Positions 1-64,000 of a stretch of 64,000 nucleotides of DNA are shown here, piece after piece. Under the pieces are notes generated by a model that was not told the DNA's origin, did not search any database, and worked only from the letters and a program-made list of their open reading frames with translations. The stretch's first letter is position 1; every line of letters begins with the position of its first letter. Source of the DNA: an uncultured Clostridia bacterium. GTDB taxonomy: Bacteria; Bacillota; Clostridia; Oscillospirales; Acutalibacteraceae. Position numbers and translations under genes: made by a program. The stretch is taken from contig CANQGK010000007.1 of the NCBI GenBank assembly GCA_947623175.1, positions 1-64,000 on the forward strand, in the 5' to 3' direction.

Positions 1-291
1 TGCGACCGCATTGCCGAGGGTGAAACCCGCAACTGCCAGGACTTAGCCGCACAAGAAAACTATAAAAAGAAAATGGCGGACAATGCCGCCATTCCCTTGT
101 ATCAAAAGTATTACAAGCGTTATGCTGCCCGTGTTCGTGTAAGGCAGATTAAAGAGCCCGATTTCAAGAAATGGAAATATCAAGCGATGACAAAGCGCGA
201 CGAATGCTCCGACGGCAAAATCACCCTTGCAGGGTTTGAAGAATGGCTCGAAGCCAGTTTTCCGAATAGGAAGAAGAAACGTAAGGCCTAA
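1..291 (+). CDS. C-terminal part of a mobile-element-associated protein (DUF6076-like), truncated by window start
   Basis: Frame open from base 1 (CDRIAEGETRNCQDLAAQENYKKKMADNAAIP...KWKYQAMTKRDECSDGKITLAGFEEWLEASFPNRKKKRKA*); resembles proteins common in TnpV-type elements. Confidence 0.5.
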   Translation, partial: CDRIAEGETRNCQDLAAQENYKKKMADNAAIPLYQKYYKRYAARVRVRQIKEPDFKKWKYQAMTKRDECSDGKITLAGFEEWLEASFPNRKKKRKA

Positions 292-457
292 ATTTGTAAA
301 TCTCAGCTGAAATCATCTAGGATTTTATGACGTTCACGCTATGTTGATAAAAGATCATATACTATTTTTATTGGACTCAATACAAACCATAACACATCGG
401 CGGAAAAAGCATAAAACTATTGCGATGCATAAGAAAATGCATCTTATCAAAAGTTCA

Positions 458-1729
458 TCAAATATACATATCACCACGGATAATGCTATCTAAACGTTCC
501 TGAACAATAGTGCCATCCGCTTCATCCCAAATGCTTTTAAGATTGTCTATGACCTTTTTATTTTCTTTATCCGACAAAAGCTCAGGAGCAGCAATGTAAA
601 GTAATATTAATTCAATTAATGTAGCGTTGCCCATAACCATTTTCTTAGCAACATCGTCCCAAATAATCTTTTTCCATAAACGATTTTGTATCCATAACAA
701 ATCCTTTGGAATTGAGTGTATTATTTCTGAATATGATGTTTGATATTTTTCTTTTATTCTCACCGCAACTCTAGCAAAAGGATACAATGCAATAGGTCTA
801 AAGAAAATGCAACCTCCGTCAGAATTTCTATATTCTCCCACTTTTGCATTAGGATTCTTTATCTCAGAACAATGATCTAATATAGCTTTCCAAAAGCATT
901 TGCATTCTTCGGTGAACGCTGCAATAATATTGTTAGATGGCCTATGCCTAATATACTCATTAATTTTCGCTCGTCCTCTAACAATTTTTTCTTCAAGACC
1001 AATAACATCTATATCCTTAACATATAACCATAGTAATTCTTTGTTGCATTCGTAATAAGTTATAATTGTTGTAAGTGCCATATCGTTAGTTTCTGGTATG
1101 GATTTGTTTTTTGAATCTAAAATTCTACCGTCAACGAACAAATCTGTATTATCTAACAAATTTCTAGAGGCGATTGCAACAACATCGTCTTCATCTAACG
1201 CAATAATATCTCTTAATGAAACAGGCTTTGCGTAGCGATTTAATGTGCTAAACATCCTTCTTGTTCTCTGCATACCCGTTTCATCTTTTGAATGGCCAAT
1301 AAAAATGACCGGAACTCGTTCTTCTTCCATTGTCGGATTATCTTCAATTGCTTTTTTAATGCCCGCAACGCGATGTTGACCATCTACAGGAAATATTTTG
1401 ACATCATCAGTTAAGGTGATAACCCCTAAGTTATAGTTATCTTCTCCTTGTTCGTCTTCGATCCTGATTTCATTCCATTTAGGCTGCCCGTCATATACTG
1501 CGAGTATTAACGAGTTGAAAAATCTTTCACTCTGAGTTTCTAAATAATTAGCAATACTTTTATAGTTTGAAGTAATGCTTCTTTGAATCATCCCGCTTAA
1601 TAAATCGGAATGATGAAGTTCATCATCAATCGGACGTACATAACGCGATACTTCTTTAAAACTAAGGGAACTTACATAGTAAAACCATATTCCCATTTTT
1701 GAACGAATTGCTGGTATTTTCAGTGACAT
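458..1729 (-). CDS. dndB: DndB-like DGQHR-domain protein of DNA phosphorothioation systems
   Basis: 423 aa with PVDGQHRVAGIKKAI motif and VPVIFIGH; lies at the end of a dnd-like operon. Confidence 0.8.
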   Translation of the reverse strand: MSLKIPAIRSKMGIWFYYVSSLSFKEVSRYVRPIDDELHHSDLLSGMIQRSITSNYKSIANYLETQSERFFNSLILAVYDGQPKWNEIRIEDEQGEDNYNLGVITLTDDVKIFPVDGQHRVAGIKKAIEDNPTMEEERVPVIFIGHSKDETGMQRTRRMFSTLNRYAKPVSLRDIIALDEDDVVAIASRNLLDNTDLFVDGRILDSKNKSIPETNDMALTTIITYYECNKELLWLYVKDIDVIGLEEKIVRGRAKINEYIRHRPSNNIIAAFTEECKCFWKAILDHCSEIKNPNAKVGEYRNSDGGCIFFRPIALYPFARVAVRIKEKYQTSYSEIIHSIPKDLLWIQNRLWKKIIWDDVAKKMVMGNATLIELILLYIAAPELLSDKENKKVIDNLKSIWDEADGTIVQERLDSIIRGDMYI

Positions 1730-1740
1730 AATAATTCTCC

Positions 1741-2265
1741 TTAAAACAGATTTTGTTCGGGTAAAGTATAGTGATCTGGTATCTGTGAATTCATTGGAGG
1801 TATAATCACTCTTAGCAATTCCCGTTCAACCTTGTCGATAAAATCATCTGTGTCATTGATAGGCAAATAATATAAATATAGGCCTCTACCCCAACGACTT
1901 ATCATACGAGCAACCTTAGGACGTGTATCATTTATATATGTGGCACATCTCTTACGAAGGCTATAGTTTGTTGCACGGTGAGCTCTCCCTATATACATAA
2001 TATATCTATGATTTTTCTGTATTATATCTGGTTTTAGCATGAATATGTATATGCCGCCACAATCGTTGGGAAGTTCGCATATACTATTGTTTACCGCTGT
2101 TCCATCTTCGTTTAAATATTTTATATATTTCCAACCAGATGATACAACTGCTTTTATTCCTTCATCCATAGTATCCCATTTATCAATATTTAATTCAAAG
2201 TCGACTTGGAACAATATCGACTCTTCAAATATATCTACATTTTGAGGCATAGCGATTACCACCAT
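1741..2265 (-). CDS. Small GIY-YIG nuclease-like protein
   Basis: GGIYIFMLKP...YIMYIGRAHRATNYSLRKRC...VERELLRVIIPPMNSQIPDH matches GIY...YIG, Arg, Glu and Asn core positions. Confidence 0.65.
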   Translation of the reverse strand: MVVIAMPQNVDIFEESILFQVDFELNIDKWDTMDEGIKAVVSSGWKYIKYLNEDGTAVNNSICELPNDCGGIYIFMLKPDIIQKNHRYIMYIGRAHRATNYSLRKRCATYINDTRPKVARMISRWGRGLYLYYLPINDTDDFIDKVERELLRVIIPPMNSQIPDHYTLPEQNLF

Positions 2266-2327
2266 AAATTAAATAATTATACATACCTTTTCATATATTG
2301 CTAGAATTACAGTCGTTCTGCATTTTT

Positions 2328-3392
2328 TCAATCATCAATACCATATCTATGTCGAAGTTTGCGAAGTGCATTAGCTTCAATCTGACGAACACGCTCTCTT
2401 GTAACACAGAATTTTTGACCGATTTCGTCAAGCGTATATTCATGGTCATAACTAATACCATAGCGAAGACGAAGCACCTCTTGTTCACGGTATGTAAGTT
2501 TTGATAGTTTTATTTGGAGGTCATCTGTGTCAAAGTTCCTTTCAACTAACGAAATCATATTTTCATACCCGATACCATCATCTGAGAACAACAACTCATT
2601 CTCTTCATTTTCCGACAATTCTTCAATGCTTTCATAAGGAGCAAGATAGTCAAATAACCGCCTCGCCTCAACTAAAGTACATTCAAGCTCGGTTGCGATG
2701 CTCTGCAAAAGTTCAATACCCGGCTCAGTTCTATCTTCAATATCGCCGAAATAATCTTCCATATTATCATAGATAGCGAAAAGCTTGTCTTTAATATGAA
2801 TCGGAAAATAAACTGACGGATTAAGGGTTGGAGCATCTCTCATTATGTACTGTCTTACCCATAGTGGAAAGTATGATGCGAAGTTTTCCTGACGGGCAGT
2901 TTCGTATTTATCTATCGATACATGAAGACCCAGCATAGCGTTCTGAATAGTTTCATCCAAGGGAAGATGATATCTTTTTGCGTGTACTAATGCGATTCTC
3001 ACAGCCACCTTCATATACATCTCAAAAATACGGTTCCGAGCATATGCATTTTTGAGTTTCACCTGCGGCATCAGATTCATCCACTCTCTGTGCTGTGGCG
3101 GTTTTATTCCACGAATGTATTCAATGAAGTCCGTGAAGGTATCATCTATCTCCAAAACCTCTGAAAACACTTCTTCGTAATCAACATTGCTTCTGTCGTA
3201 CTCGTTCTCTTCATCATCGATCAAGGCATCATCGCGAATAATGACACCTTTCGACAAAAGATGATCACAGATATACTCTACATCGAATAACGAAATTCCA
3301 TTCTCTTCAAGTACATCAAAGATATGATCTTCGGAGATAAAACCGTGCACGGTATATTCCTGATATAATTTTTCAATGATTCCCTCGTGCAC
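2328..3392 (-). CDS. Sigma-70-like protein with N-terminal region 1.1-like part, region 2 and region 4
   Basis: LTYREQEVLRLRYGIS...YTLDEIGQKFCVTRERVRQIEANALRKLRHR is a canonical region 4; SYFPLWVRQYIMRD resembles region 2.4. Confidence 0.8.
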   Translation of the reverse strand: MHEGIIEKLYQEYTVHGFISEDHIFDVLEENGISLFDVEYICDHLLSKGVIIRDDALIDDEENEYDRSNVDYEEVFSEVLEIDDTFTDFIEYIRGIKPPQHREWMNLMPQVKLKNAYARNRIFEMYMKVAVRIALVHAKRYHLPLDETIQNAMLGLHVSIDKYETARQENFASYFPLWVRQYIMRDAPTLNPSVYFPIHIKDKLFAIYDNMEDYFGDIEDRTEPGIELLQSIATELECTLVEARRLFDYLAPYESIEELSENEENELLFSDDGIGYENMISLVERNFDTDDLQIKLSKLTYREQEVLRLRYGISYDHEYTLDEIGQKFCVTRERVRQIEANALRKLRHRYGIDD

Positions 3393-3422
3393 GGTTTCAC
3401 CCCCCTTTCGTACCTCATGTGA

Positions 3423-3956
3423 TTAATTCTTTGCTAACTGGCACAGATCAACAATACTCTCGGTTGTAACCGACTCGTTGTACCTCTCATCAAACTCTTC
3501 CATAAAGTCGTAGAGATTTGTCAAATAATCTTCAGCACTTCTTGCAGGTTCAATCAATTTTTCAAAAAGTACCTCAACACCGCCTCTAACATAGTTTTCG
3601 TAGAGTTCTTCGTCCGGTGCTGCCTTTTCTTGTCCGTAATAACGGAAGGCCTTGTTGATTCGCTCGTTAAAATCAGGTTCGTTCTTTTCGTCAAGCAACA
3701 TAATCAATCGATAGTTAAAAACCAGGTTCTGCTGCTCTTTTATAAGCTTGTCCGGGAATATCTTAGTTGCATCTCCGGTCTTATCAAGCTCTGCTTTTCT
3801 CTGATATAAAAAGCCGATAATAGGAGCAATCGCATAAACATCATAGTTGGTATTGAAGAGCTTATGATGCTTATCGTCATATTCCGCCGTAAGTTTCACA
3901 ACATATTCAGCGTGTTTTCCTCTAAAAGAATATTCTTTATCAAACATCATTCTCAC
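3423..3956 (-). CDS. Uncharacterised 177-aa protein in dnd-like operon
   Basis: Start overlaps the stop of the dndD-like gene; no recognisable catalytic motif. Confidence 0.7.
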   Translation of the reverse strand: MRMMFDKEYSFRGKHAEYVVKLTAEYDDKHHKLFNTNYDVYAIAPIIGFLYQRKAELDKTGDATKIFPDKLIKEQQNLVFNYRLIMLLDEKNEPDFNERINKAFRYYGQEKAAPDEELYENYVRGGVEVLFEKLIEPARSAEDYLTNLYDFMEEFDERYNESVTTESIVDLCQLAKN

Positions 3957-5938
3957 CTCGTAACCAAATTAGTTTCAAATTCGTTCTTCTTATCAAATTC
4001 AAAACGGCTGCCAACCTTATCGCCCATATAGGTTTCTGCTAGTTCACCGTCAGTATCCTTAATGAAAATTATAACCTGCTCTGCAACCTTGGGAAGCGCA
4101 TCACAAACAGTACGGATATGTGTCTTATCAAATGCAGAAAGCGGAGCATCCATCACAAGTGGATAAGGCTCGGACACAAGCATTTCATTTTCAGGATTCT
4201 GACTCTGACGAGCCATTTTGATAACACCGGCAATAAATGCAAAGATAACCGAAATACTCTGAGCTGTGGATGTCTCAACGTCCTCATTAACACCCTCAAA
4301 CTCGTTGACGATAACCTGAATGTTGTACTTCTCATCAATACTGAGAGAGAACCCACCGTTATAAATGCTCTTGAATATTTCGTTGACTGTTTGCTCAAGT
4401 TGCTGCCTGGTTTCGGTTTCCTTTTCCTGATAGAGAGAAAGCAGTGTAGCGTACATATACTGAGCATATGCCTTATAAACTTCAATCTTACGGTTGTTCT
4501 CATCCTTCAATGAGAGTTCCTTACGTTCAATTTCTCTGCGCTCTTTATCTCTTTCAAGCAGAGCCTGATTACGGTCAAGGTCTCGTCTTTCAACAGAAAG
4601 ATTGCGAAGTGCTCTTTCATAGGTGCTTAAACGCGCCTGTAACTCACCAACATTTTTCATCTTTTCTAGTTTCTCACGAATAATGTTGATTTGATTCTGG
4701 TATCCGGTGTATGTATTATCAAACTCTCTGATGAAGCCAAACTTAGTAGAAATATCCTCAAAGAGTGTATCAGAACTCTTGCACCTTAGTTCGCACTCAC
4801 GAACAAACTGGCCGATTGATGTGCCGATAGACTGCGGCGGAATAAACTCAAGCAGGTCATTTAATTCCTTGTATGCTTCATTACCGAATTCAATATCGGC
4901 ACCGCAAATGCACTTTTTACGCTTAATAAGAAATTCAATAGTCTTAGCATGGATATAAGGAATACCTGTGTCAATCTTATCTGCAGCAGCAAGTTGAGAA
5001 AGAGCGTCGCTCATCATCTTCTTGGCAAAATAAGAATGCGCATTATTGTTAAACACTTTTAGCAGTGAATCCTCACTGGAAGCTTTTTTTGCAACCAGTT
5101 CTTTTATCTTTCGAACAAGCTCGTCACGTTCTTTTGCAAGAATCTCACTATCCTTGTTTAGACGAATTTCTTCCTCAAGCTCTGCCTTCTTATCTGTAGC
5201 AATAGCTTCTTCGCCGTCAATAGCAGCAAGTCTTTCTTCAATGGCACGAAGTTTTTCTTCGTACTCTTCAATTTCCTTGGTATACTGAGCTATCTTACTG
5301 TCACTCTTAGTGTCATAACTCTCGTTGTACATCTTGATAACCGAGTTACGGCCACCAAGATGGTCAAGCGCAGATTGAAACGCACTAAGACCGAGAAGAC
5401 TGCGAACTGCTTGGGCAAATTCAGCACTCTTGCCTTTACGGATTTCCTTACTCATATTGCCTATTCGCTCACCATCAAAGAAGAAATACTTTGAAAGTTC
5501 TTTAGGAAGAATTTCCTTCATACGTAGTTCCGTTTCCCCATCGGGAACATACTCACGTTGGCCGTCAGCGTTCTTGTAAGCAATCTTGAAGGTGGTCTGG
5601 TTATGTCTTCTGATAGAACCGGAATTATCCTTTGAATAAAGCTGCTCACGGATACAAAGATATTCGATATTATTGTGTTGAAGTGCCAACTCTACACGGA
5701 CCTTCTCCTCGTTTCCCGGTAGCATCGATTGTGCAGTTGCCTTGCATAGCATAGACTTGTCATCGAAGTCAGTGTCCCCATAAAGGCACCAGGTAAATGC
5801 TTGAGCAAGAGTAGTTTTACCGGAGCCGTTTTCACCCATAATTACGGTTACATTACGAACCGGATCGGTTGAGAAGGTAATCTCCTGTTCACCTTTGAAT
5901 TGGCGGAAGTCCTTCAGCTTTAACGATTTTAATAGCAT
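3953..5938 (-). CDS. dndD: DndD-like SMC/Rad50-type ATPase
   Basis: MLLKSLKLKDFRQFKGEQEITF...VTVIMGENGSGKTTLAQAF (Walker A), coiled coil, CxC hinge (KRKKCICGAD), PLVMDAPLSAFD (Walker B). Confidence 0.8.
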   Translation of the reverse strand: MLLKSLKLKDFRQFKGEQEITFSTDPVRNVTVIMGENGSGKTTLAQAFTWCLYGDTDFDDKSMLCKATAQSMLPGNEEKVRVELALQHNNIEYLCIREQLYSKDNSGSIRRHNQTTFKIAYKNADGQREYVPDGETELRMKEILPKELSKYFFFDGERIGNMSKEIRKGKSAEFAQAVRSLLGLSAFQSALDHLGGRNSVIKMYNESYDTKSDSKIAQYTKEIEEYEEKLRAIEERLAAIDGEEAIATDKKAELEEEIRLNKDSEILAKERDELVRKIKELVAKKASSEDSLLKVFNNNAHSYFAKKMMSDALSQLAAADKIDTGIPYIHAKTIEFLIKRKKCICGADIEFGNEAYKELNDLLEFIPPQSIGTSIGQFVRECELRCKSSDTLFEDISTKFGFIREFDNTYTGYQNQINIIREKLEKMKNVGELQARLSTYERALRNLSVERRDLDRNQALLERDKERREIERKELSLKDENNRKIEVYKAYAQYMYATLLSLYQEKETETRQQLEQTVNEIFKSIYNGGFSLSIDEKYNIQVIVNEFEGVNEDVETSTAQSISVIFAFIAGVIKMARQSQNPENEMLVSEPYPLVMDAPLSAFDKTHIRTVCDALPKVAEQVIIFIKDTDGELAETYMGDKVGSRFEFDKKNEFETNLVTR

Positions 5939-6111
5939 TGTACTTCCTCCTCAATCATCTTTTTTATTTTCTTTGCCATCTCAGTATCATTGAACTGCTT
6001 TGTCTTGATATTCGTTTTTTCACGAACGATTATGCGTTGCAGCATACGCTGTGCCTTTTGAACATCTATTTCAACACCGTTCACTTCCATTTTTTCAGAA
6101 GCCATAGCCAT
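5929..6111 (-). CDS. 60-aa uncharacterised protein in dnd-like operon
   Basis: Overlaps both neighbouring genes in the operon. Confidence 0.55.
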   Translation of the reverse strand: MAMASEKMEVNGVEIDVQKAQRMLQRIIVREKTNIKTKQFNDTEMAKKIKKMIEEEVQCY

Positions 6112-8302
6112 AATCCTCCTCTTCGTTATTCCAATTTAATTCTTGTATTCCATATGCATCCTTAATCTCATCAATGAGACTTGCGGATTCAACCATATTA
6201 ACAGCAATACGGGAAAACTCCTCAGCTCTCCTCAATTCATTTTTTACAAGTGTTGAATTCCGTTTGACCTGCGTCTCTGTCAGCGAGGTTACCGACTCGG
6301 TATCGTATGGCAAGGTGATGAAATCATAAATTTCCGCATATTCCTTGCCCTCTGCTAGTCTCAGCACACGACCGCGTCTTTGGATATACTCCTTAGGGTT
6401 GGTCGTACTTGCTAAAATGAACGCCGTTTTTATCTTCGGTATGTTGACACCTTCATCAAGACATTTAATGGCGATAAGAACCTTCAATGTATCACCGGCA
6501 GAGAATTCCCGTTTGAGAACCTCACGCTCTTCAACACTTTCCTTTGATGTAAACTGTGACACTTCCATACCGAGCTTATTGCCCAGCAGGTCGGTCACTG
6601 CATCAATCTGTCTGATATCCTCACTGTCAACATCAGTACGGTCTTGATTTTGCTCAAGTCCTTTAGTCGCACCGCAATAAACAAGAATGTGTTTATCGTG
6701 GATATACGGATGAATAACCTCTTCGAGCATTGTCAACTTGTTCTTTGCACCGGCAACGATTCGAGAACGCTTAAGTGCAAGTTTTTCTCCCCTGCTGCTT
6801 AGCTTCATCTTGCCGTTCTTACCCTTCATAATACACTTTCCGATTTCATAACTGAGATTATCGTATGCCTCAAGTTCTTCCGCGGTAAGTGTAACAACGA
6901 TGGGATAGTATTTATACTTAGTTAGTTTCTTCTCTTCAATTGCTCGGTCAAGAGTATATTCAATACACTTCTCGCCGAAGAAATCATATAGTTTAGCCGT
7001 TCCCTCCTCGTCATTATGCCGGTCGAGGGTTGCTGACAATGCTAAACGGTATTTGTAATTATCATAGAGCAGACAACTTAAGTACGGCGCGCCGAAGTTA
7101 TGAGCTTCGTCTACCATTAAGAGTGTGTCCGACTTTATCTTTGCTAACTGAGTTTGAACATAGTCAGAACTGAAGGTTGCATTGGTGCAGATAAAGCAGA
7201 AGAATTCTTTTCCTCTCACCTTTAACTTTTGGTCTCGGATTGCATCCTTCAAACGCTTTGGCCAATCCTTTTGCGAGGAATCACTATATCCGATTATCGG
7301 GTCAATATTGAACTTTAAAATATCCTCTACCCATTGCTCGACAAGGTGCTGATAAGGACAGACAATAATTGCTGCCAGCTTATGCCCTATATTCTTGCTC
7401 AGGGTTGTCAGAGCTCCAAGTCCCGTATAGGTCTTACCGGTACCGGTGGCCATATCAAAGATACCCCTATAATCACGCTTCTGCCATTCATTAATGGCTT
7501 CATCCTGATAATCATGCAGTTTGAACCACTCAGGAAATTTTGGACCGTATTCTGTATAGATACCCAAATCCGTATGCAAAACTGTATCGATATCAGGTGC
7601 GTATTCCTTTTTATCAATCTCAAAGTCCGGTACAGAGCGTTTATACTTTTCAATGATTTCTTGCTTCAATTCGGGGAAATCGATTATCTTGATATTCGGC
7701 TCGGTATCATTCCAAATAGATGCAAAGGCATTTTCCTTTGCAATCACTCGATCCTCTTCGTCCTTCCAAGAACAGTAAACATCTATAGTTTCATAGTTGA
7801 GAGTCATTGCTGTAGCCGACTCATTCATAGACCCTGCAAATGCAACTCTGTTCCCTTCCTCGTCAGTGATAATTCCCATCTTCTCATGGTACATTCCCAT
7901 ACGGTCGGAGTCCTCGGTAAAGGCAATCTTGATATCCAGAACATTGTCAGAAATAAGGTTTGCCAAAAGATTTAGTCTTGCCTTTTCAAAAGGCGTCTTA
8001 CCTTCTGTCATTTCTCTGCGGATTGCTTCCTTAACAACCTGATCTCTCATTGCATATCCGCTTTTAATTGCCTCGATGTCTTCATCAGACAGATACGGAG
8101 ATGCAACTAACTGGATTTTACCACCATTCTTTGCAAGTTCAGATATACCCTTCGATATCTCTACCAAAGAAGAAGAGGAGAAAAAACCAACTGCTCTTTG
8201 ATATTTTACGGCTTGGCTAAGTAATGGAATATAAAAGTCCTTTGCAACACTGTCGAGCAGAGAACGATATTCTTTTTTTATATCGAGTTCCTGAAAACTC
8301 AC
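6095..8302 (-). CDS. Phosphorothioation-system restriction-type helicase with N-terminal PLD-like nuclease domain
   Basis: YHEKMGIITDEEGNRVAFAGSMNES (PLD HxK...GS-N-E), FDMATGTGKTYTG (Walker A), MVDEAHNFGAP (DEAH), IQRRGRVLR motif VI. Confidence 0.8.
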   Translation of the reverse strand: MSFQELDIKKEYRSLLDSVAKDFYIPLLSQAVKYQRAVGFFSSSSLVEISKGISELAKNGGKIQLVASPYLSDEDIEAIKSGYAMRDQVVKEAIRREMTEGKTPFEKARLNLLANLISDNVLDIKIAFTEDSDRMGMYHEKMGIITDEEGNRVAFAGSMNESATAMTLNYETIDVYCSWKDEEDRVIAKENAFASIWNDTEPNIKIIDFPELKQEIIEKYKRSVPDFEIDKKEYAPDIDTVLHTDLGIYTEYGPKFPEWFKLHDYQDEAINEWQKRDYRGIFDMATGTGKTYTGLGALTTLSKNIGHKLAAIIVCPYQHLVEQWVEDILKFNIDPIIGYSDSSQKDWPKRLKDAIRDQKLKVRGKEFFCFICTNATFSSDYVQTQLAKIKSDTLLMVDEAHNFGAPYLSCLLYDNYKYRLALSATLDRHNDEEGTAKLYDFFGEKCIEYTLDRAIEEKKLTKYKYYPIVVTLTAEELEAYDNLSYEIGKCIMKGKNGKMKLSSRGEKLALKRSRIVAGAKNKLTMLEEVIHPYIHDKHILVYCGATKGLEQNQDRTDVDSEDIRQIDAVTDLLGNKLGMEVSQFTSKESVEEREVLKREFSAGDTLKVLIAIKCLDEGVNIPKIKTAFILASTTNPKEYIQRRGRVLRLAEGKEYAEIYDFITLPYDTESVTSLTETQVKRNSTLVKNELRRAEEFSRIAVNMVESASLIDEIKDAYGIQELNWNNEEEDYGYGF

Positions 8303-8306
8303 AGCA

Positions 8307-8597
8307 TCACACCACCTTATGCTTATATTCGGCTAATGTCGGAAATCTACTTCCGTTTGAAAATTCATAATACTTGCGAAGAGCATTTGAATTATTACCG
8401 TTATGATCGTTTGTTTCCTGCTTAACTCTAATAAGCGTTTCATACATCTTATCATCATCGGAAACAATCACATCAAGATCTACGCCAAGTTCTCTTTCAA
8501 TTAGTCTTGCCTTACTGAGTCTTGAATTGACGGCCTTCATTTTGCTCTTAATTGATTCATCAGACAGCAAGTATTCTTCAAAATCTCTTTCTCTCAT
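8307..8597 (-). CDS. 96-aa uncharacterised protein in dnd-like operon
   Basis: Tightly spaced between helicase and cysteine desulfurase genes. Confidence 0.6.
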   Translation of the reverse strand: MRERDFEEYLLSDESIKSKMKAVNSRLSKARLIERELGVDLDVIVSDDDKMYETLIRVKQETNDHNGNNSNALRKYYEFSNGSRFPTLAEYKHKVV

Positions 8598-8605
8598 ATA
8601 CTCAC

Positions 8606-9781
8606 CTATGAATTCAATTCAATATAATCGAGCGCAGCTTCTAAAACATCAAAGTCTTCATCAGTGTTAAAGTAGCTTACGCTGAATCTAACAGTTCCTG
8701 AAGGAAAAGTACCAATGAATTTATGTGCAGTCGGTGCACAGTGAAGTCCGGTTCTGACAGCAACATTCTGTTCGCTGAGAATCTGCCCTATATTATCGCT
8801 ACCATATCCATCAAACAAACACGAAACGACACCTATCGACTCTGCATCGATAGTATCAATAATCCTGATATTCTCATACCTTGAAAGAAGTTCAACAAGA
8901 CGCTTAAAGTTTTCCTGCTCTTTCTCATAGATATTTTGAATACCTGTTTCTTTAATCCATTTAAGAGAGGCATTTAATCCTGCAACGGCAGCAATATCAG
9001 GACTTGCAACCTCATATCGCTCCGGAACACTTTCCGGTAACGCTTGATTAGCAGATTCCACACCGGTACCGCCAAACAAAAGCGGTTGAGGTTTTATTGC
9101 AAAACTGCTGATAACACCTGCAACGCCAAGCGGCGAGTACAATGTCTTATGTCCTGCAAACACGGCAAAATCTATATCCTCACCACTTAGGTCGGTATCA
9201 ACAAGGCCCGCTGTTTGGCACATATCAACGATATTAATAGACCCAAACTCTTTTGATAGGTGACAAAGCTCCTTAATCGGAGATACCACACCGCAGACAT
9301 TACTCGCATGGCTTACTACCATCCAATTAGGCTTTTTCTCAGCAAACTGATTACGAATCCTTGCAATATCATAGGTCATTGTCACCTTGTCAAAACAGAG
9401 CGTTTCAACCTGAATATCATACATCGACTGCAAATGATAAAGAACACGGGTAACTGCATTATGCTCAAAAGGAGAAATGTAAACCGTGTAGTTATCGTTA
9501 ATAAGCAATCCTCTTAGAATAAGGTTTATTGCCTCTGTTGCAGTATGAGTATAAACAACATTCTTTGCAGGACAATGAAACAGTTCTAAAAGCAGTTCTC
9601 TTGTTTCCTGAACGAGAGCCGATGCTCTGGAAGCGAGCTTATGCTGACCCCTGCCAACATTCACGCCGCACTCACGGTAGAATTGATCTGTAAAATTATA
9701 TACGCATTCCGGTTTCGGAAATGTTGTTGCAGCATTATCAAAGTATGCCACCTTTTCCATGCATCTCACTCCTTTCAACAA
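8606..9781 (-). CDS. dndA: DndA/IscS-like cysteine desulfurase (start possibly 9760, MEKVAYFDNAATT)
   Basis: YFDNAATTFPKPE; FAGHKTLYSPLGVAG PLP lysine region; VRTGLHCAP. Confidence 0.8.
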   Translation of the reverse strand: MLKGVRCMEKVAYFDNAATTFPKPECVYNFTDQFYRECGVNVGRGQHKLASRASALVQETRELLLELFHCPAKNVVYTHTATEAINLILRGLLINDNYTVYISPFEHNAVTRVLYHLQSMYDIQVETLCFDKVTMTYDIARIRNQFAEKKPNWMVVSHASNVCGVVSPIKELCHLSKEFGSINIVDMCQTAGLVDTDLSGEDIDFAVFAGHKTLYSPLGVAGVISSFAIKPQPLLFGGTGVESANQALPESVPERYEVASPDIAAVAGLNASLKWIKETGIQNIYEKEQENFKRLVELLSRYENIRIIDTIDAESIGVVSCLFDGYGSDNIGQILSEQNVAVRTGLHCAPTAHKFIGTFPSGTVRFSVSYFNTDEDFDVLEAALDYIELNS

Positions 9782-12700
9782 AGCTTTTCAAGAATTTCAA
9801 TAAGGATCTGTCTCTTCTCCTGTTCAGTAATGGACTGACCCATTTCGTCAATAGAATTGGTAATTTCATTATAGAGTAGTTTGGCTCTGTTGCTGTATTC
9901 GCTTCTGTTAAAGGTCTTGACTACCTCTCTGCCCTCACTATCAGTTGTGATCAACTTATAGGAATCAGCAGCGGAAGTTTCGTCAATAATCTGCGAGTCG
10001 TACTCCTCAATAGTTTCTTTAAAAACAGTAAGGTCTTTGATGAAGATTGCAATAGTTCTTTCGTTCCAGTCCTCTACTCTAAGAGCAGTTACTGCCTTAG
10101 CAAGGCGCTGTGTGAAGGTTGTTTCGTCATTGGTAATCGTCTTCATCAAATCAAGAATCTGATTCTCACTGTTCGCAAATAGATGCTGTATAGTTGTCTC
10201 CTTCAAAGAAGAATACCAATCCTGAATGATTGAAGTAAGCGAACCTCTTACATCCTGGCCTTTGGGAGTAAAAAGGATCTTAAGATCAGAAACAAGTGCT
10301 TTAAGCAGCGATACAATAGCAACGTCATACTCTTTTTTTGTCTGAGCGATATTATCAACTACATCAGCACTAAACTCTTTAAATCCAAAGAGCGCAAACA
10401 CCTTTTCAAACAAGTATTCTCTCGGGTTAATATCAAGCTGCTTCAAACTGTTTACAAATTTACGGTGGCTAGCGGAAATAGTCTTAAACTCTTCCTTACC
10501 TTTATAAGTCTTTGTCATTTCCTTGGCGAACTTTGGCAAAGACATATACCAGCGATTCATAGCAGAAACGATATAAGCAAAGCTATTATATACTTTTTCC
10601 TGCTCGTGAATAAACTCTTCAAACAATTGTTCGAGTTGAGCCAGATATGCAGTTTTTTCCTCGTTCCAGTCCTCAAGAACAACTGAATAATTGCTTGGGT
10701 TGTCATTGATTCCGTTAAGCAAATCTGCAGTTATTTTCTGCTCCGAATTACCCTTTTTAATAACCAGGTTGCTACGGTTCAGATGGATAATAGCAGCAAT
10801 ATAAATCGGAATAACACCGGTCTTAAGACCGATACCATATTCAGGTTTTGTCAGACGATCATACAATGTTGCGAAGTTCTGCTCACCATTAATACCTGCA
10901 TTAGCAAAGAAGGTCTGAATAGTGCAGAGCATATACTTCATATTCTCGTCTTCAGGTGCAACTACAATTTCAGGTGCTTCTGCGACATTCTTTACAACAC
11001 CTGTCTGCACAAGGGTGCTTCTCATAATCGAAACATCCTGACCCGTACCGGAAAGTCCAAGATTCGGTTCAAGCTCAGTGCTCAGCAGTCCATTAAGGAG
11101 CTTTGCTCTGCTGTTGATAGCCACTGTTGGCAAAATATTTTTGTTGATAGACTCATTATTAATAATCGGAGCATGTGGGTAGACTTTCTCACAAATCTCA
11201 GAGAGAAGAGCTGACATCTGAGCCTTACGGAAGACAGCAACCTTCTTGCCAGCATAGTAATAGTCAGCACCACCGGTCTCGGGTCGAGCATAAGAAAAAA
11301 TGAACGAGCCGATAACTTCTTCGAGATCCTCAATATAAATCTCATATTCATCTTTCAAAAGTTCATCGTCTACAACGAGGTTTTTAAGTTCACAAACTGC
11401 ACTGTATTCAAAAGCGACCTTCTCAATATAGATAAACTTCTTAGGCAAGCAGAATACAACTCTTTCCCCGTATGTATCGGATGTAATCTTCTTTGCAATC
11501 TTCGCAATATCTTCCTTATTTTCAGGAATTACTGCATATATCACACCGTCAGCCATTGTATCCGAGATTTTTAAATTCCAATCTTCTGTGGACCAAAATT
11601 CCTTACTGTCAATGAAAAGAAAATCAAAATAACGGGTAATCTCGTGCTCGTCGTTGTATCTGGTAGGATACATATAACTGTCGAAAGAAGAGTTATTGAG
11701 AACATCCTTTACTCTTAAAGTTGCCTTATTACTCTCTATCCTTTTTTCGATTTCACCGGGAATATCAACACCGCTGCTCTCTTTGAGCTTCAAGTAGTTA
11801 TTGCTTCTCTTGAGATAAACAATGCAATCCTTGTTTATAAGTTCTTCAAGTGCATTGCTGATTTCCTTTGTATCTGTAACACTCTCACGAAAGGCATCAA
11901 CGATGATGTCGTATACAGGAGGCAGTTTCTCATACTGCTCAACCATGTAAATTAAGGAAATAGTTTTGATAATCCTCGCGTGAATAGAACCACCGTCAAG
12001 CTTCTGTAGAATATTAGAAGTGAGTTTATAAATTTTATGAATCTCACTGGTATAAACCTCTTTTCGGAAAAGGGGTTCAAAATAATCGTACAGATAATCA
12101 GGTGTCAATAACGGGAACTCACCGTCTGCACTCTCAAGGAAAGAAGACAGAGTATGCTTTTCCTGAGAGGACAAAAAAGTAAACAAGGTTCTTTCGTTTT
12201 GAGCAACTTTTTCAGAAAGACGCGGCAGAATAAAGGTCGATACCGGATGCAAAGGATAGCAACCGTAAATAGCAGAGTTCACGCCTTCCGTATCCTTGCC
12301 GTCGATCAGACCGTTTGCAACATAGCGTTCCTTGAGATCCTCAAGCTGTGGCTTGTATTTAGATACAAAATCCTTCCAGAAATCAGGATCCTTCTTGATA
12401 ACAGCAGAAATAATTTCATACATCTGCGCAAAGTTGTTGTGAAGTGTTGTATGCTTAAAGCGACCGGACACACCTCTCCAACCGTCTACTTTCTCTTTAG
12501 GCAGATTGTTGTCGATATAGTTTGAGATATCCTTATGGCAAATGAGCATAAGGTGCATCTGCTTTTTACCACTACGTACACATTTCTCTGCAAAATCCTG
12601 CAACAGCTTAATATCACTGATTGTGGCGTTACCTATGCTCGATTCAAGATATTTACTAAACTCATCATAAACAATGTAAACTCCGTCATACCCGACCTCA

Positions 12701-13395
12701 CATAGCTTGTCTACAACCTTTTCGTAGAGCTCCACAACATCGAAACCAAGGAAAGGATTGAAACTACTGCCGGAAGTCAGGCTCGGATATAATTCGACGA
12801 ATTTTTCATACGCCTCAACATTGTATTCCTTTAAAGAAAGAATGAACTGTTCAATAGGTTCATTTAAGGCTTCTAAAAACTTATTATAGGTTTCAGGGTA
12901 ATCTTTCTTCCAACTCTCAATCGCATTGACAGACGCCTTAAAATGAGTTTCAGGCATAATGTCGCTGAGGTTTTCGTCATTAAGTGCCTGTTGCAAAGCA
13001 AAAAGGAATGACTGAGTAAGACTTGCGCTACTGCCTCCGACAACAATGGGAAGCAGCTTTCTTCCACTGTCAATAAACGCATTCGTATAGTCATAGAGTT
13101 TCGGATTGCTTTTCTTCATCTTTTCGAGCAAATTAGCAAAAAGCGCCTTATCTTTCTTATAGAGAAGAGAAAGCAAAACAAGAATAATATGAGATTTTCC
13201 ACGTCCGTAGGCACCAATAAGGATTCTTGCTCTTTCAGTAGAATTCGGCGCCGTACTCAGCATAACATCCTCAATGATGTCTAACGAGGACATGGTAGGA
13301 ATAAATCCGGAAATCTTACCCGTGTTATTCAGATCATACGCGATATTTACAGAAGTCTGAAAACCTTTTGCTACATCTATTTTATTGTTAAACAC
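9775..13395 (-). CDS. 1206-aa P-loop ATPase, BrxC/PglY-like
   Basis: RILIGAYGRGKSHIILVLLSLL Walker A, GVYIVYDEFSKYLE Walker B; size and layout resemble BREX BrxC/PglY ATPases. Confidence 0.6.
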   Translation of the reverse strand: MFNNKIDVAKGFQTSVNIAYDLNNTGKISGFIPTMSSLDIIEDVMLSTAPNSTERARILIGAYGRGKSHIILVLLSLLYKKDKALFANLLEKMKKSNPKLYDYTNAFIDSGRKLLPIVVGGSSASLTQSFLFALQQALNDENLSDIMPETHFKASVNAIESWKKDYPETYNKFLEALNEPIEQFILSLKEYNVEAYEKFVELYPSLTSGSSFNPFLGFDVVELYEKVVDKLCEVGYDGVYIVYDEFSKYLESSIGNATISDIKLLQDFAEKCVRSGKKQMHLMLICHKDISNYIDNNLPKEKVDGWRGVSGRFKHTTLHNNFAQMYEIISAVIKKDPDFWKDFVSKYKPQLEDLKERYVANGLIDGKDTEGVNSAIYGCYPLHPVSTFILPRLSEKVAQNERTLFTFLSSQEKHTLSSFLESADGEFPLLTPDYLYDYFEPLFRKEVYTSEIHKIYKLTSNILQKLDGGSIHARIIKTISLIYMVEQYEKLPPVYDIIVDAFRESVTDTKEISNALEELINKDCIVYLKRSNNYLKLKESSGVDIPGEIEKRIESNKATLRVKDVLNNSSFDSYMYPTRYNDEHEITRYFDFLFIDSKEFWSTEDWNLKISDTMADGVIYAVIPENKEDIAKIAKKITSDTYGERVVFCLPKKFIYIEKVAFEYSAVCELKNLVVDDELLKDEYEIYIEDLEEVIGSFIFSYARPETGGADYYYAGKKVAVFRKAQMSALLSEICEKVYPHAPIINNESINKNILPTVAINSRAKLLNGLLSTELEPNLGLSGTGQDVSIMRSTLVQTGVVKNVAEAPEIVVAPEDENMKYMLCTIQTFFANAGINGEQNFATLYDRLTKPEYGIGLKTGVIPIYIAAIIHLNRSNLVIKKGNSEQKITADLLNGINDNPSNYSVVLEDWNEEKTAYLAQLEQLFEEFIHEQEKVYNSFAYIVSAMNRWYMSLPKFAKEMTKTYKGKEEFKTISASHRKFVNSLKQLDINPREYLFEKVFALFGFKEFSADVVDNIAQTKKEYDVAIVSLLKALVSDLKILFTPKGQDVRGSLTSIIQDWYSSLKETTIQHLFANSENQILDLMKTITNDETTFTQRLAKAVTALRVEDWNERTIAIFIKDLTVFKETIEEYDSQIIDETSAADSYKLITTDSEGREVVKTFNRSEYSNRAKLLYNEITNSIDEMGQSITEQEKRQILIEILEKLC

Positions 13396-13413
13396 GGCAA
13401 CAGCCTCCTGTCT

Positions 13414-14292
13414 TTATTTATTGATTGCCTTATAATACTCTTCCACACACTCAAGGAAGGTCATCGGCTTAGCAATGCGGATAACATCAAGTCCTGCTGT
13501 ACGAACAACCTTGATGTATCCCATCAATTCGATTTTGTAGAGTAATGCTGTCAATGTGATTATATCAAGATTAAATATCTTACCGGCATTACATACATCA
13601 TTCTGAATTGCAGAAATCTTAATTTCCTCTTCGCCGTTCGCCTGATCGAGAATAACAGCAAGCAGAACTAGAGGATGAAGAGTATCTTTCTTCGGAACAG
13701 ATTTCTTATAAAGCTTTTCCTTTCGGTTGCTGATATTAATCAATCCGAGTTCACCAAGAGGACAATCAATATTGCTCTCCGGCTGAACTTTTTCAGGAGA
13801 AGATTTGATACGGGGTACATATGTGTTGATGATGCAGTTATAATCATCTTCCAACGATCTTTCAGATACCTCTTCACCGTTAATCATAATGTAGTTAGAG
13901 AGCTGCTTTACAAAATCCTCCTTGTTAAACTCACTCTGTTTGAACTCATTGTAAAAGAAGTACCAGGCAGTTGCTTCGTCTTTATTAGATGCAAGCATGT
14001 AATGCAGTAACCAAAGTGTACCCATTTCCTCAATGTAGGGGTCGTTCTTAAAAACGATCTCTCCAAAGGGTGTAAATGACTGCTCTCTACGTCCTGCATT
14101 TGGCTCCGTGGTAAGTTTGACTGCCTGCAGCCAATACCTCAATGCCTTTACCATGTTTGCACCGATTCCGAGAATATCCATAGGGTTACCTTTTGCTCCC
14201 ATAAATACTGTCGGCTCTATTTTCACATTTCGCATACCTTTATTTAACCATCCTTTACGGATGAAAAAGGTATCGTGTGCTCTAAACTTCAT
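13414..14292 (-). CDS. DUF4007 family protein
   Basis: KFRAHDTFFIRKGWLNKGMRNV...NPMDILGIGANMVKALRYWLQA; family known beside PAPS-reductase/dnd genes. Confidence 0.75.
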   Translation of the reverse strand: MKFRAHDTFFIRKGWLNKGMRNVKIEPTVFMGAKGNPMDILGIGANMVKALRYWLQAVKLTTEPNAGRREQSFTPFGEIVFKNDPYIEEMGTLWLLHYMLASNKDEATAWYFFYNEFKQSEFNKEDFVKQLSNYIMINGEEVSERSLEDDYNCIINTYVPRIKSSPEKVQPESNIDCPLGELGLINISNRKEKLYKKSVPKKDTLHPLVLLAVILDQANGEEEIKISAIQNDVCNAGKIFNLDIITLTALLYKIELMGYIKVVRTAGLDVIRIAKPMTFLECVEEYYKAINK

Positions 14293-14304
14293 ATTCTTGC
14301 TCCT

Positions 14305-16023
14305 TTAGTCCTTAGTCTTCAGGTAACGGTCCATTAGGCAACCGCCATCTAAGTACTTTGCAGTAACACACATCTTGCACCTTTTGCATTTCTTATCGTT
14401 GATGTAATAGGTATCACCGATAATAGAGATGGCACCGAATCTACAAAGGGACTCACACTTTAAGCACTTACGGCAAGCATTAAATTTCTTGATCTGATAA
14501 CCAATCATTCTCTGCAAGTCATTGTGCTTTGCTACATTCATTGTTTTAACTTTTACCGCATATTCAAATCCGTCCTGTGAGAAGGGTTGAATTGAAATAA
14601 TCGGCACATTAGTCTTAATGTCTACAACGATTGTTTCGTTGATTAACTTGCGACCAAGCTCGGGGGCTATTCTTCCAAAGGGTGTAAACAAACCAATAAG
14701 GCAATCATCTACCGGTCGCTTCAGTTGATATACTTTAGCATTTTCTTCGGTTGTGCAGTTGGTAAATTTAATCTTTACATCAGATGCTGCTGCCACACCG
14801 TTACCACCCTGACGAGCTTTCCACTTGCCAGAGTTAATATACTCTTCGGGGTCGGGCTTTCCGATGCGCTTTGCAAAATCAATCAGGAAACTATGCCACT
14901 TCTCATACTGCTCAGGCATATATATCTGAGAAAGGAATTCTGCACGAATGTTATTGTTCGGGCAACACCAACAGCCAACACGATCGTATCCCAAACGATA
15001 TGCATCATTAAATTCAACTTCTTCACCGAGAAGATAAAGCCAAATATCAATATCTTTCCAGAAGAAGATAGGTGTTGCAACCGTCTGCTGCTGAATCTTT
15101 GTAGACTCAGCATTATCTTCTATTCGGTTGTATTTACTTCTGCTTACGGATTCGCATTTGCGGATGCCGTAGTAAGTCAGAATACTCTTATCTCTGTAAA
15201 GGCTAGAAATAACGCGAGAAATAGGTCCTGTCTTAAACATAAAACAGCACCAACGAAGCATTCTTGCCGGAGGTCCAATGTCCTCACAGACCTCGTAGAA
15301 ATTCTGCTCTTTATTTTTGGCAACCTTGAAGATAGCCTTAGGATTATTCTTCTTAAATCGCTCAGCATATTCAATCGTGAACGGGAACTCAAGGGTGGTA
15401 TTACCGAAGATATGTACAAGACTAGGATCCGAAAGTGCTTTTACCACTAGATCAGCGGTTACCGTGGAATCCTTACCACCGGAAAAGGACAGAACAATGT
15501 TTTCACGAGGGTATTTAGCTGCCGACTCCTGAATAAAGATATTTGCTTCATACTTCAGGTAATCAAGGCGACCTTGGTTCGCTCTGATAAAGGTTGCTAT
15601 GTTCTTATTAAAGAAATCGTAGTTATTCTGTTCCTTGTATTTTTCGAGTTGTTCTCTGATATACGCGGCTGAATACTTCTTATACCACGCAGCAGTTACA
15701 ACTATAGGTTTTCCATCTATATAATAGCGATTATTTGACGCCCATACGCTTTTTTTGATATAGGCAAGTGGCTTGTCCGAGAGAATTTCTAAAAGCAAAC
15801 GCTCTTCCGGGAATACAGGTCTTAAGTCTGCAACTAGATACGATGTATTACCACCACAAAGAGGACAAGTATCACGGTCTGCGCCGTTTACTGCTTTGAT
15901 AAGCGGAACCTTGCATTTATCACACCAGTGCAGTTCATAAGGAATATCTTCCTCGGTCTTTATTCCGCAAACACTGCAAACTTCTTCATCGGTTTCACGG
16001 TTACAATTCTTGCACCACACCAA
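14305..16023 (-). CDS. dndC: DndC-like phosphoadenosine-phosphosulfate-reductase-family protein with N-terminal zinc ribbon and C-terminal ferredoxin-like domain (TTG start)
   Basis: VLSFSGGKDSTVTADLV PP-loop; N-terminal CKNC...CSVC and CDKC...CPLC; C-terminal CRKCLKCESLC...KKCKRCKMC; TTG preceded by GGAGGTGATTA. Confidence 0.8.
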   Translation of the reverse strand: MVWCKNCNRETDEEVCSVCGIKTEEDIPYELHWCDKCKVPLIKAVNGADRDTCPLCGGNTSYLVADLRPVFPEERLLLEILSDKPLAYIKKSVWASNNRYYIDGKPIVVTAAWYKKYSAAYIREQLEKYKEQNNYDFFNKNIATFIRANQGRLDYLKYEANIFIQESAAKYPRENIVLSFSGGKDSTVTADLVVKALSDPSLVHIFGNTTLEFPFTIEYAERFKKNNPKAIFKVAKNKEQNFYEVCEDIGPPARMLRWCCFMFKTGPISRVISSLYRDKSILTYYGIRKCESVSRSKYNRIEDNAESTKIQQQTVATPIFFWKDIDIWLYLLGEEVEFNDAYRLGYDRVGCWCCPNNNIRAEFLSQIYMPEQYEKWHSFLIDFAKRIGKPDPEEYINSGKWKARQGGNGVAAASDVKIKFTNCTTEENAKVYQLKRPVDDCLIGLFTPFGRIAPELGRKLINETIVVDIKTNVPIISIQPFSQDGFEYAVKVKTMNVAKHNDLQRMIGYQIKKFNACRKCLKCESLCRFGAISIIGDTYYINDKKCKRCKMCVTAKYLDGGCLMDRYLKTKD

Positions 16024-16055
16024 TAATCACCTCCGTTCTAACAATATCACATTTT

Positions 16056-16075
16056 ATGTCCGATAAAACGGACAT
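16056..16075. promoter_or_regulatory. Palindrome ATGTCCG-ATAAAA-CGGACAT upstream of the dndC-like start
   Basis: Perfect 7-bp inverted repeat, 33 bp before the operon's first start codon. Confidence 0.5.
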
Positions 16076-16084
16076 TGTGGTTAG

Positions 16085-17392
16085 CTAATAATCTTTAATC
16101 TTATTAATCTGTTCTATTGCGTACAGCGGCAGATTCAAAAGCCAATCTTCCTTCTTATAGTCAGCCATTGAAGTACGAACAGACAATTCAGGCTCAAACC
16201 TCTCTCGATAGGTTTTGAGACTCTTTGCTCTCAGGTTCGTTTCGGCTTTTACTTCAATAGGAACAATCTGTTCACCGGTATCAACGACAAAATCAATTTC
16301 GCAAGAGCCTCTGTCATTGGTGTAATAGTAAATGCCTAAATCTTCAATCGTTTTTAATTGCTGGCAAACATATTGTTCGGTCAAAGCTCCTTTGAATTCA
16401 ACGAAAAGGTCATCACCGTCAAGCAGTGTACGCTGACGAAGACCTGTCATACAGCCGAGGAGTCCCACATCGACTATGAAAAGTTTGAATGCTTTCAAAT
16501 CCTCATAAGCTTTCAACGGAATACCTGCCGCATTAACACGACTGACCTTGTGCACAAGTCCGCAATCGGAAAGCCACATAATCGCAGTTTCATATTCTCT
16601 TGCTCTGCCGCCTTCACGAACAAGGCCATAAATAAACTTCTTATTCTCTCTGGCGAGCTGCGACGGAATACTGTTCCAAAGCATACGGATTTTCGGGACA
16701 ATCTCGTTCGGTGCGTGTTTTGAAAAGTCTTGTTCGTATGCCGCAAGTATTCTTTTCTGAATCGCACGAACCTCATTGAAATCTTTACTTTCGGCAAAAC
16801 TTTGAACTGCTTCCGGCATACCACCGACAAAATAGTAGTGTTTCAATGCATCAATATAAGTTTGCTTAAAGCTTGCGATCATTTCATAATCCTGATTTTT
16901 CAAAAGCTCTGCAAAACGTTCGTTGCCGGTTGCCATTAAAAACTCACTGAAAGAGAGAGGATAGAGCTTTAAGAAATCGACCTTGCCGACAGGAAATGAG
17001 GTGCCCTGATGTAAAGCAATTCCCAAAAGAGAACCGGCGCATACAATGTGATACTGCGGGGCGTTCTCATAAAAATATTTAAGAGAAGCAAGTGCTCTCG
17101 GAATTTCTTGAACCTCGTCAAAAATCAGCAGGGTGTTGTCCGGATTGATTTTGCGTCCGGCATACAATTCCAGTCCTAAAATCAGGCGATCTGTATCCAA
17201 GTCTGCTGAAAACAAATCCGCCATTCTTGAATTGGAATCGAAGTTAATATATACAGTATCCGCATAAGCCTGTTTACCAAACTCCTTCATCAGCCAAGTC
17301 TTGCCGACCTGTCTTGCACCTTCAATAATCAACGGCTTGCGGCGCTTACTGTTTTTCCATTTATATAATTTTTCAATCGCAATTCGGTACAT
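16085..17392 (-). CDS. ATP-binding protein, AAA_14/DUF4143 family
   Basis: PLIIEGARQVGKTWLMKEFG, LLIFDEVQEIPRALASLKYF, C-terminal EIDFVVDTGEQIVPIEVKAETNL. Confidence 0.85.
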   Translation of the reverse strand: MYRIAIEKLYKWKNSKRRKPLIIEGARQVGKTWLMKEFGKQAYADTVYINFDSNSRMADLFSADLDTDRLILGLELYAGRKINPDNTLLIFDEVQEIPRALASLKYFYENAPQYHIVCAGSLLGIALHQGTSFPVGKVDFLKLYPLSFSEFLMATGNERFAELLKNQDYEMIASFKQTYIDALKHYYFVGGMPEAVQSFAESKDFNEVRAIQKRILAAYEQDFSKHAPNEIVPKIRMLWNSIPSQLARENKKFIYGLVREGGRAREYETAIMWLSDCGLVHKVSRVNAAGIPLKAYEDLKAFKLFIVDVGLLGCMTGLRQRTLLDGDDLFVEFKGALTEQYVCQQLKTIEDLGIYYYTNDRGSCEIDFVVDTGEQIVPIEVKAETNLRAKSLKTYRERFEPELSVRTSMADYKKEDWLLNLPLYAIEQINKIKDY

Positions 17393-17591
17393 ACTGCACC
17401 CCCATATTATAAATCAGTATTAGTATATCACTATATGCCAAAAAATGCAACGATTATTTGAACATTAAATCCGTTTTTTACATCGAACTTAGTGGAAACG
17501 CTCTTACTTTATTAATTCTGTTATTCCAAAGTATCATCTCAAAGTCCCAAAGTATCAATTTGATACTTTGGGATAGCTATGAAAATAAAAA

Positions 17592-17632
17592 ATCAGTGCC
17601 AACGATGAATTAATTTCAAAGTTAGCACTGAT
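17592..17632 (-). terminator. Rho-independent terminator downstream of tnpV
   Basis: 12-bp stem ATCAGTGC(C/T)AAC/GTT(A/G)GCACTGAT, followed on minus strand by TTTTTTATTTT. Confidence 0.6.
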
Positions 17633-17666
17633 CTTAATTAGATAAGCAGATAATATGGCTTATTCG

Positions 17667-18125
17667 TTATAATTGCCCATATATGACTTCATTATTTACC
17701 ATTTCTGCCGCTCTGTTTCGAATATTATTCATCCTCCGCACCCACGCCATTGGGTCGGCAGCTTTGAGTTGTTCAGTTACGCCTTCTTTTTCGGCGAGTT
17801 CTTTTACCAGCTGGAGAAAAAGTTGTTGTGCCTGTTCTTCGGTATCGGCGAGGTGGGAATGGAGCTTGCCGGAAGTGAGCAGATTGTAGTAAATCGCTTT
17901 ATGGTACTGCTTTAAGTGTCGCAATCTACGCTGTCCCCATATACCAATGGGACGGTTATCTTTTTCCGCCGGTAATGACAAGTCCGGCAATAGGTAGTCG
18001 CCGGTCTGTGTATAAGTACCGCCGAGTTGTTCAAATAGTGTGTCAGTCATAGTAAAACCTCCTTTGCGCTTATATTGTACAAAGGAGGCGAATAAAAGTC
18101 GAATGTGCGATTTATGAATTTGCAA
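17667..18125 (-). CDS. tnpV: TnpV transposon-encoded protein
   Basis: FEQLGGTYTQTGDYLLPDL...GIWGQRRLRHLKQYHKAIYYNLLTSGKL...WVRRMNNIRNRAAEM. Confidence 0.8.
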   Translation of the reverse strand: MQIHKSHIRLLFASFVQYKRKGGFTMTDTLFEQLGGTYTQTGDYLLPDLSLPAEKDNRPIGIWGQRRLRHLKQYHKAIYYNLLTSGKLHSHLADTEEQAQQLFLQLVKELAEKEGVTEQLKAADPMAWVRRMNNIRNRAAEMVNNEVIYGQL

Positions 18126-18196
18126 ATTTTGCCCGTGCCAAAAATTACAGCGAACATTTCCAAATCTGTGCTACTTTTTACAGCGAATATTCACTC

Positions 18197-18778
18197 TTAT
18201 GTTTTTAATCCTCGTATCACTTGCCAACGAGGGAATTCCTGAAGCGTGCGGATATGCCAATCGGATTTGCGAGTGATTGTGCGAAAGTATTTCGAGCAGT
18301 AGAATTCTATTAAATATACTTTCGGAATGTGATTCACATTGTTCCTCTTGAATGATTTTAGATGTCCCTTCTTGCACCAATTATTGATAGATGTCGTGCC
18401 GTAACCGATTACTTTTGATATTTCGGTCGCAGTCAGCACATCAGGATATTGTGCAAAAAGTTCCGTGTAATACAGCTGCATATTTTCAAGAGTCTGTTCG
18501 GGTACTTCGGCGTTCATTTTGACGGCATAGTTCCCCTTGTACCACCCAGCCGGTGCTGAATAGGATTCGGGAAATACTTTTCTCTTTTCAAGATATGTAA
18601 TAACATCCGCCTTTTTGATTTTGTAACAGCGGGTTTTCTTGCCCGTGTATTCGCACGGAATCTTTCCGCTTCGCAGCAGATACAAAGCCGTTGATTTGCT
18701 GATGTGACAGATTTGATAGAGTTGGTCTTTGGTAATAATATCGGGAATTGAATCCCAGTTTATTGCGGTTTCATCCAT
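18197..18778 (-). CDS. Helix-turn-helix/excisionase-like DNA-binding protein of a mobile element
   Basis: ITKDQLYQICHISKSTALYLLRSGKIPCEYTGKKTRCYKIKKADVITYLEKRK (excisionase-type HTH). Confidence 0.7.
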   Translation of the reverse strand: MDETAINWDSIPDIITKDQLYQICHISKSTALYLLRSGKIPCEYTGKKTRCYKIKKADVITYLEKRKVFPESYSAPAGWYKGNYAVKMNAEVPEQTLENMQLYYTELFAQYPDVLTATEISKVIGYGTTSINNWCKKGHLKSFKRNNVNHIPKVYLIEFYCSKYFRTITRKSDWHIRTLQEFPRWQVIRGLKT

Positions 18779-19044
18779 AGCAATACACCTCGAAAATATT
18801 TTTGTCGGTGTGGGTTTTTCCCGTGTATTGCCGTTGTTGGTATGTTTATTCTGTTCTTTCCGCAGTTCTTTCCAAAATAGTGCCTGTTCTTTCCGAAAAC
18901 AGCGAAAATGCCGTTATTCGAACTTTCCTTTATTCATCGGGATTTCAGCGGCGCAACCGCCAAAAAAGCCTTTAATATCAAGCATTTTCGGCAAATACAA
19001 AGTCGCCCGAAACTGCCTTCAAAAATCGCTAAACAACCATTGAC

Positions 19045-19108
19045 TTATAAAACTCGAAATGCTGTGTTCCCAAAAGGAACCTAGGGTTCGAATCCCTAAC
19101 TCTCCGCC
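19045..19108 (+). other. 3' portion of a tRNA-Ser-like gene (variable arm, T arm, acceptor 3' strand, CCA), putative att site
   Basis: GTTCC-CAAAA-GGAAC long variable arm; TAGGG-TTCGAAT-CCCTA T arm; ACTCTCCGCCA; no matching 5' GGAGAGT half upstream. Confidence 0.65.
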
Positions 19109-19411
19109 AAAAAGTCCGGTCCTCAAGCGGTTTTTTCGCTTGGGGGCTTTCTTATTTCTCCCTCGGAAAGCCTTTATCAAGTCGAGTTCTCTCCTAAAAT
19201 GTGGCTCTTCTCTCCTAAAACGGACGATTTTGGAGCTATTCGAACCTAAACCGCTATGTACTCGGCATACCTCTTGGCTGAGATACGCCATTTTCTTATG
19301 AGATTACACCTAATGCCCCTTTCAGACCGTTCAACATAGCGTCAGCAGACAACAACTTGGAATTGTAATCCAAATGGCATATACATTTGCCGTTGTCAAG
19401 GTCAAATATTG

Positions 19412-20060
19412 TCACTTGTTTTGTTCCCAGGCCCTAAATTGTTCTTTACTTGTGGATTTGTCAATCAGCTTGTAGTAGATGTAAATCTCACGCGGCTGTT
19501 TGCTGTACTTGCCCGGACATTCGTCCACATCCGCTTGGCTTTTGTCGCTATCGGACGCCTTGCGTTACAATACGGAAAGCTCGTCTTTCAGGGAATTCTT
19601 TTCGCCTTGATACTTGTCGAGCAGGCCAAAGCAAACTTCCTCGGGAATTCGCCATGTCACCTTATCCTCATATACGGAAGCAATCAACTTGTCAAGCTCC
19701 AAAAGTCTGCGCTTTGCCTGATTCAACCGTTTTTGATTGTTCTTGCGTTCCCGTGACGAAATTTTTCCGTTCCGTTTGAGAAATTCTTCCCGCGCTTGTT
19801 TTTCGTCCAGCTTTACGGTCTGCATTTTGGAACGAATATCCTCCAATACGATCTTGGTCAGTACCTTCAGCTGAATGTAATGGCTGTTGCAAGCGTGCCG
19901 ACCAAATTTGGGATTTTCGGATGTTCAAATCGTGCAAAGTTGGATGTCCACTCACACCGTCCTTGCACGTTTATTGATGCGAATTTGTCGGTAAGACGAC
20001 AGCTTAGGCAATACCTTCTGTATGATAAGAGGATTTTCTCCCCCTCGCTCTGTACCTTTA
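19412..20060 (-). pseudogene. Degraded large serine recombinase, C-terminal part
   Basis: Minus-strand pieces GRHACNSHYIQLKVLTKIVLEDIRSKMQTVKLDEKQ..., KRRLLELDKLIASVYEDKVTWRIPEEVC, REIYIYYKLIDKST in shifted or stop-interrupted frames. Confidence 0.65.
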
Positions 20061-20063
20061 AGG

Positions 20064-20717
20064 TTAGTTCGTCATTTCACCGTTTCGTTCGATAGAGCCG
20101 TTTTTGATACGAATAACTTCGTCTGCTGTATCTGCAAGTTTTTTACTGTGGGTTACGACAATGACACATTTTCCAAGCTCATGTGCTGTACGCTGTAACA
20201 ACTCAATAATTTCATCTGCGGTATCTTCATCAAGATTGCCTGTCGGCTCGTCGGCAAGCAATACTTTTGCATCACTTGCCAACGCTCTCGCAATCGCTAC
20301 TCGCTGTTGTTGTCCGCCGGATAGCTGTAAGACATTTCTTTTCCATGCTTCTTTTGGTATATTAACCTCGGAAAGTAGTTCATCCGGTTTTTTATTTCCA
20401 CCGAGTTTCACGTTTTCTTCGGTTGTCAAATAATCAATGAGATTATAGTTTTGGAATACGATTGATACATTGTGCTTTCTGTGATAGTTCAAGCCACGCT
20501 TAAGTATATCCTCGCCATTGTAAAGAACGCTGCCGCTTATAGGCGTATCAAGCCCCGCGAGCAAGGACAGAAAAGTGGTTTTGCCTGCTCCGCTTGAGCC
20601 TACAATCGTGTAAAACTTTCCCTCCTCAAATTGCATAGATACTTGATCTAAGACCTTTTTGTCTTTTTGCGTTTTATATGCGTAGTCTATATTTTTTACT
20701 TCTAATATCATAATCAA
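20064..20717 (-). CDS. ABC transporter ATP-binding protein
   Basis: GSSGAGKTTFL, LSGGQQQRVAIARAL, LLADEPTGNLD. Confidence 0.95.
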   Translation of the reverse strand: MIMILEVKNIDYAYKTQKDKKVLDQVSMQFEEGKFYTIVGSSGAGKTTFLSLLAGLDTPISGSVLYNGEDILKRGLNYHRKHNVSIVFQNYNLIDYLTTEENVKLGGNKKPDELLSEVNIPKEAWKRNVLQLSGGQQQRVAIARALASDAKVLLADEPTGNLDEDTADEIIELLQRTAHELGKCVIVVTHSKKLADTADEVIRIKNGSIERNGEMTN

Positions 20718-20724
20718 ATCCTCC

Positions 20725-22176
20725 TTAACTCATTTCACTCAATATATCCTTTGGCTTCTTTCTCAAAATCGTAATGCCTGCTGTAATAACAGAAAGGCCC
20801 GTCAAAGCCAAAATACATACACCGTCAAATAACATCATCTGTGTCGAAATATTCACGGAAACGCCTGTGATCTGTTGCTCGGACCGGGTAAAACTGTCAA
20901 TCGCAACATGACCTGCGTTCAATTCTTTGCTTTCTTCCATTTGCCGTACCTGCTGTGCAACCAAATAATCCGCAGTAACTCTTGATACGCTTGGAGCGAC
21001 AGTAAAAGAGAGTGTAACAGCAATTATGGCGATCATAAGCGCTTCCAATAAGATTTGACCTATTATTTTGACCTTTGGTACACCCAATGCGAGAAATATA
21101 CCTACTTCCTGCACACGATTTTTCAACCAAAAGACAAACACAAGAAAGAGGATCAAAAAACTTGCTATTGCAACAACCCATATCAAAATCTCACTAATGT
21201 TTTCAAGATCATTGAAATTCGCAGACATAGTATCGTAGTTGCCGTTGTTATCGATCAGATCGTATCGTTCCCAATCAATATTGACCGCCTTGACCTTTTC
21301 TTTTGCGGCATCATAATTGTTTACATCTCCGACTTTGAAATATGCTCTTTCATACAATGGGTCGTTCTCATTTCCCTCGGCTTTTTCCGGGAAATGCAAG
21401 TCTGTAAATATCACATTTTCGGAACGAAAAGTATCTCCAGACATCAAGGGAGTCATGTACTGCCGAACATGATAAATACCGATTATTTCTGCTTCATATA
21501 CGGTAGAGTTTTCTCTATCGTGATAATCGTTGTATTGCAATACATCTCCGATTTCAAGATCGTTCAGAGCCGCTAATTCTTCTGAAATGACACAAACATT
21601 CACATCGCCGCTATTTACCATACGCCCGTCTTTTATTGACAGATTGCCCGTGAGGACATTGGCGTCCATTTGCATATCTTTGTTGCCGATTAAGGAAACG
21701 CCGCCAAAATCAGTGGTTTGATCCACATCAGCGTCCTCAAGTCGTAAAAAGTTCACCGGATTTACAGGTGTTACCTTCGTCGTGATATTGTAATCACTTA
21801 TTTCAGAAACCTCTGCCAATTTTTCTATATCTTCAAGCCTTAATGTGTCAAAGGAGTTGTCTGTAAATACTCCCCAGCTTTCGCCGTAAATACTATCAAA
21901 TCGTACTTTGTGTACGCCCTCAAGAGTTCCCTCGACACCTTCCCCAATTCTTTTCGATATTTCATCTATGCGTTTATGACGATTTGTTTCATTTGTTTCG
22001 AGTAAAAGACCTGCACCAACGGCTTGGCGTGTCTTATCTTGTGTTTTGACACTTGCTGTCTTACTTGCCATCCCGGATAAAAGAAATAAACTTATAACGA
22101 GCACAACTAAAAACAACAATATGCTTTTTATCGGTTTCCGTGTAACGGAACACCATGCTTTTTGAAATACATTCAT
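20725..22176 (-). CDS. FtsX-like ABC transporter permease
   Basis: N-terminal TM, large extracellular domain, three C-terminal TMs; adjacent to ABC ATPase. Confidence 0.85.
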   Translation of the reverse strand: MNVFQKAWCSVTRKPIKSILLFLVVLVISLFLLSGMASKTASVKTQDKTRQAVGAGLLLETNETNRHKRIDEISKRIGEGVEGTLEGVHKVRFDSIYGESWGVFTDNSFDTLRLEDIEKLAEVSEISDYNITTKVTPVNPVNFLRLEDADVDQTTDFGGVSLIGNKDMQMDANVLTGNLSIKDGRMVNSGDVNVCVISEELAALNDLEIGDVLQYNDYHDRENSTVYEAEIIGIYHVRQYMTPLMSGDTFRSENVIFTDLHFPEKAEGNENDPLYERAYFKVGDVNNYDAAKEKVKAVNIDWERYDLIDNNGNYDTMSANFNDLENISEILIWVVAIASFLILFLVFVFWLKNRVQEVGIFLALGVPKVKIIGQILLEALMIAIIAVTLSFTVAPSVSRVTADYLVAQQVRQMEESKELNAGHVAIDSFTRSEQQITGVSVNISTQMMLFDGVCILALTGLSVITAGITILRKKPKDILSEMS

Positions 22177-22180
22177 AGCT

Positions 22181-23419
22181 TTATCCCTCCATTCTCGATA
22201 AGGTGTCTTTAGGATTGGCTCTCAATATCGGAAACATAGAAAAGATAACTGCGATTATCACAATTACGCTGCCGATACAGAGAAGTGAAATAATATCCGA
22301 AAATTCCAAAGCTACCTCAAGAGTGAAGTTGGCAGTTTGAGAATTGAGAAGTAAGTTTTTCAGTATCTTTGCAATGACAGTGCCTATGCCACACGCTCCC
22401 ACAACGGAAATAATGAATACCCCAAACGCTTCCGAAAGCACCTGTAATAAAATACTTAATTTGGTTTTCCCGATACTGATAAATATGGCAGCTTCTTTTT
22501 TTCGGGTACGCATCCACATACACAATAAAATTGTGATTACTACTGTACCTGTAATAACCGTCAAAATAAGCATCAGATTAACAATTCTAATGATCTGTTC
22601 CAAAGGTGCTTTTGTCTGCTGAAATAAAGTATCAGAAGTTGTCATTGATACTTTATCGGGACTCTCCGAGAAAATAGAAGTCAAATTCGTTTTTAACGCT
22701 TCAAGTTCTTCCGGATTTTTCGCATAAACAGCAACCTCATAGTAGCCATACTTTTCAAACAGTTGTGAAAAGGTATTGTTATCCATAAAAATATTATTTT
22801 CCATGCGATTAACCGCAAGCGTTGTATCGGATTGTTTTCTTTCGCCCCCGGAGAAAAACAAACCTACAATTTCGGCTGAGGCAGTGATACCGTTCTCTGT
22901 CTTAAATTCGATAGTATTACCAATATTTAGTTCGTTTAACTCTGCAAACAGAGAGTTTACAACCACACCGTTTTGCGTGTCCGGATCAATATAGTTTCCT
23001 GCGATAATACGGTATCTCTGCTCAAAAAAGGCACTATCATTTTCTAAATCATCATAAGAAAAAACCGTTACTTTTAAGTTATCCGTTTCTGTTGACTCGC
23101 TCATGGTAAAAGGAATACCATTTGATAAGAATACGGAACTAATCGACTGACGATTTATCGAACTGACACCCTCTAAAAGAGAGATTTGTTCTACTTCTTC
23201 ATTCGATATCCTGCTTTTGCTGTTTTTGATTTCAACAACGACCTTTGCATTGGTCTTTTCCTGTATCAAAGATTTGGAGTCCTCGGTTGCTCGCATAATC
23301 ATAATTGTGCTGAGAACCATACTGCCAATGAACACTAATACAAAAAACAGCAGTAATGTTTTTGATTTTTTTCTTGTTAAGTATCGTAGTGCAAGTTGAT
23401 AAAAGTTCAAACCATACAC
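22181..23419 (-). CDS. FtsX-like ABC transporter permease
   Basis: MYGLNFYQLALRYLTRKKSKTLLLFFVLVFIGSMVLST...; MacB/FtsX topology. Confidence 0.85.
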   Translation of the reverse strand: MYGLNFYQLALRYLTRKKSKTLLLFFVLVFIGSMVLSTIMIMRATEDSKSLIQEKTNAKVVVEIKNSKSRISNEEVEQISLLEGVSSINRQSISSVFLSNGIPFTMSESTETDNLKVTVFSYDDLENDSAFFEQRYRIIAGNYIDPDTQNGVVVNSLFAELNELNIGNTIEFKTENGITASAEIVGLFFSGGERKQSDTTLAVNRMENNIFMDNNTFSQLFEKYGYYEVAVYAKNPEELEALKTNLTSIFSESPDKVSMTTSDTLFQQTKAPLEQIIRIVNLMLILTVITGTVVITILLCMWMRTRKKEAAIFISIGKTKLSILLQVLSEAFGVFIISVVGACGIGTVIAKILKNLLLNSQTANFTLEVALEFSDIISLLCIGSVIVIIAVIFSMFPILRANPKDTLSRMEG

Positions 23420-23422
23420 CTC

Positions 23423-23938
23423 CTATTTGAACCGAGCTATAAATACTGCTGTTGCATTGATATTGTTCTTATTGCTCCAATCCCCATAGATAATCAAACT
23501 CGTTTGTTTTTTGATGTCCGAAATATCTATATCTTCATATGTGACAATTCCTGTCGCAAGGCTCATATGAGCGATTTTGAATATGCAGTCGCTATTATAG
23601 TGAACAGTTACGAATTCATCTGAATTTTCATAACCGGGAGCATCGCCAATAGCCAAACCGCCGCCATTGCCGTCATCTGTATATATAGTTGGTGAGATTT
23701 TGCAGCTGTCATTTGAAAGATCGACTACCGATCCTTTAATTGAAGCAAGTGAAAGTAATGTATTTGCATCATTGATATCGGTAGGATTTTTCGGTAGACT
23801 GTTATTACCCTGTGCCAAAGAGGAAGGATTTTGCGTATCGGTTTTGTTGTTTGTATCATTGCCGCCTATGCTGCAGGCTGCCGGTGATAATACGCATAAT
23901 ACTGTTGCCAATCCGATTAAGAGCTTTTTGATTTTCAT
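23423..23938 (-). CDS. Putative lipoprotein of the ABC operon
   Basis: Signal peptide with lipobox-like MKIKKLLIGLATVLCVLSPAACSIGG. Confidence 0.75.
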   Translation of the reverse strand: MKIKKLLIGLATVLCVLSPAACSIGGNDTNNKTDTQNPSSLAQGNNSLPKNPTDINDANTLLSLASIKGSVVDLSNDSCKISPTIYTDDGNGGGLAIGDAPGYENSDEFVTVHYNSDCIFKIAHMSLATGIVTYEDIDISDIKKQTSLIIYGDWSNKNNINATAVFIARFK

Positions 23939-23975
23939 GTTTGTGTTCCGCCTTTCTATCGTGTATGGTGGTATT

Positions 23976-24065
23976 GTATAATAAAAGTCCTCTAAAAATC
24001 CTGTAGGGCTGCGGGTGATAACTTAACTTTTTTTACAAGATTTTTAGAGGATTTTCTGTTATACT
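23976..24065. promoter_or_regulatory. Divergent promoter region with identical 13-bp boxes TCCTCTAAAAATC/GATTTTTAGAGGA upstream of both -10-like TTATAC
   Basis: Boxes at 23988-24000 and 24039-24051, each 6-7 nt from a TTATAC. Confidence 0.55.
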
Positions 24066-24098
24066 GTTCTTACATATAGGCAAAAGGGAATTGATACA

Positions 24099-24785
24099 AT
24101 GAAATTACTGCTATTAGAAGATGATTTGGAACTTTGTAACGAAATCGAAAAAGAGTTAGTAGACAATGGGTTTGTTGTTGATACATGTAATGACGGAGAA
24201 ATGGGAATGTACTATGCTTTGCATGACGATTTTTCATACGATTTAGCGATTGTTGACCGTATGCTGCCCATTATTGACGGACTAACAATTATCAAAGCGA
24301 TGAGAGAAAAGGGCATAAATATACCTGTGATAATCATAACAGGTATGTCTGCCCTGGATGATCGAATAGACGGATTGGATGGCGGTGCGGACGATTATTT
24401 AGTTAAGCCGTTTTATATTGATGAATTGCTTGCAAGGATACGAGCACTCATCCGCCGCCCCGCCGAAATAAAAGCACTTGATACTTTATCTTATGCTGAT
24501 TTGTGTTTTGATAAGGGAAACCGCACCGTATCTGCTTCTGAAAAATCTTTAGTGTTGACCGCCAAAGAAGCTGAATTGCTGAGTGTTTTTATGTCAAAAC
24601 CGGAAACGCTTTTTGCCAGAGAACGATTGATTCTGAAAGTATGGGGTGGAAACTCCGAGGTAGAAATTGGCAATGTAGACAACTATATTTCTTTCCTTAG
24701 AAAGAGATTACGGGAGCTTGATAGCTGCTGCGAAATAAAAACTGTTTACGGAGCAGGCTTTATGTTGGAGAACAAAAATGCTTGA
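24099..24785 (+). CDS. OmpR-family response regulator
   Basis: LLLEDDLEL...IVDRMLPIIDG...GGADDYLVKPF, winged-helix C-terminus. Confidence 0.95.
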   Translation: MKLLLLEDDLELCNEIEKELVDNGFVVDTCNDGEMGMYYALHDDFSYDLAIVDRMLPIIDGLTIIKAMREKGINIPVIIITGMSALDDRIDGLDGGADDYLVKPFYIDELLARIRALIRRPAEIKALDTLSYADLCFDKGNRTVSASEKSLVLTAKEAELLSVFMSKPETLFARERLILKVWGGNSEVEIGNVDNYISFLRKRLRELDSCCEIKTVYGAGFMLENKNA

Positions 24786-26073
24786 TAAGTTATATAGAAA
24801 ATTACATATAATTTTCACTTGTGGGATCATGTTGATCATCTCTGCGATTATCGGTATTGTTCTTAACAACAATATGAAAGCAGAAAAATCGAATGACGGT
24901 GAGATATTCCGGAGAATGTCAACATTGATTATTTATCAGCTTGAATACGATGACGGTTATTTTGAAAAAGCGATAAAAGCGTATGAAGAGAAATACTCTA
25001 TTCTCTGTGTGATTAAAAGTGAGTCGGGTGAAATAATCTATCAAAGCCCATTCGACTATCCGACATCAACTGAGTTTTTATTAAATTCTTTGGAACAACA
25101 AAAGGGATATTTATTGTTTGACGATTCAAGGAATAAGACTGTTACGCAAGAAGACGGAATATTTGAAATTGACGGTCAAAACAATGATACTTATTTAGCA
25201 TTACCCGCGATGGTTATTTCAAAAGACAATACGATATATGATATGGCCTTGCTATATAGGTCAAAAACGGTATCAGAGCTTATAAGCAATCAGGCTGTTC
25301 TATACTTTTTGGTTTGGTCAGTATCTCTGATATGTGTAGCATTACTTAGCCGATTGATCTTAAAGAAAGCATTAAGGCCGACAGAACGAATGTTGAAAAG
25401 TCAAAAGGATTTTCTTGCCGCAGCTTCACACGAATTAAAATCCCCTCTTGCCGTAATCGTTGCTAATGCCGAAAAGATAGGAAAATCGGATACCCAAAAC
25501 AGCGAACTTGAAAAATCAGTAAAGGTAGTAAATACAGAATGTATGCGTATGTCACGTCTGATAAATGATATGCTGCTGCTTGCTTCTTCTGATACAAATA
25601 CTTGGTCGGTCAGCAAAAAAGAAATAAATGTTGATACTTTGTTAATTACCTTATATGAAACCTATGAACCAATTTGCGCAAAGCATAATATAGCATTAGA
25701 ATTAAATATTGCGGATACAAGTTATCCGGCGCTCTACTCCGATCCCGAACGGATTATGCAGATATTGAACATTTTTATGGATAACGCAATATCTCATTCT
25801 AACGATAGTCCGAGTATTCAAATCAAAACATCATTAACTGCGAAAGCCATTACATTTTATATCGTTGACCACGGAAACGGAATTTCAGAACAGGATAAGC
25901 CTTATATATTTGACCGTTTTTATTGTGCTGATAAATCTCATACGGATAAATCACATTTTGGATTGGGGTTAAGCATAGCAAACGAGCTGACAAAAACGCT
26001 TAACGGCAAAGTCGGTTTTGAAGATACCGCTAACGGCGGCGCCACATTTTTCATAACAATTCCGCTGAAATGA
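24778..26073 (+). CDS. Sensor histidine kinase
   Basis: AAASHELKSPLAVI H-box, DNAISHSN N-box, DHGNGIS, FGLGLSIA. Confidence 0.95.
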   Translation: MLDKLYRKLHIIFTCGIMLIISAIIGIVLNNNMKAEKSNDGEIFRRMSTLIIYQLEYDDGYFEKAIKAYEEKYSILCVIKSESGEIIYQSPFDYPTSTEFLLNSLEQQKGYLLFDDSRNKTVTQEDGIFEIDGQNNDTYLALPAMVISKDNTIYDMALLYRSKTVSELISNQAVLYFLVWSVSLICVALLSRLILKKALRPTERMLKSQKDFLAAASHELKSPLAVIVANAEKIGKSDTQNSELEKSVKVVNTECMRMSRLINDMLLLASSDTNTWSVSKKEINVDTLLITLYETYEPICAKHNIALELNIADTSYPALYSDPERIMQILNIFMDNAISHSNDSPSIQIKTSLTAKAITFYIVDHGNGISEQDKPYIFDRFYCADKSHTDKSHFGLGLSIANELTKTLNGKVGFEDTANGGATFFITIPLK

Positions 26074-26157
26074 TTTTTGTCCAATAAGAATTTACAAATC
26101 TATACCGCAGTAACAAAAAGCCGATGAGATTATACATTCATCGGCCCTCACTCTGTC

Positions 26158-26193
26158 AAAAACCCCAAATCTCAAGCGAGGTTTGGGGTTTTT
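26158..26193. terminator. Bidirectional rho-independent terminator
   Basis: AAAAACCCCAAA-tctcaagcgagg-TTTGGGGTTTTT. Confidence 0.8.
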
Positions 26194-26374
26194 AGATATA
26201 GCCTTTCAAAACACAGATAAAAACAGGCAGATATAGTGAGATGGTGGGATCTTTTCCACCTATGAATTGCATAAGTGCGGCATAAGCAGAGCTTTTTTTG
26301 GTGTTGCAAATCCGTTTGAAGCTGAAGGCGGTTCGTTTGGGATTCGGATCGGGATTGCGGGTGGCGGACGAAGG

Positions 26375-27412
26375 TCAACGCATCAGCATCTCCGCGTCGG
26401 ACGGAAGCGGACGCAGCATAGTGCAGGGCAGCGTCTGGTACCAATAGGCGACCGAGGTATAGTCGTCGTACCGGTTCAGATACCCGGCGTCTCCGATGCC
26501 AAGATTATCCATCGTCATGCGGAAATCGGAAGTGAAATAGATCGGATCCTGCACGTGGAAACGGTACAGCAGAAACCGCTGTTGATTGTTGTAAAATTCG
26601 TCGGTATTGCCGATTATGCAGAACATTCCGGCATACAGACCGGAGTAGGTCTGGTATTGGCGCTGGTAAATATCCTTTCCGAACGCGTAGGAGCCGCAGA
26701 AGTAGTCCTCCGTTCCGGTGTAATTCACTGACGGGTAGACGTCGCCGTCGATATACATCCGCGCCTCGCCCTCGACCCAGCAGCCGTTGGTTCCGTTCAT
26801 GCCGGCCGCAAGAGTCAACCCTAAAAACTGTCCTTTGCCGCGGATGCCGTCGATGACCGTGTAAGCGCGTCCCGGCGTTACAGGGTGTTCCTGACGGTAC
26901 GAAGCATGGAAATACGCGATATGATCCGGCACCGCGCAGTGACAGCCGGTAATCATGTAATACAGCGCTTTGTCTGCGGCGCTTCGGTTTTCCATAGTGA
27001 TGCGGCAGTGCTTTTTAAACGGCATAGTGAAATAGCAGTTGAACCCCCTGCCCGGCGCTGTCAAAATCATGGATGAGTTTAAATACGGATATTTGTTTTC
27101 CGTGTCGTGAAAGCTCTCGTCGTAGGCGCAGCCGAAAAAGGCGGAGATCGGCGCCTCGACCGAAGGGTGTTCGCTTCCTTCCCAATAGATACGCATAATA
27201 AAGCTGTGCCCGACGTAGCCGGTAAACCAAATATGTTGGATCATGCCGGGGCCGTCCGTGTCGACCAGCGTGACCGTCTGTCCCGCCGGGATGATAACGG
27301 TAGGCGACAGCTTGGTGCAGTCGCCGCCGCGGGTTCCGCCGCCTTTGACGCCCGTCGGATTCTCGGCGGAAAAGGCGAAGGTTTCAGCGTCTGAAAGCAA
27401 ATAGTAACTCAT
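26375..27412 (-). CDS. DUF2961 domain protein (glycan-active locus)
   Basis: GPGMIQHIWFTG, YIDGDVYPSVNYTGTEDYFCGSYAFG, SDFRMTMDNLG. Confidence 0.8.
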   Translation of the reverse strand: MSYYLLSDAETFAFSAENPTGVKGGGTRGGDCTKLSPTVIIPAGQTVTLVDTDGPGMIQHIWFTGYVGHSFIMRIYWEGSEHPSVEAPISAFFGCAYDESFHDTENKYPYLNSSMILTAPGRGFNCYFTMPFKKHCRITMENRSAADKALYYMITGCHCAVPDHIAYFHASYRQEHPVTPGRAYTVIDGIRGKGQFLGLTLAAGMNGTNGCWVEGEARMYIDGDVYPSVNYTGTEDYFCGSYAFGKDIYQRQYQTYSGLYAGMFCIIGNTDEFYNNQQRFLLYRFHVQDPIYFTSDFRMTMDNLGIGDAGYLNRYDDYTSVAYWYQTLPCTMLRPLPSDAEMLMR

Positions 27413-27593
27413 TTGGGATTTCGTCCTTTCTGTTTTGAGTCGGTTGAAGATAATAAAAACGAAATATCGACAAGCGCTTTACGATCCTTGCCGATATTGG
27501 CGAAAAGGCGCGGAGCTTCGCGCCGAGTCGGGCAAAAGCTTCCCTTTTACGGGTAATTTCCGGGCGGAAACCTTCGAACGGTCGCGGAATCGG

Positions 27594-28724
27594 TTACAGC
27601 AGCGCGGTATAGATTTCCTCGCCGCCGTTGACGTATACCTCGACGACGTACCCGTCGCGCAGAATTTTCAAATCTCGGATCTCGCCGCGATATACCACCG
27701 GATCCCGTCCCTGCCGCTCTATGACAAAGCCGTCTGCAGTGCGCTTGACTGACGGATCGGAATCGGTCAGCAGATGGCGCACCTCTTTTACCGGGAACGC
27801 GGTGATCTTCCCGTCGGTCAGCTTCAGTTCGCGCGGAACCGACATACACCCGACGTCCTTTTCGGCGAACCCGCTGTAAGACCAGCCGGGGATCCAGCTG
27901 ATCAGCAAATTCCGACCGAACGGATCGTGGAAGGCCTGCCCGGCGTATTGATCTGGGCCTTTATCCACCTCGGCGGAGTATTCCGGAGTGAATTTTCCGT
28001 CCGAAAACCGGCCGTACATCACCGAGAAATAGTGCGTTCTGCCGATCGGAAGGATCGACGCGGTCACTAAAACCCTACCGTCCTCCGCCGGCATGATCGA
28101 AGGACATTCGGTGCACTTGCTGTCCTGCCACTCGCACAAAATCCCGAGATATTCCCACTCGGTCAGTGTCTTGCTCCGGTAGATCAGCAGCCGTCCCGCG
28201 TTCGCTTCCGGATTGCCTGACGCCACGACGCAATAAAAGACGCCGTCGATGCAGCAGACTGCCGGATCGCGGAAGTCACTGCTGCCCTCGGGGGGATAGT
28301 TCGCGATGACCGGGTTGTTCGCGCATTTTTCAAAGTGGATCCCGTCGGTCGAAAATGCCGCGCTGATCGTCTGCGCCTTGGTAATGCCATCGACCGACGC
28401 GTAAAACAGGTACAGCACGCCGTCCTTGACAATGGCGCTTCCCGACCAGCAGCCCTCGGCGTCGTACACCTCCGGCCCCGGCGTCAGTCCGACGGGCAGC
28501 TCCTCCCAAGTCAGAAAATCCTTGGTTCTGGCATGCCCCCAGTGGATTGGCTGTTTCCCGGGAATTTCAAAATCCGGCGCGTGCTGGCAGAACAGATGAT
28601 AGTACCCGTCGAAGTAGACCAGCCCGTTGGGATCGTTGATCCACCCTTTTTTCGGCCTGTAATGATAAAGCGGCTTTTGCAGATAATCCATACCGAAACC
28701 TTCCCTATTGCATTGATGATACAT
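27594..28724 (-). CDS. Glycoside hydrolase family 32 (sucrose/fructan hydrolase-like)
   Basis: KGWINDPNGLVYFDGYYHLFCQ, CWSGSAIV, FRDPAV, TECPS motifs. Confidence 0.9.
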   Translation of the reverse strand: MYHQCNREGFGMDYLQKPLYHYRPKKGWINDPNGLVYFDGYYHLFCQHAPDFEIPGKQPIHWGHARTKDFLTWEELPVGLTPGPEVYDAEGCWSGSAIVKDGVLYLFYASVDGITKAQTISAAFSTDGIHFEKCANNPVIANYPPEGSSDFRDPAVCCIDGVFYCVVASGNPEANAGRLLIYRSKTLTEWEYLGILCEWQDSKCTECPSIMPAEDGRVLVTASILPIGRTHYFSVMYGRFSDGKFTPEYSAEVDKGPDQYAGQAFHDPFGRNLLISWIPGWSYSGFAEKDVGCMSVPRELKLTDGKITAFPVKEVRHLLTDSDPSVKRTADGFVIERQGRDPVVYRGEIRDLKILRDGYVVEVYVNGGEEIYTALL

Positions 28725-28837
28725 TTATTATAAAAGAGGAAAATCGGTTTGTCAACCGCTTTCGACCCGAGTCGGGCGAGTATTTTTCAACCGATATTTT
28801 TATCATTCGGATATGTAAAACTTTCCTATTCCTAAAT

Positions 28838-29563
28838 CTATGATTTGGCAACATCAAAAACCGCCTTTATGCCGGTTTCTTCCATGGGATCTATCGCTCC
28901 CAACGGACTCCATTCGAGTGATTTTTCCGTAAATCCGCTGATTTCCCATGATTTATACCAATAAAGGCGCTCATACCGGTTTTCATCCAATCTGCGGAGA
29001 TTTTCAACCGAACCGTTTTCGACGTCGAGCGTTCCGACAAAGCCGTACTCAAACACTCCCTCGGCGTCATCCCGCATAAAACCCAGCACATAAGCAAGCC
29101 CTGTACTGTCGTCAAATTCAATATGATCCAGAACCATTTTTTTCTCATTGGCAAACAGCGTTTTCACTTTTTCAAATGATTCCGTATCATAGATGCTCAA
29201 TTGAGTCTGTGTAGAATCCACCGGACTTTCAATATTGTAGAAATATCTTCCTTCGGGCGTAAAGGCAAAGCCCCCATCCTGGCCTCCGATTCTTGTAATG
29301 GTTATCTTTTTTATCAAAGATAAATGATCCAGATCATAAAAGCCCAGATAACCTTCCGCAGACTTCACCGCAATAATATTGGAATGCGGCTTGAAAGCTG
29401 CAGAATAGGCATAAGGGAAATTCTTGAACCTTGCCAATTCTTTTTCGTCTGAATTATATACGTATACGGTTGCGCCACTGCATCCCACGCTATAAGAAGC
29501 GTTCTTATAAAAGCCCCAGAATTTTCGCATATTTGTCCTCCGCATCGATCCCGCAACTCCCAT
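28838..29563 (-). CDS. Beta-propeller-like cytoplasmic protein (start perhaps 29530)
   Basis: WD40-like repeats (ARFKNFPYAYSAAFKPHSNIIAVKSAEGYLGFYDLDHLSLIKKI...). Confidence 0.5.
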   Translation of the reverse strand: MGVAGSMRRTNMRKFWGFYKNASYSVGCSGATVYVYNSDEKELARFKNFPYAYSAAFKPHSNIIAVKSAEGYLGFYDLDHLSLIKKITITRIGGQDGGFAFTPEGRYFYNIESPVDSTQTQLSIYDTESFEKVKTLFANEKKMVLDHIEFDDSTGLAYVLGFMRDDAEGVFEYGFVGTLDVENGSVENLRRLDENRYERLYWYKSWEISGFTEKSLEWSPLGAIDPMEETGIKAVFDVAKS

Positions 29564-29593
29564 TTATCGGCAGTCGCCTACCTAATATTTTAT

Positions 29594-29850
29594 ATTATAC
29601 ACCCGAATTGTGAAGAAATCTACCTCAAACAGCGATTTTTTTGACAAGAATATCACCATTCGACTATTCTGCCGACTTTACGGTTTCTTGAACAACCGTA
29701 GAATATGTGCTCGTATTCGGTTATACCTATACTCCTAAACGGAGCGTTTGGGAAAGAAAAAGGACCGCTGACTTTTTCACCGGGGAGCCGGTGTGCGGGC
29801 GGTCTGATTTTCGGTATTCGATTGTGTTCAGTGCGACAGACGGGAATTTA
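29594..29850 (-). repeat. Repeated upstream/promoter module, copy 1 (upstream of 28838-29563)
   Basis: Shares hairpin ACGGTT..TTCAA..AACCGT and GATTTCTTCACAATTCGGGTGTATAAT with copies at ~31683-32215 and ~32500-32611. Confidence 0.75.
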
Positions 29851-30043
29851 TCATTTTATTTTCTATCAATCTATATATAGCATAAGCCACCCATATCAAC
29901 CAAGAATATGCCCAAACATTAAATACTATACTTACTATTAAATATATAACTGCAACGATAATTGCTATTATCCAATTTTTCGTTTTCTTTTTATCCATAT
30001 TTTACATCTCCCAATTCATAAATTGCTTATATAAAACATCAAT

Positions 30044-30139
30044 TTATCGTTCGGTCTCCAAGATGATTTTGGAAATATACTGTATCGTTTCTTCAATTTG
30101 CCGGGCTGCCTGCGGCGTCAGCTTCACCTCATACCGCAT
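30044..30139 (-). pseudogene. Truncated RelE/ParE-type toxin (31 aa)
   Basis: MRYEVKLTPQAARQIEETIQYISKIILETER* directly downstream of relB; only the toxin N-terminus remains. Confidence 0.7.
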
Positions 30140-30141
30140 AC

Positions 30142-30447
30142 TCAAATACCCTCACGGATTTTGGCAAAGGCTTCGTCTACGGACAATCCCTCGCTGGATT
30201 GCGCCTGATTGCAGCCTTTTTCCATCATGGCGTCAAACTGCTCATCGGTCAAGCTGTCTCTTGTCGGCAGCTTGGGTACGGTAAGAGAATACGGAACGCC
30301 GCCCGTCATAATTATTTGTCTGTATAAGGTATCGATCAGAACCGAAACGGGCAGTCCGAGCTTGTCCAAAACCGCCTCCGCCTGCCGTTTGATTTCCGGC
30401 TGAACACGAGCCGTTACATTTGCGCTTTTTGTTGCCATAATAAGCAC
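30142..30447 (-). CDS. relB: RelB/DinJ family antitoxin
   Basis: NVTARVQPEIKRQAEAVLDKLGLPVSVLIDTLYRQIIMTGGVPYSLTVP. Confidence 0.85.
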   Translation of the reverse strand: MLIMATKSANVTARVQPEIKRQAEAVLDKLGLPVSVLIDTLYRQIIMTGGVPYSLTVPKLPTRDSLTDEQFDAMMEKGCNQAQSSEGLSVDEAFAKIREGI

Positions 30448-30684
30448 CTGCCTTTTCGCTTCCGATTATACCATATTGTATGGCGAATTGCAATACAATA
30501 TTCGGTAGTTTATAAAAAATTCGTATACATGTTTTCGCAGGGCATTCCTTCACTTGCCGATACGGAATGTTTGGAGAAGAAAAAGCGTCCAAGTTTTACG
30601 CTCAAACGCTGCGGTTGGGTGTTTGGCTTGCAACACACCGACAAACAGCAAATTATCTTTTGGGTTACATTTGCTTGAACAACC

Positions 30685-31620
30685 TTATTTATGATTAAAG
30701 AACTCTATCTTATTTCTTAAATCGGCTTTTACACTTTTTATTTCAATTCCTGTATTATCAAGAACAATTTTGTTTAGATTATGTAATTCACTTAAATCAG
30801 GTAATTTCGTGACATGTTTTAAATCCTGTAATCGAATTACTTCAAGATTAGTCAGTTTGCTGATAAAATCAATATTGTCTAACTTGTTTATTCTCCATAG
30901 TTCAATTTCTTTGAGAGTTGTTAAATATTTTAGATCTTCTAAATTATTATTAGAATTCCATAATAAGTGCAACTCTCGAAGATTCATTTGTTTAAAAAAC
31001 TCAAAATCTAATAATTTTATCCCCCTTAGAGAAAGCGACTCTAATACAGGAAGCTCAGCAATAAACTCTATATTCTTTTTTGCTTTTTTCCCAAGCCAAA
31101 GATTCTTCAAGGAATTGAATCTCAACAACCATTTACAATCAAATTTGATTGCTCCACCCATAGTATCCGCATTGATTACTAATTCCTCAATTTCTTCAGA
31201 TACCGATTGCAAAAAACCATAATCTCTCAAATCAAATACATCCAAATGCAATGCTTTTAAATCTAATTGTGTCAGGATCTTAAAATCTATCATATCCGGA
31301 CATGAAGGCAAATGGCAATCAATCCGCAATTTATTCAGATGAGGCATTCTTTTTAGACAAGAAATATCAAATCTGCTGCCATATAAACCATAGATACGAA
31401 AGTATAGTTCCGGTTTCTTCGCCAAAATAGAATCTATTACAGCATATGCTTCATCAGGAAGTAAACTTGATATTTGAATCCATTTAATTTTATCATCATT
31501 CACAATGGCATTTATAAATTCTTCATCTATACATTTATAACTATAGCTTTCAAGAATTGTATCCGGATTTAAAGTTGTTTTAGAAATTTCAATAAAATTC
31601 TTATTTAACCAAACGCCCAT
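30685..31620 (-). CDS. Leucine-rich-repeat protein without signal peptide
   Basis: Repeated LxxLxLxxxKxLxxIxFIxxLTNLxxIxLxxL units. Confidence 0.75.
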   Translation of the reverse strand: MGVWLNKNFIEISKTTLNPDTILESYSYKCIDEEFINAIVNDDKIKWIQISSLLPDEAYAVIDSILAKKPELYFRIYGLYGSRFDISCLKRMPHLNKLRIDCHLPSCPDMIDFKILTQLDLKALHLDVFDLRDYGFLQSVSEEIEELVINADTMGGAIKFDCKWLLRFNSLKNLWLGKKAKKNIEFIAELPVLESLSLRGIKLLDFEFFKQMNLRELHLLWNSNNNLEDLKYLTTLKEIELWRINKLDNIDFISKLTNLEVIRLQDLKHVTKLPDLSELHNLNKIVLDNTGIEIKSVKADLRNKIEFFNHK

Positions 31621-31682
31621 TTTGTCGCCTATTTCCCTTGAAAAATCCGATTTGTCAAACAGTCACCCATTCAACACCATAC

Positions 31683-32215
31683 ATTATACACCCGAATTGT
31701 GAAGAAATCTACTGCAAACAGCGATTTTCTCGGCAAAAATACCCTTCGACTATACTGTCTACTTTACGGTTTCTTGAACAACCGTAGAATATGTACTCGT
31801 ATTCGGTTAGTCAATGCAATCAGATTACAATGCGCCCGAGGCGGACGGATTTCTCCGCCGCCTGTGTCATCGTCCTTGAAATACGACAGTATTCCCGCGT
31901 CCTCTTCCTTGCCGGACGAAAAAATCCGCTCCGACTCGGGTCGAAGATTTTGCATGAGAACGCCGTTCGTGTTCCGCGCGAAGCACGGTTGAGAGCATAC
32001 TGTCGTATGGTAAGACCGTGCGACAAAGCGGGCGCGGACGTCGTTCCACGCAAAACGCATTGTAATATGATTGCATTGACTATACCTATACTCCTAAACG
32101 GAGCGTTTGGGAAAGAAAAAAGACCGCTTAATTTGTACCGAGGAACCGGTGTGCGGGCGGTCAATCTTTCGGTATTTAGTTGTGTTCAGTTCGACAAACG
32201 GGAATTTATTATTCG
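31683..32215 (-). repeat. Repeated upstream/promoter module, copy 2, interrupted by the MITE at 31810-32080
   Basis: Same flank as 29594-29850 on both sides of the insertion. Confidence 0.8.
31810..32080. mobile_element. 271-bp MITE-like element with 25-bp terminal inverted repeats and TA target duplication
   Basis: Left TIR GTCAATGCAATCAGATTACAATGCG; right CGCATTGTAATATGATTGCATTGAC (1 mismatch); empty site ggTTATAcc present at the paralogous copy (~29726). Confidence 0.85.
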
Positions 32216-32499
32216 GTGTAAAACTCGATCTTGCCGCACTCCGGGCAAATAGCCGCTTTGATTTGTTTCTCCTCTTTTTCCTTTTTCAAGGAAATATAAG
32301 ATAATAATGATGCACCGTGAATTTTTAAATCATAATTCATTTTCATTTCTTCATTGCAATTATTGCATTTCATTTATTTTTCCTCCTTCAAATTATGATT
32401 GTAAAATAACAAGTTTACCCTTACCTCCGCACCTTATAGGGGCAAAAACAAGGGAAGAAAAATCCGGTAACAAAATATAACAAAGCGCTGTCAACCGAC

Positions 32500-32611
32500 T
32501 GCGGCTCTCCATTTTAAGCAGGTCTTCAAAAACCAATAAGTCGGCAGCACTGTCGACTTATTGATGAAAAAATCGATTGCAGTGGATTTCTTCACAATTT
32601 GAGTGTATAAT
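32500..32611 (+). repeat. Repeated upstream/promoter module, copy 3
   Basis: TCTTCAAAAACC..AAGTCGGCAG..GTCGA..AAAAATCGATTGCAGTGGATTTCTTCACAATTTGAGTGTATAAT. Confidence 0.65.
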
Positions 32612-32658
32612 GGTATGGTAGAGTATGAATATCTGAAAGTTGGTAAAGAGGTGGTTTT

Positions 32659-32976
32659 ATGAAAAAGTTTTTCGTATATACCGAAGAACAAGAGCAAGAA
32701 ATTAATGAAAAATTAGGATATACTCAAAAAGAATATGATAGGTTGGGAGATGGTAAGCAATGGCAGCGAACAATAAATATTCCTAAGATAAAAGATTTTA
32801 TCCGTAGATTGAAGCAAAAGGAATGTCCTACTTGTGGTTCAAAACTTGTATGGATTAAAGAATGTACTTATATAGGCTTTAGCCTTCTTCCGGGGGTAGA
32901 TTATGGAAGTTTAAAAAAGACTTATGAAGTAAAGAAAAAAAGATATTGTCCTAATTGTCAAAAAATTTTAGAGTAG
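32659..32976 (+). CDS. Small zinc-ribbon protein
   Basis: CPTCGSKLVWIKECTYIGF...KKRYCPNCQKIL. Confidence 0.6.
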   Translation: MKKFFVYTEEQEQEINEKLGYTQKEYDRLGDGKQWQRTINIPKIKDFIRRLKQKECPTCGSKLVWIKECTYIGFSLLPGVDYGSLKKTYEVKKKRYCPNCQKILE

Positions 32977-32987
32977 AGGTGATTCAT

Positions 32988-33230
32988 ATGGAAAGAAAAG
33001 GTGTAAGAATGGTTTTCAAACCTAAAGAATTCAAATACTTTCTATTTAATAAAAAAATTTGTCCTTATTGTGGAGGAAAATTAAAAAGAATAGTAAAAAA
33101 AGAATATGTTGGAGTGGATTTTACCGCTATGACTACACCATTAGACATGTATGAATTTAGAAATTTTTATTGTTGCAACACATGTAACCGAGGGTATTCG
33201 TTGGCTGAGTTAGCTGAAGGGAGAAAATAG
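32988..33230 (+). CDS. Small zinc-ribbon protein, paralogue of the preceding ORF
   Basis: ICPYCGGKLKRIVKKEYVGVDF...FYCCNTCNRGYS. Confidence 0.6.
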   Translation: MERKGVRMVFKPKEFKYFLFNKKICPYCGGKLKRIVKKEYVGVDFTAMTTPLDMYEFRNFYCCNTCNRGYSLAELAEGRK

Positions 33231-33441
33231 AGAATGATATTATTTGCAAAAAAGGTGCTATTATATGTTTTGTGTGTTCCTTGCAGCTGTCTTTTCCGTC
33301 TCTTCCAATAATAAAGCAGAAACTATTGTTGATGACAAAGGTGAAATAATAATGAGTAAAGAATTGAGTGAAAGACAATCCGATAAATTATGAAAACCCG
33401 ACCAAAATGAAATGCGTTAATCTTTATTATCTTCCTTATCT

Positions 33442-34137
33442 TTAAAAAGGTATTTTGTATTTGCTGCTTTTGAAAAGAGATACGTACTCGTTGTTGCCGA
33501 TGATAACGTGGTCTATTAATCTTACTTTTACGGTTCGCAGGGCGGCATACATTTTTTCGGTGGTTTTTATGTCGTCGCCGCTGGGTAAGGGGTAGTTGCC
33601 GGGGTGATTATGGGATAATACGGCTATCGTAGCTTTGCGTGCCATTACAGCCTCCGCCGCCTTTCTTGTGGATGCTAAGGCGGAGGATACGTCGCCTTTA
33701 CCGATAACGTCAAATCCCACAATCCTTAATCGGTTATCCAGCGAGGTTATCGCAACCTCTTCTTCGGTTACGCCTATATATCTATCAAAAATGTATTTGT
33801 GTATATCATCTAAGCTTCCAATAGTAAAATCCGACTTTTTCTTTTCGTTTATATAATATTTCGAGATGGTTTGCACAAGCTTAATCAATGCCGCTGTCGT
33901 TTCGGCACAGCCGTTTACTTTCATAATTTCTTTCGGATTTGCTTCAAGCAAAGCTTCTATAGAACCGAATTTATCTAAAAGCAGATGAGCTGTTTCATTT
34001 GTATCTTTTCGAGGTATGCTGTAAAACAGCAGCATTTCTATTATTTTATGCGGAGGCGTATCCAAATCAAATCCCTTTTTCAAAAATTCTTCCCGAACTC
34101 TCTTTCGATGATTGTCATGAATACCTTTTTTCTTCAT
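33442..34137 (-). CDS. radC: RadC-like JAB/MPN domain protein (intact copy)
   Basis: HhH part (KVNGCAETTAALIKLV) plus SHNHPGNYPLPSGDD JAMM-like motif. Confidence 0.9.
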   Translation of the reverse strand: MKKKGIHDNHRKRVREEFLKKGFDLDTPPHKIIEMLLFYSIPRKDTNETAHLLLDKFGSIEALLEANPKEIMKVNGCAETTAALIKLVQTISKYYINEKKKSDFTIGSLDDIHKYIFDRYIGVTEEEVAITSLDNRLRIVGFDVIGKGDVSSALASTRKAAEAVMARKATIAVLSHNHPGNYPLPSGDDIKTTEKMYAALRTVKVRLIDHVIIGNNEYVSLFKSSKYKIPF

Positions 34138-34334
34138 ACTAATATTTCCTCCTTAAATTTAAGTACTTTATTTTTTATTACATTATATTGCTTGCTTACG
34201 GATTTTTCAAGGGGGAAATGATGATTTTTGTCGATTTCTTTAAAAAATTATATGAAAATTATACGTTCTCGCCCTGAAATATAACTTTTAAATTGCCTTG
34301 TTGCATTTACTTTGAGAATTTATTCAATCTGTTC

Positions 34335-34363
34335 TTGACAATTATAAATATTATTGGTATAAT
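34335..34363 (+). promoter_or_regulatory. Consensus vegetative promoter TTGACA-17-TATAAT
   Basis: TTGACA 34335-34340, 17-nt spacer, TATAAT 34358-34363. Confidence 0.8.
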
Positions 34364-34523
34364 ATCTAACGGCTTCGGATAATGTCAAGCATAATCGTTT
34401 GAAACAATGATGCCAAAAAAGACTTCGATAAAACCGCAGAAATGCGATTTTATATATGCGGATTAAGCTGTGCGCTCCGCCCCGGTATCCTCGCCGAGTA
34501 AAATTTAGAGGAAAACTAAATAA

Positions 34524-34610
34524 GCGGGTATGGCGGAATTGGCAGACGCGCTAGATTCAGGTTCTAGTGAGGGTTCCCTCATACAGGTTCAAGTCCTGCT
34601 ACCCGCACCA
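34524..34610 (+). tRNA. tRNA-Leu(CAG)
   Basis: GCGGGTA...acceptor pairing, CTAGA-TTCAGGT-TCTAG anticodon arm, long variable arm, CAGGTTCAAGTCCTG T arm, TACCCGCACCA. Confidence 0.95.
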
Positions 34611-34731
34611 AACAGTACAAATCCGAACCCTAAGTCGATAGGCTTTGGGTTCGGATTTGTCGTTTATTTCGACAATCTGAATTTGGCCTCAAGCAAAAAA
34701 CAAACCAAATTAAAAAACGGAGGTCAAGAAA

Positions 34732-35027
34732 ATGAATCTGAACGTTGGTAACATTGGCATCTGGGGATTTCGGCACTACAACTATTTGAAAAAGAGCCAT
34801 CCTTCCACCGTCGCGTGATACGTATGAGCGAAACACTTGAAAGATATCTCCAAGAGGTCAACCGGAAAGCGGAGGAAATGCTTGAATCACTCATCCGGCA
34901 GTACGCAAAAACAGAAGGCGTTACGGAGGCCCTTAAACATGCGAATCCGCTTGAATGGGTGCGCCGGATGAACAACATCCGCAACCGCGTCAAAGAAGTC
35001 ATATTGAACGAAATTATATACCGATAA
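34732..35027 (+). pseudogene. Degenerate TnpV-like gene
   Basis: MNLNVGNIGIWGFRHYNYLKKSHPSTVA then ...YAKTEGVTEALKHANPLEWVRRMNNIRNRVKEVILNEIIYR, paralogous to 17667-18125. Confidence 0.65.
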
Positions 35028-35182
35028 ACGCACGAGGCGTGGAGTTTTTGCTTCCCGCCTCGTTCGCTTAATTATTAAAATGCGATTGCCTTTCTTTTTG
35101 CTGCTTGCATTAGCGAGTTGATACCTTCAGCTATCCGCTTTTGTCGCTCTGTATTTAAAATAGGATATAGATAAATAAATCA

Positions 35183-36805
35183 TTATTTTGGCAAAACGTC
35201 GCTGAACATAATTAAATTTGCTGTTATACGTTCCCGATTCGTAAGTGGTTTTAATGTGCCGTCGGCATACAGCAGATCGAGTACCATCATGGCGGTTGTT
35301 CTGTCTATAAATTCGCTGTTCCATGCAACAATTAAATCCTGCATCTGTGCAGGAAAACGTTTGGCTTCCTGTAATGCTATCTCAAGTGCACAATCTGCAA
35401 ATTGTTCTTTGATTTTACCGTCAAGTTTCGGAATGCATGCAAAGAAATCCTTGTTGCTTCCTTTGCATATCATTATCTGAACTTTTCCGTTCTCATCAAT
35501 GAATTTGCGTTCTTTAAGTCGATTTATTTTGTCGGCATTTACAACTTTATCGCCTAATTTTTCGTTTATAAATTCATACATATATTCATAATCAACGGTA
35601 TGATTGTTTTTCCATGCACCTGCCCTTGAATCAAATCTGCTATCTATTGCCCAAGATTGTACAGTCGGATATTTTCCCGATGAACGCCACATATTTCCGC
35701 AAGCACCGTAGTCGGCTTGAACGGTCATATCGTATTCGGGATCGGAACATTCACATTCAAGATCTACAAAGGCAATATATCTTCCGCCGTCAAGATTCGA
35801 CATATAATATTTTTCGAGATCTTTATCGGAATTATAACTTTTTACCGAACAATTATTTGTCACGCCATAGAAAATCGCAGCCGCCTCGAGCAGTTGTCTG
35901 TTTCCGCTTGGAATGTAGCATTCTATACCGGATACAGCTTGCCGTACAAGGGGCACATATTCTTTTACAAGCACCTTAGCCGCCTTGAGTTTCTTTTTCA
36001 ATGTATTGTCCTGTTGTTCTTTTGAATATGTACGCGGAGAAAAATCAACGTATGTTGTATATCTGTCGCCCTTTGTTTTCACAAGATATCCGTTATTTTC
36101 AAGCAAAGTAACTTTGTCTTCAATGAATATAGGCGTAACCCCTAATTCTTCCGCGATTTCAGCGATGTTTTTGGGTTCAAAATATACGCTGTAAACAATA
36201 TTTAAACTCAATTTGTCACCCAGATAATACTCTGGCCCCCCGTTGCTTCCGACTTCGCCGCTGTGACCAAAGTCGTATGCTTTAACGGGATTAATACCAA
36301 GTGATCCCGTTTTTCTTTCCATTGTAATACCTTCTTTCAATTCATTCCTCGCTTTGTTCAAGTGCCATTTCACGGTGCCCTCAGGAAGTTGCAGACGCGA
36401 CGAAATCAACTTGATAGGCTCGTTTCTGTAGTAAAAACGAAAAACAATCTCGCATCTTGAGGAAGAAAGAAATGCAATTTCTCTCCTTAACCGTCTGATT
36501 TCTTCAGCGGAATCATCCTCTGCAAATTTTTCAACATAAGGGATATCACCAATTTCATTAATTGACACGCCATTCTGTTTCTTGACCGATGAAACATATT
36601 TTGCGTATGTGTGTTCGCAAATTCGCCAAATATATCCTTCAATATTGTATATCTCGTCCCGTCTACATAAGGATTGATAGACCTCAGCCGTCATTTCCGA
36701 CGCGAGTTCTTCCGTTTCATCAAGAGAGAATGATTTTTTATAGGCAAAACCATAAATTTTTTGAAGATATTCGGCAATGATGATATCAGCTTTTTGCTTT
36801 TCCAT
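35183..36805 (-). CDS. ECF-type sigma factor fused to a long C-terminal domain (start inferred at MEKQKADII, 36805)
   Basis: ECF region 2/4 (LPEGTVKWHLNKARNELKEGI) followed by HTH-like EIAEELGVTPIFIEDKVTLLENNGYL and a large novel domain. Confidence 0.65.
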   Translation of the reverse strand: MEKQKADIIIAEYLQKIYGFAYKKSFSLDETEELASEMTAEVYQSLCRRDEIYNIEGYIWRICEHTYAKYVSSVKKQNGVSINEIGDIPYVEKFAEDDSAEEIRRLRREIAFLSSSRCEIVFRFYYRNEPIKLISSRLQLPEGTVKWHLNKARNELKEGITMERKTGSLGINPVKAYDFGHSGEVGSNGGPEYYLGDKLSLNIVYSVYFEPKNIAEIAEELGVTPIFIEDKVTLLENNGYLVKTKGDRYTTYVDFSPRTYSKEQQDNTLKKKLKAAKVLVKEYVPLVRQAVSGIECYIPSGNRQLLEAAAIFYGVTNNCSVKSYNSDKDLEKYYMSNLDGGRYIAFVDLECECSDPEYDMTVQADYGACGNMWRSSGKYPTVQSWAIDSRFDSRAGAWKNNHTVDYEYMYEFINEKLGDKVVNADKINRLKERKFIDENGKVQIMICKGSNKDFFACIPKLDGKIKEQFADCALEIALQEAKRFPAQMQDLIVAWNSEFIDRTTAMMVLDLLYADGTLKPLTNRERITANLIMFSDVLPK

Positions 36806-36960
36806 TTTTATTTTCTCCCGAGCGCTCTCGCCTATATAGTGTAAGGGATTGAAAAAAGGTTGGCAACCCGATAAATATTTTTTTACTTCTCCATTGTTTT
36901 TCTGTTCGACTTCTGTTTTACAGCCGATCATAATCAACAAATTATTCGTCCAAAAAATTT

Positions 36961-36979
36961 CTCTCACCGACGGTGAGAG
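36961..36979 (-). terminator. Hairpin CTCTCACCG-A-CGGTGAGAG followed on minus strand by AAATTTTTT
   Basis: Perfect 9-bp stem downstream of 37013-37429. Confidence 0.55.
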
Positions 36980-37012
36980 TCATTCGTTTCCGCAATAGGT
37001 ATAGCAATGCAA

Positions 37013-37429
37013 TCAGATTACAACGTTATTCTTTACAATTAACGGTGCTTTATCATTTTTCCAACCGGAAAGTCGGATTATACGTTCGGCTAAGGTATTG
37101 ATATCGAAGGGTTTTAAAAAATAATATGCCGCTCCGGCTTCGAGAGTTTCTTTTTCGAGCCTTTGATTATCAAAGCTTGACATAACCGTTATCATAGGTT
37201 TGTCATCCATATCCTTCAATACTTCAAGAACGCCTAAAATATCAAGATTATGCATAAAAACGTCCGCCAATACAACGTCGGGCTTTTCTTTTTTTATGTA
37301 CTCTATAACCTTTTTACCGTCCTTTTCGCATAAAACAACCTGCATACCGTAAGCTTTAAAAGCTTTAGCACAGCTTTGACCAAATTCCTCTGAATCGTCA
37401 GCAATGACAATTTTAAGTCTTTTTTCCAT
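37013..37429 (-). CDS. Stand-alone receiver domain resembling the Spo0A N-terminus, no output domain
   Basis: IVIADDSEEFGQ...DVVLADVFMHNLDILGVLEVL...GAAYYFLKPFDINTLAERIIRLSG. Confidence 0.7.
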   Translation of the reverse strand: MEKRLKIVIADDSEEFGQSCAKAFKAYGMQVVLCEKDGKKVIEYIKKEKPDVVLADVFMHNLDILGVLEVLKDMDDKPMITVMSSFDNQRLEKETLEAGAAYYFLKPFDINTLAERIIRLSGWKNDKAPLIVKNNVVI

Positions 37430-37753
37430 AAAATATTCCTCCTTTGTATTTCGTTATACATATATTACCACAGTAACAAATAAAACGCAAGAGAAATAAC
37501 GAAAAAAATGCTTAAAAATTATAATTTTACAAAAATAAACCGCGTTTTACATTTTTTCACGCCATAAATATCACTTTTTCGACAATGTATTTGCCGTATG
37601 ATACATTTGATACATTTTTAGCAAAAAATCGACAAAAATTATAATTATAATTTCGACAAAAATCATCATTTTCCCCTTGAAAAATCCGTAAGCAAGCAAT
37701 ATAATGAATGTAATAAAAAATAAAGTACTTAAATTTAAGGAGGAAATATTAGT

Positions 37754-38230
37754 ATGAAGAAAAAAGCATTCATGACAATCATCGAAAGAGAGTTCGGGAA
37801 GAGTTTTTGAAAAATGGATTTTACTGTTAGATACTTAGATGATATACACAAATACATTTTTGATAGATATATAGGCGTAACCGAAGAAGAGGTTGCGATA
37901 ACCTCGCTGGATAACCGATTAAGGATTGTGGGATTTGACGTTATCGGTAAAGGCGACGTATCCTCCGCCTTAGCATCCACAAGAAAAGCGGCGGAAGCTG
38001 TAATGGCACGTAAAGCTACGATAGCCGTATTATCCCATAATCACCCCGGCGACTACCCCTTACCAAGCGGCGACGACATAAAAACCACCGAAAAAATGTA
38101 TGCCGCCTTACGAACCGTAAAAGTAAGATTAATAGACCACGTAATCATTGGCAACAACGAGTACGTATCTCTTTTCAAAAGCAGCAAATACAAATACCTT
38201 TTTAAAGATAAGGAAGAAGAAAAAGATTGA
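37754..38230 (+). pseudogene. radC copy 2, inverted, with frameshift and internal deletion removing the HhH region; ORF 37814-38230 retains the JAB domain
   Basis: Near-identical DNA to 33442-34137 apart from a deletion between GGATTT repeats. Confidence 0.85.
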
Positions 38231-38368
38231 AATATTTTATTTTGGACGAGGTTAGCACTATATAGCGCGAGAAAAACGATTAAAATTTGATTCTATATGC
38301 TGTAGCACATATTAAAGCCTTAGAGAAAAGGTTGATTATTTTTATGCGTTTGTGGGAGAGCTTTTATC

Positions 38369-38704
38369 ATGTCGATTTCAAAAAAACTGATTATTATATC
38401 TATAGTTGTAGTTGTCATAATTTCATTAATTGTATTCTTTCCCTATATAAAAGCCGAATATTTAACATTTCGGTACGGCGATGAATTTTCGGGTTTGGAA
38501 CAACAAACAAATATGTTAGAGAAAGCCAAATTTTATAAAATCATATCCTATTCAAAAGACAAAGCCACCGTTTTTTATGTTTCCGATACAGGCGATTTAA
38601 TTACATTTAAAAAAGAAAATAATGAATGGGAAATGAATGAATGGAAAACGATATGGTCTACATCCGGATCGGCAGATGGTTTTTATTGGCCGTATTACAG
38701 ATAA
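38369..38704 (+). CDS. Small membrane-anchored protein of unknown function
   Basis: N-terminal TM LIIISIVVVVIISLIVFFPYI then soluble domain. Confidence 0.5.
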   Translation: MSISKKLIIISIVVVVIISLIVFFPYIKAEYLTFRYGDEFSGLEQQTNMLEKAKFYKIISYSKDKATVFYVSDTGDLITFKKENNEWEMNEWKTIWSTSGSADGFYWPYYR

Positions 38705-39279
38705 GTTCTCTCTTTAGATCAAAAGGATATGTTTTCATAAAGAACAAGCTTGTGTTGCAAATGGCTTTGTTAATTTCCTAACAAGTAAATAATTAAGGTG
38801 AATTAGCGATGAATTATATTTTACTATTTATCAACTTAAACATTAGCTTATCAACAGGATGCATTTACCAAAGAATTGGCTGACAGATGGTCAGTAGGCG
38901 ATATAGCCTCGGATGAATTTGATGTAAATTCACCAGATGGATATACCAAACAAGATATGATCTCTTGGGCGCAAAATTACTTAAGCGAAACAATCAATAG
39001 CGTCCAATCGTAAGTTGCATTAGAACAGTCGATACAGCAGCGTTGCCCTCAAATGAAATTTTGGGGGCAGCATTTTGTAATGATATTTTAATGTGAATAA
39101 TTGAAATAGAAATATCATCTCATTACATTGTCGTATTTATAATTTTTAGTTCTTTAGAAATGGCCTAAATAAAGAATTAAAATAGAAAAGAAAAAAGCTT
39201 AGATAAGTCAAGCAACTGTTTCAAATCATCTGTCGGTAAAATCGGAAGTTTGTGTAACAATGAAATATTTCAATCTTTC

Positions 39280-39395
39280 TTATCTTTATTATCTTCCTTC
39301 TTTCTGGTGGATACGACGGCGGAGAATACGTCAGCTTCACCGATAACGTCAAATCCCATAATCCTTAATCGGTTATCCATCAAGATTATATGTCT
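39280..39395 (-). pseudogene. radC copy 3, fragment with deletion
   Basis: CTTTATTATCTTCCTT joined to TTTCTGGTGGATACGACGGCGGAGAATACGTC...ACCGATAACGTCAAATCCCATAATCC matching radC copy 1. Confidence 0.8.
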
Positions 39396-39454
39396 ACCAT
39401 TACCCGTCGCTTTTACGTCCGTTACCGGATTTGATTTTGGAGCAAACGTATGGT

Positions 39455-40747
39455 TTACGACGCGCGTTTTTTGACCAGGGCCAGGTGTGTCAGAAGCACT
39501 GTGCCCAGCGTCACGAGCGCCGCGACCAGAGACAGCAGTTGTTGGGCGTACATATGTATGCCAAAAACGGTATTTTGGCGGCTTTGAATCACGCTGACCA
39601 AAGGGCTTACGGCGATGGTTGTGAAAAATCCGCAAAGTCCGGACGCGGCTTGGCAAAGCGCCAGCGCCGCCGCGCGCTCCCGTGTCGGCGCGTAATCGAA
39701 AACAAGGTTGAAAGTAGCGCTGCTGATGCCGCCCATGGCGATTCCTTGCAGAAGATAATACAGCAGAAACGTGATTTTTCCCGTGACGTCAGTAGAAAAA
39801 ACAACCGCCACGTACCCGAACGCCAAAATCAACATACATTTTTCGGTGATTTCGGCAAAGGAAGTTTTATCTGCCAGACGTCCCCACATTCGTGAAACGA
39901 ATATTCTTACTAAACTGCCGGCAAAGGTTAGAACGGTAACATATTTTAAGCTCATTCCGAGTTCCTTGATTTGGTAAACCCCGTAAAACGGCGTAGCAAT
40001 GTAAACGGAAATATAGTACAACACAAAGATGCCGATCACCGCCATCAGCTTGCGATTGTGAATCAGTCCGGAAATTGCGGAAAACGGATTACACTTTTCG
40101 GTTTGTTCCGTCTTTTTTTCGGGCGAAAGCACCATAGTCATGGTACAAAGCACGGTGACGGCGAACATCACGCCTGCCGTCAGCAAAAACGCGGTTTTGA
40201 CAGCGCCGCGCTCGGCGAAGCGGTCTATCAGCGCACCCATCAGAAACGAAAAAATCATGCCGGAGATCAGTGAAACAATTTCTTTATTTGATGTGAAAAT
40301 TCCGCGCTTTTTGTCATCCACCAGCGACATCAGCCAGCTGATTTTCAGAGGATGCGCCAGATTGTAAATAAAGTAAGCGAGAAACAGCACCGCGGCGAAC
40401 AAAACCGTTTTGAACATCCGTCTCCCGGCAATCAGGGGGATCAGATACAGCGCGGAAAACAACGCCTGGTTAATAATGCTCAGCGCAATAACCAACCATT
40501 TGTACGAGCTGCGCCGGATAAATGCCGAAATAAGCTGAAACACGCATCCGAGCGAAATAACGGATGACAAGACGCCGGTCAGACCGTCGGAAAAGCCGAG
40601 CCGGGTCGTCAGCGTCGCCAAAAACGAACCTCCGACCAGAAGTGAAATCAGATATTCGAGATCCGCCTGCAAAATGTACATCGTCCTGCCGAGCTTCAGC
40701 CGTTTTTCCGAAATTTCATTCATACAATTTTCCCCTTTACAAATCAA
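39455..40747 (-). CDS. MFS transporter
   Basis: 12-TM pattern; FVSRMWGRLADKTSFAEITEKC. Confidence 0.85.
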   Translation of the reverse strand: MICKGENCMNEISEKRLKLGRTMYILQADLEYLISLLVGGSFLATLTTRLGFSDGLTGVLSSVISLGCVFQLISAFIRRSSYKWLVIALSIINQALFSALYLIPLIAGRRMFKTVLFAAVLFLAYFIYNLAHPLKISWLMSLVDDKKRGIFTSNKEIVSLISGMIFSFLMGALIDRFAERGAVKTAFLLTAGVMFAVTVLCTMTMVLSPEKKTEQTEKCNPFSAISGLIHNRKLMAVIGIFVLYYISVYIATPFYGVYQIKELGMSLKYVTVLTFAGSLVRIFVSRMWGRLADKTSFAEITEKCMLILAFGYVAVVFSTDVTGKITFLLYYLLQGIAMGGISSATFNLVFDYAPTRERAAALALCQAASGLCGFFTTIAVSPLVSVIQSRQNTVFGIHMYAQQLLSLVAALVTLGTVLLTHLALVKKRAS

Positions 40748-40836
40748 AACATAACGGATATAATAATATCGATTTCTTTGGCCCTATTCAAGGGAAATCT
40801 TGCTTAAAACTTGCACAATATTGCGAGGATAAGATT

Positions 40837-41667
40837 ATGAAACAGGAAACCTTACGGTTTGGTCGTCCGACGATTCCGATCATCATTAAAGAGTTTTTGC
40901 TGCAAGCCTCCCGCGACCGGCGCGGGATTCACGTGCACAAGGCGATGGAGATCGTCCGGGTTAAAAGCGGGCGGATGCTTGCCGACGTCGACGGCAGTCT
41001 TACAGAAGTCGAGCAGGGCAGTATTTTGTTGATAAACGGCAACATCGCGCACAAGCTGTCCGCCGAATCTGCCGAAATTACGCTGATCCAGGTTGATTTA
41101 TCCAAATTCATCGGGCAAAAAAGCGACGACGAATTTGCCGCTCTGTACGAGTTTGTTTTATCGGCGAAACGGAAGCCGTATTTAGCGACGGATGACGAGG
41201 GCGAAATTCGCGAGCTGTTTGATAAAATCGTTCGCGCCTATTACGAATCATCGGAACGGGGCGAATGGTATTTGACAGCTTATTTGTACGAACTTGCGGC
41301 GTTTTTATATACCCATTCGTTCATCGTTCCGACGGCGCAGGCAGGTGTGGAGCTTGAAAAAATTCGCCCGATCGTAGCGCTTATCGACCGCAATTATACC
41401 GCGCCGCTGACGCTTGACGACCTCAGCGAATCGGTGGGCTACGGCAAATATACGATCTGTCACCTGTTCAAAGCGGTGACGGGATCGACCGTTTTCGAAT
41501 ACATCAATTTCCTGCGAATCCGCCTGGCGGCAGAAAAGCTGGGAACCGCAAATGCCTCCGTTTCACAGGTCGCCGGCGAATGCGGGTTTTCCTCCCTATC
41601 CTATTTCAACCGGGTATTCAAAAAAATTCTCGGCTGCGCGCCGTCAAAATACCGAAAGTACGTATAA
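40837..41667 (+). CDS. AraC-family transcriptional regulator
   Basis: C-terminal LTLDDLSESVGYGKYTICHLFKAVTGSTVFEYINFLRIRLA...VAGECGFSSLSYFNRVFKKILGCAPSKYRK. Confidence 0.9.
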   Translation: MKQETLRFGRPTIPIIIKEFLLQASRDRRGIHVHKAMEIVRVKSGRMLADVDGSLTEVEQGSILLINGNIAHKLSAESAEITLIQVDLSKFIGQKSDDEFAALYEFVLSAKRKPYLATDDEGEIRELFDKIVRAYYESSERGEWYLTAYLYELAAFLYTHSFIVPTAQAGVELEKIRPIVALIDRNYTAPLTLDDLSESVGYGKYTICHLFKAVTGSTVFEYINFLRIRLAAEKLGTANASVSQVAGECGFSSLSYFNRVFKKILGCAPSKYRKYV

Positions 41668-41679
41668 TTTACCGACAGA

Positions 41680-41723
41680 AAAATCGGAGCATATTCGAAA
41701 AAACCGAATGTGCTCCGATTTTT
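41680..41723 (+). terminator. Rho-independent terminator
   Basis: AAAATCGGAGCAtATTCG...CGAATgTGCTCCGATTTTTT. Confidence 0.8.
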
Positions 41724-41810
41724 TATATTATACCATACAAAAACTCGGAATTTAATCGGATAACGCTTTGCTTTTGCCAAGCAAATGCGGTGTTTATCAA
41801 CAGTTCAAAA

Positions 41811-44800
41811 TCAATTCTTTACAAATTTCAAATTTGCTAAAATAACCGGCGTTTCTTCTTCGTCGTTTTCGCCCTTCCACCAGACGATAAAGCGAACGTT
41901 TGCCGAGGAGGGATAAAACCCTTTTTCAAATAAGCCGTTCAGCTTTTCGGAGAATGATTTTGAAAATTTTGCGATATTGACGGTTCTGCCGTTTAACTCC
42001 GCCGTTAAATACGGAGCGTTTATGTTAAGTTTCTCTCCGCTTTGCAATGACAAAACGAGGTCCTTGCGGGATTTAAAGTAATCCAGCACGACGTCTTTGT
42101 GCGTCGTCTGTAAAATCAGCTCCTTGGGCTCGGGATAAATCGTATCGTCATATTCTTCTGCACCGCCTGCATCGCAATTATCCAAAACGTCGCTGTTGCA
42201 GTAAACGTACAAAGCGTTTTTCGCTCTCGTGAGTCCTACGTAAATTCGCCGTTTTTCCTCGTCCTTGTACGCATGACAGCGATTGAGCAAGAGATGTACC
42301 GTATTAAATTCACGCCCTTTTGACTTATGAATCGTGGAAACGAATACCGTTTCATTTTCATCGGCATAAAAATCCTCATAATTAGATTCGGTAATAAACT
42401 CGTCTAAATCACTGCGGTATTTGACGGAATAGGTGCATTCAAAATCATCTACAAGCCGCAGACAATGCTCAAGACATACACTTTTGGCATAATCGCGGCG
42501 CAATTTTTCCTTCGCTTTTTTCCACAATGCATCGGAAATTACGGGTGTATCGAGCTGTGCGTCGATCGTATTTAAAAAAGACCTGATTTCCGCAAGATTT
42601 GATAACCTGAAGCCATCCGTAGATTGGATAAGCTTCGCTCTGACGTTGTTTTTCAAAAGCAATCCCATAATTTGCAGAGCTTCGTCATTTGTATTTGTAA
42701 GAACGGCGGTACTACCTTCTTTGCGCATTTCGACCAAACGACGAACCGCCGGAATTTCCATATTTGGGCACTTGCAGTGGGAAATTAAAACTATTCCCGC
42801 ATCCGCTTTTACCGGAATAATCGGTTCCGATTTCATTCGTCGTTCTATTTTTTCCGCAAAACGGTTTGCAAGATTTACGATAGATGCTCCGCTTCTGAAA
42901 TTCTCGGTCATCTCATATTTGACGGCATTCATATCTTCAAGCAGTGCGCGCATATATTTAGGGTTCGAGCCGCGAAATTCATAAATATTCTGATCGTCAT
43001 CTCCCACGGCTATAACGCGCATATCGTCATTTCGGCTCATCAAAGCTCTGACCAGACGGTATTCGTTCTCATCCATGTCCTGCGCCTCGTCTATAACGAG
43101 AACGCTTTTGGTTATTCTCCCCGGTTCCACCTCTCCGTTTTCAATGAGATCGGCAGCGTTTTTCACAACATCTTGTGCGCCCTCTAGATTCCCGATTTTG
43201 CCCAATAAATCGAAGCAATAGGAGTGAAAGGTTTTGATTTCGACGAATTTGGATGCGTTTCCTATCAATGCGGTAAGGCGTTTTTTAAACTCGGTAGCGG
43301 CGGCGCGCGAAAAAGTAAGCATCAACAATTGTTCGTGCTTTACGTCCTCCATTAAGAGCAATGAAGCGAGCTTATGAACAAGCACCCGTGTTTTACCGCT
43401 CCCGGGCCCCGCCGCCACAACGATGTACTTAGAATCGGAATCGTTTATTATTGTCGACTGTATATCGGACAGTTCATCAAATAAGCGATTATATTTTTCC
43501 GGGGTGATATTTCGGTCGATTTCTTTCGCGCGCTCCCCTTTAAAATACTTCGCTATGAATTTTCGAAAATCCATCTGAAAATAATCCTGTACAAATTCAA
43601 GCGCCGTATTATAATCGCGCACCATAAGATTGGCATATTCGCCCACAATATGTATCTGGCGGATTTTCATTTTGTAAAATTCGTCAAGCAATTTGTAATC
43701 ATCAGCTTTGTAACGTACCTTGTTATCAGTAATAAGGCGGCGAATTTCAATGCCGTTATAAACCACCAAAAACCCGCCTTCAATTTTCAAAGCGCCGATT
43801 TTTGACAGATAAAGCAAGGCGTCCTCAACGTCCGTCAGAGTTATTTTACCGAAACACGGATCTATTTTTGGCTTTGCCATATACCCGTTGAATAATTCCA
43901 CAAGTGAAAATTCAACCGTTTTTTCTTCTTTGCCTGCGTCGTCGGGCTGCGTTTTCGAAAACAAGGTTTCCAAAATAAATTTACAAAGCTCTGTTCTCCG
44001 CTCAAACTTTGCGTTTAAAACTGACAAATCCATCGCCGGAACAATCGTTACACAGTGGGTTGATTCGTCCTGCTCCTTGCGAATATAATTCTTGACGGTC
44101 AGAAAATACAAAAGCGTGCGAAGATTTTTTACGGTTGAGAAAGAAATTCCCGCTTTAAGCGCATTGTCGTTGATTGCCTTCAGCGAATAATCACAGCCCT
44201 CGTCGGTAAGCTGTGCCAACAAAAAACGTTCTAATTTAGCGAACCGTTCCAGGGTTAGCTTTGATTTATTTTCCGTATCTGAGCTGTAAATATAGGCAGA
44301 CATGTCCTGCATATCTGCAAGCAGATTTTCCTGACGCATAAGATTTACACAGTCGATCACTTCGTCTTTGTTAAGCCCCAGGGTATCGGCAAGGTAATCT
44401 ATGCGGCTTTCCGCGTCGTCATTGCCTGCACGCGCGATGCTGCGGCTTGAAATCAACGACTTTATAATACGCTTAGCGTCCGTTTTTTGCTTGTCGGAAA
44501 AGAGCGCGGACCTTTCAATGCGAAACGACGCCTCGCGCATATCCTTTGCAAGAATACTTGTGGCGTAAACGTGCGGCACGTTATGCCCGCGTCTTACGTA
44601 GCCGGCATTTTCTAATGCCGAAATCGCAGTTTTGACCCGCGTTTCGATTTCATAGACCGAATCATCCCATCCCGCCTGCCTTGCAATTTCTAACGGAGAA
44701 CAGCAAACCGTAGACCGCAGCTTTGTAAGATCTTTTATCGCTTTCCAGACCTGCTGTATTTCGCCGATACTGAGTTTAGACTGATTGAGCAGAATAAAAT

Positions 44801-46601
44801 GCTTGTCCAGGTCTTCGTTGTTGAACAAAACATAACATTCCGCCTGCAAGCTCGGATCCCGCCCGGCGCGCCCTGCTTCCTGAACATAATTTTCCAAAGA
44901 ATCGGATATATCGTAATGAATTACGAGCCTAACGTCCTTTTTATCGACTCCCATACCGAAAGCGGACGTGGCGACAATGACATTTACCTCGTTTTTGATG
45001 AAAGCCTCCTGATTTGCTATTTTGTCGTTCGATTCCATTTGTCCGTTAAACGGGCGTGCGGGAAAACCGTCCGCAGTCAGCTTTTCGGCAAGCAGGCGGG
45101 TGCGCCTCGTTCTGGAAACATAAACAATGGTAGGGCAATCCTTTTGCGCTATCAAATCCCTTAAGGTGTTGTATTTTTCTTCCTCTGTTTCTTTAAAAAG
45201 CACGACGTAGTGCAGATTTTCTCTGGAAGCGGATGATGCGAAAATTTCAAGATCAAGATCCGCCTTTTTCTTGAAATACTCGCAGATATCGCTTATAACC
45301 TTTTGTTTTGCAGTAGCCGTAAAACAGGAAACGGGAATCGGCTTTTTGCCGGTTTTCTTTTTTTGAAGTTCACGGATAAAATCGCCGATATACAAATAAT
45401 CCACCCTGAAATCTTGCCCCCACGCAGAAAAGCAGTGCGCCTCATCTATGACAAATCGCACAATATTTCGGGAAATCAGCATTTTTTCAATAGATTTTGA
45501 ACGAAGCTGTTCCGGGGATATATAAAGAATGGTTGCCGAACCGTTTGCGATTCTTTCGTAAGCGTTTGCGCGTTCTATAGGATCAAGCAGTCCGTTGACC
45601 GTTACGGCGGAAGTAATGCCCAAAGCGTTCAGATTATCGACCTGGTCCTTCATAAGCGATTGCAGCGGAGAGATAACCACCGTCAAACCATGAACCGCCT
45701 TTCCTGCCATAAGTGCCGGTAATTGAAACGTAATGGATTTTCCGCCGCCCGTCGGAAAAACAGCAAGCAGCGATTTGCCGTCAACTGCGGCTTGCGCCGC
45801 CTTCTGTTGGAGAGGTTCGCCGTTATAAGTGCGAAAGCTGTTAAAGCCGAAAATCCTTTTTAAGCTTTTATGAATATTCAAATTCTCACGGCAATACGTA
45901 CATCCGTTTTCGCAAGGCGTATTACGCAGATATTTGATTACGTTTTCAATTTTAGGGAAATTACGCAAAAGCCAGGGCGGAGTAATAGAAAACTCATCCT
46001 CGGCACCGATTAAAGCCAGCGCGTATGCCAATTCGCGGGGATAATGCTTGATAAGCGGCTGTAAATCCGCATTTGCACAAATTTTTCCCATAAACTCGAC
46101 AGTGATCAAATTTCGGATGTCCGAGTTATAGGGCCTGAAATTTACATAATCAAAGAACCCCTCAAACTCCGCATACGGATAAAGTAAACGGCAAAAGATC
46201 TGTTTTTTCTTTGAAGATAAGGAAAAGAAGGCGTTTACCTCGTCAAAGAAGAGCTTTTGCGCTTTTTTGCTGTCACTCAGCGGATTGTTTAATTCTTCCA
46301 CTTGCAATTTATCGTCCTTGAGTAACGCATGATAAGGACGCTTCGGAAACAGCAAAGGCGACAGATAAAGCGTGTCGATAACCTTTTGGCGCGGCGATAC
46401 GAAATCGTCGCCCAGAAATTTAAGATCGTGATGTATAACATTGTGCCCGCAAAGATAGTTGGCGGCGGAGTAAAAAGCGCAAAAATCCGCCGTTGAAGCA
46501 GAATGAAAATCCGGTGCGTTTTCTTTTACGGCGCCGATATCATGTATTTTATTGTCGTCGACGCCGACCTCGGCATCAAAAAATACAACGGATTTTGACA
46601 T
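41811..46601 (-). CDS. 1596-aa fusion: DnaQ-like exonuclease - RecQ helicase - UvrD/SF1 helicase
   Basis: VVFFDAEVG...CGHNVIHHDLKFL; VFPTGGGKSITFQLPAL + FVIDEAHCFSAWGQDFR; VVAAGPGSGKTRVLVHKL + LVIDEAQDMDENEYR + STIHKSKGREF. Confidence 0.9.
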   Translation of the reverse strand: MSKSVVFFDAEVGVDDNKIHDIGAVKENAPDFHSASTADFCAFYSAANYLCGHNVIHHDLKFLGDDFVSPRQKVIDTLYLSPLLFPKRPYHALLKDDKLQVEELNNPLSDSKKAQKLFFDEVNAFFSLSSKKKQIFCRLLYPYAEFEGFFDYVNFRPYNSDIRNLITVEFMGKICANADLQPLIKHYPRELAYALALIGAEDEFSITPPWLLRNFPKIENVIKYLRNTPCENGCTYCRENLNIHKSLKRIFGFNSFRTYNGEPLQQKAAQAAVDGKSLLAVFPTGGGKSITFQLPALMAGKAVHGLTVVISPLQSLMKDQVDNLNALGITSAVTVNGLLDPIERANAYERIANGSATILYISPEQLRSKSIEKMLISRNIVRFVIDEAHCFSAWGQDFRVDYLYIGDFIRELQKKKTGKKPIPVSCFTATAKQKVISDICEYFKKKADLDLEIFASSASRENLHYVVLFKETEEEKYNTLRDLIAQKDCPTIVYVSRTRRTRLLAEKLTADGFPARPFNGQMESNDKIANQEAFIKNEVNVIVATSAFGMGVDKKDVRLVIHYDISDSLENYVQEAGRAGRDPSLQAECYVLFNNEDLDKHFILLNQSKLSIGEIQQVWKAIKDLTKLRSTVCCSPLEIARQAGWDDSVYEIETRVKTAISALENAGYVRRGHNVPHVYATSILAKDMREASFRIERSALFSDKQKTDAKRIIKSLISSRSIARAGNDDAESRIDYLADTLGLNKDEVIDCVNLMRQENLLADMQDMSAYIYSSDTENKSKLTLERFAKLERFLLAQLTDEGCDYSLKAINDNALKAGISFSTVKNLRTLLYFLTVKNYIRKEQDESTHCVTIVPAMDLSVLNAKFERRTELCKFILETLFSKTQPDDAGKEEKTVEFSLVELFNGYMAKPKIDPCFGKITLTDVEDALLYLSKIGALKIEGGFLVVYNGIEIRRLITDNKVRYKADDYKLLDEFYKMKIRQIHIVGEYANLMVRDYNTALEFVQDYFQMDFRKFIAKYFKGERAKEIDRNITPEKYNRLFDELSDIQSTIINDSDSKYIVVAAGPGSGKTRVLVHKLASLLLMEDVKHEQLLMLTFSRAAATEFKKRLTALIGNASKFVEIKTFHSYCFDLLGKIGNLEGAQDVVKNAADLIENGEVEPGRITKSVLVIDEAQDMDENEYRLVRALMSRNDDMRVIAVGDDDQNIYEFRGSNPKYMRALLEDMNAVKYEMTENFRSGASIVNLANRFAEKIERRMKSEPIIPVKADAGIVLISHCKCPNMEIPAVRRLVEMRKEGSTAVLTNTNDEALQIMGLLLKNNVRAKLIQSTDGFRLSNLAEIRSFLNTIDAQLDTPVISDALWKKAKEKLRRDYAKSVCLEHCLRLVDDFECTYSVKYRSDLDEFITESNYEDFYADENETVFVSTIHKSKGREFNTVHLLLNRCHAYKDEEKRRIYVGLTRAKNALYVYCNSDVLDNCDAGGAEEYDDTIYPEPKELILQTTHKDVVLDYFKSRKDLVLSLQSGEKLNINAPYLTAELNGRTVNIAKFSKSFSEKLNGLFEKGFYPSSANVRFIVWWKGENDEEETPVILANLKFVKN

Positions 46602-46881
46602 AAACGATTCCCCTTTTTAAGCGGCGAAATTTTTCCGGCAAAAAGCCAATCCTTTTTACTTAACTCCACAACTTCCAAAGCCTCTTATAAACTCAAGACA
46701 CATCAACGCAACCAAGCAGTAAATGCAAATCTCTACATTTGTAAATATATCATATCGCTCGCCAAATAACAATAACAGATTTTGAATATCTCAAAAACTT
46801 TTACCGGTTTAACAAGGCTAAAAATTTATCATTGACTCAAAACGTTTATTCTAAGACTTGCCATTTCTCATTATTATATGC

Positions 46882-46910
46882 TTGACAAATTGGGGATAAG
46901 GTGTTATAAT
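46882..46910 (+). promoter_or_regulatory. Consensus promoter TTGACA-17-TATAAT of the trp operon
   Basis: TTGACA 46882-46887, TATAAT 46905-46910, 17-nt spacer. Confidence 0.85.
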
Positions 46911-46929
46911 GGTCTAAAATTTAATAAGC

Positions 46930-47210
46930 TAAACCGTTGAAGCGGAGATAAAGTCGATTATGCTTATACAGAGAGCCTGCGTTGGTGGAAATCGGGCTAA
47001 ACACAGATCTTCAAATGGACCGCTGAGGGTGCAGTCAAAGGCGTAGGTATGCCGAGTATTCTGCAACGTGTTGACATACGTCAGTTGTCGAGGGTATATA
47101 CGTACCCTGCCGAGCGCACGGCATTTTGCCGTGAATCAAGGTGGCACCGCGAATAAAATTATTCGTCCTTGACAGAATTGCTTTCTGTCAAGGGCTTTTC
47201 TTTTTCCGGG
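46930..47210 (+). ncRNA. T-box riboswitch (tRNA-Trp responsive, inferred)
   Basis: AGAGAGCCTGCG..GGTGGAAATC, T-box AAGGTGGCACCGCG, terminator CCTTGACAGAATTGCTTTCTGTCAAGG-T-run, upstream of trpE; likely TGG specifier at 47016-47018. Confidence 0.9.
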
Positions 47211-47235
47211 CGGAAAGCGGATAAGGAGCATTCGC

Positions 47236-48702
47236 ATGAAAATTTCACCGGATTTTGAACAGGTCAAAAGAATTTCCGCCTTGGGGCAATATAAGGTTTT
47301 ACCGCTCAGCTGTGAAATCCTTTCGGACATTTGCACGCCTATAGAGGCGATGAAAATTCTTAAAAACGTATCGACTCATTGCTACATGCTGGAATCGGTG
47401 GCGGAAAACGAAAAATGGGGCAGATATACCTTTTTGGGCTTTGATCCGAAGCTTGAAATCACCTGTCTTGACGGCAGCATGAAAATCGGGAATATCAAAT
47501 TCAAAACCGACTCGCCTTCAAGCTATCTGCGTCAAATATTGGCGGATTACAAAAGTCCGAAATTCGATTATCTCCCTCCCTTTACCGGCGGACTTGTGGG
47601 ATATTTTTCTTATGATTACATCACATACAGCGAGCCTACCGTAAAGGCGGAAATAAACGACACGGAAAATTTTCAGGACGTCGACTTGATGCTTTTTGAC
47701 AAAGTAATTGCCTTTGATAATTTCCGTCAAAAAATAATACTTATGGTAAATATTCCGCTCGAAAACGCGGAATCGGCATATAACAAAGGAATAATCGAGC
47801 TTGAACAGCTTTGCAGACTCTTAAGAACCGGCGTCAAAAAAGAGGAGCCGGCGGGGCGTCTCAAGGGCGAGGTGACTCCCCTATTTGACAAACCCGCCTA
47901 TTGCGATATGGTTGAAAAAGCCAAAAATTATATCCGCGAGGGCGATATATTTCAAATTGTGCTTTCCAACCGGCTGAGCGCTCCGTTTGAAGGCAGTCTG
48001 CTTAACACCTACCGGATTTTGCGAACCCTTAATCCGTCGCCTTATATGTTTTACTTTTCGGGAACGGACGTCGAGGTAGCGGGCGCATCGCCCGAAACGC
48101 TTGTAAAGCTCGAAAACGGTCTGCTTCACACCTTCCCGCTTGCAGGCACAAGACCGCGCGGAAAAACCGAAGAGGCGGACAAGGCGCTCGAAAAGGAATT
48201 GCTTGCCGACCGCAAAGAGCTTGCCGAGCATAATATGCTTGTGGATTTAGGGCGCAACGATCTCGGAAAAATCAGCAAATTCGGCACGGTGCAGGTCGAA
48301 AAGCTTCACTCCATAGAACGTTATTCCCATGTCATGCACATCGGTTCTACCGTAAGAGGCGAAATCCGCGAGGAATTTGACGCGCTTGACGCCGTAGCGG
48401 CGGTTCTTCCCGCGGGAACGCTTTCCGGAGCGCCGAAAATCAGAGCCTGCCGGCTTATAGGCGAAATGGAGAATAACAAACGCGGAATTTACGGCGGAGC
48501 AATAGGCTATATCGCCTTTACCGGAAATATGGACACCTGCATAGCCATACGAATAGCCTACAAAAAGAACGGCAAGGTATTTGTAAGAAGCGGCGCCGGA
48601 ATCGTGGCGGATTCAGTACCCGAAAAGGAATATGAAGAATGCATAAACAAGGCGAAAGCGGTCGTTAACGCGCTTGAAATGGCGCAGGAGGCGGACGAAT
48701 GA
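47236..48702 (+). CDS. trpE: Anthranilate synthase component I
   Basis: PSPYMFYFSG, AGASPETLVKLENG, AGTRPRGKT. Confidence 0.95.
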   Translation: MKISPDFEQVKRISALGQYKVLPLSCEILSDICTPIEAMKILKNVSTHCYMLESVAENEKWGRYTFLGFDPKLEITCLDGSMKIGNIKFKTDSPSSYLRQILADYKSPKFDYLPPFTGGLVGYFSYDYITYSEPTVKAEINDTENFQDVDLMLFDKVIAFDNFRQKIILMVNIPLENAESAYNKGIIELEQLCRLLRTGVKKEEPAGRLKGEVTPLFDKPAYCDMVEKAKNYIREGDIFQIVLSNRLSAPFEGSLLNTYRILRTLNPSPYMFYFSGTDVEVAGASPETLVKLENGLLHTFPLAGTRPRGKTEEADKALEKELLADRKELAEHNMLVDLGRNDLGKISKFGTVQVEKLHSIERYSHVMHIGSTVRGEIREEFDALDAVAAVLPAGTLSGAPKIRACRLIGEMENNKRGIYGGAIGYIAFTGNMDTCIAIRIAYKKNGKVFVRSGAGIVADSVPEKEYEECINKAKAVVNALEMAQEADE

Positions 48703-49277
48703 TACTTCTAATAGACAATTACGACAGTTTTTCTTATAATCTTTATCAGCTGATAGGCGAAATCGAGCCGGATATAAAGGTAATTCGCAACAATGATATG
48801 ACCGTAGACGAAATACAGGCTTTAAATCCCGAACGGATAATTCTTTCCCCCGGGCCCGGAAGACCCGAAAACGCCGGCGTAGTACCCGAGGTTGTGAAAA
48901 ATTTGGGCAAAGACATACCTATCCTCGGAGTTTGTCTCGGGCATCAGGCGATTTGCATGGTTTACGGCGCCGTCATCACATACGCAAAGGAGCTTATGCA
49001 TGGCAAGCAGTCGGACGTTAAGTTTGACAATACCTGTCCTTTGTTTAAGGACTGCCCCGCCGTCGCTCCCGTGGCGAGGTATCATTCGCTGGCGGCGGAT
49101 AAAAATACCGTACCCGACTGTCTTAAGGTTACCGCGGTTACGCTTGACGGAGAGATAATGGCGGTACAGCATAAGGAATATCCCGTATTCGGCGTTCAGT
49201 TCCATCCGGAATCGATAATGACGCCGGACGGCAAGCAAATTTTAAAAAATTTTGTAAATATTAAATATAAAATATAA
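48699..49277 (+). CDS. trpG: Anthranilate synthase component II (glutamine amidotransferase)
   Basis: LIDNYDSFSYNL, LSPGPGRPENAG, GVCLGHQAI, VQFHPESI. Confidence 0.95.
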   Translation: MILLIDNYDSFSYNLYQLIGEIEPDIKVIRNNDMTVDEIQALNPERIILSPGPGRPENAGVVPEVVKNLGKDIPILGVCLGHQAICMVYGAVITYAKELMHGKQSDVKFDNTCPLFKDCPAVAPVARYHSLAADKNTVPDCLKVTAVTLDGEIMAVQHKEYPVFGVQFHPESIMTPDGKQILKNFVNIKYKI

Positions 49278-49305
49278 ATATTAAATAAATGCAAGGGTGG
49301 TAAAT

Positions 49306-50331
49306 ATGATTAAAGAAGCAATCGAAAAGGTAGTAAACAAGCAGGACCTTACGTATGACGAGGCGTATACCGTTATGAATGAAATTATGAACGGCGAAAC
49401 CTCTCAGACGCAGAACGCGGCTTTTTTGGCTTCGCTTTCCACAAAGAGCGCAAAAGCGGAAACCACCGACGAAATCGCCGGATGCGCTGCCGCCATGCGT
49501 GAGCACGCCATAAAAGTGAACTCCGATTATGATTTATTTGAAATCGTGGGCACCGGCGGCGACAACGCGCACAGCTTTAATATTTCGACTACCGCCGCTT
49601 TGGTAACAGCCGCAAGCGGTATTAAGGTAGCAAAGCACGGCAACCGCGCCGCTTCCTCAAAATGCGGAACCGCCGACTGTCTGGAGGCTTTGGGAGTAAA
49701 TATAGATCAAAGTCCGCAAAAATGCGCCGAGCTTTTGGAAAAGGCGGGAATGTGCTTTTTCTTTGCGCAAAAATACCATTCCTCTATGAAATACGTCGGT
49801 GGTATACGCAAGGAGCTCGGTTTCCGCACCGTCTTTAACATTCTCGGCCCGCTTACCAATCCGGGCAATCCCAAAATGCAGCTGCTCGGAGTTTACGACG
49901 AATACCTGGTAGAACCCCTGGCTCAGGTGCTTATGAATCTCGGCGTGGAGCGCGGTATGGTGGTATACGGCAAGGATAAGCTGGATGAAATTTCCTTAAG
50001 CGCACCCACAAAGGTTTGCGAATTTAAAGAAGGCTGGTTCAAAAGCTATACGATAACCCCCGAAATGTTCGGTCTCGAACGCTGTGAAAAATCCGACCTT
50101 GTAGGCGGAGATCCTAAGGAAAACGCGAATATCACATTGAGCATTTTAAATGGTGAAAAGGGGCATAAGCGCAATGCCGTTTTGATGAATGCCGGCGCCG
50201 CTTTGTATATCGGCAAAAAGGCGGACAGCATAAAGGACGGCATCGATTTGGCAGCAAGTCTTATCGATTCGGGCAAAGCGCTCGACACCCTTAATAAGTT
50301 AATTGAAATAAGCAATACCGCGGAGGCGTAA
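49306..50331 (+). CDS. trpD: Anthranilate phosphoribosyltransferase
   Basis: [33 protein letters not shown]. Confidence 0.95.
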
Positions 50332-50332
50332 A

Positions 50333-51118
50333 ATGACCGTTTTGGAACAGCTTGCCGATTATGCAAAGGAGCGCACCGAGCTTGCAAAAAAACGGCTTTC
50401 GACGCAGGATATAAAAAAAGCGGCGCGCATCTTGCCGAAGGGTGATTTTGCGTTTGAAAAGGCGCTTAAGGGCGACGACATCGCCTTTATTTGCGAATGC
50501 AAAAAAGCCTCGCCTTCAAAGGGAATAATCGCAGCCGATTTTCCCTATTTGCAAATTGCGAAGGAATACGAAGCCGCCGGAGCGGACTGTATCTCGGTGC
50601 TTACGGAGCCCAAGTGGTTTTTGGGAAGCGACGATTATCTGCGAGAAATTGCAAAAAACGTATCTATTCCCTGCCTTAGGAAGGATTTTACCGTAGACGA
50701 ATATATGATTTACGAGGCGAAGCTTTCGGGCGCTTCCGCCGTACTTTTGATCTGCGCGATACTTACGCGGGAACAGCTTTGCGAATATATCGAAATATGC
50801 AACTCTCTCGGGCTGTCCGCGCTGGTGGAAGCCCACGACGAAAAAGAGGTCGAGACGGCTTTGCGCGCAAAAGCGAGGATTATAGGGGTAAACAACCGCA
50901 ACCTTAAGGATTTTACGGTCGATAACGAAAACAGCCGCAAATTGAGAAAGCTTATTCCGCAAAACGTTATCTTTGTTTCCGAAAGCGGGGTAAAAACCGC
51001 GGAGGACGTACGGCTTTTGCGCGAAGCGGGCGCCGACGCCGTTCTTATAGGCGAGACCCTTATGCGCGCCGCGGATAAAAAGGCAAAGCTTAACGAGCTT
51101 AAGGGGCAAGGCCTATGA
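50333..51118 (+). CDS. trpC: Indole-3-glycerol phosphate synthase
   Basis: FICECKKASPSKGII, SVLTEPKWFLGS, LRKDFTVDEYMIYEA. Confidence 0.95.
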   Translation: MTVLEQLADYAKERTELAKKRLSTQDIKKAARILPKGDFAFEKALKGDDIAFICECKKASPSKGIIAADFPYLQIAKEYEAAGADCISVLTEPKWFLGSDDYLREIAKNVSIPCLRKDFTVDEYMIYEAKLSGASAVLLICAILTREQLCEYIEICNSLGLSALVEAHDEKEVETALRAKARIIGVNNRNLKDFTVDNENSRKLRKLIPQNVIFVSESGVKTAEDVRLLREAGADAVLIGETLMRAADKKAKLNELKGQGL

Positions 51119-51714
51119 CTCAAATAAAACTGTGCGGATTATCGCGTCAATGTGACATAATTGCCGCAAACCGGCTTATGCCCGAATATATAGGCTTTGT
51201 TTTTTACAAAAAAAGCCACAGATACGTCACTTTCGATACTGCCGCCGCGCTTAAAAGGGCGCTTAATAAAGACATTAAAGCGGTAGGCGTATTTGTGGAC
51301 GAGCCGCCGGAGAATATAGCCCGCCTTTTAAACGAAGGTATTATCGATATGGCGCAGCTTCACGGCAAGGAAGACGACGAATATATAACAAGGCTTCGCG
51401 CTTTAAGCCAAAAACCTTTAATCAAGGCGATACGCATAAAAAGCGGCGACGATATAATAAGGGCGAAAAGCTGCGGCGCCGATTATCTGCTTTTGGACGC
51501 CGGAATGGGCGGCGGAAAAACCTTCGATTGGGATTGTATCAAAAATATAAACCGTCCCTATTTTTTAGCCGGCGGACTGACGCCCGAAAATGCAGCCGAC
51601 GCGATAAACCGCCTTCACCCCTTTGCGGTGGACGTAAGCTCCGGCATAGAAACGGAAAATAAAAAAGACGAATTGAAAATGATTGAGTTTGTACGTACCG
51701 TAAGAAGTATGTAG
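51115..51714 (+). CDS. trpF: Phosphoribosylanthranilate isomerase
   Basis: [37 protein letters not shown]. Confidence 0.95.
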
Positions 51715-51727
51715 AAAAGGAGCCATT

Positions 51728-52918
51728 ATGACAAACAAAAACGGAAGATTCGGCGTTCACGGCGGTCAGTATATTCCCGAAACGCTGATGAACGCGGTGA
51801 TCGAGCTTGAAAAGGGATACAACTATTATAAAAACGATCCCGCTTTTAACAAAGAGCTTTCCGAGCTTTTAAACGAATACGCCGGCAGACCGTCGCGCCT
51901 TTACTTTGCAAAGAAAATGACCGAAGATCTCGGCGGAGCCAAAATTTATCTCAAGCGCGAGGATCTCAACCACACGGGCGCGCATAAAATCAACAACGTA
52001 TTGGGCCAGGCGTTATTAGCCAAAAAAATGGGCAAAACCCGCCTGATAGCCGAAACCGGAGCCGGTCAGCATGGGGTTGCCACGGCTACCGCCGCCGCGC
52101 TTATGGGTATGGAGTGCGTGGTATTTATGGGCGAAGAGGATACAAAGCGCCAGGCGCTTAACGTCTACCGCATGCGACTGCTCGGCGCCGAGGTAATACC
52201 GGTAACAAGCGGCACGGCGACTCTCAAGGACGCCGTATCGGAGGCTATGCGCGAATGGACAAACAGAATAGCCGATACCCATTACTGCTTGGGCTCGGTT
52301 ATGGGGCCCCACCCCTTCCCCACCATTGTGCGGGATTTTCAGGCGGTAATTTCCAAGGAAATAAAGGAACAGATGCTTGAAAAAGAGGGCAAGCTCCCCG
52401 ACGCCGTTATCGCCTGCGTCGGAGGCGGTTCCAACGCGATAGGCAGCTTTTATCATTTTATTGAGGATAAAAGCGTTCGGCTTATAGGCTGTGAAGCCGC
52501 GGGCAGAGGTATAGATACCTTAGAGACCGCCGCAACCGTAAATACCGGAAAATTGGGAATTTTCCACGGTATGAAATCTTATTTTTGTCAGGACGAATAC
52601 GGTCAGATAGCTCCCGTTTATTCCATTTCGGCGGGGCTCGATTACCCGGGAATAGGACCAGAGCATGCGCATCTTCACGATATCGGCAGAGCGCAGTACG
52701 TTCCGGTTACCGACGACGAAGCGGTAAACGCTTTCGAATACCTTTCGAAATGCGAGGGCATCATTCCGGCTATCGAGTCGGCGCACGCGGTGGCTCACGC
52801 CATAAAGCTTGCCCCCACCTGGGATAAGGACAAGGTGATCGTGATCACCGTTTCGGGCAGGGGCGATAAGGACTGCGCCGCGATTGCAAGATACAGAGGT
52901 GAAAATATTTATGAATAG
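51728..52918 (+). CDS. trpB: Tryptophan synthase beta subunit
   Basis: [38 protein letters not shown]. Confidence 0.98.
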
Positions 52919-53678
52919 AATAAAAAGCGCATTCGAAAACGGCAAGGCCTTTATTGCCTTTATCACCTGCGGCGATCCCGATTTGGAAACCACCGCCGCA
53001 GTGGTAAAGGAAGCCGTAAAAAACGGCGCCGACCTTATAGAGCTCGGTATTCCCTTTTCGGACCCAACCGCCGAAGGACCGGTTATTCAGGGCGCCAATC
53101 TGCGGGCGCTCAAGGGCGGTGTCACCACCGATAAAATTTTTGATTTTGTCAAAAAATTGCGCGGCGAAGTCGACGTTCCGCTGGTATTTATGACCTACTC
53201 GAACGTGGTATTTTCCTACGGAGCGGAGCGGTTTATTTCCTTATGCAAGGACACCGGAATCGACGGACTTATTCTTCCCGATTTGCCGTTTGAAGAAAAG
53301 GACGAATTTTTACCCGTCTGCCGCAAATACGGCATTGCTTTGATATCGCTTATTGCGCCCACCTCCGAAAACCGAATAGCTATGATAGCAAAGGAAGCGG
53401 AGGGCTTTTTATACATAGTCTCAAGCCTCGGCGTTACGGGAACCCGAAGCGAAATCACCACCGATTTAAAATCGATGGTAGCGCTTGTACGGCAAAATAC
53501 CGACATCCCCTGCGCCATAGGCTTCGGCATTTCCACCCCCGAGCAAGCCAAAAAAATGGCGGGGCTTTCGGACGGGGCGATAGTCGGCTCGGCGATTATA
53601 AAGCTTATAGAGAAGTACGGAAAAGCGGCTCCCGAATATGTGGGCAAATACGTCAAAAGTATGACACAGGTGCTGTAA
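52911..53678 (+). CDS. trpA: Tryptophan synthase alpha subunit
   Basis: [39 protein letters not shown]. Confidence 0.95.
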
Positions 53679-53825
53679 AAGCCCATTCTATGATTCGTAG
53701 AGTCCTTCTCTACTCGCTCTACTTGGCAAAATTTGCATCGTGTAGTCTCTTATACCGACGGTAGGTTGAAAATCCTGCGCACTCTGTTATAATGTAAACA
53801 TAATCTGCGGAAAAGGAAACGGTTT

Positions 53826-54665
53826 ATGAATCTTTTGTATTGCGGCGACGGCAACATTGAAGACGGCGTTATAATATCCGTCCTTTCATTTTGCAAAAAC
53901 GTAAACGAACCATTAAACGTTTATTTGGTAACCGCTTCCGTTACAAACGGAAAAACGGTGCGGCATTCATTATCCCCCGATTTTGCTTTATTATTGGAAG
54001 AAAAAATAAAAGAGTACAACGAAAATAATAAAGTGACCCTTATCGATATTTCCGACGAGTTTAACGAAAACAAGCCTTACGCCAATATGGACACAAGGTT
54101 TACCCCGTGCTGTATGCTGAGGCTTTATACCGATATGCTCGACGAAATTCCCGAGCGGGTTTTGTATATTGATAACGACGTGATATGCCGCAAAAATCCG
54201 AGTGATTTTTATTATCAAAAAATGGACAATTTTGAATTGGCGGGCGTTTTGGACTATTACGGCAGTTGGTTTTTTAAGCACAGGCTCTTTAAAAGGGATT
54301 ATATCAATTCGGGCGTGCTTTTGCTTAATATGAAAAAAATCCGGCAAACCGGACTGTTCGAAAAAAGCCGAAAGCGCTGTGCCGAAATCGAAATGTTCAT
54401 GCCCGATCAATCGGCGCTTAATAAGCTGTCTGCTTATAAAAAAATATGCCCGCGCAAATATAACGAACAGCGAAAATTACATAAGGATACCGTTTTTCAG
54501 CATTTTACCACAAGCTTTCGCTTTTTTCCGTGGTTCCATACCGTAACGGTAAAGCCATGGAATATAACCGGGATGCATGAAACGTTAAAGCTTTTCTGTT
54601 ATGATAATATTTTAAACGAATATCTGAGTGTTAAGGAGAAATACAACCATGAACGAGCAATTTGA
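53826..54665 (+). CDS. Glycosyltransferase family 8
   Basis: RVLYIDNDVICRKNPSDFY (DxD), YINSGVLLLNMKKIR. Confidence 0.9.
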   Translation: MNLLYCGDGNIEDGVIISVLSFCKNVNEPLNVYLVTASVTNGKTVRHSLSPDFALLLEEKIKEYNENNKVTLIDISDEFNENKPYANMDTRFTPCCMLRLYTDMLDEIPERVLYIDNDVICRKNPSDFYYQKMDNFELAGVLDYYGSWFFKHRLFKRDYINSGVLLLNMKKIRQTGLFEKSRKRCAEIEMFMPDQSALNKLSAYKKICPRKYNEQRKLHKDTVFQHFTTSFRFFPWFHTVTVKPWNITGMHETLKLFCYDNILNEYLSVKEKYNHERAI

Positions 54666-55608
54666 AATACCCGTTTTCTTTTCGATAGATAACGGATATG
54701 CTCCCTATCTTGCGGCGGCGCTTAATTCCGCAGTTAAAAATTCATCGAAAAACCGAAATTACAAAGCGATAATACTGTATCAGGATTTAAGCGAGGAAAA
54801 TAAAAATAAATTATCTATGCTTGCAAGCGATAATTTCAAAATCGAATTTATTCCTATGAAACGGGAGCTTTCCTCCATCACGGACAAGATGGAAAACCGT
54901 CTGCGCTGTGAATACTTTACCCTTACGATCTATTTCCGCCTTTTTATACCGGCTATGTTCCCGCAGTATAAAAAGGGCATCTACATTGACAGCGACGTCG
55001 TGGTATTGGGCGATTTGGCGGAGCTGTATGATATCGATATAGGCGAAAACCTCATCGGCGCATGCGCGGATAAATCGGTAGTCAACGTTGAAACGCTTGC
55101 GTCTTACATGGAAAACGCCGTAGGCATAAGCCGTTACGAGTACATAAACTCTGGCGTGCTGCTTATGAACCTCGAAGCGCTCAGAAATCTTGAATTTGAC
55201 CGGCATTTCTTAAACCTTTTAAACACATACCATTTCGACTCCATCGCCCCCGACCAGGATTATATAAACGCCATCTGCCACGGAAAAATACATTACTTAG
55301 ATGACGTATGGGATAAAATGCCCGAATCCGAAATAAACGAGGGCGAAACACTTAAGCTTGTGCATTACAACCTGTTTTCAAAGCCCTGGTGCTACGACGA
55401 CATAAGATACGGCGAATATTTCTGGGAATACATAAAAAATACCGGCTACGAGACGGCGGCGCGGGATTACAGAAATTCTTTTACGGAAGAAAACGTAAAA
55501 TCGGATAAGGAATGTCTGAATTTGCTTTTATCTCGCGGAGCCTCCATACCGAATAACGAGGTCACCTTTAAAAAAATCTTTGAAAGCGGTGTGAAGATAA
55601 GGTTATGA
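54649..55608 (+). CDS. Glycosyltransferase family 8
   Basis: KGIYIDSDVVVLGDLAELY, YINSGVLLMNLEALR, DQDYIN. Confidence 0.92.
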   Translation: MNEQFEIPVFFSIDNGYAPYLAAALNSAVKNSSKNRNYKAIILYQDLSEENKNKLSMLASDNFKIEFIPMKRELSSITDKMENRLRCEYFTLTIYFRLFIPAMFPQYKKGIYIDSDVVVLGDLAELYDIDIGENLIGACADKSVVNVETLASYMENAVGISRYEYINSGVLLMNLEALRNLEFDRHFLNLLNTYHFDSIAPDQDYINAICHGKIHYLDDVWDKMPESEINEGETLKLVHYNLFSKPWCYDDIRYGEYFWEYIKNTGYETAARDYRNSFTEENVKSDKECLNLLLSRGASIPNNEVTFKKIFESGVKIRL

Positions 55609-56480
55609 TTATAGGCGCAGATCGCGAAAAGGTTATAGAAAACATTCGTGAAGCCTTAAAAAATTCCGATTTTTACGCCAAAGCGGAAATCGGCGACCCG
55701 GTACTCACAAACGAGGAGAGCGTTGCGCTCGTAGAAAAATATCTTGCCTCAAAAAACAAAACAGGCTTTAAGCTCAAATCCTTCTGCGCCAAGGTTATCG
55801 CGGATTTGGCGGCGTCGATAATCAATAAGGATACCGAATTTGTCGGCAGTATCGATGAAGAGGTTTTAAAAAACGGATTTATCGTGACAAGCAACCATTT
55901 CGGACCGCTTGAAAATACGATCATCCGCTATTACCTTAAAAAGCACGGCAAGGTAAAGCTCAACATAGTAAGTCAGGTAACCAACTTCGCCATGAAGGGC
56001 TTTATCGGCTTTCTTATGAATTATACCTCCACCGTTCCCCTGCCGACCGATCCCCGCCTTTTGGCGCACGGCTTTACGGATACCTTAAGAGAGTGTATAG
56101 ACAAAAAACAGGCGGTTTTAATATATCCCGAGCAGGAAATGTGGTTTAATTACCGCAAGCCGCGCCCACCCAAAAAGGGCGCCTATCATTTTGCGGCAAA
56201 AATAGGCTGTCCGGTCGTCTCTTGTTTTGTGGAAATAATCGATAAAGACGAAAAAGAAAACGAAAGCTTTTACAAAACGAAATACAGGATGCACATTTTG
56301 GACGTGCTCTACCCCGACACAGACAGCAGTGTAAAGAAAAACAGCGAAGCCCTCTGCGCTAAGGATTACGAGCTTAAAAAGGCAATGTATGAAAAATGCT
56401 ATAACAAACCGCTCACCTATGATTTCAGCGCCGACGACATCGCCGGCTGGATAGGAAAAACCGATGAAGAACCGTGTTAG
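55605..56480 (+). CDS. PlsC-like acyltransferase
   Basis: IVTSNHFGPLENT (variant HX4D-like), IYPEQEMWFNYRKPRPPKKGAYHFA. Confidence 0.8.
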   Translation: MIIGADREKVIENIREALKNSDFYAKAEIGDPVLTNEESVALVEKYLASKNKTGFKLKSFCAKVIADLAASIINKDTEFVGSIDEEVLKNGFIVTSNHFGPLENTIIRYYLKKHGKVKLNIVSQVTNFAMKGFIGFLMNYTSTVPLPTDPRLLAHGFTDTLRECIDKKQAVLIYPEQEMWFNYRKPRPPKKGAYHFAAKIGCPVVSCFVEIIDKDEKENESFYKTKYRMHILDVLYPDTDSSVKKNSEALCAKDYELKKAMYEKCYNKPLTYDFSADDIAGWIGKTDEEPC

Positions 56481-57222
56481 ATATTACCGCTCGTTTGAAG
56501 ACGATTTTTTTCAATCGGGCGAAACCCACACTCTCCCGCCCGATTATAAATGGATTAGAAAAGATATTGTCTCAAAGATTTTATCCGCAATAATTTATAC
56601 CTTTGCCGTTATTTTTTCAAATGTATATTGCCGCTTTTTCCTTCACGTTAAGGTTCGCGGCGCGGACAAGCTTCGCAAACATAAGGACGGTTATTTTTTA
56701 TACGCCAATCACACCCAGCCGATAGGCGACGTTTTCACCCCCGCGCTTGTCTGTTTTCCGAAAAGGATATACACGGTAGTGGGCGCCGCAAATATGGATT
56801 TGCCCGTTATAGGAAAAATCCTTCCGTTTTTGGGAGCGCTGCCTATTCCCGGCTCGCTTAAGGGAATGAAGGAATTTAACAATGCCGTCCAAACGCGGGT
56901 AAACGACGGTCATCCCATAATAATCTATCCGGAAGCGCATTTGTGGGAATACTACACAAAAATACGCCCTTTTTCGGACGTTTCATTTAAATATCCGGTA
57001 AAGTCGGGTAAAGCGGTTTTTTCAATGACCTCCACCTATCAAAAGCGAAAATTCGGCAAAAAGCCCAAAACCACCGTTTTTATAGACGGTCCGTTTACCC
57101 CGGAGGGCGAAGCCTTAAAGGAAAAAACTAAATCGCTCAAAGACGCGGTTTTTGAGAGTATGCAAAAGCGGAGTGAGCTCAGCACCTGCGAATACATAAA
57201 ATATATTTATACCGAAAATTAA
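56464..57222 (+). CDS. PlsC-like acyltransferase
   Basis: FLYANHTQPIGD, IIYPEAHLWEYYTKIRPF. Confidence 0.85.
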   Translation: MKNRVRYYRSFEDDFFQSGETHTLPPDYKWIRKDIVSKILSAIIYTFAVIFSNVYCRFFLHVKVRGADKLRKHKDGYFLYANHTQPIGDVFTPALVCFPKRIYTVVGAANMDLPVIGKILPFLGALPIPGSLKGMKEFNNAVQTRVNDGHPIIIYPEAHLWEYYTKIRPFSDVSFKYPVKSGKAVFSMTSTYQKRKFGKKPKTTVFIDGPFTPEGEALKEKTKSLKDAVFESMQKRSELSTCEYIKYIYTEN

Positions 57223-57262
57223 ACACCTGCCCTAAAGCGATGAGCCGAAGGCAGGTGTTTTT
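57222..57262. terminator. Rho-independent terminator
   Basis: AACACCTGCC...GGCAGGTGTT followed by T-run. Confidence 0.85.
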
Positions 57263-57272
57263 TTATTATATT

Positions 57273-57755
57273 TTACACTTCGATAATTATCGGCATTATT
57301 CCCTTTTCGGTGATATCTATTACCGCATACGAATTTCTGCCTTCTCTGGCGCGCGAACAGGAGCCCGGATTAACCAAATAGATGCCGTCTTCATATAATA
57401 TATGTGAAACATGAGTGTGACCGTAAAGCACTATATCGCAATTATTCCTTTTGGCAAGCTCCGTAAGCCGCTGTGTGCCGTATTTTACCGACAAGGTATG
57501 CCCGTGAGTGTAAAGTATGCGTTTTCCGCTCAAAACCTCTAAACCCACAGTCGGAAGCAAAGAGGCAAAATCGCAATTTCCGCAAACCGTGTGAAAATTC
57601 TTTTGCGGATACAAATATTCGAAATCTTCGATATCGGCAGTATTGTCTCCCAGGAAAAAGACATGCGCGGCGTCCGGCTGAGAAGACAGTATTTTATCGA
57701 TAACCGCGCTTTTGCCATGCGAATCGGATATAACGATTATTCTCATAAATTTCAC
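57273..57755 (-). CDS. YfcE/MJ0936-family metallophosphoesterase
   Basis: IVISDSHGK, FFLGDNTADIED, GNCD, LYGHTHVSH. Confidence 0.92.
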   Translation of the reverse strand: MKFMRIIVISDSHGKSAVIDKILSSQPDAAHVFFLGDNTADIEDFEYLYPQKNFHTVCGNCDFASLLPTVGLEVLSGKRILYTHGHTLSVKYGTQRLTELAKRNNCDIVLYGHTHVSHILYEDGIYLVNPGSCSRAREGRNSYAVIDITEKGIMPIIIEV

Positions 57756-57831
57756 CCGTTTATTCTATATAGGTTTTTATTTTCATATTATATTATAAAT
57801 CAAAACATTTCATTTTTCAACGGAGGCGCTT

Positions 57832-58044
57832 ATGAACAACAGCGAAAATAATATTCCGAAAATAAATAAAGAAATTATGGATTATGCAAAAAAGGGCAAC
57901 ACAAATAAGCTTATAAACAACCTGTCCGCCGAAGATAAACAAAAATTAAATTCCATTCTCAACGACAAAACCGCTTTGGAAAGCATATTGAAAAGTCCGC
58001 AGGCGGCGGCGCTGATGAAAGCTTTGGGAGGCAAAAATGGATGA
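57832..58044 (+). CDS. Small protein of unknown function, putative sporulation-linked cassette
   Basis: 70 aa, overlaps next ORF, upstream of SASP gene. Confidence 0.6.
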   Translation: MNNSENNIPKINKEIMDYAKKGNTNKLINNLSAEDKQKLNSILNDKTALESILKSPQAAALMKALGGKNG

Positions 58045-58384
58045 ATTAAGCGAAAAACTCTCCGATATACTCAATAACCCCGAAAGCTTATCGCAAGTGC
58101 GGCAAATGGCCGAAAATATACTCGGAAACAATCAAAAGCCGGAAGAAAAAAGCACGGCTTTAAACGAACTTGACTCGGTTTTGGGCGCCGGAGAGCTGCA
58201 ATCCGTTATATCGATAATAGAAAAGCTCAAATCGTCCGGCAACGATCCGCGTTCACAACTGCTTAACGCTTTAAAGCCTCATTTGAGCAAGCCCAAACGT
58301 GAAAAAGCGGACACCGCGATCAAAATATTAAAGGTTATAGAAATTTTACCTTATTTAAGGGAAAGCGGTATATTGAACCTGTAA
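58037..58384 (+). CDS. Uncharacterised 115-aa helical protein
   Basis: Overlapping co-directional ORF in the same cassette. Confidence 0.65.
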   Translation: MDELSEKLSDILNNPESLSQVRQMAENILGNNQKPEEKSTALNELDSVLGAGELQSVISIIEKLKSSGNDPRSQLLNALKPHLSKPKREKADTAIKILKVIEILPYLRESGILNL

Positions 58385-58414
58385 TAAAACAACAAATCAA
58401 GGGGGGGAATAAAA

Positions 58415-58771
58415 ATGAATGAAAACGACTTTAACCGACGCCGGCAAGACTCGATAGCGCAAATGCGCGAAATGAGCGCCAAATCACAAACAAACAGCAA
58501 TGCCCGCAAAATGCCGCCCGTTCCCCCGTTTGTAAAGCTGCCGGAAAACAATAATAACCTTGCCGCCGCAGCTTCGTTTCAAAAAGACGATCCGCCCGAA
58601 ATTAACCCTCGGGAAAACGCCGTACCTTACAAAACCGGACTCAATATTCCCTTTTCGGATAATCTTTTCAAAGACGGCGATTTTTCATTGATATTGGGAT
58701 TGCTCCTTATTCTTATGAGCGAAAACGCCGATAAAATGCTTTTATTTGCTTTGGTTTATATATTGCTCTGA
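58415..58771 (+). CDS. Uncharacterised protein with C-terminal hydrophobic helices
   Basis: Preceded by strong SD (AAGGGGGG); C-terminus FSLILGLLLILMSENADKMLLFALVYILL. Confidence 0.65.
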   Translation: MNENDFNRRRQDSIAQMREMSAKSQTNSNARKMPPVPPFVKLPENNNNLAAAASFQKDDPPEINPRENAVPYKTGLNIPFSDNLFKDGDFSLILGLLLILMSENADKMLLFALVYILL

Positions 58772-58872
58772 TTTTTGCGATTTTACAATAATTACCTTAA
58801 ATAAAAAATAATTATTTTCACAAGCTATTATTGCAAACGCAAAAATATTTAAAGTTTAGGAGAGAAATTAAG

Positions 58873-59064
58873 ATGGCTAAGTCTAATATTGCAGTACCCG
58901 AGGCTAAGGACGCTCTCAATCGTTTTAAGATGGAAGCGGCCAACGAAGTAGGCGTAAGCTTAAAGCAGGGCTACAACGGCGACCTCACCTCTAAGCAGGC
59001 AGGCTCGATCGGCGGACAGATGGTTAAAAAAATGATCGAATCTTACGAAAACAGCATGAAATAA
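58873..59064 (+). CDS. Alpha/beta-type small acid-soluble spore protein
   Basis: MAKSNIAVPEAKDALNRFKMEAANEVGVSLKQGYNGDLTSKQAGSIGGQMVKKMIESYE. Confidence 0.95.
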   Translation: MAKSNIAVPEAKDALNRFKMEAANEVGVSLKQGYNGDLTSKQAGSIGGQMVKKMIESYENSMK

Positions 59065-59080
59065 GATTTCAATCAATAAA

Positions 59081-59119
59081 GGGGCTGCGGCAAGTAAATT
59101 TTGTGCCGCAGCCCCTTTT
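59081..59119 (+). terminator. Rho-independent terminator of SASP gene
   Basis: GGGGCTGCGGC...GCCGCAGCCCC-TTTT. Confidence 0.9.
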
Positions 59120-59225
59120 CTGCATTTTGGCTTTTATCAATAATAAAGAGTCTAAATCGATTTGCGCCGTATAAATATAATCTCTGTTCTTAAGATATAG
59201 CAATGCAATCATATTACAATGCTAT

Positions 59226-59259
59226 GTCAAAAAGCCCGGTATAAACCGAGCTTTTTGAC
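59226..59259 (-). terminator. Hairpin terminator GTCAAAAAGC...GCTTTTTGAC
   Basis: 10-bp perfect stem downstream of the kinase-like gene. Confidence 0.6.
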
Positions 59260-59302
59260 AGTCCGACAAGGCTTAAAGCTTTAGCTTAAATCCTGTTTAT
59301 TT

Positions 59303-61000
59303 TTAATAATCATAATCGGTATCATCCGTGCTGCTTTCGGGGAGGTCTTCGCCTTTGTAGGAGTTGACGTATATTTTTACCGATTCTTCTGTTGAAACCG
59401 AGGTGCCGTATTTTGGCAATTGGTCTAATACGACGCCGGGCTTCATGGCTTCGTCGTACTTTTCGAGCACCTCGATATTGTCGTACAAAAAGCCTTGTTT
59501 TAAAAGCTCCAATTTAGCGTTAAGCTCGTCAAGGCCCAAAACGTTGGCGATTTTAATTTCTTTTGAGCCTAAACTGATAACCAAATTTATCTTGGTATCG
59601 CGCACGACGCTGTCGCCGGCTTTTACCGACTGCGAGCATATCGTACCCTTGGGATAATCGTTGGAATAGTTTTTATCGGAAATTACAAATTCGAACATTT
59701 CGTAATCCTTATTATCGATAATATCCGCATAATACTTTCCTCGTAATTCGGGTACGGCGTACTGTTTTGCGGTAACCTCCGCCCCGCTGTCGATACTGCC
59801 GATGGAATCAACCTCCGGCGCGGATATGGATATTTGGTCGCTTTCCTGAGCGTCGTCCTTTTTTGGGAAAACGGCGTCCTTGAAAACCGTTAAAGCCAAA
59901 ACCGCCGCGAGTACCAGAAAGACAAGCGCCGTGCAGACGGCGGATATGACCGCATATTTTGCCGAGCTGCCTTTCTTTTTTGCAGGCTTTACATTGTCGT
60001 CGCCTTTATCGGGCTTTTGACGGTGAACGGGAGCCTCGCTTCGCATTTCGGCATACACAAGCTCGTTTTTAAATTCTTCTATATTTTTAGTACGGTTTTC
60101 GGGCAGAACCTGCAAGCCGTTAGCCAAGGCGGACAATACATGACGCGGAAGCTCCTCCGCAAACTTGGCGGGAACGGTCATCGAATTATCCTCAAGCCTT
60201 ACGGGGGCTTCGGGCGGAGTCACTCCTATCAATACTCTGAAAAGAGTGGCGCAAAGTCCGTAAACGTCGGTATAAACGCCGTCATGAATGTCCTTAAAGC
60301 CGTAAAGCTCAACCGGCGAATAGCCGGCGAATAGCTGAGATTTTAGCTCGGAATCGTTGATCCTTAATTTTTTTACGGAATAATCGTCGATATAAAGCTT
60401 GCCGTCGCGCCCCACGATTATCGTATAGGCGGATATTCCCCTATGTATAAATCCCGCGTCGTTCATGCCCTTTACGGTATCGATAATAGGCAGGAAAAGC
60501 GCCCTTGCCTGCTCCCACTTAAGGTAATTGCCGTTTTTTTGCAAAAAGCTTTCCAGGGTAATTCCCGAAATATTGGCGCTTGCGGCATAAACCGTTCCGT
60601 TTTCTTCAAAAACAGAGGAAACCGGCACGAGGGCAGGCAGATCGCTGTTCATAATACCGCCGTTGATTTCGGTAAATTCGAGCAGTCCTTCGTTAAAGGT
60701 ATATTCTCCGCCCTTGACCATAGATACCGTTTTATCGGGATTGCGGTGGGCAAAGCCCTGCGGAAAATATTCTTTTATTCTGATTGCCGCGGATTTGGCG
60801 TTATCCCAAGCGATATAGGTTATGGACTCGCCGTTTTCTTTGATAACCTTTCCGATTAAATAACGGTTGCTTATAACAAATTTCACCGGCAATGCGTACT
60901 CCGGATTTCCGGAATCGGAATCATAACCGCATATCGGGCAGATTTTTTCCCCGCCGTTATCGTTCATACATCCGAAACATAGTCTGTTGCTGTTTATCAT
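59303..61000 (-). CDS. Kinase-like (probable pseudokinase) membrane protein with N-terminal zinc ribbon and C-terminal PASTA domains
   Basis: CFGCMNDNGGEKICPICGYD; kinase fold with HRGISAYTI and DDYS; TM AVISAVCTALVFLVLAAVLAL; PASTA-type repeats. Confidence 0.8.
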   Translation of the reverse strand: MINSNRLCFGCMNDNGGEKICPICGYDSDSGNPEYALPVKFVISNRYLIGKVIKENGESITYIAWDNAKSAAIRIKEYFPQGFAHRNPDKTVSMVKGGEYTFNEGLLEFTEINGGIMNSDLPALVPVSSVFEENGTVYAASANISGITLESFLQKNGNYLKWEQARALFLPIIDTVKGMNDAGFIHRGISAYTIIVGRDGKLYIDDYSVKKLRINDSELKSQLFAGYSPVELYGFKDIHDGVYTDVYGLCATLFRVLIGVTPPEAPVRLEDNSMTVPAKFAEELPRHVLSALANGLQVLPENRTKNIEEFKNELVYAEMRSEAPVHRQKPDKGDDNVKPAKKKGSSAKYAVISAVCTALVFLVLAAVLALTVFKDAVFPKKDDAQESDQISISAPEVDSIGSIDSGAEVTAKQYAVPELRGKYYADIIDNKDYEMFEFVISDKNYSNDYPKGTICSQSVKAGDSVVRDTKINLVISLGSKEIKIANVLGLDELNAKLELLKQGFLYDNIEVLEKYDEAMKPGVVLDQLPKYGTSVSTEESVKIYVNSYKGEDLPESSTDDTDYDY

Positions 61001-61158
61001 ACTAAACCTCCGAAAAAAGAGTTTTAATGAATGTAAGCTTAATATAACACATTTTTTTGAAAATTTCAACCTATACCGTATTTATAAGCGTATTTATGAA
61101 TTATTAAACCGAAAAACCGGGGTAAACTTTTAATAAAAAGTGATTGGAAGACGGTTTT

Positions 61159-62019
61159 ATGAATAATAAAAAGAAGCTTTGCGCCTTTTTAACCGATATA
61201 CTCGTTTACATTATCGGAAGCATACTGTATTCGGTTGCGGTAAGCGGTATTATCTCCGCCAATAAAATTTCGCCCGGAGGCTTTACCGGTATCGCCACCC
61301 TGCTCGATTATTTATTTTCGCTGCCGAGCGGTATTACCCTGTTTTTACTGAATATACCCGTAATAATTTTGGGTCTTGTCAAATTCGGCGGTTTTTTTAT
61401 AGTCAAAACCGCCATAGCCACGGCTATAGTTTCTTTTACGCTTACCCTAACCGATTATTTTATTCCCGAATTTATAATTGACAAGGTATTGGCGGCGGTT
61501 TTCGGCGGCATGCTTATGGGGCTGGGGCTGAGCCTCATAATGCTGAGAGGCGCTACCACCGGCGGAGTGGACGTAATAGCAAAGCTTGTAAACAAACACT
61601 TCAGGCACATTACGGTGGGCAGAATAATTCTTATTATGGACGGTTTTGTGATTTTTCTTGCCGCGGCGGTTTACAGGGATATCGAAAGCGCGCTTTATTC
61701 GATAGTGTCGCTCTACGTTTCTTCGCTTATAATGGACCGAGTGCTTTACGGGGCGGATAACGGTAAAATCATTTATATCATAACCTCTCACCCCGACGAG
61801 GTGTGCCACGATATAAACAATCTTATCCACAGAGGAGTCACAAAGCTTGCCGTTAAGGGCGGCTACACCGGTAAAGAACGTACGCTTTTGCTTTGCACCG
61901 TCAGAAGATACGAGGTGTCCGCCGTATACGACGCCATAAACAAATATGACCGTAGCGCCTTTATTTTTTTAAGCGATGCGGGCGAAATTATCGGCGAGGG
62001 ATTTAAAAACTTTTCGTAA
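61159..62019 (+). CDS. YitT family membrane protein
   Basis: NKISPGGFTGIATLLDYLF, GATTGGVDVIAKLVNK, DUF2179 C-terminus. Confidence 0.92.
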   Translation: MNNKKKLCAFLTDILVYIIGSILYSVAVSGIISANKISPGGFTGIATLLDYLFSLPSGITLFLLNIPVIILGLVKFGGFFIVKTAIATAIVSFTLTLTDYFIPEFIIDKVLAAVFGGMLMGLGLSLIMLRGATTGGVDVIAKLVNKHFRHITVGRIILIMDGFVIFLAAAVYRDIESALYSIVSLYVSSLIMDRVLYGADNGKIIYIITSHPDEVCHDINNLIHRGVTKLAVKGGYTGKERTLLLCTVRRYEVSAVYDAINKYDRSAFIFLSDAGEIIGEGFKNFS

Positions 62020-62126
62020 GATTATTATATTTCGGTTTATTTTAACTTAATTTATACCGAAAATGGTTTGACTTTTATACGCATATAAAATATAATAATA
62101 GAGATAAACGGTTAGAGAGGTTAAGT

Positions 62127-62921
62127 ATGCGTTTGTTGGCTGTGGGCGACGTTTGCGGTCCGGCGGGTTCCGCGTGTCTTCGAAAAAAGCTTCCCGGGCT
62201 TAAAAGAGAAAAAAATATAGACGTATGCGTCGTAAACGGCGAAAATTCCGCCGAGGGCAACGGCATAACCCCCTACAGCGCCGATTTTTTGTTTCACTGC
62301 GGCGCCGATATAATTACCGGCGGCAATCATTCCTTAAGGCGAAAAGAAATAAACGATTATGCCGAAAACCATCCTTATTTGCTAAGACCGCATAATCTTC
62401 CCGACGCCGGCTTCGGCAGCGGATACTGCCTTGCGGATTTCGGTCGGTTCCGCATAGCCGTAATAAACCTTGCGGGGCAGATATATCTGGAAAGGCTCAA
62501 CGCCTCAAATCCCTTTTACGAAGCGGACATATTAACCGAAAAAGCCGCAGCGGACGGCGCCGACGCCGTTATAGTCGATTTCCATGCCGAAGCCACGAGC
62601 GAAAAGCGCGCTTTGGGGCTATATCTTGACGGAAAGGTATCCGCTTTTTTCGGCACCCATACCCATGTACAAACCGCGGACGAGCAAATATTGCCTCGGG
62701 GCACGGGGTATATTACGGACGTAGGCATGACCGGACCCGGCGACTCGGTTTTGGGGGTAAAAAGCGAAATTATAATAAACCGCTTAAAATTCAACGACCG
62801 CTCAAAGTTTGTATTTGCGGACGGCGACTCAATATTAAACGCCTGCATATTTGACATTAACATTAAAACCGGAAAAACCGAAAATATAGAAAGAATATTC
62901 ATAAAAAATGAAAAATATTAG
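62127..62921 (+). CDS. YmdB family metallophosphoesterase
   Basis: LAVGDVCGPAG, VVNGENSAEGNGI, GGNHSL, GTHTHVQTADEQILPRGTGYITDVGM. Confidence 0.93.
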   Translation: MRLLAVGDVCGPAGSACLRKKLPGLKREKNIDVCVVNGENSAEGNGITPYSADFLFHCGADIITGGNHSLRRKEINDYAENHPYLLRPHNLPDAGFGSGYCLADFGRFRIAVINLAGQIYLERLNASNPFYEADILTEKAAADGADAVIVDFHAEATSEKRALGLYLDGKVSAFFGTHTHVQTADEQILPRGTGYITDVGMTGPGDSVLGVKSEIIINRLKFNDRSKFVFADGDSILNACIFDINIKTGKTENIERIFIKNEKY

Positions 62922-64000
62922 AATAAAAAGAATTTTTACGCTGTTTACGGCTTTCATACTGTGCTTTGCCTGCGGCGCATGCAAGGGCGCCGAAAACAGC
63001 TCCTCACTTGCGCAAAATACGGTTGTTAAATCCGGCGGTAAGAATCATCTTAACCTGCTTTATTCCGCGTCGGATACCTTTAATCCCTACACCTTAAAAA
63101 CCGATATAAACCGACAGCTGTGCCAATTGCTGTACGAACCGCTGATTTCGCTCGATAACGAATTTAATCTCGTTTACAAAACTGCAAGCGACGTAAAGGT
63201 TTCGAAAAAGCAATGCACCGTCACCCTTAAAAATCTGAAATTTTCCGACGGAAGCGCGCTTACCGCCGACGACGTCGTATACTCCTATAATTTAGCGAAA
63301 AAATCCGACGGATATTATTCGAAACAGCTTTATGAGGTGACCTCCGCTTCGGCGAAAAATTCTTCGACGGTGATTTTCAACCTTACAAAGGCGGATCCGT
63401 ATTTTGCAAATCTGCTTACCTTCCCCATTATCAAAACGGGAAGTGAAAAAAAATCCAATTCGGACGGAAAGCCGCATCCGCCCATAGGCTCCGGAAAATT
63501 CAAGGTAAACGACGACGGTACGGGCTTGACGGTCAATCCCAACTATTACAAAAAAAGCGGCAACATTACCGAAATACGCCTTATAAACGCGCCCGACAGC
63601 GATTCGGTGACACATTACGTCGAAATAGGCGCGGCGGACATGTATTACAACAGCATTTCAAACGGAACGATACTCCGAATGAGCGGCAAAAAGACCGACA
63701 TTAATTTAAACAATATTGTGTATATAGGCGTAAATCAAAATATCGACCTTTTGGCCGAAAACAGCTTGCGGCAGGCTATCTCTTCGGGTATAGACCGCAA
63801 AAAGATCTGCCAGGATGCATTTTATAACAACGCCGTACCCGCGACGGGATTTTTCAGCCCGGTTTGGCGGGTTACAAAATCTGTTCAAAATATACAAATT
63901 GACGCAAATTCACAAATAACTGTTGAGAATTTGGAGAAAATAGGATATAATAAGTTGAATAAGGATAATAAGCGGGTTAACGCTTCGGGCAAAACGCTTT
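62908..64000 (+). CDS. ABC transporter substrate-binding protein, SBP_bac_5 family (truncated by window end)
   Basis: Lipoprotein signal ILCFACGACKG; NPYTLKTDINRQLCQLLYEPLISLDNEFNLV...LKFSDGSALTADDVVYSYNLAKK. Confidence 0.9.
   Translation, partial: MKNIRIKRIFTLFTAFILCFACGACKGAENSSSLAQNTVVKSGGKNHLNLLYSASDTFNPYTLKTDINRQLCQLLYEPLISLDNEFNLVYKTASDVKVSKKQCTVTLKNLKFSDGSALTADDVVYSYNLAKKSDGYYSKQLYEVTSASAKNSSTVIFNLTKADPYFANLLTFPIIKTGSEKKSNSDGKPHPPIGSGKFKVNDDGTGLTVNPNYYKKSGNITEIRLINAPDSDSVTHYVEIGAADMYYNSISNGTILRMSGKKTDINLNNIVYIGVNQNIDLLAENSLRQAISSGIDRKKICQDAFYNNAVPATGFFSPVWRVTKSVQNIQIDANSQITVENLEKIGYNKLNKDNKRVNASGKTL

What the first reader, a model, noticed from the sequence alone, without database searches (positions are those of the whole stretch)
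458..16023. Compact 12-gene phosphorothioation-like defence operon with BREX-like, sigma-factor and GIY-YIG components
Seen: twelve tightly packed minus-strand ORFs, often overlapping, in transcription order: DndC-like, DUF4007, 1206-aa P-loop ATPase, DndA-like, 96 aa, PLD-helicase, 60 aa, DndD-like, 177 aa, sigma-70-like, GIY-YIG, DndB. Known: DndA/C/D with a DndE form the DNA sulfur-modification machinery, DndB is regulatory, and DptFGH, SspE or archaeal Pbe modules act as partner effectors. Here canonical DndE and DptFGH are not recognisable, and the partner set is a BrxC/PglY-like ATPase plus PLD-helicase plus GIY-YIG plus sigma factor. Inference: a variant PT-based defence system, possibly closest to the dnd plus BREX-like architecture described in archaea.
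Basis: partly seen in the sequence, partly recalled or inferred. Interest (0 to 1): 0.78.

Follow-up and report, generated by a model that had tools for sequence, protein, structure and literature searches.

The report
Hybrid Ssp–Pbe DNA-sulfur defence operon
A gut-type Clostridia genome carries one operon in which the enzymes that put sulfur on one DNA strand (Ssp) are joined to a different system's DNA-attack module (Pbe) plus its own RNA-polymerase sigma factor; the Ssp–Pbe pairing recurs across many Bacillota as a separate lineage, but its action has not been tested.

Summary
The twelve ORFs are real and tightly packed (gaps -17 to +62 bp), but the label needs correcting. The first four genes are a single-strand phosphorothioation (Ssp) modification set: SspD/BrxP-like PAPS reductase, SspB (DUF4007), SspC, SspA. 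The next block is a complete PbeA-B-C-D cassette, and the "missing DndE" is most likely PbeD (177 aa). A 96-aa protein sits between the modules; a sigma factor, a GIY-YIG-like protein and DndB follow.

Surveys of Bacillota found Ssp–Pbe operons in many families. All Ssp-linked PbeA proteins (17 of 17) fall on one side of a single tree branch (97/94 support, 98% of bootstrap trees), apart from Dnd-linked and unlinked PbeA. The papers held list Dnd–DndFGH, Dnd–DndI, Dnd–Pbe, Ssp–SspE, Ssp–SspFGH and BREX-4, but not Ssp–Pbe.

The sigma gene is conserved in one supported sub-clade. GIY-YIG and DndB are an optional pair, cleanly absent from a near-identical operon. In non-Ssp Pbe loci, RpoA-CTD/sigma-region-4 proteins sit directly upstream of PbeA.

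Best reading: a restriction system, Ssp marking self and Pbe attacking unmarked DNA, with a dedicated sigma factor. Chemistry and phage defence are inferred, not shown.

The parts
14305..16023 (-). SspD/BrxP-like PAPS reductase (PP-loop SGGKDS) with C-terminal Cys-rich [4Fe-4S]-type tail; first gene of operon
   Evidence: PF01507 1.1e-29; PADLOC BrxP 5.6e-76, SspD 1.4e-13, DndC 4.2e-11; motifs read from sequence
13414..14292 (-). SspB (DUF4007), DNA-binding/nicking subunit of Ssp modification
   Evidence: PF13182 3.9e-87; PADLOC SspB 4.5e-63
9775..13395 (-). SspC (BrxC/PglY-related AAA+ ATPase; Walker A GAYGRGKS)
   Evidence: PADLOC SspC 5.3e-128, BrxC 4.9e-48
8606..9781 (-). SspA/DndA-type cysteine desulfurase
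   Evidence: TIGR01977 3.2e-116 above cut-off; PADLOC SspA 1.6e-33
8307..8597 (-). 96-aa protein between the modules; predicted all-helical, weakly like tyrosine-recombinase core-binding (SAM-like) domains
   Evidence: No family hit above cut-off; AF2 pLDDT 91; weak Foldseek hits XerA and integron integrase, TMq about 0.53, E>1; conserved in L002, L018, L016/L050
6095..8302 (-). PbeA: HKD/PLD nuclease fused to SF2 helicase
   Evidence: PADLOC PbeA 1.6e-250; TIGR04095 4.9e-150 (below its 600-bit cut-off); PLDc_2, ResIII, Helicase_C
5929..6111 (-). PbeB-position small protein (60 aa)
   Evidence: No HMM hit, but conserved at the same place in L016 (73%), L019 (64%), L017, L020, L023 and others
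3953..5938 (-). PbeC: CxC-type ABC ATPase (Zn-hook CICG)
   Evidence: PADLOC PbeC 1.3e-112 against DndD 1.5e-34; CICG motif in the sequence
3423..3956 (-). PbeD-like (DndE cognate; two ribbon-helix-helix-like units predicted)
   Evidence: PADLOC PbeD 5.5e-4, TIGR04062 3e-4, below cut-off; AF2 pLDDT 84 with two strand-helix-helix units; the few high-TM PDB matches are DndE 4lrv/5wtu (TMt 0.52-0.60, E not significant)
2328..3392 (-). Full-length SigA/RpoD-type sigma-70 factor
   Evidence: Sigma70_r4 5.1e-18; RpoD model PRK09210 aligned 5-348; family profile matches SigA structure 7l7b over positions 6-364, E 1.1e-66; 29% identical to the genome's own RpoD-like gene
1741..2265 (-). GIY-YIG-like small nuclease (optional gene)
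   Evidence: Motif GGIYIF...YIMYIGRA...R...E...PxxN by eye; no Pfam, PADLOC or PDB support; absent in L003
458..1729 (-). DndB / DGQHR-domain protein (optional gene)
   Evidence: PF14072 8.2e-29; TIGR03187 1e-27 above cut-off; absent in L003
16024..16084 (-). 61-bp leader before sspD with inverted repeat ATGTCCG-TTTTAT-CGGACAT and RBS ggagg
   Evidence: Read from sequence; not tested for function

Best explanation
The operon is a hybrid phosphorothioate restriction-modification system. SspA, SspD, SspB and SspC are proposed to move sulfur from cysteine onto one strand of host DNA at a short motif (inferred from the Ssp family). PbeC-PbeD (Zn-hook ABC ATPase with its DndE-type DNA reader) are proposed to scan DNA, and PbeA (HKD nuclease-SF2 helicase), held in check by the small PbeB, to attack or stall DNA lacking the mark (inferred from Pbe studies). 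The sigma factor is proposed to direct RNA polymerase to this operon or a small regulon, so that expression can be kept low and switched on by infection or stress (least certain step). DndB and the GIY-YIG-like protein form an optional regulatory/back-up nuclease pair. Shown here: gene content, order, co-inheritance and clade structure. Not shown: PT chemistry, target motif, phage restriction, sigma target.
For: HMM identities of the core genes. Order SspDBCA-PbeABCD repeated in L002, L003, L004, L007, L017, L018, L019, L020, L022, L023, L039, with reordered or altered Ssp-Pbe sets in L008/9, L015, L021, L024, L028, L040. In the phylum sample 12 of 21 PbeA+ genomes are Ssp-linked. Ssp-linked PbeA form one side of a branch: 97*; 97/94*, 98% of bootstrap trees after removing long and duplicate rows. 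Within modules distances correlate strongly (SspC-SspB r 0.98, PbeA-PbeC 0.73) and between modules weakly but significantly (PbeA-SspC 0.44, p 0.0025). In G475 (L050/L016) about 35 kb flanked by two copies of a transposase splits the operon inside the 96-aa gene, with SspDBCA on one side and PbeABCD-sigma on the other, so the unit was once contiguous there. Mostly purifying patterns. No PglZ in the genome.
Against: No experiment. Mantel correlation between modules is modest (PbeC-SspC 0.19, p 0.10), and dS jumps (SspD 0.006 against PbeA 0.27-0.41 between near-identical strains) show that segments recombine, so the pairing could be loose. PbeD and PbeB identities rest on position, weak scores and a predicted fold. 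An adjacent cassette is not proof of functional coupling. The sigma role is inferred from its family only; promoter-like matches were not above the shuffled expectation.
Confidence: 0.75

Rival explanations
1. A variant Dnd (double-strand PT) system with BREX-like, PLD-helicase and sigma partners.
For: DndA, DndB and DndD profiles match and DndB is present.
Against: Apart from DndB, every such gene matches an Ssp, BrxP or Pbe model better (SspA over DndA, PbeC over DndD, BrxP/SspD over DndC); DUF4007 and SspC, which define Ssp, are present; no DndD-DndE pair in the operon.
Confidence: 0.06
2. A BREX type 4 system (PT-based BREX: BrxP, BrxC, DUF4007, cysteine desulfurase, PglZ, BrxL) that lost or swapped its effectors.
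For: The PAPS reductase scores best as BrxP and has the Fe-S tail that type-4 BREX and a subset of SspD share (PMC12839542).
Against: No PglZ in the held genome, while PglZ was found in all 457 type-4 taxa of PMC12839542; SspC scores far above BrxC (5e-128 against 5e-48).
Confidence: 0.12
3. Two or more independent defence systems packed in one island (an Ssp modification set, a Pbe cassette, and stray sigma/GIY-YIG/DndB genes) without functional coupling.
For: Modules recombine (dS mosaic, weak cross-module correlation); GIY-YIG/DndB can be absent; many PbeA have no modification genes within 20-kb windows.
Against: Gene overlaps of 4-17 bp inside the modules and 4-8 bp gaps at the module joint; the same order in many families; Ssp-linked PbeA on one side of a single branch.
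Confidence: 0.12

Closest known systems
SspABCD single-strand PT modification (with SspE or SspFGH effectors)
   Same: SspA, SspB (DUF4007), SspC, SspD homologues in one operon; L035 shows a similar SspDBCA set with SspFGH-like genes in the same host family
   Different: Effector is PbeABCD; no SspE or SspFGH in the operon; SspD carries the BrxP-like Fe-S tail
DndCDEA-PbeABCD of Haloterrigena (PMC6459918) / CxC ABC ATPase-DndE systems (PMC10853773)
   Same: PbeA-PbeB-PbeC-PbeD in the same order, CxC hook, small PbeB-position protein, PbeD-like 177-aa protein
   Different: Modification partner is Ssp, not Dnd; PbeA belongs to a separate lineage; a sigma factor follows PbeD
BREX type 4 (PMC12839542)
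   Same: BrxP-type PAPS reductase, DUF4007, BrxC-related ATPase, cysteine desulfurase
   Different: No PglZ in the genome; Pbe cassette instead
MZA system (MzaA sigma factor)
   Same: The sigma factor's core matches MzaA (1e-34); L008 also carries an MzaB-like gene
   Different: MzaA models are 683-726 aa long and only their C-terminal third matches; here the sigma is free-standing and SigA-like over its full length

Membership tests
SspABCD PT modification | SspB = DUF4007 | tested here: met
   PF13182 3.9e-87
SspABCD PT modification | SspC ATPase | tested here: met
   PADLOC SspC 5.3e-128
SspABCD PT modification | SspD PAPS-reductase-type sulfurtransferase | tested here: met
   PF01507 1.1e-29; SspD 1.4e-13, BrxP subtype 5.6e-76
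SspABCD PT modification | SspA cysteine desulfurase | tested here: met
   PADLOC SspA 1.6e-33; TIGR01977 above cut-off
SspABCD PT modification | Single-strand PT in host DNA | not testable with these tools
   Needs LC-MS or sequencing of native DNA
PbeABCD | PbeA HKD/PLD-SF2 helicase | tested here: met
   PADLOC PbeA 1.6e-250
PbeABCD | PbeC CxC-hook ABC ATPase | tested here: met
   PADLOC PbeC 1.3e-112; CICG in sequence
PbeABCD | PbeD, DndE-type two-RHH protein | tested here: inconclusive
   Weak HMM hits; predicted fold closest to DndE but E not significant; profile comparison with DndE negative
PbeABCD | PbeB small protein between A and C | tested here: inconclusive
   Position, length and conservation fit; no model hit
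DndCDEA-PbeABCD | Dnd modification genes beside Pbe | tested here: not met
   Ssp models beat Dnd models; no canonical DndE in the operon
BREX type 4 | PglZ | tested here: not met
   No PF08665 match in the own genome (draft, 94% complete)
BREX type 4 | BrxL | tested here: inconclusive
   No operon gene matches BrxL; rest of the genome not searched for it
SspE / SspFGH effectors | DUF262-DUF1524 SspE or SspFGH in the operon | tested here: not met
   None in the operon; one GmrSD_N gene elsewhere, on C18
Sigma-70 group 1/2 | Regions 2, 3, 4 and an N-terminal region aligning to SigA | tested here: met
   Family profile aligns to SigA over positions 6-364; Sigma70_r4 above cut-off, Sigma70_r2 just below
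GIY-YIG nuclease | GIY-YIG domain | tested here: inconclusive
   Motif by eye only; no HMM or PDB hit

The most novel reading that the evidence does not exclude
Ssp-Pbe is a distinct, recurrent class of PT restriction system in which RNA-polymerase-derived parts (a free-standing sigma factor after PbeD, or RpoA-CTD/sigma-region-4 proteins directly before PbeA in other Pbe loci) are working components that tie DNA attack to transcription, for example by sensing phage take-over of RNA polymerase or by guiding the scanner to promoters on incoming DNA.
Probability: 0.2. Interest if true: 0.75.

Novelty: new variant of a known kind. Interest (0 to 1): 0.5.

Why it matters
It offers a partner for part of the 'solitary' Pbe cassettes that puzzled the field: PMC6459918 found only 42% of PbeAC near dndCD and, in 2019, did not test for Ssp. 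It shows that an AAA+ (SspC) and an ABC/CxC ATPase (PbeC) can sit in one PT operon, rather than SspC simply replacing the ABC ATPase. It suggests that Pbe lineages are specialised to their modification type, where the literature stresses independent evolution. The repeated presence of sigma and RpoA-CTD domains beside PbeA gives a concrete, testable lead on how these systems are switched on.

Tried and rejected
Profile comparison of PbeD with DndE alignments gave no similarity; the predicted fold gave only weak DndE matches. Idea that the 96-aa gene evolves fast under positive selection: rejected, its raised divergence goes with a high-dS block shared with PbeA (recombination), omega 0.18-0.32; in L003 it has an in-frame stop. 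GIY-YIG relatives in viral contigs: none. Sigma relatives in viral contigs: only generic sigma-70 matches, 23-32% over long stretches, uninformative. Comparison of the window GIY-YIG-like protein with the one in L008: not alignable. Promoter and terminator scan: no excess over shuffles. The genome-contig scan with SspC returned only five close loci, so the wider survey used the genome search. Plasmid records with PbeA relatives were all below 60% identity and were not followed. Two key papers (PMC12914056 on BREX-4 PT; PMC7544218 on CxC ATPases) were not held, so prior mention of Ssp-Pbe there, or in the supplements of PMC10853773, cannot be excluded.
Full report
OBSERVATION. The window is the start of contig C7 of a 2.38-Mb draft genome. 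The twelve minus-strand ORFs are present exactly as described, with successive gaps of 12, 18, -7, 8, 4, -17, -10, -4, 30, 62 and 11 bp. Two other assemblies carry the operon at 97-100% protein identity over nearly all genes (L002 RUG11462; L003 UBA1701, without the last two genes); the 96-aa gene is the least similar (92% and 84%). Most genes show a purifying pattern.

IDENTITY OF THE CORE. The first four genes are the Ssp set: a PAPS reductase (PF01507; PADLOC BrxP 5.6e-76, SspD 1.4e-13), DUF4007/SspB (3.9e-87), SspC (5.3e-128; BrxC 4.9e-48) and the SspA-type cysteine desulfurase. The PAPS reductase has the Cys-rich Fe-S tail that type-4 BREX BrxP and a subset of SspD share. Then come PbeA (1.6e-250), a 60-aa protein in the PbeB place, PbeC (1.3e-112 against 1.5e-34 for DndD; CICG hook) and the 177-aa PbeD-like protein. 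PbeD identity is the weakest link: PADLOC 5.5e-4 and TIGR04062 3e-4, the latter below its curated cut-off, with relatives scoring similarly. AlphaFold2 predicts two strand-helix-helix units (pLDDT 84), and the few high-TM PDB matches are DndE 4lrv and 5wtu (TMt 0.52-0.60), though without significant E-values; a profile comparison with DndE was negative. The assignment agrees with PMC10853773, which re-annotated PbeD as a DndE cognate, PbeC as a CxC ABC ATPase, PbeB as a small protein and PbeA as an HKD-SF2 fusion.

RECURRENCE. PbeA (E <= 1e-80) was searched in samples of 392 class, 399 phylum and 298 order genomes and the surrounding DNA taken out. In the phylum sample 12 of 21 PbeA-bearing genomes have Ssp genes with PbeA, counting G475, where SspB lies 36 kb away on the same strand. 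In the class sample three genomes have both PbeA and DUF4007 and in all three they are neighbours. The order SspD-SspB-SspC-SspA-PbeA-(PbeB)-PbeC-PbeD recurs in L004, L007, L017, L018, L019, L020, L022, L023 and L039. L008, L021 and L040 have a different Ssp order, L015 has its Ssp genes on the PbeD side, L024 has a DUF262 gene between SspC and PbeA, and L028 has shorter PAPS-reductase-like ORFs. A tree of 40 PbeA proteins puts all 19 Ssp-linked ones on one side of one branch (97*); with long and duplicate rows removed, 17 of 17 (97/94*, 98% of bootstrap trees, 0 of 500 shuffles). Dnd-linked and unlinked PbeA lie elsewhere. Within modules genetic distances correlate strongly (SspC-SspB 0.98, SspC-SspD 0.94, PbeC-PbeD 0.83, PbeA-PbeC 0.73), across modules weakly (PbeA-SspC 0.44, p 0.0025; PbeC-SspC 0.19, p 0.10): cassettes can be exchanged, but within the Ssp-linked group.

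A NATURAL SPLIT. In G475 the SspDBCA half ends in the first half of the 96-aa gene followed by a 440-aa transposase gene (L050), and a transposase ORF of the same length and start of sequence precedes the second half of the 96-aa gene, PbeABCD and sigma (L016), with about 35 kb in between that includes microcompartment-like genes by inspection. The ten-gene unit was therefore contiguous there before the insertion, at 46-80% protein identity to the window.

ACCESSORY GENES. (a) The 96-aa protein occurs between SspA and PbeA in the window, L002, L016/L050 and L018; in L003 it carries an in-frame stop. Its predicted fold is all-helical and weakly like recombinase core-binding domains. (b) The sigma factor aligns with SigA along its whole length (positions 6-364 of its profile, 7l7b, 1.1e-66) and is only 29% identical to the genome's own RpoD-like gene, so it is not a recent copy of it. 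It is present in window, L002, L003, L016 and L019, whose PbeA form a supported clade; L020, the next branch, ends at a contig edge after PbeD. (c) GIY-YIG-like and DndB: present in the window and L002, cleanly absent from L003 (about 1.86 kb). Direction (loss or gain) is not known. Elsewhere the end of the operon carries other genes, among them DUF262/GmrSD proteins (L022), a PC4-domain and an RpoA-CTD protein (L004), MzaB-like and GIY-YIG-like genes (L008).

TRANSCRIPTION-TYPE DOMAINS BESIDE PBEA. A profile of the sigma region 4 of four of these proteins, run over 647 ORFs of at least 100 aa in the loci then held, hit 12 proteins: the free-standing sigmas after PbeD (L002, L003, L016, L019), a free-standing one about 4 kb past PbeA (L034), and seven large proteins (636-1334 aa, one cut by a contig end) directly upstream of PbeA in Dnd-linked or unlinked loci (L010, L011, L026, L027, L029, L043, L044), several with RpoA-CTD domains as well. 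Cassette-flank positions make up 17% of those ORFs, and a hypergeometric figure of 4e-10 was computed for all 12. But the rows are related (perhaps four independent lineages) and L034's gene may lie outside the strictly counted positions, so the association is best called suggestive.

HOW IT LIKELY WORKS. From the Ssp literature (PMC8092258 and reviews), SspABCD places PT on one strand; from PMC6459918, PbeABCD blocks virus DNA replication in a PT-dependent way without visible cleavage, while PMC10853773 argues from the HKD domain that PbeA cleaves DNA. I propose self-marking by Ssp, scanning by PbeC-PbeD, attack by PbeA under PbeB control, and regulation by the dedicated sigma, with DndB and the GIY-YIG-like protein optional. 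Only gene content, order, conservation and phylogeny are shown here.

NOVELTY. The held papers list Dnd-DndFGH, Dnd-DndI, Dnd-Pbe, Ssp-SspE, Ssp-SspFGH and BREX-4. PMC7464106 counts strains with PT genes plus pbeA-D without separating dnd from ssp in that count. No held text that I read describes an SspBCD-PbeABCD operon, but supplements and unheld papers could not be read. I therefore call it a new variant of a known kind: both modules are known; the pairing and its coherent lineage appear undescribed.

Noticed in passing
L010:7944-11948, L011:12981-15605, L026:5531-9001, L027:6140-9016, L029:9638-13045, L043:10997-13663, L044:4679-6589: Large proteins with sigma-70 region 4 and often RpoA-CTD domains encoded directly upstream of PbeA in Dnd-linked or unlinked Pbe loci; PADLOC sees PglW- and MzaA-like parts in some.
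   Followed up: partly
L050:10000-11322 and L016:7262-8584: Two copies of a 440-aa transposase gene flank about 35 kb (microcompartment-like genes by eye) inserted inside the 96-aa gene of an Ssp-Pbe operon.
   Followed up: partly
L003:20950-21100 against window 1-2420: Clean presence/absence of a 1.86-kb GIY-YIG plus DndB pair between otherwise near-identical operons.
   Followed up: yes
L003:14799-15089: The 96-aa gene has an in-frame stop in this strain.
   Followed up: yes
L003:5970-7273: IS3-type element inserted between the AAA14/DUF4143 gene and sspD.
   Followed up: no
window 16085-17392: AAA14/DUF4143 ATPase just upstream of the operon, matching PADLOC candidate PDC-S01 (6.7e-191); a TnpV gene lies beyond it at 17667-18125.
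   Followed up: no
L035:6056-19999: In the same host family an SspDBCA set is followed by SspF-, SspG- and SspH-like genes instead of Pbe.
   Followed up: partly
L008:4145-8408: An Ssp-Pbe operon followed by a 332-aa and a 296-aa unknown, an MzaB-like HATPase and a GIY-YIG-like protein.
   Followed up: partly
L004:19698-20995: PC4-domain and RpoA-CTD proteins follow PbeD where the window has its sigma factor.
   Followed up: partly
window 6095-8597 against L002 and L003: Synonymous divergence jumps from 0.006 (sspD) to 0.23-0.41 (96-aa gene, pbeA): recombination inside the operon.
   Followed up: yes
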